A model generated the notes under the pieces. The model ran no database searches. It had not been told where the DNA came from and was given only the letters and a program-made list of their open reading frames with translations. The position numbers and the translations under genes were made by a program. A DNA stretch of 37,631 nucleotides from Lysobacteraceae bacterium (GTDB taxonomy: Bacteria; Pseudomonadota; Gammaproteobacteria; Xanthomonadales; Ahniellaceae): assembly GCA_021299185.1 (NCBI GenBank), contig JAJTHZ010000156.1, positions 1-37,631 on the forward strand, read 5' to 3'. Shown piece by piece: positions 1 to 37,631 of the stretch (its first letter is position 1; every line of letters starts with the position of its first letter).

Positions 1-291
1 CATCAAGGGTTGGACGCGCGCGACGCGAACCATGCACTCTGTGCAGCCGACACCGGCCACATGGACGCCAGGGCAGAACCGATGAGTGTTTGGGGCAGCG
101 ATGCCGAGGGCGGGATGACCGCCTAAACCAGAATGGTGACAGGTGCGGCCAAGGGCCGCAGCCACACGTGAACACAGGCGGGGACGGTCAAGCCAAGAGC
201 GGGTCAGCGGTAGAAGTAGAGAAGCCCGGGTCTCGGGAGAAGTTTTGTCGGCCTTGTTGACACGGGCGGCGCAATGGTGACCCCAGTTTTT
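1..291. other. region without a recognised gene, lower GC than flanks
   Basis: This stretch lies downstream of malQ, whose stop is at 292. A short plus-strand frame is open from the window edge to a TAA at 124-126, but its 41 codons match no family I recognise and it may not be coding. A perfect 7-bp hairpin (TGCGGCC at 144-150, GGCCGCA at 154-160, loop AAG) is present without a T-tract, so a terminator role for malQ is only possible. The base composition looks less GC-rich than the adjoining genes. Confidence 0.4.
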
Positions 292-1811
292 TCAGCCCGG
301 CAAGCCCACCAACCCGATCGGCGCCCGCCCGCTGGCGGCAGTGATCAGGCCCAGCACGCGGGTGGCCTCGCTGCCGATCCACGGCCACTCGAAGCGCCAG
401 GTCCAGTTGTGCGCGCCCAGCGTGCCGGGCACGTTCATGCGGTGCGTGCCGTCGAGGCCGAGCACGTCCTGCAGCGGGAACACCGCCACGTTGGCCACCG
501 AGTTGCAGCAGGCGCGGATCATCGCCCAGTGCGCGTCGTCGCGGCCGCAGGCGAGGTAGGCGCCGGCGTAGGCGCGCTCGCGCGGCGTCGCCGAATCCCA
601 CCAGCCGCGCACGGTGTCGTTGTCGTGGGTGCCGGTGTAGGCGATGAAGTGGTGGCCCCAGTTGTGCGGCAGGAACGGATCCGAGGCATCGCTGCCGAAG
701 GCGAACTGCAGGATCTTCATGCCGGGGAATTCGAATGCGTCACGCAGCGCGACGACATCCGGCGTGATGAGCCCGAGATCTTCGGCCACGATCGGCAGCT
801 CGCCCAGCGTGCGTTCGATCGCCTCGAACAGCGGCTTGCCGGGGCCCGGCACCCAGGTGCCCTGTTCTGCCGTGGGGCAGGACGCGGGGATCTCGTAGTA
901 GCCGGCGAAGCCGCGGAAGTGGTCGATGCGGAACACGTCGGCCTGGCTCAGCGCGCGCTTCAGGCGCGCGCTCCACCAGGCATAGTCGTCGGCCGCCATG
1001 CGGTCCCAGCGGTACAGCGGATTGCCCCAGCGCTGGCCGGTGGGCGCCATCGCATCCGGCGGGCAGCCGGCGACCACGGTGGGCTGGCAGGCGTCGTCGA
1101 GGAAGTACAGGTCCGGGCGCGACCAGCAGTCGGCGCTGTGGTGGGCGATGAAGATCGGTAGATCGCCCATGATCGCCACGCCCTTGGCGTTGGCGTAGGC
1201 CTTGAGCGCCGCGACCTGGGTGTCGAAGCACCACTGCACGAAGGACCAGAAGTCGATCTCGGCGGCGAGCCGCGCGCGCGCGGTGGACAGCGCCTTCGGC
1301 TGGCGGTCGCGCAGCGGCGCCGGCCACTGCCACCAGCATTGCCCGGCGTGTTCGGTCTCCAGCGCCATGAACAGCGCGTAGTCGTCCAGCCAGCCGGCCT
1401 CGCGCGCGCGCCAGGCGGCGAAGGCTTCGAACTCGCGCGGGTCCTTCTTCGCCCGGAAGCCAGCGTGCGCCTCGCGCAGGCGCGACAGCCGCCAGGGCAC
1501 CACGTCGGCGAAGCGCACGCGCAGCGCCTCGAAGCCGCCTTCCGGTGCCTGCGGCGGCGCCAGCCAGCCGCCCTCGATGAGCGGCTCCAGCGCCACCATC
1601 AGCGACGAGCCGGCGAAGGCGCTCACGCTCTGGTACGGCGAATCGCCCGGGCCGATCGGGTTGGTCGGCAGCCATTGCCACAGCCGCTGGCCACAGGACG
1701 CCAGCCAGTCGACGAAGCGGTAGGCGTCGGGGCCGAAGTCGCCGATCCCGTGCGGGCCCGGCAGCGAGGTCACGTGCAGCAGTACCCCGGCGCTGCGCTG
1801 GTGGAGGTCGA

Positions 1812-1815
<4 letters not shown>
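292..1815 (-). CDS. malQ: 4-alpha-glucanotransferase (amylomaltase), GH77
   Basis: MalQ transfers alpha-1,4-glucan segments between maltodextrins and releases glucose, acting in the cytoplasm. The 507-residue product begins MIDLHQRSAGVLLHVTSLPG, the usual GH77 opening. It carries the nucleophile motif FRIDHFRG, the VAEDLG segment with the acid/base glutamate, and GTHDNDTVRGWW. Its length fits the short bacterial/plant D-enzyme type rather than the roughly 690-residue E. coli form. I chose the ATG at 1813-1815 because homology begins there and because it overlaps the glgX stop as ATGA, implying coupled translation. It is the last gene of the glgP-glgB-glgX-malQ operon. An upstream in-frame extension to 1947 is arginine/proline-rich shadow of glgX and is left out. 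Confidence 0.96.
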
Positions 1816-3910
<2,095 letters not shown>

Positions 3911-3914
<4 letters not shown>

Positions 3915-6088
3915 GCCGGCACCAGGACTACGGTCGCCAGCGGCGGCAGGGTCAGCGAGAGCGTGCGCCGGCGCTCGCCTGCGGGCAGGTCGTGGGTGCG
4001 CAGCACGCCTTCGCCGTTGCCGAGGTCGCTGCCGCCGTAGTGGCGCGAGTCGGTGTTGAGCGCCTCGCGCCAGGTGGCCGGCGCATCGTCCGGCAACGGC
4101 ACGCGGTAGCCGTGCCGCGGCACCGGGGTGAAGTTGCACGCCACCAGCGCGATGCCGCCCTCGCCGTCGCGGCGCGCCCAGGCCAGCACGCTGTGCTCGG
4201 CGTCGTCGCCGATGAGCCACTCGAAGCCAGCCGCCTCGCAGTCGCGCCGGTGAAGGGCCGGCGTGGCGCGATACAGCCGATTGAGGTCGCCGACCAGCCG
4301 CATCACGCCCGCGTGGCGCGGGTCGTCGAGCAGGTGCCACGGCAGCGCCTCGTCGTGGCGCCATTCGTGCGGCTGGGCGAACTCCTGGCCCATGAACAGC
4401 AGCTTCTTGCCGGGATGGCCCCACATGAAGCCGTAGTAGGCGCGCAGGTTGGCGAAGCGCTGCCAGTCGTCGCCCGGCATCTTGCCCAGCATCGATCCCT
4501 TGCCGTGCACGACCTCGTCGTGCGAGATCGGCAGCACGAAGTTCTCGCTGAAGGCGTACACCAGGCCGAAGGTGAGCTTGTCGTGGTGCCAGCGCCGGTG
4601 CACCGGGTCTTCGTGGATGTAGTGCAGGGTGTCGTTCATCCACCCCATGTTCCACTTGTAGTGGAAGCCCAGGCCGCCGGCATCGACCGGCGCGCTCACG
4701 CCCGGGAAGGCGGTCGATTCCTCGGCCACCACGATCGCGCCGGGCAGCGCGCCGATCTCGGTGTTGATGCGGCGGAACAGCGAGATCGCCTCGAGGTTCT
4801 CGCGCCCGCCGTGCGCGTTGGGGATCCATTCGCCGGGCTTGCGCGAGTAGTCGCGGTAGAGCATCGAGGCGACCGCGTCCACGCGCAGGCCGTCGACGCC
4901 GTAGTGCTCGACCCAGAAGCGGGCGCTGCCGGCGAGGAAGTCGCGCACCTCGTTGCGGCCGAAGTTGTAGATGTGGGTGCGCCAGTCCGGGTGCCAGCCT
5001 TCGCAGGCATCGGCGTACTCGTAAAGCGCGGTGCCGTCGAAGCGCGCCAGCCCATGCGGGTCGGCCGGGAAGTGCGCCGGCACCCAGTCGACCAGCACGC
5101 CGAGGCCGCGCGCATGGCAGGCGGCGACGAAGCGGCGGAAGCCCTCGGCCGGGCCGAAGCGCGCGCTGGGTGCGAACATCCCCAGCGACTGGTAGCCCCA
5201 GGAGCCGTCGAAAGGATGCTCGCCGGGCGGCAGCAGTTCGACGTGGGTGAAGCCCAGCGACGCGGCGTGCCCGGGCAGGGTGTCGGCGAGCGCGTCCCAC
5301 GACGGGAAGCCACCGTCGTCGGCGCGCCGCCACGAGGCAGCGTGCACCTCGTAGATCGCGATCGGCGCATCGCGCCGGTTGGCATCCGCGCGCGCCGCCG
5401 GCAACGCCGTGGCCGGCGGCGGCACGGCGACCTTGCTCGCGGTGGCGGGTCGCAGTTCGCTGGCGAAGGCGTAGGGATCGGCGCGCGCCGGCAGCAGGTG
5501 GCCGTCGCGGTCGAGCAGTTCGTACTTGTAGAGATCGCCCGCACCGACCTCGGGGATGAACAGCTCCCACACGCCGGCGTCGTGGCGCAGGCGCATCGGG
5601 TGGCGGCGCCCGTCCCACTGGTTGAACGAGCCGACCACGCTCACCCGGCGCGCGTTCGGCGCCCACACCGCGAAGCGGGTGCCGGCGACGCCGTCGAGCA
5701 CGAGCGGATGCGCGCCCAGCACGGTCCACGGCCGCGGGTGGCGGCCGTCGCGCAGCGCATGCAGGTCGCCGTCGGCAAGCAGCGGCGGGAACGCGTACGG
5801 ATCGGCCGACTCGGTGGTCGCGCCGCCGTCCCAGGCCACGCGGAGCCGGTACGGGATGCGCCGCGCGAGGCCGCGCAGTTCGCCTTCGAACAGGCCCCCG
5901 GGGTCGCGCCGCGCGAGCGCGCCGAGCGTCTGCCCGGTGGCGGCGTCGATCGCCGACACCGCGGCGGCGCCCGGCAGCAGGGCGCGCAGCCACCAGCGTC
6001 CGCCGGCCGCGGCGTGCAGGCCGAGCACGGCGAAGGGATCGGCGTGGCGCGCGCCGAGCAGCGCCGCGGCGTCCGCCCCCCCGAGCAT
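3911..6088 (-). CDS. glgB: 1,4-alpha-glucan branching enzyme
   Basis: GlgB makes alpha-1,6 branches in glycogen by cutting and transferring alpha-1,4 chains. The 725-residue product is close to the E. coli length (728). It has an N-terminal module starting [23 protein letters not shown], a CBM48 module ([20 protein letters not shown], about residues 125-210), and a GH13 barrel with [20 protein letters not shown] (nucleophile Asp) and [11 protein letters not shown] (acid/base Glu). The C-terminal beta domain ends TVVLVPA. Three bases separate its ATG from the glgP stop (6092-6094), and its stop overlaps the glgX ATG. No strong Shine-Dalgarno is visible, which fits translational coupling. It is the only gene here making a storage-polymer structure, since glgC and glgA are not nearby. 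Confidence 0.97.
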
Positions 6089-6091
6089 GGA

Positions 6092-8566
<2,475 letters not shown>

Positions 8567-8647
8567 CCGGTGTCGATCCCGGCGGGCGACAGGCCCGCGA
8601 CAAGCGTGGCGGCAGCTTAGGCCGGGGGTCGCCGGCGGGCACGCCCG

Positions 8648-8661
8648 TGCAAACGTATTCA
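8648..8661. promoter_or_regulatory. candidate LacI-family operator, glgP/symporter intergenic
   Basis: TGCAAACGTATTCA is an imperfect 14-bp palindrome with the central CG typical of LacI-family sites. It lies 88 bp from the glgP start and 75 bp from the symporter start, so one site could control both. Related sites occur at 11843-11856 and 21429-21442. No convincing -35/-10 pair could be assigned on either strand. Confidence 0.6.
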
Positions 8662-8729
8662 TCGCAGTTGCGGCATGAAATCGCACTAGTTTCAGCGCCT
8701 TGCGTGATCGCCGACCTTGGGAGGGGCCG

Positions 8730-10154
8730 ATGATCGGCAGTGCCGCGATCCAGGTCGGTGTGTTCGTCGCGCTCACGCTGGCCGTGGCCGTGGCGACATG
8801 GTGGAAGTGCCGCGGCGCGGTGCACGCCAAGGACCCCGCCAAGGAGTACTTCCTCGCCGGCGGCGGCCTGACCTGGCCGTTCATCGCCGGCTCCCTGCTG
8901 CTGACCAACATCTCCTGCGAGCAATTGGTCGGCATGAACGGGGCGCAGTTGATGCTGGTGGCGTGGTGGGAGTTCGGCGCCGCGGCCGGCCTGCTGGTGC
9001 TGGCCCACGTGCTGGTGCCGATGTACTACCGCTACAACTGCACCACCACCACCGAACTGCTGGAGAAGCGGCTCGGCGATGCCGGCGTGCGCGCCACGGT
9101 GTCGGTGCTGTTCCTGCTCGGCTATCTCTTCATCCTGCTGCCGGTGGTGCTCTACACCGGCGCGGTGTTCATGCGCGAGATGTTCGCGCCCGACCTGCCG
9201 GTGATCGCGATCGCCGCCGCCTACGCGCTGGCGGGCCTGGCCTACGCGGCGTTCGGCGGCCTGCGCGCGATCGCGGTCAGCGACACCTGGAACGGCATCG
9301 GCCTGCTGGTGATGGGCGGCGCGGTGCTGTGGTTCGCCCTCGACGCGGTGGGCTTCGACGTGTCCGGCATCCCGCCCGAGCGCTGGACCCTGGTCGGCGC
9401 GGCCGACTCCGAGATCCCCTGGCACACCCTGCTCACCGGGATGCTGTTCATCCACGTGTTCTACTGGGGCACCAACATGGTCATCGCGCAGCGCGCGCTG
9501 GCCGCCGGCAGCGTGCGCGAGGCGCAGAAGGGCATCTACGCCGCGGCGGTGATGAAGCTGCTGCTGCCGGCCATTGTGGTGGTGCCGGGCGTGATCGCCT
9601 ACAAGCTGTACGGCGACACCGGCGATGCGACCTACGGCCGGCTGGTCGCCGACGTGCTGCCGCCGTGGATGAGCGGCGCGTTCGCGGCGATGATCTTCGG
9701 CGCGGTGCTGTCGTCGTTCAATTCCTGCCTCAACTCGGCGTCCGCGCTGTACACCTGCGACCTGCACCTGAAGTACGTCGGCTCGAAGGCCGACGTGAAG
9801 CGCGTGGGGCAGTGGGTGGCGGTGCTCTACACCATCGTGCCGGTGCTGATGGTGCCGCTGTACGCCGACGCGAAGAGCATCATCGCCCTGCTGCAGCAGT
9901 TGAACGGGCTGTACTCGATGCCGGTGCTGGCGGTGTTCATCGTCGCCATCGCCTTCTCCGGCGTAGACGGCCGCGCGGCGCGCGCAGGCCTCGCCTTCGG
10001 TGCCGCGCTGTACGCGGTGTTCACCTTCGCCTGGACGCCGCTGCATTACATCCACCTGATGTTCATCACCCTCGTCGCCACCGTGGCCTTCATCCTGCTG
10101 TTGTCGCGCTGGATGGTGCGCGGTGGCGGGGTGGCGGTCGTCGCTCTGGGGTAG
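8730..10154 (+). CDS. sodium:solute symporter (SSS family), probable sugar uptake
   Basis: This 474-residue integral inner-membrane protein belongs to the SSS/SGLT family, which couples solute entry to sodium. The N-terminal part shows EYFLAGGGLTWPFIAGS followed by LLTNISCEQLVGMNG, closely resembling sugar-type members such as YidK and SGLT. About twelve hydrophobic helices follow. The ATG at 8730 is preceded by a strong GGGAGGGG (8719-8726), so a 10-codon upstream extension to 8700 is rejected. It is divergent from glgP across an operator-like site. With glucokinase encoded in the nearby Entner-Doudoroff operon, import of glucose or a related hexose without a PTS is a reasonable inference. 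The exact sugar is not determinable. Confidence 0.88.
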   Translation: MIGSAAIQVGVFVALTLAVAVATWWKCRGAVHAKDPAKEYFLAGGGLTWPFIAGSLLLTNISCEQLVGMNGAQLMLVAWWEFGAAAGLLVLAHVLVPMYYRYNCTTTTELLEKRLGDAGVRATVSVLFLLGYLFILLPVVLYTGAVFMREMFAPDLPVIAIAAAYALAGLAYAAFGGLRAIAVSDTWNGIGLLVMGGAVLWFALDAVGFDVSGIPPERWTLVGAADSEIPWHTLLTGMLFIHVFYWGTNMVIAQRALAAGSVREAQKGIYAAAVMKLLLPAIVVVPGVIAYKLYGDTGDATYGRLVADVLPPWMSGAFAAMIFGAVLSSFNSCLNSASALYTCDLHLKYVGSKADVKRVGQWVAVLYTIVPVLMVPLYADAKSIIALLQQLNGLYSMPVLAVFIVAIAFSGVDGRAARAGLAFGAALYAVFTFAWTPLHYIHLMFITLVATVAFILLLSRWMVRGGGVAVVALG

Positions 10155-10160
10155 GGAGCG

Positions 10161-10240
10161 AGGGCCCAGGGCCCAGGGCCCAGAGAAGCAGTGCTTCGGG
10201 CGCGCTCTTGACTGGGCCCTGAGCCCTGGGCCCTGGGCCC
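10161..10240. terminator. GGGCCCA-repeat inverted repeat, probable bidirectional terminator
   Basis: Left arm 10161-10183 contains three tandem GGGCCCA heptamers. Right arm 10212-10240 contains the complementary TGGGCCC/CCCTGGG run with a small interruption. The loop holds a further small hairpin (GAAGC...GCTTC, 10184-10196). A third partial copy of the motif lies near 10257-10268. The element sits between the converging symporter and maltose-transporter genes, where a shared terminator is expected, although no T-tract is present. Confidence 0.55.
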
Positions 10241-10348
10241 GCTGCAATCGGGGTATAGGGCCCAGGGTATGGACGCCGGGGGTCGGGCGGCGGTCGCGCC
10301 ACCGCACCGCCCCTCGCGGGGTGGCACCTGTCCCGGCGCGATGAACCC

Positions 10349-11782
10349 TCAGGCGGCCGAATGGCTGGGGTCGCGCTCGGGGACCGGCTCGATGCTCGGG
10401 TCCTCTTCGACCCTCAGCAGGCACGCTGCGGCCAGCAGCAGGCTGATCCCGCTGAGCACGAGGGCGAAGATGGCGCGGTTCTCGAACAGGTCCCTCACCA
10501 GCATGCCGAGGCCCAGCGCGGCGACGATCTGGGGCAGGCAGATGAACATGTTGAACAGGCCCATGAACACGCCCATGCGCTTTTCCTCGATGCATCCGGC
10601 CAGCAAGGCATAGGGCATCGACAGGATGCTGGCCCAGGCGACCCCGACCAGCGCAAAGCTCCCCAGCAGCCAAACAGGCTGCGGCGCCACGTACATCGAA
10701 AGGAACCCGATTCCGCCGAGGACCAGTGCGCTGCCGTGGACGAGACGGCGGTTCAGCACGAAGCGCGCCGAATAGAAGGCCAGAAGCAGGGCCACCACCA
10801 TCGACGAGAGTCCGTAGATGCCCATGTAGGACCCGACGAGGTCCGCCGCGTCCTGGAACGCCCGATTGTCGGCTGCGAACGCTTCCGCGCTTTCGGGGAC
10901 GGACATGTCGTAGGCGCCGATGACCGGTGCAGGTGCATTGAAGACATGTTCGGTCAGGCCTGGCGTCGCCATGCTCCACATCGCGAAGAATGCGAACCAA
11001 CTGAAGAACTGCACGAGGCCCATCGCCCGCATCTGCCTCGGCATGTGGCGGATGTTGTGCAGGATGTCGGACACCAGGCGACCGCGAGACTTCTCGGCTT
11101 CGAATCGTTCGAGATCCTCCGGCGGATACTCCCTGGTCGTGAACACCGTCACCAGCACGCATGCGAGGAAAGCGAAGGCACCGACCGCGAAGGCCACCTG
11201 TACGGACGGCGGGATCACGCCCGGCGGTGCTTCGTTGGTGACGCCGAGTTGATTGATGAGCCACGGCAGGTTGCTGGCGATCCAGGTGCCGATCCCGATG
11301 ATCAGCGTCTGGATCACGAAGCCGTAGCTGCGCTGGCGCTCCGGCAGCTTGTCCGCGACCAGTGCGCGGAACGGTTCCATGCTGATGTTCATCGACGCAT
11401 CGAGCACCCACAGCATGCCGGCGGCGATCCAGAGCGTCGGCGAGTGGGGCATGTAGAGCAGCGCGATCGAACTCAAAATGGCGCCGATCAGGAAGTAGGG
11501 CCGGCGACGGCCGAAGTACGGGTGCCACGTGCGGTCGCTGAAATAGCCGACGATGGGCTGGACTAGCAATCCGGTCAGGGGCGCGGCCAGCCACAGCCCC
11601 GGGATCATGTCTTTTTCGGCGCCGAGCGTCTGGAAGATCCGGGATACGAAGCCGCCCTGCAGGGCGAATCCGAACTGGATTCCGAGGAATCCGAAGGACA
11701 TGTTCCAGATTTGCCAGAAGGACAGGATGGGACGCTCCTTTCGAGTCGCCCCCACGCCCTGTCCGCGCGTCACTTCGGCCAT
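10349..11782 (-). CDS. MFS/GPH-type maltose (disaccharide) transporter
   Basis: This 477-residue protein has about twelve membrane segments and the GPH/sucrose-transporter-like signature YFSDRTWHPYFGRRRPY between helices 2 and 3. NMSFGFLGIQFGFALQGGF in helix 1 is characteristic of the proteobacterial maltose transporters (MalY/MalA type) of Caulobacter and xanthomonads. It would import maltose or short maltodextrins by proton symport across the inner membrane. A GGGTGGGAG run precedes the ATG closely. It is divergent from the lipoprotein amylase, whose products it could import, and shares an operator-like site with it (11843-11856, 67 bp upstream). Its C-terminus is hydrophilic and acidic. 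Substrate assignment rests on family and context. Confidence 0.88.
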   Translation of the reverse strand: MAEVTRGQGVGATRKERPILSFWQIWNMSFGFLGIQFGFALQGGFVSRIFQTLGAEKDMIPGLWLAAPLTGLLVQPIVGYFSDRTWHPYFGRRRPYFLIGAILSSIALLYMPHSPTLWIAAGMLWVLDASMNISMEPFRALVADKLPERQRSYGFVIQTLIIGIGTWIASNLPWLINQLGVTNEAPPGVIPPSVQVAFAVGAFAFLACVLVTVFTTREYPPEDLERFEAEKSRGRLVSDILHNIRHMPRQMRAMGLVQFFSWFAFFAMWSMATPGLTEHVFNAPAPVIGAYDMSVPESAEAFAADNRAFQDAADLVGSYMGIYGLSSMVVALLLAFYSARFVLNRRLVHGSALVLGGIGFLSMYVAPQPVWLLGSFALVGVAWASILSMPYALLAGCIEEKRMGVFMGLFNMFICLPQIVAALGLGMLVRDLFENRAIFALVLSGISLLLAAACLLRVEEDPSIEPVPERDPSHSAA

Positions 11783-11833
11783 CTCCCACCCCCGTCGCTA
11801 TTCGGCAGCACGGTACATCGGCCTGGGGTGTTG

Positions 11834-11865
11834 TGCACCGCCTGCATTCGTATGCATCGCCTGCA
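11834..11865. promoter_or_regulatory. candidate LacI-family operator with flanking TGCA half-sites
   Basis: The core TGCATTCGTATGCA (11843-11856) is a 14-bp palindrome with a single mismatch. Two further TGCA steps flank it, so TGCA starts at 11834, 11843, 11853 and 11862, a spacing of 9, 10 and 9 bp. The region separates the divergent maltose-type transporter (67 bp to the core centre) and amylase (about 137 bp). It matches the candidate operators at 8648-8661 and 21429-21442. Confidence 0.65.
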
Positions 11866-11986
11866 TCGTTACGCCAGCCCATCGTCGCCGATCCGTTGCC
11901 GATATCGGAGCACCTCGGCGGGTATGCTCGGCGGGAGTGAACAAGCGAATGGTGGCGAAATGGTGCGCGAGCTGGAGGGTCCCGGC

Positions 11987-13816
11987 ATGGGGTCGAAGGT
12001 TGGAACACGAGCGCGGACGAAAGGCGCCGAGACAGAGCGTGGTCGAGCCGGGTCACGAGCGTTCCCGGCGCTGCGGCGAGTCGGATGGTTGATGCTCTCC
12101 GTCGCCCTCGCCGCCTGCGGGCGCGCGCCGGAGCCGCCCGCGCCGGCGCCGACGCCGACGCCGGCCGCCACCGAATCCTTCTACGGCACGCTGGCGCCGA
12201 TCGCCGCCAAGCCGGTGTACTTCGTGGTCACCGACCGCTTCGCCAACGGCGATCCGTCGAACGACCAGCGCGACCAGGGTGGCGCGCATCCGACCTGGGA
12301 CCTGCCGCTGCGCAACGAGGACGGCTCGCTGTCGCTCGGCCCCGATGGCACCGGCGACCATCTCGGATATCTCGGGGGCGACTTCAGGGGCGTGCTCGAT
12401 CACGCGGCCCACATCCGCGGCATGGGTTTCGGCGCGGTGTGGATCACGCCGATCGTCGACAATCCCGACCAGTCGTTCACCGGCGGCCGGCGACCGACGC
12501 CGACCTCGTTCCTCACCGACCAGGGCAAGAGCGGCTACCACGGCTACTGGGGCATCAACTTCTGGCGCCTCGACGAGCACCTGCCCAGCGAAGGCCTCGA
12601 CTTCCGCGCGTTCACCGCCGGCATGCGGGCGCAAGGCCTCGACATCGTGCTCGACGTGGTGGCCAACCACGGCTCGCCCGCGTACACGATGCCGGTGGCG
12701 CAGCCGCAGTTCGGCCAGTTGTACGACGCCGAGGGCAAGCTCGTTGCCGACCACCAGAACCTGCCGCCCGGCCAGCTCGACCCGAAGGGCAACCCGCTGC
12801 ACGCGTTCTACCTTGCCAAGCCCGACCTCGCCGAACTGTCCGACCTCGACCACGCGAACCCGGCGGTGATGGATTACCTGGTCGGCTCGACCCTGCACTG
12901 GCTGGAGCAGGGCGCATCAGCGCTGCGGCTGGACACCATGAAGCACGTGCCGTTCACCGCCTGGGCCGAGTACACGCGGCGCATCCGCGAGCGGCACTCG
13001 GGCCTGTTCATGTTCGGCGAGGTGTTCGTGCCGGAAGACGATCCGGATCCGATGGCCACGCTGGCCGAGTTCACCAAGCCGGAGAACGGCGGCGTCTCGG
13101 TGCTCGATTTCCCGCAGATGCGCGCCATGGTGCGCGCCTTCGGGCGCGAGCGCGCCGGTTTCGAGGTGCTGCTGCCCTGGCTGGCGCTGCAGGACGGACC
13201 GTACGCGAACGCCTACGAACTGATGACCTTCTACGACAACCACGACGTGCGGCGCCTGGACGCCGACGACGCGGGGTTCATCGACGCCCACCACTGGCTG
13301 TTCACCGCGCGCGGCACGCCGGTCGTCTACTACGGCTCCGAGGTCGGCTTCATGCGCGGGCTCGCGGAGCACCAGGGCAACCGCAACTACTTCGGGGCCG
13401 AGCGCATCGCCGCCGCGCAGGGCCATCCGATCCACGCGGCCCTGGTCCGCATCGGCGCGGTGCGCGCGGCTTCGGTGGCGCTGCAGCGCGGGCTGATGCT
13501 GCCGCTGGAGATCGCGGGCGAGCGCGCGGCGTTCTACCGCGTGTACCAGCACGAAGGCAGCGCACAGGTCGCGCTGGTGCTGCTCAACAAGGGCGATGCG
13601 CCGGCGTCGTTCACGGTCAGCGAGGCGCTGCAGCCCGGACGCTGGGTGCCGCAACTCGGCGGCGATCCGGTGGACGTGGCCGCCGGCGGTCGCATCGAGG
13701 CCAGCGTGCCGCCGCACGGCGCGCAGGTGTTCCTGCTCGATGCGCCGATCACGCTGCCGGCGCTGCGCGAGCGGGCGGCAAGCGCGATGACTGGCCGCGG
13801 CACCACGGCGCGCTGA
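11987..13816 (+). CDS. GH13 alpha-amylase family lipoprotein
   Basis: This 609-residue protein is a secreted GH13 enzyme likely to cut starch or maltodextrin. A lipobox (LSVALAAC, Cys44) follows a hydrophobic run, and Gly at +2 suggests outer-membrane sorting. A proline/alanine linker comes next, then the catalytic barrel beginning PVYFVVTDRFANGDPSND. Catalytic segments are ALRLDTMKHV (nucleophile Asp), MFGEVFVP (Glu) and FYDNHDVRRL (Asp). VVANHGSPAY is the first conserved region, and a C-terminal beta domain is present. I chose the ATG at 11987 because GGAGGG lies 7 bp upstream. This gives an unusually long, basic n-region of about 32 residues before the hydrophobic core, so a later start (TTG or ATG near 12090) is possible. 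The gene is divergent from the maltose transporter. Confidence 0.9.
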   Translation: MGSKVGTRARTKGAETERGRAGSRAFPALRRVGWLMLSVALAACGRAPEPPAPAPTPTPAATESFYGTLAPIAAKPVYFVVTDRFANGDPSNDQRDQGGAHPTWDLPLRNEDGSLSLGPDGTGDHLGYLGGDFRGVLDHAAHIRGMGFGAVWITPIVDNPDQSFTGGRRPTPTSFLTDQGKSGYHGYWGINFWRLDEHLPSEGLDFRAFTAGMRAQGLDIVLDVVANHGSPAYTMPVAQPQFGQLYDAEGKLVADHQNLPPGQLDPKGNPLHAFYLAKPDLAELSDLDHANPAVMDYLVGSTLHWLEQGASALRLDTMKHVPFTAWAEYTRRIRERHSGLFMFGEVFVPEDDPDPMATLAEFTKPENGGVSVLDFPQMRAMVRAFGRERAGFEVLLPWLALQDGPYANAYELMTFYDNHDVRRLDADDAGFIDAHHWLFTARGTPVVYYGSEVGFMRGLAEHQGNRNYFGAERIAAAQGHPIHAALVRIGAVRAASVALQRGLMLPLEIAGERAAFYRVYQHEGSAQVALVLLNKGDAPASFTVSEALQPGRWVPQLGGDPVDVAAGGRIEASVPPHGAQVFLLDAPITLPALRERAASAMTGRGTTAR

Positions 13817-13851
13817 TCGCCCCGGCGAGGGCGCTTCATGGTGCGCCGCTG

Positions 13852-14398
13852 CAGGCGCGGCGCGTGCGCCGCGACCGCAACCCTTGCGCCACCGCAAAAT
13901 CGGTCGCGCTGCACGCAGCGCTCCCACCCAGCCGGCCTTGCCGAAGCGCCGAAGCCGGAGCGTGGCCTTGTAGGAGCGGCGCGTGCGCCGCGACCGCAAC
14001 CTCGGCACTAAGGCAGGATCGGTCGCGCTGCACGCAGCGCTCCTACATGGCTGGCCGCGTCGGGACCGCGTGGCCGGAGCGAAGCCGTGTAGGAGCGGCG
14101 CGTGCGCCGCGACCGCAACCTTCGCGCCACCGCAGGATCGGTCGCGCTGCACGCAGCGCTCCTACCCAGCCGGCCTTGCCGAAGCACCGAAGCCGGAGCG
14201 TGGCCTTGTAGGAGCGGCGCGTGCGCCGCGACTGCAACCTCGGCACTACGGCAGGGTCGGTCGCGCTGCACGCAGCGCTCCTACATTGGAGGCTTTGCCG
14301 GGACGGCGAGGCCGGCGCGAAGCCGTGTGGGAGCGGCGCGTGCGCCGCGATGCTGTTCAGTCTTGCGGCAGCCCAGTCGCGCTGCACGCAGCGCATCT
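13852..14398. repeat. 119-bp-period palindromic (REP-like) repeat array, five copies
   Basis: Units start near 13852, 13971, 14090, 14209 and 14328, an exact 119-bp step; the first and last are degraded. Each unit holds two facing palindromes: GTAGGAGC around a GGCGCGTGCGCC core ending GCGACC, then GGTCGCGC around TGCACGCA ending GCTCCTAC. Spacers of units 1 and 3 resemble each other, as do those of 2 and 4, giving an A-B-A-B order with a 238-bp super-period. The array fills the gap between the amylase end and the lacI-type gene end. Short open frames across it are not credible genes. Confidence 0.9.
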
Positions 14399-14465
14399 GA
14401 AGTCCTCGCGTCTTGCAGGCCCTTCGACCGGTCGGGCGCTTTGGGGGCGCGGCCCGCGCGGCGGT

Positions 14466-15491
14466 TCAACTGCCGCAGGACTTCCGCACCACGAGCCGCG
14501 GCGGCAGCATGCGGCTGGCGACCGGCTCGCCGCGGATCTGGCGCAGCACGGTGTCGACCAGCAGTTCGCCGGCCTGCTTGGTGTCCTGGATCACGGTGGT
14601 CAGCGGCGGGATGCAGAAGCTCGCCATCGGGATGTCGTCGAAGCCGGCCACCGCGACGTGCTGCGGCACGCGCAGGCCGCGCTCGGCCAGCGCGCGGATG
14701 GCGCCGATCGCGAGCAGGTCGCTGGCGGCGAACACCGCGTCCACCGCCACGCCGCGCTCCAGCAGCTCGGCCAGCGCGCGCGCGCCGGTGACCTCGGTGG
14801 ATTCGTCAGCGTCCACCTGCAGGCGCGGATCGATGCCGATGCCGGCCGCCTGCAGCGCCTCGAGGTGGCCGCGGTAGCGGTCGCCGAACTCGGGGAAGCG
14901 CGGCGAGACATCGCCGACGAAGGCGATGCGACAATGCCCACGCGCAAGCAGGTGCTCGGTGATGAGACGGCCGCCGAGGCGGTTGTCGCAGCCGATCGAG
15001 ACCTCGGGCTGGCCATCCACCACCGCGCCCCAGCGCACGAAGTGCGTGCCCTGTTCGACCAGCCGCTCGAAGTTGGCCTTCGAGGCGGTGTAGTCGCCAT
15101 AGCCGAGCAGGATCAGGCCGTCGGCCTTGTGGCTGTCCTGGTAGTCGGCATGCCAGTCCTCGCTCAGTTGCTGGAACGACACCAGCAGGTCGTAGCCTTG
15201 TCTCGCGCACGCGCGGGTGATCGAGCCCAGCATCGACAGGAAGAACGGGTTGATCAGCGAGTCGTCGCTGGTCGGGTCCTCGAACAGCAGCAGCGCCAGC
15301 GTCACCGAATGCTGGCGGCGCAGGTTGCTGGCGTTCTTGTCGACCTTGTAGTTGAGCTCCTTCGCGATCTGCTGGACGCGCTTGCGCGTCTCGACGCTGA
15401 CCAGCGGGCTGCCGCGCAGCGCGCGCGACACCGTGGCCTGCGAGACGCCGGCGCGGTAGGCGATGTCGAACGAGGTGGCCTTGCCCTTCAT
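14466..15491 (-). CDS. LacI-family transcriptional regulator
   Basis: The 341-residue product has an N-terminal helix-turn-helix (SFDIAYRAGVSQATVSRALRG, about residues 6-26), the hinge region VDKNASNLRRQ, and a periplasmic-binding-protein-like effector domain ending in VVRKSCGS. Features such as VAGFDDIPMASFCIPPLTTV are typical of sugar-responsive LacI regulators. I took MKGKATSFDIAY (ATG at 15489-15491) as the start because family similarity begins there. However, an in-frame ATG at 15573-15575 has a better GGAG spaced about 8 bp and would add 28 residues. The gene lies between the amylase and the Entner-Doudoroff operon. It is the obvious candidate to bind the three TGCAWACGTWTGCA-like sites. 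The effector (maltose, glucose or an intermediate) is unknown. Confidence 0.93.
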   Translation of the reverse strand: MKGKATSFDIAYRAGVSQATVSRALRGSPLVSVETRKRVQQIAKELNYKVDKNASNLRRQHSVTLALLLFEDPTSDDSLINPFFLSMLGSITRACARQGYDLLVSFQQLSEDWHADYQDSHKADGLILLGYGDYTASKANFERLVEQGTHFVRWGAVVDGQPEVSIGCDNRLGGRLITEHLLARGHCRIAFVGDVSPRFPEFGDRYRGHLEALQAAGIGIDPRLQVDADESTEVTGARALAELLERGVAVDAVFAASDLLAIGAIRALAERGLRVPQHVAVAGFDDIPMASFCIPPLTTVIQDTKQAGELLVDTVLRQIRGEPVASRMLPPRLVVRKSCGS

Positions 15492-15641
15492 GCGATTCCC
15501 GATCTGGCGCCGGCTATTCTGGCGGTGATCGTGCGCCGAGCGGTAGCGGGGCGCGGGTTCGCTGGAGCGGGCCATCGATCAGTCTCCGTGTGTGACGCCG
15601 CCCAGGCGCCCGCGATGCTGCAATGCGGCAGGCAGAGGAGT

Positions 15642-15667
15642 GCGCGATATCGTCTGTCGATATGCGC
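15642..15667. repeat. inverted repeat between eda and the lacI-type gene
   Basis: GCGCGATATCG (15642-15652) and CGATATGCGC (15658-15667) form an imperfect inverted repeat around the 5-nt loop TCTGT. It lies 40 bp past the eda stop and about 150 bp upstream of the regulator start. It could be a regulatory site for the regulator gene or a weak terminator for the upstream operon. It does not match the TGCAWACG half-site. Confidence 0.4.
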
Positions 15668-15706
15668 CTTTCGTGTCGCATGGCAGCGATCGGATGCTGC
15701 GGCGCA

Positions 15707-16375
15707 TCACATCGATTCACGCGGTTTTCGCAGTTGCGCGGCGGTCGCGGCGAGGGCGGCGATCGCCGGCCAGTCGCGCGCGCGCAGGCGATCGGCCGGC
15801 ACCATCCACGATCCGCCGACCGTGCCGACGTTGGCCAGCGCGAGGAAGCCCGGCGCGCTCGCCGCGTCGATGCCGCCGGTGGGGCAGAAGCGGACCTGCG
15901 GGAACGGACCGCCGAACGCCTTCAGCGCCGCGGTGCCGCCCGCCGGCACCGCCGGGAAGAACTTGAAGCGGCGATGGCCGTGGTCGAGGCCATGCATGAT
16001 CTCGCTGGCGCTCGCCACCGCGGGGATGAAGGGGATCGGCGCGCGCTCGGCCGCCGCGTAGAGTGCCGGCGTCGCGCCCGGCGCGATCGCGAAGCGCGCG
16101 CCGGCAAAGGTGACCGCGTCGAGGTCGGCGGCGCCGAGCACCGTGCCGGCGCCGACCACCGCCTGCGGCAGTTCGCGCGCGATGAGGGCGATCGCCTCCA
16201 GCGCGACCGGCGTGCGCAGCGTCACTTCCAGCACCGGCAGCCCGGCATCGACCAGCGCGCGGCACAGCGGCAGGGCGTCGGCGAGGTGCTCGATCGCCAG
16301 CACCGGCATCACCGGCGCGGCGTCGAACACCGCGTCGACCGCGGCTGCGCGCGATTCGGGGGTCCAGCGGCTCAT
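15707..16375 (-). CDS. eda: 2-keto-3-deoxy-6-phosphogluconate aldolase
   Basis: Eda splits KDPG into pyruvate and glyceraldehyde-3-phosphate, the last Entner-Doudoroff step. The 222-residue protein carries [15 protein letters not shown] (with the conserved Glu and Arg), [15 protein letters not shown], the Schiff-base lysine in [13 protein letters not shown], and [20 protein letters not shown]. Length and order match the class I family throughout. Its ATG (16373-16375) overlaps the glk stop by 4 bp, so it is the last, translationally coupled gene of zwf-pgl-edd-glk-eda. The product glyceraldehyde-3-phosphate feeds GAPDH, also encoded in this window (36245-37258). Confidence 0.97.
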
Positions 16376-17364
16376 GCGGGCTCCTCGCGGTGCAGGGCGA
16401 CGGCGGCGCCGAGCAGGCCCGGCATCGGATGGGTGACCACGTGCACCGCCACGCCCTCGAGCAGCGCCGCGAAGCGCCCCTTGGCGAGGAAGCGTTCGCG
16501 GAACGCGCTGGCGCGCAGGAACGGGATGAAGCGCGGCACGATGCCGCCGGCGATGATCACGGTGCGCGCGCCGTGCAGCAGCGCGCAGTCACCGGCCACG
16601 CTGCCGAGCACCGCGCAGAACCGCGCCAGCGTGCGTCGGGCCACCGCGTCGTGGCCGTCGAGCGCGGCGGCGACGATCGCCGCCGGGTCGCGCAGCGGCG
16701 CCTTCAGTTGGTCGAGCGTCGGCGAATCGGTGCCGGCGGCCAGCGCGGCGTCGATCTGCGCGATGCCGGCGCCGGACAGCAGGCGCTCGTTGGACGTGCG
16801 GCCATGCCGCGCGTCCATCCAGCGCGCCACCAGGCGCTCTTCGTCGCCGATCGCCGCGAAGGTCACGTGGCCGCCCTCGGTCGGCACTACCTGCCAGCCG
16901 CGCGCGGCATCGCCGACCAGCAGCGCCACGCCGAGCCCGGTGCCCGGGCCGAGCACGCTCACCGGCCCGGCCAGCGGCGCGGCGGGATCGCCGTGCAGGG
17001 TCTCGCGATCGCCGCCATCGAGCGCGGGCACGGCCCAGGCGACGGCGGCGAAATCGTTGAGGATGGTGAGCCGCGCCAGGCCGAGGGCGGCGCGCAGTTC
17101 CGCGGTGCTGAACGACCACGCGCGGTTGGTGAGCCGGATCGCGTCGCCGGTCACCGGCGAGGCGACCGCGATCGCCGCCCGCGCGGGCCTGGCGCCCACC
17201 GCGGCGAGGTAGTGCTCGGCCGCATGCTGCAGGCTGGCGAATTCGGCGCAGGGCAGGGTGCGTTGCGCGTGCAGCGTCGGCGTCGCTGCCGCGCGGTCGA
17301 CCAGCGCGAAGCGCGCGTTGGTGCCGCCGATGTCGGCGACGAGATCGAGTGAGGGCGCGCCCAT
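16372..17364 (-). CDS. glk: glucokinase
   Basis: Glk phosphorylates free glucose with ATP to glucose-6-phosphate. The 330-residue product begins [20 protein letters not shown], containing the ATP phosphate-binding loop of the bacterial glucokinase family (PF02685). It also has [15 protein letters not shown] with the catalytic aspartate, [13 protein letters not shown] and [12 protein letters not shown]. The start at 17362-17364 lies 7 bp after the edd stop; the open frame upstream is edd shadow. Placement inside the Entner-Doudoroff operon supplies glucose released by MalQ and amylase, or imported by the symporter, directly to Zwf. This suits a cell taking up glucose without a phosphotransferase system. 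Confidence 0.96.
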
Positions 17365-17371
17365 CGCGGCC

Positions 17372-19192
17372 TCAGCCGCCCACCCACAGCGCGCTGCCGC
17401 CTTCCTCGGCGGACGTCGCGTGCGCGCGCATCGGGCCGAACAGCTCGCGACCGACGCCGTGCTGGTTGCCGGCCACGTCCACCGGCGCCGGCGCGCGCGC
17501 GGCCCAGTCGGCGGGATCCACCTTCGCCTCCAGCGTGCCGGTGTCGGCGCACACCACCACCACGTCGCCGTCGCGCAGGCGCGCGATCGGCCCGCCGCAG
17601 GCGGCCTCCGGCACCACGTGGATCGCCGCCAGCACCTTGCCCGAGGCGCCGGACATCCGGCCATCGGTGAGCAGCGCGACCTTCTGCCCGCGGTCCTGCA
17701 GCACGCCCAGTGTGGGCGTCAGCTTGTGCAGTTCCGGCATGCCGTTGGCGCGCGGGCCCTGGCCGCGGATCACGGCCACGAAATCGCCGGTGAGCGTGCC
17801 GGCCTTGAACGCCGCGAGCAGCTCGTCCTGCGAGTCGAACACGCGCGCCGGCGCTTCCAGCCGGCGATGCTCGGGCTTGACCGCGCTGACCTTGACCACC
17901 GCGCGGCCGAGGTTGCCGGTGAGCCGGCGCAGCCCGCCTTCGCGGTCGAAGGGCTCGGCCACCGGCCGCAGCACGGCCGTGTCGCGCGAGGCCGTCGCCG
18001 GCGCGCGCCAGCGCAGCGTGGTCCCGTCGAGCCAGGGCTCCTGCGCCTGCGCCGACAGCGGGCCGCCGTGCACGGTGCGGATGTCGTCGTGCAGCAGGCC
18101 CGCGGCCAGCAGTTCGCCGATCACGAAGCCCAGACCGCCGGCGGCGTGGAAGTGGTTCACGTCGGCGCTGCCGTTGGGGTACACGCGCGCCAGCAGTGGC
18201 GTGTGGCGCGAAAGTTCGTCGAGGTCGTCCCAGTCGATCGCGAGCCCGGCCGCGCGGGCGATCGCCACCAGGTGGATCGCATGGTTGGTCGAGCCACCGG
18301 TGGCCGCGAGGCCCACCATCGCGTTGACGATCGCCTTCTCGTCGACGGTGCGGCCGATCGGCGTGTACTCGGCGCCGAGCGCGGTGATCGCGCAGGCCCG
18401 TTCGGCGGTGGCGATGGTGAGCGCGTCGCGCAGCGGCGTGTTGGGATTGACGAAGGCAGTGCCCGGCAGGTGCAGGCCCATCATCTCCAGCAGCATCTGG
18501 TTGCTGTTGGCGGTGCCGTAGAAGGTGCACGTGCCGGGGCCGTGGTAGGACTTCGACTCGGCCTCCAGCAGTTCCTCGCGCGTGACCTTGCCTTCGGCGT
18601 AGGCCTGGCGCACGCGCGCCTTCTCCGCGTTCGGCAGGCCGGGCGTCATCGGGCCGGCGGGGACCAGGATCGCCGGCAGGTGGCCGAAGGCGAGCGCGCC
18701 GATCAGCAGGCCCGGCACGATCTTGTCGCACACGCCGAGCAGCAGGGTGGCGTCGAACATCTCGTGCGACAGCGACACCGCGGTGGCCATCGCGATCACG
18801 TCGCGCGACCACAGCGAGAGCTCCATCCCGGTGCGGCCCTGGGTGACGCCGTCGCACATCGCCGGCACGCCGCCGGCGACCTGCGCGGTGGCGCCGCGGT
18901 TGCGCGCGGCCATCTTGATCAGTTCGGGATAGTGCTGCATCGGCTGGTGCGCCGAGAGCATGTCGTTGTAGGCGGTGACGATGCCGAGGTTGGGCGCCCG
19001 CTGGCCGCGCAGCAGGTCCTTGTCGGTGCCGGAGGCGGCGAAGCCGTGCGCGAGGTTGCCGCAGGACAGGCGCGCGCGCGCGGTGCCGGCCTCGCGCGCG
19101 GCATCGATGCGCGCGAGGTAGGCGGTGCGCGTCGGTGCGCTGCGCTCGGTGATGCGGGCGGTGACGCGTTCGACGGCGGGGTGCAGGGACAT
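17372..19192 (-). CDS. edd: 6-phosphogluconate dehydratase
   Basis: Edd converts 6-phosphogluconate to KDPG and is an iron-sulphur dehydratase of the IlvD/Edd family. The 606-residue length is close to E. coli Edd (603). Characteristic segments are [70 protein letters not shown] and [12 protein letters not shown], with the cluster-ligand cysteines in the CDG, VCDK and GTCTFYG motifs. The C-terminal [12 protein letters not shown] is also conserved. The ATG at 19190-19192 overlaps the pgl stop by one base (TGATG), indicating coupling. The longer open frame to 19609 is shadow of pgl. Confidence 0.97.
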
Positions 19193-19896
19193 CAGGGACT
19201 CCAGTGGATCTCGATCGTCGCGCCCGGCGCATGCAGCAGGGCGCCGACGGGCAACCGCAGCGGGTCGGGCGCGCGCTGCGCCTGTTCGAGCACTGCGCTC
19301 TTGTCGTGTCCGGTGATGGCGAGCAGCACGCGCCGGCTGCGCAGCATGCGCGACAGCGTGAGGCTGACCCGCGGATGCGGGCCGGCGGCGGGCATCGGGT
19401 CGGGCAGGATCGCGGCGGCGGCGTCGCCGCCGGCGGGATCGAGCGCGCGGGGGAGGTTGGGCGAGCCGGGGAACAGCGAGCCGAAATGGCCGTCGACGCC
19501 CATCCCGAGCAGGGTGGCGTCGAACGGATCGGGCAGCACCTCGAGCCCCGCTTCGGCGAACGCCGGGTCGGGCGCGCCGGCCGGCGACTCGGGCACCAGC
19601 GGCAGCCAACGGATGCCATCGGCACCCGCGAAGGCGTCCTGCATCTGACGCAGGTTGCAGTCGGGATGCGTGCGGGGCACCCAGCGCTCGTCGGAGGGCA
19701 GCACGACGACCTTCGACCAGTCGCGCCGCCGCGCGGCAAGGCGGCGGAACACCGGTGGCGAAGTGCGCCCGCCGGCCAGCGCCAGCACCGCCGCGCCGCG
19801 CTCGGCCAGCGCCGTATCGAGCGCGGCGTCGATGCGTGCGGCGACCGCTGCGGCGAGCGCGTCGGCGTCGGCGTGTTGGATCAGGGTCCAGGCCAT
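19192..19896 (-). CDS. pgl: 6-phosphogluconolactonase
   Basis: Pgl hydrolyses 6-phosphogluconolactone, joining Zwf to Edd. The 234-residue protein is of the SOL/DevB type. It shows [36 protein letters not shown] (conserved DERxV) and [20 protein letters not shown], where the family has GxGxDGHxASLFP. The final segment includes LLAITGHDK. It starts 10 bp after the zwf stop and ends overlapping the edd ATG. Everything fits the Pseudomonas-like order zwf-pgl-edd. Confidence 0.95.
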
Positions 19897-19906
19897 GGCG
19901 TGCCGC

Positions 19907-21370
<1,464 letters not shown>

Positions 21371-21428
21371 GGAGGGGCCGGGGTGGGGATCACCCTAGCC
21401 TAATTCCGAGTCCCCCGCGGGTCATGCC

Positions 21429-21442
21429 TGCATACGTTTGCA
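21429..21442. promoter_or_regulatory. candidate LacI-family operator upstream of zwf
   Basis: TGCATACGTTTGCA is a 14-bp palindrome with one mismatch, centred 65 bp upstream of the zwf ATG. On the zwf strand it reads TGCAAACGTATGCA, differing from the glgP/symporter site by one base. It would place the Entner-Doudoroff operon in the same regulon as glycogen breakdown and maltose uptake. Confidence 0.65.
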
Positions 21443-21496
21443 CGTGGACGGAGCGCCAGCCGTGCGTGTCGCCCCGCCGCGCACGCGGACGTCCCG

Positions 21497-21534
21497 GGCA
21501 TCGCGAGCCGGCCGGATCCGCGGCCCGCGATGCC
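21497..21534 (-). terminator. inverted repeat downstream of the metalloprotease gene
   Basis: GGCATCGCG (21497-21505) and CGCGATGCC (21526-21534) form a perfect 9-bp stem around a 20-nt GC-rich loop. It lies just past the protease stop codon (21544) and before the zwf promoter region. No T-tract follows, so terminator activity is inferred from position and stem strength. Confidence 0.4.
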
Positions 21535-21543
21535 GCGTCGAGG

Positions 21544-24500
21544 TCAAGGGGTCGCCGACTCGAATCCGCCGCGGAACAGCAGGTCGTCGTTGACGCGGAC
21601 CACGGCCGGGACCAGGATCTCGACGCCGCAGTTGTCGGTCACCCGGATGGTCAGCCCGTGGTCGCCGAGCGGCCGCAGGTTGCCGAGGTTGATTACGCCG
21701 TCGCTCGCGCCGACCGAGACGGTCCCGCCGAAGCTTCCCTGCGAAGCCAGCACGGTGGCGGCGATGCTGCCGTTGTCGGAGAACACGCCGGGCGTGATCG
21801 TCAGGTTGCCGCCGAGGAACCCGGACACGAAGGTGGGATAGGCCACGTCCGGTTGGGTGTTGGCGAGGATGTTGACGTTGACGACGTTGCCGGCCGCCGA
21901 CAGTTCGCCATCGCTGACCTGGAAGCGCAGGCTGCCCGAGGTCGCCGCGCACGAGGCGCCGAGGCTGGCCGTGATCTCGCCGTTGGTGTTGGCGATCGCG
22001 GTCGCGGTCACGCCGGTGGCGGTGCCGCCGGGCACCTGGGTGACCACCAGCGAGCCCGCGCTCGACTCGGTGTCCTGCACGCGCGCGATGAACACGCCGG
22101 TGCGGGCCGGGCTGCCCTGCACCACGTTCCACGGCAGGCTCAAGGTCGCGCTGAAGAACGGCGGCGTGTTTCCCGTCACCGTCACCGACAGGGGCGACTC
22201 GCGGGTGGCGCCGCAGTTGTCGGTGGCGCGGACCGTGATGGTGTGGATGCCGGTCGGTTGCAGATTGGACAGGCTCACCACGCCATTGGACGCACCCACC
22301 GCAACGCCGCCGGTGTAACTGCCCTGCGAGACCAGCGTGGTGCTGGCGATGCTGCCGTTGTCGGCGGGGCCGTTCGTCGGGTTGACGGTCCGTGCCGCGC
22401 CGACGGGTCCGGAAACGCCCGCCGGATAGGCGAGCGTCGGCGGCGTGTCGGCTGCGACGTTGACCTGCAGGTCGCCGCTGCCGGCGAGCGAGCCGTCGCT
22501 CACCTGCAGGCGCACCGTGCCCGAGGTGGCGCTGCACGACGCGACCGGGTTGGCGGACACCGTGCCGTTGGCGGCGATGCTGTAGTTGGAGATCGTGACG
22601 CCGGTCGCGGTGCCGCCGGCGACCTGGCTCATCGCCAGCGCGGTCGCCGTGGTCTGCGCGTCGCCCACGGTGCCGATGAAGAGTGCGCTGCCGGCGGGAC
22701 TGCCCTGCTGGCGCGCGATCGCGGCACCGGGCGTGAAGGTCGGCGCGGTGTTGCCGACCGCGGTCACCGTGACGTCGATCGAGGCATTGGTGATCGCGCC
22801 GCAGTTGTCCGTGGCGCGCACGAAGATGACGTGCCCGCCGGTGGGGCCGGCGTTGCCCAGCGTCGCCGCGCCGCTCGCGGCGTTGATCGACACGCTGCCC
22901 GTGAAGCCGCCCAGCGAGGGCACGCTGATGCCGGCGATGCTGCCGTTGTCCGACGGACCGGTCGCGGGATTGACCACGATGCCGCTGCCCTGCGACAGCG
23001 CGACGGTGCCGTAGCCCAAGGTCGGCGCTGCGTTGGCGAGCACGTTCACCTGCAGGTTGGCGCTGGCGCTGGCGACGCCGTCGCTGGACTGCAGGCGCAC
23101 GGTGCCGCTGGTCGCCGTGCAGGAGGCTGCGACGGTGGCGGTGATCGTGCCGTTGGTGTTGGTGATCGGTCCCACGGTGACGCCGGTGGCGGTGCCGCCG
23201 GGGACCACGCTGACGGCGAGCGAGCCGGCGGGCGTCTCCGCATCGCTCGTGGTGGCGAGTGTGACCGCGGCGCCGGCCGGGCTGCCCTGCTGGCGCGACA
23301 GCGCCGGGGCGGCGTTGATGACCGGGGCCGCGTTGCCGTTGATGGTGAAGTTCGTGGCCGAAACGCCGGCCGGCTCGGCGAAGTCGTCCTCGCGCACGCG
23401 CACGCGCGCCTGGGTGGTCGGATGGTTGGGCACCGTGAAGGTGCGCGAGCCGGTGTTCGTCACGCCGCTGGCGATCGTCACCGGGAACGTCACGCCGCCA
23501 TCGGTGGACAGTTCCAGGGTGACGAAGCCGGCGAGGCCGGGGGAATTGGTCCAGGTGATCGTGCCCTGCTGGCCGGCGGTGAAGCTCGCGGCGCTCACCG
23601 CGACGTTGGTGATCGTGTCCGCGTTGCCGTCGGCGTTGCTGTCGCGGAACCAGCCGACATCGCGCAGCAACTGCGGGGTGAGGTCGAGGTCGAGGGGCTG
23701 GCCGGCGTTGATCGACGGCTCCATCAACAGGTTCGGGCCGGCCGTGCCGTTCCAGTGCGAGATCGACGAGCCCTGCTGGAAGGTGGGCGGGTTGAAGGTC
23801 TCGACGCTGCCGTCGGGCTCGCGCGCGGCGGTGAGGAAGCCGGATGCGATGCGCACGTTGGCGCCGGTCCAGATCACGTCGCTGGTGTTGGTGAACGAAG
23901 CGACGCGCGCGGCAGCCGTCATCTGCGCCCAGGTCTGGCCGCTGTCCTGGTCGCGCTGGAAGCGCGAGAAGACGTCCGAACGGTCGAAGGGGTAGGTTCC
24001 GTCCGGCTCGACGAGGGACAGGAAGCCCAGGCCGTGGCCGAGTTCGTGCAGCAGGACCACCAGCAGGTTGATCTCGCCGTTCGGCGTGTTGGTGTCGTAG
24101 CCGTAGTAGAAGCGCACGTTGCCGCCGAGGCAGCCGTTGTCGACGCTGCTGTTGACGGTGGCGGTGATCTCGGACGTGGCGCCGTTCTGGTCGGCGCCCA
24201 GCAGCTTGTTGGCGAGCGCGACCGGGAAGGTGATGCCGCCGGGCCCGCCGATGCCCTGGCCCACGATCAGGATCGCCGAGGTGGGGCCGGCCGCGGCCAG
24301 CACCGCGCCGCCGGGATTGCAGGTGAGCGGGCTGAACTGGGCCGAGACGTTGGTCGCCACCGTGCTGTCGAGGGCGAGGCCCCAGATGCCGACTGCCCGG
24401 TTGAGCAGGTTGGCGCGCTGCTGGCCGCGGGTGGTGCCGGGATTGCCGCCGACCGGCGTGGCGGGCGTGTTGTCGTTGAAGCCGGCGCCGGTGGTGACCG

Positions 24501-24960
24501 AGAACGCCGCGGCCTTGGCGCCCTGGGACCGATTCGCCTGCTCGATCAGGGTTTCATAGCGGCGCTGCTGCATCGGCGTGAGGCCGTGGCGGGCGGCGCG
24601 ACTGGCCACGTCGTCGTGCGCGGGCGCCGCGGGGGGCGTGGGCAGCGCCTTGCCGCCGAGCAGGTCGCGGCCGAGGAAGCGTTGCGCCTCGTCGATGCTG
24701 CCGACGCAGCCGAGCACCGGCTCGCCGTCGGGCCCGAGGCGGGCGAGGGCGACCTGCTGGAAACGGCCCTCGAGCGGCAGCTCCTGGTGGCCGTCGGCCA
24801 ACTTGCGCGCGCCGAGTCCGAGCGTGTCGCGACGCGCGACCTGGTCAAGGTAATCGGCCAGCGCCACGTCGTCGGGCGAGGCGGTCCGGGCGCCGGCGGC
24901 GCACGACAGCGCGAGCAACAGCGCCGCGAGCGACCGGTGGAATGCGGGATGGGTGCGCAT
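21544..24960 (-). CDS. secreted zinc metalloprotease-like protein with three 195-residue repeats
   Basis: The 1138-residue product starts with a signal peptide (MRTHPAFHRSLAALLLALSC, cleavage near AGA/RTA). Residues about 200-440 form a metalloprotease-like domain with the zincin motif HELGHGLGF (His305, Glu306, His309) and a following DVGWFRDSNADGNADT segment. An Ig-like stretch comes next. Three tandem repeats follow, each about 195 residues: nucleotides 23341-22753, 22752-22173 and 22172-21580. Each carries RQQGSPAG-like, GGTATGVT, ASCxATSGTVRLQVSDG, DNGSIA and VRATDNCG blocks. The tail is DDLLFRGGFESATP. I chose the ATG at 24958-24960 for its signal peptide; the longer frame to 25422 overlaps the divergent DUF2333 gene. 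The substrate is unknown. Confidence 0.85.
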   Translation of the reverse strand: MRTHPAFHRSLAALLLALSCAAGARTASPDDVALADYLDQVARRDTLGLGARKLADGHQELPLEGRFQQVALARLGPDGEPVLGCVGSIDEAQRFLGRDLLGGKALPTPPAAPAHDDVASRAARHGLTPMQQRRYETLIEQANRSQGAKAAAFSVTTGAGFNDNTPATPVGGNPGTTRGQQRANLLNRAVGIWGLALDSTVATNVSAQFSPLTCNPGGAVLAAAGPTSAILIVGQGIGGPGGITFPVALANKLLGADQNGATSEITATVNSSVDNGCLGGNVRFYYGYDTNTPNGEINLLVVLLHELGHGLGFLSLVEPDGTYPFDRSDVFSRFQRDQDSGQTWAQMTAAARVASFTNTSDVIWTGANVRIASGFLTAAREPDGSVETFNPPTFQQGSSISHWNGTAGPNLLMEPSINAGQPLDLDLTPQLLRDVGWFRDSNADGNADTITNVAVSAASFTAGQQGTITWTNSPGLAGFVTLELSTDGGVTFPVTIASGVTNTGSRTFTVPNHPTTQARVRVREDDFAEPAGVSATNFTINGNAAPVINAAPALSRQQGSPAGAAVTLATTSDAETPAGSLAVSVVPGGTATGVTVGPITNTNGTITATVAASCTATSGTVRLQSSDGVASASANLQVNVLANAAPTLGYGTVALSQGSGIVVNPATGPSDNGSIAGISVPSLGGFTGSVSINAASGAATLGNAGPTGGHVIFVRATDNCGAITNASIDVTVTAVGNTAPTFTPGAAIARQQGSPAGSALFIGTVGDAQTTATALAMSQVAGGTATGVTISNYSIAANGTVSANPVASCSATSGTVRLQVSDGSLAGSGDLQVNVAADTPPTLAYPAGVSGPVGAARTVNPTNGPADNGSIASTTLVSQGSYTGGVAVGASNGVVSLSNLQPTGIHTITVRATDNCGATRESPLSVTVTGNTPPFFSATLSLPWNVVQGSPARTGVFIARVQDTESSAGSLVVTQVPGGTATGVTATAIANTNGEITASLGASCAATSGSLRFQVSDGELSAAGNVVNVNILANTQPDVAYPTFVSGFLGGNLTITPGVFSDNGSIAATVLASQGSFGGTVSVGASDGVINLGNLRPLGDHGLTIRVTDNCGVEILVPAVVRVNDDLLFRGGFESATP

Positions 24961-25174
24961 GGCGAGGGTTCCTGTCAGGACCGTCGAGGGCATCCGCAGC
25001 TGCACCGGCGGGCCCCTCGACGCGGCCCACGGGACGGCGCGCACGCAGGTCCGCGTGGCGCTCATGCCCGGAATCGGGGGACGGCGGGCGATTCCCTCAC
25101 CGCAGGCCGGTGACTTGACCCGGCCGGGTCGCGCCGCCATCGTGGCCGGACCCCCGCGCCGCAGGACCGCCCGC

Positions 25175-26200
25175 ATGGCCGAGCCGTTGTCGACCCCCTC
25201 CGCGCCCACCCGCCGTGGCTGGCGCGCGCGCGTCGCGCTCGGCGTCACCGGCGTGCTGCTGCTCGCGCTGCTGGCCGTGATGTGGTGGTGGGACCACGAA
25301 CCCGGGCCGTTCGACGTGGTGGCCCGGGCCCAGGCCCATGCGAGCGCGCACGGCCACCGCCCGGTCACCGGCACCACCACCACCTCGACCCTGGTCGAAG
25401 TCGCGCGCACCCTGCTCGACAAGCGCGGCGGCTACCTCGCCAACGACCTCGCCCCGCCCGGCGCGCTGATGGACAACGTGCCGAACTGGGAGCTCGGCGT
25501 GGTGCTGCAGATGCGCGACCTCGCGCGCGCGCTGCGCGACGATTTCTCGCGCGCGCAGACCCAGTCGATGGAGGACGTCGACCTGCGCGACGCCGAGAAC
25601 TTCTTCTCCTACAAGCGCGAGAAGTGGATCCTGCCCTCGTTCGAGAGCGGGCTGCAGGGCGGCATCGAGAAGACCGAGTCCTACCTCACCCGCCTCGGCG
25701 ACGATCGCGCCGATGACGCGCAGTTCTACGCCCGCGCGGACAACCTCTCGCGCTACCTCGAGTCGGTCGAGAAGCGCCTGGGGTCGCTTTCGCAGCGGCT
25801 GTCGGCCAGCCTCGGGCAGCAGCGCATCAACACCAACCTCGGCAACGACCCGAACGCGCAGCAGTCGACGCCGCAGGCGCCGGAACAGGAAGTGCGCACG
25901 CCGTGGCTCGAGATCGACGACGTGTTCTACGAGGCGCGCGGATCGACCTGGGCGCTGGCGCACTTCCTGCGCGCGATCGAGCACGACTTCGAGCCGGTGC
26001 TGCGTGACAAGAACGCGCTGGTCTCGCTGCGCCAGATCATCCGCGAACTGGACGAGGCGCAGGCGCCGGTGATGAGCCCGGTGATCATGAACGGCAGCCA
26101 GTTCGGCATGTTCGCCAACCACTCGCTGGTGCTGGCGAACTACATCTCCCGGGCCAACGCGGCCATCATCGACCTGCGCAAGCTGCTGGCCACCGGCTAA
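25175..26200 (+). CDS. DUF2333 family inner-membrane-anchored protein
   Basis: This 341-residue protein matches the DUF2333 family of proteobacteria, whose function is not established. After a short cytoplasmic basic segment it has one membrane helix (about residues 18-42, ending AVMWWWDHEPGPFD), so most of it should face the periplasm. Typical family segments are GTTTTSTLVEVARTLLDKRGGYL, NWELGVVLQMRDLARALRDDFSRAQTQS, ENFFSYKREKWILPSFE and the C-terminal LVLANYISRANAAIIDLRKLL. The ATG at 25175 is chosen because the membrane helix and family similarity start just after it. It stands alone, divergent from the metalloprotease. Confidence 0.87.
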   Translation: MAEPLSTPSAPTRRGWRARVALGVTGVLLLALLAVMWWWDHEPGPFDVVARAQAHASAHGHRPVTGTTTTSTLVEVARTLLDKRGGYLANDLAPPGALMDNVPNWELGVVLQMRDLARALRDDFSRAQTQSMEDVDLRDAENFFSYKREKWILPSFESGLQGGIEKTESYLTRLGDDRADDAQFYARADNLSRYLESVEKRLGSLSQRLSASLGQQRINTNLGNDPNAQQSTPQAPEQEVRTPWLEIDDVFYEARGSTWALAHFLRAIEHDFEPVLRDKNALVSLRQIIRELDEAQAPVMSPVIMNGSQFGMFANHSLVLANYISRANAAIIDLRKLLATG

Positions 26201-26391
26201 TCCCGGCCGGGCGACGCGAACGGCGCCGGCAGCAGCCGGGCCTGGCGCAGCGGTCGCACGCGGGCGCCCGCCCGGCCGTCGGAAAATTGACCAGAATTTC
26301 CAGAGTCGGCGGGGCGCTTCGACTACCATGCGGCGGCTCGGTCTTTGCACCGTGCAGCGCGACAACACAACAACAGCCTGGGGACTCTCCG

Positions 26392-29300
26392 ATGTCGACG
26401 CGCCTGCTCGCGGCCTTCGCCGCGACGATGCCGATGCTGTTCGCCCTTCCTGCGGCCGCGCAGGACCCCGATTTCCAGTTGACCAAGCAGTTGGTCACGC
26501 CAGCCGCGGGGTCGACCGTGCCGCCCGGCACGCCCGTTCGCTACCGCATCACCTACCGCTGCAACGGCCTGGTCGCGACCACCTGCGGCTCGCTGGCCTT
26601 CGCCGACACGCTGCCGCCGCAGCTCGAGATCGTCGGCTGCGACTTCCCCGGTTTCGCCGTCTCGGCCTGCACGCCGGGGGGCGCAACCATCACCGCGAAC
26701 CGCGCGGTGCTGAACGCCGGCACCACCGGCGAGGGATTCATCGACACGCGTGTCCGCCCCGGCGCCGGCCCGGCGACCAACGTGACCAATACGGCGCAAG
26801 GCACGATCTCGCTGCCGAGCACCAATCCGCCGCAGCCGATGCCGGTGGTGGCGGTGAGCCCGCCGATCAACATCTCGGGCGCCAGCCAGCGCAGCTACAA
26901 CATCACCAAGACACGCATCGACCCGATCCAGGCCTTGGTGATCTCCGACCAGGCGACTTTCGTCACCGACCGCGTACGCTTCTGCGCGACCAGCGGCGTC
27001 GACCTGGTCGATCTCGGCGGGGCGACGATCTACGACGACTTGCCCTCGATTGCGACCAATATCCGCACCGCGGTCCCCGGCGGCACGCCCCCGATCTCCG
27101 AGAGCATCGCCGGCAACCGGGTCACCTGGACCATCCCGCCGGAGCGGCTGGACGTCGACGTGTTGTATCCGCCGGGGTCCAACCTCGGCGCGCCGTCCTG
27201 CTTCGATTTCTTCGTGACCTACGACCTGCCGGCCGGCGCGGTGGCGGTCCCCGACCGCGCCCACGTGCGCACGCCCGACCCGACCTATTGCGCGATCGGC
27301 AGCCTCGGCGTGCCGCCGCCCGGGGACACCGCGAACCCGCAGTGCTTCGGCGCCACCACCGGCATCCGCGGCGCACCGCAGTCGATCCTCACCCCATTCG
27401 CCAAAACCGGCAACGACGCCACACCGAGCGACACGCCCAACGACCTGGGCATCGGACGCATCAACTGGCGCCTGGCGGCGGGCTTCGAGTCCAACGTCGG
27501 GCTGCGCAACGTCTCGTTCTACGACATCCTGCCGCTGCCCGAGTCCGGCCCCGGCGGCACCACCCTGCCTCGGCTCGATGTCACCGCGTTCGCGCCGGGC
27601 AATTGGGCCTCCGCGGCGCCGGTTTACGAGGTGGTGGCCGACGTCTACGTGACCACCGTCGACCCCGCGCCGGAGGACGGCTGCGGCGGTGCCGGCTGGA
27701 CTGCGCTGGGCACCGGGATCCTCGGCGCCAACAGCGCGGTGTTCACCACCGGACTGGCCGGGGCGACGGGATTCTGCTGGTCGTTCCGCAACGCGCTGCC
27801 ATCCGGGCCCGCCACCGAGGTGCCGCGCGACTTCGCTTTCACCACCCAGCCGCGGGTGACCCAGGCGGTGCCGGCCTCGATCGTCCCGCCGGCGCTGCCC
27901 GACGCGCTGGAGCCGGACAACTGCTTCCGCGCGCGCTGGACCGCGGGCACGCCGCAGACCCAGCGCCTGTGCCGCACGCAGCGCATCGAGCGCCCGCGCC
28001 CGGGCGTCGACCCGGTGAAGGCGATCCAGTCCGCGCCCTCGCCGCTGCGACCGCTGGATACGATCGTGTTCCGGGTCGGCGTCGATCACACCGCGGGCGA
28101 TTCCACCGGCGACATCGTCGATCCGGTGATCGTCGACCTGTTGCCGCCGGAGCTCGAGTATCTGTCGTTCGCGGTGGTGCAGCCGGGCGCGCCCGTTCCG
28201 GTGGTGACCACGGTTGCGAACTTCAACGGGGTGGCGAACCAGACCCTGGTGCGGATCGCCTACAGCGGGACCTTCCCGCGCAATTTCGCGCAGATGCCGC
28301 GCGTCGATCTCACCACGCGGGTGCGCGCCTTCACCGGCGATGGAACCTACACCAACCGCGTGAGCGTGTTCGAGAACGGCGTGCCGCCGCGAACCTGCGC
28401 CGCGACCGAGGTCGCCGACGCCGACGATCGCGACGGTGACGGCAACACCACCGAGTTGCGCTGCGAACGTTCGATCAGTTTCGTGATCGCGGAGGCCGCG
28501 GTTCTCGACGGCAGCAAGTGGGTTGCCGGCACGGGGCCGGTGGACAACCCGGCCGACCCGCTGGTCGACGATCCCACCGAGCCACCGTCGGTCCTCCCCG
28601 CCGCATGCCCGACCTTCAGCCAGGCCTTCGGCGCGGGCACCGGCGACGGCTTCAGTCGCTTTCCCTGCGTGGCGCGCACGCGCGGCTACGGCGATGCCGC
28701 CGGTGGTCGCGCGACTTGGCGCATCCGCGTGCAGAACGCGGGCAACGTGGCTTACGACAACTATGTCCTCTACGACGTGCTGCCGTTCGTCGGCGACACC
28801 GGCGTCGGCGAGCCGCTGGTAGGCCAGCAGCGCAACACCGACTTCCGCCCGCAGCTGCTCGGCCCGCCTGCCGTGGTGCCGTCGCTGACCTCGCTCAACC
28901 TGCAGGGCGCGGGTGTCTTCACCATCGAGTACTCCGGCGCGAGCAACGCCTGTCGTCCGGAAGTTTCCTCCGACGACGACACGTCGGGCTGGCAGGGCGC
29001 GTGCACCAACGACTGGGCCACCACGCCGCCCGGCGGCAGCTTCGCCAACGTGCGCGCGATCCGCATCCGCGCCTTCGTCGATCCCAACGGCAGCAACCCG
29101 GTCAACTGGGGCGTGGGCGACGTGGTGGTGTTCGAGGTCCCGCTGGAAGTGCCGGCCACGACGCCGCGGGTCCCGCCGTCGGTGGTGGGCAGCGCTGCCG
29201 TGTTCAACGTGGCCTGGGGTTCGTTCGCGCACCGCGCCTATCGCGCGGTGACCGGTGCCGCGCTCGACCCGATCAACCTGTTGCCCACGGCCGAGCCGCC

Positions 29301-32300
29301 GAAGGTCGGCTTCATCAGTCCCGAACGGTATCGCCTCGGCAACCTGGTCTGGCGCGACGTCAACGACAACGGCACCTCGCAGGTCGGCGAGCCCGGCATC
29401 GACGGCGTGGCCGTGCGGCTGTGCCGCGACGACGACGGCAGCGCCGGCCCGAGCGCAGGCGATGCCACCGTCGGCACCACCACTACCGCCACCATCGGCA
29501 GCCAGGCCGGCAAGTACCTGTTCGAGGTGCTCGAGCGCCGCACGGACTACTACGTTGCCATCGCTGCCGGCCAGCCGGCACTCGCCGGGCTGCAGGTCTC
29601 GGCGGTCAACGGCTTGGCTCCCGGCAACAACGTCGATAACGACAACAACGCGCAGTTGGCGTCGGTGGCCGCGGCCTGCGGCGGTGGCGCGGCCTTCGTG
29701 TCGTCCGCCTTCGACCTCGGCACGCCGTCCAACTTCGAGCCCACCAACGAAACCATTCGCAGCGGCAGCGGCACCGATGACGATCCCAACAACGGCACCG
29801 GCAGCGCCGAGCCGTGGCCGGACGGGATGTCGAACTATTCGGTCGACTTCGGCTTCTCGGCTACCGGCAGCACCGAGGACGACCTCGGCGACCTGCCCGA
29901 CACCACCGGTGGCACGGGCGCGGGCAACTACCAGACCCTGCTCGTCAACAACGGCCCGAGCCACGTGCGCACGCCGGGGCTGACCATCGGCACCGTGTGG
30001 GACTCCGAACTCGACGGCCAGCCGAACGCGGGCGCCGACGGCGACGACGCCAACCCGTCCGGCGCCGACGACGAGGACGGCGTGGTCACGCCGGCGCAGT
30101 TGCGCTTCTTCCGCGGCCAGCCCGGTGTGCTCGACGTGCGCGTGGTCAACACCACCGCCACTGCGGCCCGGCTGTGCGGCTTCCTCGATCTGAACAGCGA
30201 CGGTGACTTCGCCGACGCTGGCGAGGTCGCACCCGCGGTTGCGGTGCCGGCCTCGGGCCCGGCGGGCGGCACGGTGGTGCAGTTGAACTTCGGCACCATT
30301 CCGGCCGCCGGCCTGAACATCGATCTCACCTACGTGCGCCTGCGCCTGACCAACACCGTCGCCGGCGCCTGTGCGGCCGCGTTCGCCAACGGCCCCGCCG
30401 CCAGCGGCGAGGTCGAGGATTACCGTGGCGCGGTGATCGCCGAGGACCGCGGCGACCTGCCGGACGGGCTGGGCGGTGCGCCCTCGTACCCGACCCTGAA
30501 CGCCAACAACGGCGCGGTGCACGTGATCTCCAGCGCCAACACCTTCCTCGGCGCGAGCGTCGACGCCGAACCGCAGGGCCAGCCGACGCTGGCGGCGAAT
30601 GGCGACGACACGCTGCCGACGGGACAGCCCGACGACGAGGACGGCATCACGTTCCCGACGCCGATCGTGGCCGGTCGCGCGAGTAGCATCGTCGCCACCG
30701 CCGGCGTGGCGGGACGCCTGAACTGCTGGTTCGACTACAACGCCAACGGCACCCTGGGTGACACCGTCGGCGGCCAGCCGGAGCAGTTCGCCAACGAACT
30801 GGCGATCAACGCCGGCGCGAATGTGGTCGCGCTGACGCCGCCGTTCGCCATCGCGCGCGGCAATTACTACCTGCGCTGCCGCTTCAGCACCGGCACCGGC
30901 CAGGGCAACCTGCCGACCGGCAGCGCGCCGAACGGCGAGGTCGAGGACTACCTCGTGCGCATCACCCAGCCCGACCTCGGCGACCTGCCGGACGCGGGCC
31001 CGGGCGTCGGCGCGGGCAACTACGAGACGCTGCGCGCCGCGGGCGGCGCCGAGCATCCGATCTTCGACCTGCCGGGCGCGACGCTGCGCCTCGGCGGCGC
31101 GATCGACGCCGAGGCCGATGGCCAGCCCTCGGCGGGCGCGGATGGCGACGACCTCGCCGGCGATGACGAAGACGGCATCACGGTCGCCAACCTCACCATG
31201 ACCGCCGCGACCGCGGCGACGGTGAGCTTCAGCGCGACCAACACGCTCGCCTTGCCCGCGAGCGTGTGCGGCTTCATCGACTTCAACGGCGACGGCGACT
31301 TTGCCGACGCTGGCGAGTCGGCGCAGGCGGCGGTGCCGGCGGGTTCGAACCCGCTGGCCGGCACGCTGGCGTTCGCCGTGCCGGCCACGGCGGTGCGCGA
31401 CACCTACGCGCGCTTCCGCATCAGCACCGCGCCGGCCTGCGCGCCGAACGGCCTCGCGCCGGACGGCGATGTGGAGGACTACCGCGCCACCATCATCGCC
31501 TTCGACCTCGGCGACTTGCCCAATGGCAGCGGCGCCGGCCTCTACCCGACGTTGCGCTCGGCCAGCGGCCCGCGCCACGAGATCGTGCCGGGCCTGCGGC
31601 TCGGTGCCGTGGTCGACGCCGAGGGCGACGGCCAGCCGAACGTGGGCGCCAGCGGCGATGATCTCGCCGGTCCGGCGCCGGACGACGAGGACGGCGTGAC
31701 CTTCGATCCGCTCAACCTCGGCAGTCCCGGCCGCGCCAACCTCAGCGTGCTCAACAGCACCGGCGGGCCGGCGACGCTGTGCGTGTTCGTCGACTGGAAC
31801 AACGACGGCGACTTCGGCGACACCTTCACCATCACCACGCCGGGCGGCGGCACCACGGCGGAGACCATCGCCCAGTCGGTGCCCAGCGCGGCCGCCGTGC
31901 AGAACCTGGTGGTGCAGCTCGGCATCGTTCCGCCGCCCGGTACGGTCGGCGTTCCGCCCACCGGCGCGGTCCTGCAGCCGTATGCGCGCGTGCGCCTGAG
32001 CACCACGCCGGGCTTCACCTGCACCGCGGGCGATGCGGCCGGCCCGTCGCCGAACGGCGAGGTCGAGGACTACCGCGTCGGCAGCACCACCGGCGCCGGC
32101 CTGATGAGCCTCGGCGACCTGGTTTTCGAGGACCGCAACAACAACTGCGTGCATGATGCCGGCGAGCCCGGCGTCGGCGGCGTGGCGGTGAGCGTGTTCC
32201 GCGATGCCGACAACGACAACCTGCCGGACGGCCCGGCGGTGTCGACGCAGAACACCACGCCGACCGGCGGCTACCTGTTCACCAACCTGGTGCCCGACAA

Positions 32301-33060
32301 CTATCGCGTGGCGATCGTGCGTCCGGCGCGCTACATCGGCTCCACCGGCAGCCTGCCGTACACCGGCAGCGGCGCCTGCGAGCCCGCCGCCGACCCGGAC
32401 ACCGACACCGTGAACAGCCGCGACAAGGGCACGGGCGCCGGCACGGCGGTGACCGAAATCGTCTCGCGTTCGGTCACGCTGGACCCAAAGGGTGAACCCG
32501 ACGACGGCACCAACGGTTACTGGCGCGTGGACTTCGGCCTGGTGCCGAACTTCGACCTCGCGCTGCGCAAGGCACTCGCGCCCGGCCAGCCGACGGTGGT
32601 GACCGTCGGCGCCAGCGTCGATTACCGGATCACGGTCAGCAACGAGGGTACGATTGCGGCGACCGCGATCACGATCGTCGACCGGATTCCGACCGGCATG
32701 ACGCTGGACGATGCGGCGTGGACCGCCGGCCCCGGCAATACGGCCACGCGGACCATCGCCGGGCCGCTCGCGCCGGGAGCCTCGGCGACGGTGGGGATCC
32801 GCCTGCGGGTGGCGAGCAACCTGGTGCCGACCTTCGTCAACCGCGCCGAGATCCGCGACGCGCGCGACGACGGCAACAATCCGGTTCGCGACATCGACTC
32901 GGTGCCGGACGACGGCCAGGATGGCCAAGACGACATCGACGACGTGCAGGTGACGCAGCCGATCTCGATCCCGGCCGGCAATGCGATGGGCTGGCTGCTG
33001 CTGGCGCTGCTGGTGCTGCTCGGCGGCGCGCTGACAACGCGCCGTCGCTTCGGAGCCTGA
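26392..33060 (+). CDS. giant secreted DUF11/SdrD-B/GEVED-domain protein with IPTL-like C-terminal anchor
   Basis: The 2222-residue protein has a signal peptide ending ALPAAAQ/DPDF. Residues about 30-980 hold DUF11-like beta domains. An SdrD B-like domain starts near 982 (LGNLVWRDVNDNGTSQVGEPG). Four GEVED-type repeats follow, starting near 1162, 1349, 1527 and 1704. Each opens with a GDLPD-like motif and DGQP...GDD...DDEDG, and closes with GEVEDY (GDVEDY in the third). Three contain acidic DxNxDGDF-type loops suited to calcium. A second SdrD B-like domain (near 1902), a DUF11 domain (near 2054) and a tail from 2193 (IPAGNAMGW, a hydrophobic helix, then RRRF) complete it. The tail resembles IPTL-CTERM, the signal associated with exosortase H. 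A surface adhesin or matrix role is inferred only. The start follows a GGGGAC run. Confidence 0.88.
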   Translation: MSTRLLAAFAATMPMLFALPAAAQDPDFQLTKQLVTPAAGSTVPPGTPVRYRITYRCNGLVATTCGSLAFADTLPPQLEIVGCDFPGFAVSACTPGGATITANRAVLNAGTTGEGFIDTRVRPGAGPATNVTNTAQGTISLPSTNPPQPMPVVAVSPPINISGASQRSYNITKTRIDPIQALVISDQATFVTDRVRFCATSGVDLVDLGGATIYDDLPSIATNIRTAVPGGTPPISESIAGNRVTWTIPPERLDVDVLYPPGSNLGAPSCFDFFVTYDLPAGAVAVPDRAHVRTPDPTYCAIGSLGVPPPGDTANPQCFGATTGIRGAPQSILTPFAKTGNDATPSDTPNDLGIGRINWRLAAGFESNVGLRNVSFYDILPLPESGPGGTTLPRLDVTAFAPGNWASAAPVYEVVADVYVTTVDPAPEDGCGGAGWTALGTGILGANSAVFTTGLAGATGFCWSFRNALPSGPATEVPRDFAFTTQPRVTQAVPASIVPPALPDALEPDNCFRARWTAGTPQTQRLCRTQRIERPRPGVDPVKAIQSAPSPLRPLDTIVFRVGVDHTAGDSTGDIVDPVIVDLLPPELEYLSFAVVQPGAPVPVVTTVANFNGVANQTLVRIAYSGTFPRNFAQMPRVDLTTRVRAFTGDGTYTNRVSVFENGVPPRTCAATEVADADDRDGDGNTTELRCERSISFVIAEAAVLDGSKWVAGTGPVDNPADPLVDDPTEPPSVLPAACPTFSQAFGAGTGDGFSRFPCVARTRGYGDAAGGRATWRIRVQNAGNVAYDNYVLYDVLPFVGDTGVGEPLVGQQRNTDFRPQLLGPPAVVPSLTSLNLQGAGVFTIEYSGASNACRPEVSSDDDTSGWQGACTNDWATTPPGGSFANVRAIRIRAFVDPNGSNPVNWGVGDVVVFEVPLEVPATTPRVPPSVVGSAAVFNVAWGSFAHRAYRAVTGAALDPINLLPTAEPPKVGFISPERYRLGNLVWRDVNDNGTSQVGEPGIDGVAVRLCRDDDGSAGPSAGDATVGTTTTATIGSQAGKYLFEVLERRTDYYVAIAAGQPALAGLQVSAVNGLAPGNNVDNDNNAQLASVAAACGGGAAFVSSAFDLGTPSNFEPTNETIRSGSGTDDDPNNGTGSAEPWPDGMSNYSVDFGFSATGSTEDDLGDLPDTTGGTGAGNYQTLLVNNGPSHVRTPGLTIGTVWDSELDGQPNAGADGDDANPSGADDEDGVVTPAQLRFFRGQPGVLDVRVVNTTATAARLCGFLDLNSDGDFADAGEVAPAVAVPASGPAGGTVVQLNFGTIPAAGLNIDLTYVRLRLTNTVAGACAAAFANGPAASGEVEDYRGAVIAEDRGDLPDGLGGAPSYPTLNANNGAVHVISSANTFLGASVDAEPQGQPTLAANGDDTLPTGQPDDEDGITFPTPIVAGRASSIVATAGVAGRLNCWFDYNANGTLGDTVGGQPEQFANELAINAGANVVALTPPFAIARGNYYLRCRFSTGTGQGNLPTGSAPNGEVEDYLVRITQPDLGDLPDAGPGVGAGNYETLRAAGGAEHPIFDLPGATLRLGGAIDAEADGQPSAGADGDDLAGDDEDGITVANLTMTAATAATVSFSATNTLALPASVCGFIDFNGDGDFADAGESAQAAVPAGSNPLAGTLAFAVPATAVRDTYARFRISTAPACAPNGLAPDGDVEDYRATIIAFDLGDLPNGSGAGLYPTLRSASGPRHEIVPGLRLGAVVDAEGDGQPNVGASGDDLAGPAPDDEDGVTFDPLNLGSPGRANLSVLNSTGGPATLCVFVDWNNDGDFGDTFTITTPGGGTTAETIAQSVPSAAAVQNLVVQLGIVPPPGTVGVPPTGAVLQPYARVRLSTTPGFTCTAGDAAGPSPNGEVEDYRVGSTTGAGLMSLGDLVFEDRNNNCVHDAGEPGVGGVAVSVFRDADNDNLPDGPAVSTQNTTPTGGYLFTNLVPDNYRVAIVRPARYIGSTGSLPYTGSGACEPAADPDTDTVNSRDKGTGAGTAVTEIVSRSVTLDPKGEPDDGTNGYWRVDFGLVPNFDLALRKALAPGQPTVVTVGASVDYRITVSNEGTIAATAITIVDRIPTGMTLDDAAWTAGPGNTATRTIAGPLAPGASATVGIRLRVASNLVPTFVNRAEIRDARDDGNNPVRDIDSVPDDGQDGQDDIDDVQVTQPISIPAGNAMGWLLLALLVLLGGALTTRRRFGA

Positions 33061-33072
33061 TCGCGGACGGGT

Positions 33073-33101
33073 GCGACTCCCGCGCCATGCGCGGGAGTCG
33101 C
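33073..33101. terminator. perfect 13-bp hairpin, bidirectional terminator candidate
   Basis: GCGACTCCCGCGC (33073-33085) pairs perfectly with 33089-33101 around the loop CAT. It lies between the converging ends of the giant secreted protein gene (stop at 33060) and ppa (stop at 33113). Its position and stability suit termination from both sides, although no U-tract is present. Confidence 0.65.
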
Positions 33102-33112
33102 GACCGGCGCGA

Positions 33113-33661
33113 TCAGAACGCCGGCTTGACCTTCGCCGCGCCGAAGCGTGCGACGCAGGCGAGGATCTCTTCGCGCGCGGCGTCCGCGCTCGCCCAGCCC
33201 TCGACTTTCACCCACTTGCCCTTCTCGAGGTCCTTGTAGTGCTCGAAGAAGTGCGCGATGCGGTCGCGCGTGTGCTCGGGCACGTCGCCGATGTCGGCGA
33301 ACGGCTCGTATGGCGGGTAGATCTTCGAGGCCGGCACCGCCACCAGCTTGGTGTCCTCGCCGGCCTCGTCGGTCATCTTCAGCATGCCCAGCGGGCGCAC
33401 GCGGATCACCGAGCCCGGGATCAGCGGCAGCGGCATCACCACCAGCACGTCGGCGGGATCGCCGTCGCCCGACAGGGTGTGCGGGATGTAGCCGTAATTG
33501 CACGGGTAGCGCATCGGCGTGGTGAGCACGCGGTCGACGAAGATCGCGCCGGTGTCCTTGTCGACTTCGTACTTGACCGGCTCGGCGTTCATCGGGATCT
33601 CGATGACGACGTTGACTTCGTGCGGCACGTTGCGGCCGGCGGGTACGCGTTCGAGGGCCAT
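33113..33661 (-). CDS. ppa: inorganic pyrophosphatase (family I)
   Basis: Ppa hydrolyses pyrophosphate to phosphate in the cytoplasm and drives biosynthetic reactions. The 182-residue protein is of normal family I length. It contains [34 protein letters not shown] and the metal-binding [11 protein letters not shown] motif with its aspartates, followed by [12 protein letters not shown] and EDTKLVAVP. The C-terminal [16 protein letters not shown] is also typical. The ATG at 33659-33661 has a GGAG 8 bp upstream. It lies 59 bp downstream of the HDOD gene pair on the same strand, so it may have its own promoter or be read through. Confidence 0.97.
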
Positions 33662-33720
33662 CGGCAAGCTCCAGGGGATCCGTCCGCGACAGTGTAGCCG
33701 TCCCCGCGTGGAGCCTGCGC

Positions 33721-34890
33721 TCAGGCCATGGCCGAGAGCTCGCCCGCCAGCTTGCGCCAGTCGCGCAGCCGGCCGTGCTGGCCGAGCCGGCGCAGGTAGT
33801 CCTCGTCCACCGGCTCGCCGGCGGCCAGCGCCGCGGCGACGTGCACGGCGCCGACCACGCCGAACCGGGCCTCGCCGGCCGACCCCGGGTCGTGGCGGAA
33901 GGCGACCGCTTCCACCACCGCCTCGGGCAGGCCCCATTGCGCGAGCAGCGCCGCGCCGGCCTCGCAGTGCGGCGGTCTCGTCCCGTCGCCGCGCGGCAGC
34001 GGCGGCAGCAGCAGGCCGACGTCGCACAGCAGCGCGGCGGTGCGCGCCAGTTCGGCGTCCGCCCACTGGTCGAGCACCAGCGGCGCCAGCACCGACGCGA
34101 GCAGGGCGCGGCGCTGCAGCGCGTCCGGGTCGACGGCGGTCGGTCCCGGCCGGCGCGCGAAGGCCTCGCAGGCCAACACCAGGTGTCGCAGCGTGCGGGT
34201 GCCCAGCCGCTGCACCGCCTGGTCGAGGCTGGCCAGCGGGCGGCCGGTGGAGAAGAAGGCGGTGTTCGACAGGCGCAGCACCGAGGCCGCCAGCGCGGGG
34301 TCGGTGGCGACGATGGCGGCCAGTTCCAGCACGCCGACGTCGTCCTGCTGCAGCGCCTGGGTCAGGCGCAGGTAGACGCTTGGCGCCGGCGGCAGCTGGC
34401 CGACGCCGCCGACCAGCGCCGCGAGACGCGGGCTGGCCAGCAGCTGGTGCAGGCGCTCGATGCGCAGCACGGCTTCGCCGACCTGTGCGGGGTGGCCGTG
34501 GGCCGGCAGCACGCGGTGGGCGATCGCCAGCGCGCGCACCGCGGTCTCCGGCTCCGCGCCGCACAGCAGGACGCGGATCGTGCCTGGTCTCAGCGCCGCG
34601 GTCTCGCGCATCACCTCGGCGGCGGGGCAGCGTGCGTCCAGCGATTCGACCACCAGTGCATCGAAGGCCTGCGAGCGCAGCAGGCGGCGCCCCTCGACCG
34701 GGTCGGTCGTGGCCACTACCTGCCAGGCGGCCTGGCCGCCGAGCGCGGCAGCCAGCGCGGCGCCGGCGACCTTGTCGGGGCGTTCATGCAGCAGCAGCAA
34801 ACGGCGCGGCGCGCCCGGCGCGGCGCGCTCGTCGTGCGACGTGGCCGCGGACGGCAAGCGGCGGGGTTCGTGGGCCGAGGCCGGCAACAT
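33721..34890 (-). CDS. HDOD-domain protein with degenerate receiver domain
   Basis: This 389-residue cytoplasmic protein has an N-terminal receiver-like fold (about residues 28-145) and an HDOD domain (about 150-345; [54 protein letters not shown]). It is a paralogue of the adjacent upstream gene. Aligned to that gene, the phospho-acceptor aspartate is replaced by Glu82 (LVVES), the N-terminal acidic residue by His35, and the conserved lysine of HRVLAKP by alanine. It is therefore probably a pseudo-receiver that cannot be phosphorylated. The ATG at 34888-34890 has GGAG 7 bp upstream and lies 22 bp after the partner's stop. HDOD proteins often act in second-messenger and stress signalling; the exact role is unknown. 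Confidence 0.85.
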
Positions 34891-34912
34891 CGCCGCGCTC
34901 CGCCGCCGCCGC

Positions 34913-36022
34913 TTAGGCGGCTTCGGCGAAACCCTCGAACATCGACTGCCACTGCGGCAGCCGTTCGATCGCGCCGGTCGCTTCGAGGAAGGCCTCGTCG
35001 AGCGCATGTCCCTGGGCGAGGCCGACCGCCACGTGCACCGCGCCGACGATGCCGAACTGCCGCGTGCCGCCGCGCGCCGGCTGGTGATGGAAGGCGACCG
35101 CCTCGACGATCGGCATCGGCAGGCCCCAAAGGCCCAGCAGGTAGGCGCCGGCACCGGCGTGCGGCGGCAGTTCGCGGGATTCCTCGAAGCGCTCGAGTTC
35201 CGCGTGGTCCTTGCCGAGCCCCGGCAAGAGCAGGCCGACGTCGGCCAGCAGCGCGGCGGTGCCGGCGAGGTCGGCGGCGGCGCGCTGCGGCAGCAGGCGC
35301 GAGGCGAGGGTGGAGGCGATCAGGGCCTTGCGCTGCAGGGCCTCGGCATCGCCCGCCCCGGCACCTGGGCGGGCGAACACTTCGGCCGCCAGCGCGATGG
35401 TGCGCAGGGCACGCAGGCCGAGGCGGGCCACCGCCGAGCGGATGTCGGTGATCTGCCGGCCGGCGCTGAACATGGCCGAGTTGCACATCTGCAGCACCTT
35501 GGCGGCCAGCGCCGGGTCCTGCGCGACCAGTTTCGCGATCTGGCCGGCGTCGGAATTGGGATCGTCCATCGCCTGCATGAGGCGCAGGTAGAGGCGCGGC
35601 GCGGGCGGCAGGCGGTCGACCCGGCCGACCATCTCGCGGATGCGCTCGCTGGCCAGGATGCCGTGCAACGAGCACACCAGGTCGACCGCATCCGCGGTCT
35701 CGGCGGCGCTGATCGGCTTGGCCAGCACGCGATGGGCGACGTTGAGCGCGCGCAGCGCCTCGTCCTCGTCGTCCTGGCCCGACAGCAGGATGCGCACCGT
35801 CTCGGGGCGCCGCGACTGGAACTCCTTGAGCAGGGTGGCGCCGTCCATGCCGGCGGCGCGCATGTCGGCGATCACCACGTCGGCCGGCCGGCTGTCGGCG
35901 ATCGCCAGCGCGGTCTGCGCGTCCGGCGGGCATTCCACTTCCCAGTCCGCGCGCAGGCGCGCGAGCTGCGACTCCAGCTCGGTCAGTTGACCGGCGGCTC
36001 CATCGACGACGACGACGAACAT
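34913..36022 (-). CDS. response regulator with receiver and HDOD domains
   Basis: The 369-residue protein begins with a receiver domain (residues 2-115): VVVVD at the start, phospho-acceptor Asp53 in [13 protein letters not shown], and Lys in HRVLAKPIS. An HDOD domain follows (about 125-330; [54 protein letters not shown]). The HD-type metal residues are not all conserved, as usual for HDOD, so phosphodiesterase activity is not expected. The start at 36020-36022 has a strong GAGGAGAGG before it. It is the first gene of a two-gene unit with its degenerate paralogue. No sensor kinase gene is nearby. It is divergent from GAPDH across 222 bp. Confidence 0.9.
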
Positions 36023-36244
36023 GGCCTCTCCTCGGTGCTGGGTGCCGCGCCCCGACGCGGCGGTCCCGACCTGCGAGGCAAGCGTCGTGCCGACCCCGTC
36101 AGGGCGCGCGCTGGCGCGCCGTGCGGGCCCCGGGGCGACAGGAAACCGGCGCCCGGGGGCGTCGGCGTCCCGTCCCGGCAGTGCCCGGCCGGCGGTCGGG
36201 CGGTACACTACGGGGCTTTCACGCCACCGCCCCGAGGACCTCCC

Positions 36245-37258
36245 ATGGCCATCAAGGTCGCGATCAACGGCTACGGCCGCATCGGCCGCAACATCCTGCG
36301 CGCGCTGTACGAGTCCAACCGCACGAACGAGATCCAGGTCGTGGCGGTCAACGACCTGGGCGACGCCGAGACCAACGCCCACCTGACCCGCCACGACACC
36401 GCCCACGGACGGTTCCCGTTCGAGGTCGGCGTCGACGGTGGCGACCTCGTGGTCAAGGGCGACCGCATCAAGGTGTTCGCCGAGCGCGACCCGGCCAAGC
36501 TGCCGTGGGGCGCACACGGCGTGGACGTGGTGCTGGAGTGCACCGGCCTGTTCACCGGCAAGGCCAAGGCCTGCGCCCATCTCACGGGCGGCGCGAAGAA
36601 GGTCATCATCTCCGCGCCCGGCGAGAAGGACGTCGACGCCACGATCGTCTACGGCGTCAACCACAGGACGCTCAAGGCCACCGACCAGGTGATCTCCAAC
36701 GCCTCCTGCACCACCAACTGCCTCGCGCCGCTGGCCAAGGTGCTGCACGAGAAGATCGGCATCGAGCACGGGCTGATGACGACCATCCACGCCTACACCA
36801 ACGACCAGGTCCTGACCGACGTCTTCCACAAGGACCTGCGCCGCGCGCGCAGCGCGACGATGAGCCAGATCCCGACCAAGACCGGCGCGGCCGCCGCGGT
36901 GGGCCTAGTGCTGCCGGAGCTCAACGGCAAGCTCGACGGCTTCGCGATGCGCGTGCCGACGATCAACGTCTCCGTCGTCGACCTGGTGTTCAAGGCCGCG
37001 CGCGCCACCACCAAGGACGAGATCGACGCCGCCGTGAAGGCCGCCTCCGAGGGCGAACTGAAAGGCATCCTCGGCATCAACAAGGCGCCGCTGGTGTCGA
37101 TCGACTTCAACCACGACCCGCGCTCGTCGATCTACGACGCCACCCTGACCCGCGTGATGGAAGGCAACTTCGTCAAGGTGCTGTCCTGGTACGACAACGA
37201 GTGGGGTTTCTCGAACCGCATGCTGGACACCACGCTGGCGCTGATGGCCGCACGCTGA
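36245..37258 (+). CDS. gap: type I glyceraldehyde-3-phosphate dehydrogenase
   Basis: GAPDH oxidises glyceraldehyde-3-phosphate to 1,3-bisphosphoglycerate with NAD. The 337-residue protein starts [20 protein letters not shown] (nucleotide-binding fold) and carries the active-site block [17 protein letters not shown] with the catalytic cysteine. It also has the following HAYTNDQ histidine, [22 protein letters not shown]-type sequence, and [14 protein letters not shown] near the end. A GAGG lies just upstream of the ATG, and TACACT near 36206 could be a -10 box. It takes over the glyceraldehyde-3-phosphate made by Eda. No TGCAWACG-type operator is seen upstream, so it appears to be outside the LacI regulon. 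Confidence 0.97.
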
Positions 37259-37333
37259 GCGGTGCGGAGGTATCGAGGGCGCCCGCTCGAGGTGGCCGCG
37301 GGACCGGCGTCTTGCGGCGTGCATGCAGGTGGC

Positions 37334-37631
37334 GGTCGCGCGCAAGCGCGCTCCTGCGTCGGGTCTCCGCAGCTTGGTAGGAGCCCGCTTGCGGGCGATC
37401 GCAGCATCCCGGTCTTCCCGCAGCGCGCGAGATGGCGATCGCGCGCAAGCACGCTCCTACGCGGGGTCTCCGCGGCTTGGTAGGAGCCCGCTTGCGGGCG
37501 ACCGCAGCATCCCGGTGTCGCCGCAGCGCGCGGGGTGGCGGTCGCGCGCAAGCGCGCTCCTACGCGGGGTCTCCGCGGCTTGGTAGGAGCCCGCTTGCGG
37601 GCGACCGCAGCATCCCGGTCTTCCCGCAGCG
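37334..37631. repeat. 103-bp-period palindromic (REP-like) repeat array, running off the window
   Basis: GGTCGCGCGCAAGCGCGCTCC-type palindromes recur near 37334, 37437 and 37540. Facing GTAGGAGCCCGCTTGCGGGC palindromes recur at 37377, 37480 and 37583, an exact 103-bp step. The two palindromes alternate and the spacers are nearly identical. Outer bases (GTAGGAGC...GCGACC) match the 13852-14398 array, but the inner cores differ. The array begins about 75 bp after the gap stop and is cut by the window end. Open frames over it (for example 37323-37586) are repeat artefacts. Confidence 0.9.

Follow-up and report, generated by a model that had tools for sequence, protein, structure and literature searches.

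Tandem Rec-HDOD genes beside ppa with receivers at two degrees of decay

Two adjacent Rec-HDOD genes between ppa and gap

The window, as we call the whole stretch of 37,631 nucleotides that was analysed, carries two adjacent genes, A and B, each encoding a receiver joined to an HDOD domain (Rec-HDOD). Their surroundings are as follows:

33113..33661, minus strand: ppa, inorganic pyrophosphatase (Pfam PF00719, 2.4e-57)
34890-33721, minus strand: gene B, Rec-HDOD, 389 aa counted from the ATG at 34890
34891..34912, minus strand: A-to-B spacer of 22 bases, with GGAG ahead of B's ATG by eye
36022-34913, minus strand: gene A, Rec-HDOD, 369 aa
36245..37258, plus strand: gap, glyceraldehyde-3-phosphate dehydrogenase (Pfam PF02800, Gp_dh_C, 1.6e-66)

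The ppa gene lies downstream of B on the same strand after a gap of 59 bases, while gap is divergent from A, their start codons 222 bases apart. Two in-frame alternatives to the start of B, a GTG at 35154 and an ATG at 35007, both overlap A. We infer that A and B are likely carried on one transcript. B is a full-length open frame, and its GC content by codon position (0.84/0.54/0.94, with similar values for A) is of the coding type. Pfam detected no kinase domain in the 25 window ORFs examined, taken from 54 mechanically called ORFs of at least 250 aa, and the contig ends are near. Additionally, the window gave no Rfam match at the gathering threshold. By eye, TACACT stretches resembling a -10 box precede ppa (33662-33720) and gap (36023-36244). 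Elsewhere in the window, positions 26287-33060 (plus strand) encode a very large protein, predicted to be secreted or displayed on the surface, that contains GEVED, SdrD_B-like and DUF11 repeats, and 1812-21370 (minus strand) holds sugar metabolism genes for a CBM48/alpha-amylase-type enzyme, glycogen phosphorylase, an MFS transporter, a LacI regulator, glucokinase and glucose-6-phosphate dehydrogenase.

A sequence-only reading of this DNA had described the two genes as adjacent full-length paralogues. Indeed, the proteins are identical at 154 of 336 aligned positions (46%; BLASTP E 2e-71), far beyond chance. Pfam places both in the HDOD family (PF08668; A 1.7e-32, 113 bits; B 1.3e-29, 103.5 bits; gathering threshold 22.9). 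A also matches Response_reg (PF00072) at 3.2e-13, and no match of B to this family was reported at E values up to 1. Identity between the two falls to 34 of 124 positions in the receiver, against 107 of 195 (55%) in the HDOD stretch. The divergence is concentrated in the receiver, and the HDOD half is much better conserved. NCBIfam offered no curated family for either protein, judged on 25 of the 40 matches to A and on the 4 matches to B.

Receiver residues, HDOD motif and predicted fold

The portion of PMC12632262 drawn on here defines a pseudo-receiver (PsR) as a receiver missing any of five residues: two acids (DD1 and DD2), the Asp (D), the Ser/Thr (T) and the Lys (K). At these positions A has Asp7, Gly8, Asp53 (codon GAC), Ser81 and Lys102 (AAG), so that four of five are kept and DD2 is missing; in addition, Ala57 replaces the Pro of D+4 and Val99 the aromatic residue of K-3. 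B has His35, Glu36, Glu82 (GAA), Cys110 and Ala130 (GCC), keeping only the acid at DD2. Neither protein has the canonical set, A being without DD2 and B without four of the five. Both are pseudo-receivers under this definition, A on account of Gly8, and B alone is aspartate-less. The earlier assignment of a pseudo-receiver to B, with Glu82 in place of the Asp and Ala130 in place of the Lys, agrees with these positions. For the upstream copy, the retention of Asp53 and Lys102 was read correctly; its standing as an intact receiver was not, given Gly8 at DD2. The same source states that DD2 binds the metal directly, and the lack of DD2 makes it doubtful that A works as an ordinary phospho-receiver. 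Judged by residue content, the difference between A and B is one of degree, slight against near-complete decay, rather than of an intact and a degenerate receiver.

A structural model of B, built with 53 relatives in the alignment, reached a mean pLDDT of 88.5 and a pTM of 0.87. In VIA-align comparisons residues 27-152 resembled receiver domains (highest Z 17.8, for 3crn_B, with an rmsd of 1.8 over 120 residues) and residues 150-389 resembled HDOD proteins (highest Z 18.8, for 3m1t). A (beta-alpha)5 receiver fold is predicted for B by this model (27-152) and for A by its Pfam match. The alignment behind the model is rich in canonical receivers, which favours the appearance of a receiver fold, and the model thus backs the fold of B but not any activity. 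Modelled from its sequence alone, B reached a mean pLDDT of 46.7, and that model was set aside.

In the HDOD half, Ala-Asp in A and Cys-Asp in B replace the His-Asp of the HD motif, so neither protein has the pair expected of an HD-type metal phosphohydrolase. The His of this pair is missing from all 80 sequences of the order set defined below (one of them being a gap), and His-Asp is present in 74 of 87 sequences of a named GTDB scan set (best 80 of 176 loci). On the missing His, the HDOD domains appear to be non-catalytic. By sequence or by fold they match MmoQ, SadB and other solved HDOD proteins (3hc1, 3m1t, 3p3q, 9qzk) at identities of about 16-23%.

Homologues, ppa linkage and origin of the pair

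No orthologue of B was found: the matches listed were at most 48% identical, and none came from the nine other genomes of the family, four of which are less than 90% complete. The genus is represented by one genome, the window's own. When the 10 family genomes were searched for B at 1e-20, only the window's own genome matched, and A had no match in the nine others at 1e-30. B was matched in 81 of 398 genomes of the order sample (E 1e-25; best identities 47-48%), as was A at 1e-30. The class sample of 369 genomes gave six B matches at 1e-30, two of them new. In a sample of family f2, 171 of 395 genomes matched at 1e-60, with no more than 48% identity among the matches listed. In the large samples scoring was limited to the first 4-5 candidates of each genome, so additional copies may be missed. 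Identity to B was at most 43% in the best 80 of 176 loci of the named GTDB scan, which may omit the genome of the window or others very close to it. Spread of B on plasmids was rejected: 14 of 72,556 plasmid records matched, all below 60% identity and none spanning 80% of B.

The order set comprises 80 distinct sequences, A and B included, obtained from 106 rows by removing those with identical C-terminal 250 aa; loci L015 and L053 were excluded as repeats. At position 53 these sequences carry Ala (22), Gly (18), Asp (17), Cys (12), Ser (5) or Glu (2), besides single instances of Pro, Thr, Gln and a gap. All five receiver residues are kept in 10 of the 80; for the named GTDB scan, which covers the best 80 of 176 loci, the figure is 71 of 87. 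The sequence-only reading had proposed that conservation of the Glu be checked in orthologues and had named variation there as the contrary outcome. At the family level the site does vary, although no strict orthologue of B turned up.

Of 70 genomes or records, 41 have a ppa gene immediately upstream of a Rec-HDOD gene and codirectional with it, the flanks being short at some loci. Among the 40 distinct ppa-linked first copies the Asp site is Ala in 21, Cys in 12, Asp in 4 and Glu, Pro or Ser in one each. One of the 40 retains the Lys; none has the Ser/Thr, the DD1 acid or the full set of five. The sole Glu belongs to genus g97, in which three of four genomes match. All four g97 sequences (L042, L217, L218, L219) read Gly-Arg-Glu-Leu-Lys, keeping Glu and Lys and losing the Ser/Thr; three of the genes adjoin ppa, and the fourth shows none within its 4-kb locus. 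In genus g18 the Asp site is Cys. The S. maltophilia Cys-receiver that appears in the part of PMC4395418 consulted might be a ppa-linked gene of this kind. The ppa-linked pseudo-receiver HDOD genes come from part of the loci L013-L070 and L181-L194, and several carry Cys at the Asp site.

These ppa-linked genes of Lysobacteraceae resemble A and B in architecture, identity (40-49%), neighbour, degenerate receivers and His-less HDOD domains. They differ in gene order, since in them ppa is followed by one gene or by a tandem pair, whereas in the window the pair comes before ppa. A is also set apart by its D, Ser and Lys. Tandem Rec-HDOD pairs after ppa occur in G332, in two Silanimonas genomes and in one Lysobacteraceae MAG. 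G332 also has a second, divergently transcribed degenerate Rec-HDOD pair (L072, contig 2, 354074-356452). In the nine other family genomes ppa was matched in seven, and no HDOD gene lay near it in the stretches read, some of which stop at contig ends. The ppa neighbourhood is common to the window and its relatives, either by descent or through independent origins.

Two other loci hold longer rows. L149:3466-7047, from the named GTDB scan, encodes a canonical Rec-HDOD, a Rec-HD_5 and then a Rec-HDOD whose Asp site is Glu, a distant parallel to pairs of a canonical and a pseudo-receiver. L117:3482-7134 shows the series Rec-HDOD, Rec-HD_5, Rec-HDOD, and its third protein lacks DD2.

Trees were built from 57 (full-length) and 56 (HDOD-only) of the 80 distinct rows after near-duplicates were dropped, and the C226 fragment was left out of the second. 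The full-length tree, in which the branch of B is long (1.45, against 0.66 for A), places B weakly with a G332 gene where long branches meet, and the HDOD-only tree does not resolve A and B. A sister relationship of A and B is neither supported nor rejected (AU p 0.39, lnL difference 0.04), and the trees do not show a recent tandem duplication. The window's genome has at least three further Rec-HDOD genes: canonical C33, degenerate C50 and C226, of which a contig end leaves only a fragment. In the trees C50 clusters with the second genes of the tandem pairs (100/98 in the full-length tree; 96/90 in the HDOD-only tree, subject to a long-branch warning). C33 and the C226 fragment share the Rec-HDOD architecture and 37-43% identity with A; unlike A and B, they have all five receiver residues. 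The receiver and HDOD parts at G000 C226:11-625 and C95:3-449 may be one canonical Rec-HDOD split by contig ends.

Proposed function of B and meaning for the family

The reading we favour, with somewhat better than even confidence, is that A and B are old tandem duplicates of an atypical response regulator of the Rec-HDOD type beside ppa and that B, if it functions at all, is a phosphorylation-independent HDOD adaptor in which Glu82 is no phosphomimic switch. In the group of Rec-HDOD proteins encoded beside ppa, the receiver would have been released from phosphorylation. The receiver half of B, still predicted to fold, would serve as a dimerisation or partner-binding module. With a putatively non-catalytic HDOD half, the activity of B would be set by its expression and its binding partners, and Glu82 would be one of several tolerated replacements. 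Several observations count against this reading: the Asp is kept in 4 of 40 first copies, B retains an acid at DD2 together with a Glu at D, the g97 sequences keep Glu with Lys, no orthologue of B was found in the samples searched, the trees neither support nor reject A and B as sisters, and the model of B comes from an alignment rich in canonical receivers.

The sequence-only reading had instead proposed that Glu82 mimics phospho-Asp and locks B in an active state, as a constitutive partner or decoy of A acting by heterodimerisation or by titration of a kinase. A Glu does stand at the aligned site and the two genes adjoin across 22 bases. PMC12632262, in the portion used, discusses phosphomimic Glu residues and PsR/receiver heterodimers such as WhiI/BldM. 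The Glu and Lys of the g97 genes and the distant L149 Glu-bearing Rec-HDOD beside a canonical one point the same way. However, the same source suggests that Glu mimicry acts through binding T and K, and B has Cys and Ala where the Ser/Thr and Lys would hold the mimic, which makes mimicry in B unlikely. The site varies among the 40 ppa-linked homologues, A itself lacks DD2, and the D-residue idea is reported there as disproved in some pseudo-receivers. According to the part of PMC4395418 consulted, Glu takes the place of the Asp more often than any other residue in aspartate-less receivers (26%), so its single occurrence in B is weak evidence, and an Asp-to-Glu change alone is often insufficient to activate. 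Phosphomimicry by Glu82 is thus improbable, although a heterodimer with A or a decoy role for B is possible. Because Glu and Lys are kept in all four g97 sequences, selection may maintain a Glu-locked state in some members of the group, though B, having no Lys, lacks such a pair, and on these residues the g97 genes are better candidates for a Glu-locked receiver than B.

That B is a decaying duplicate without selected function is similarly unlikely in our estimate. Its long branch, the loss of nearly all receiver catalytic residues and its absence from all nine other family genomes (four less than 90% complete) fit such decay, but the open frame is full-length with coding-type composition and the HDOD half remains 55% identical to A. 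Very improbably, A would be a working phospho-receiver, as its D, Ser and Lys might suggest, and B would respond to redox state or metal through Cys110 and an acidic pocket (His35 and the acids at 36 and 82 lie near the former pocket by alignment), but Cys occurs at the T site in only 2 of 80 order-set rows and is not a group trait.

The closest known systems include the aspartate-less and pseudo-receivers of PMC4395418 and PMC12632262, as far as the parts consulted describe them: B lacks the Asp, A and B each miss at least one of the five residues, and the output is HDOD, which PMC4395418 counts among outputs highly associated with aspartate-less receivers. In contrast to that set, in which the Lys position is basic in 70%, B has Ala and is more degenerate. 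Our search of open-access PMC returned no paper joining HDOD with inorganic pyrophosphatase, with Lysobacter or with pseudo-receiver.

A broader view, which we offer as speculative and rather unlikely, is that the ppa-linked Rec-HDOD family of Xanthomonadales/Lysobacterales lost phospho-signalling stepwise while remaining next to the pyrophosphatase gene. Its receiver might have become a ligand-binding or docking module by which the family senses or serves pyrophosphate or carbon metabolism, with the window pair at an early duplicated stage. A would have lost only DD2, the g97 proteins would retain Glu and Lys, the first copies of tandems Asp alone, and most others nothing.

By itself the window pair is ordinary for its protein group, and it is a modest further example of a receiver decay already common there. 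The portion of PMC12632262 used here gives the on-off control of bacterial pseudo-receivers as unknown. A tandem whose members have decayed to different extents, with relatives in further states next to ppa, offers a usable test bed for whether receiver surfaces keep their importance after phosphorylation has been lost.
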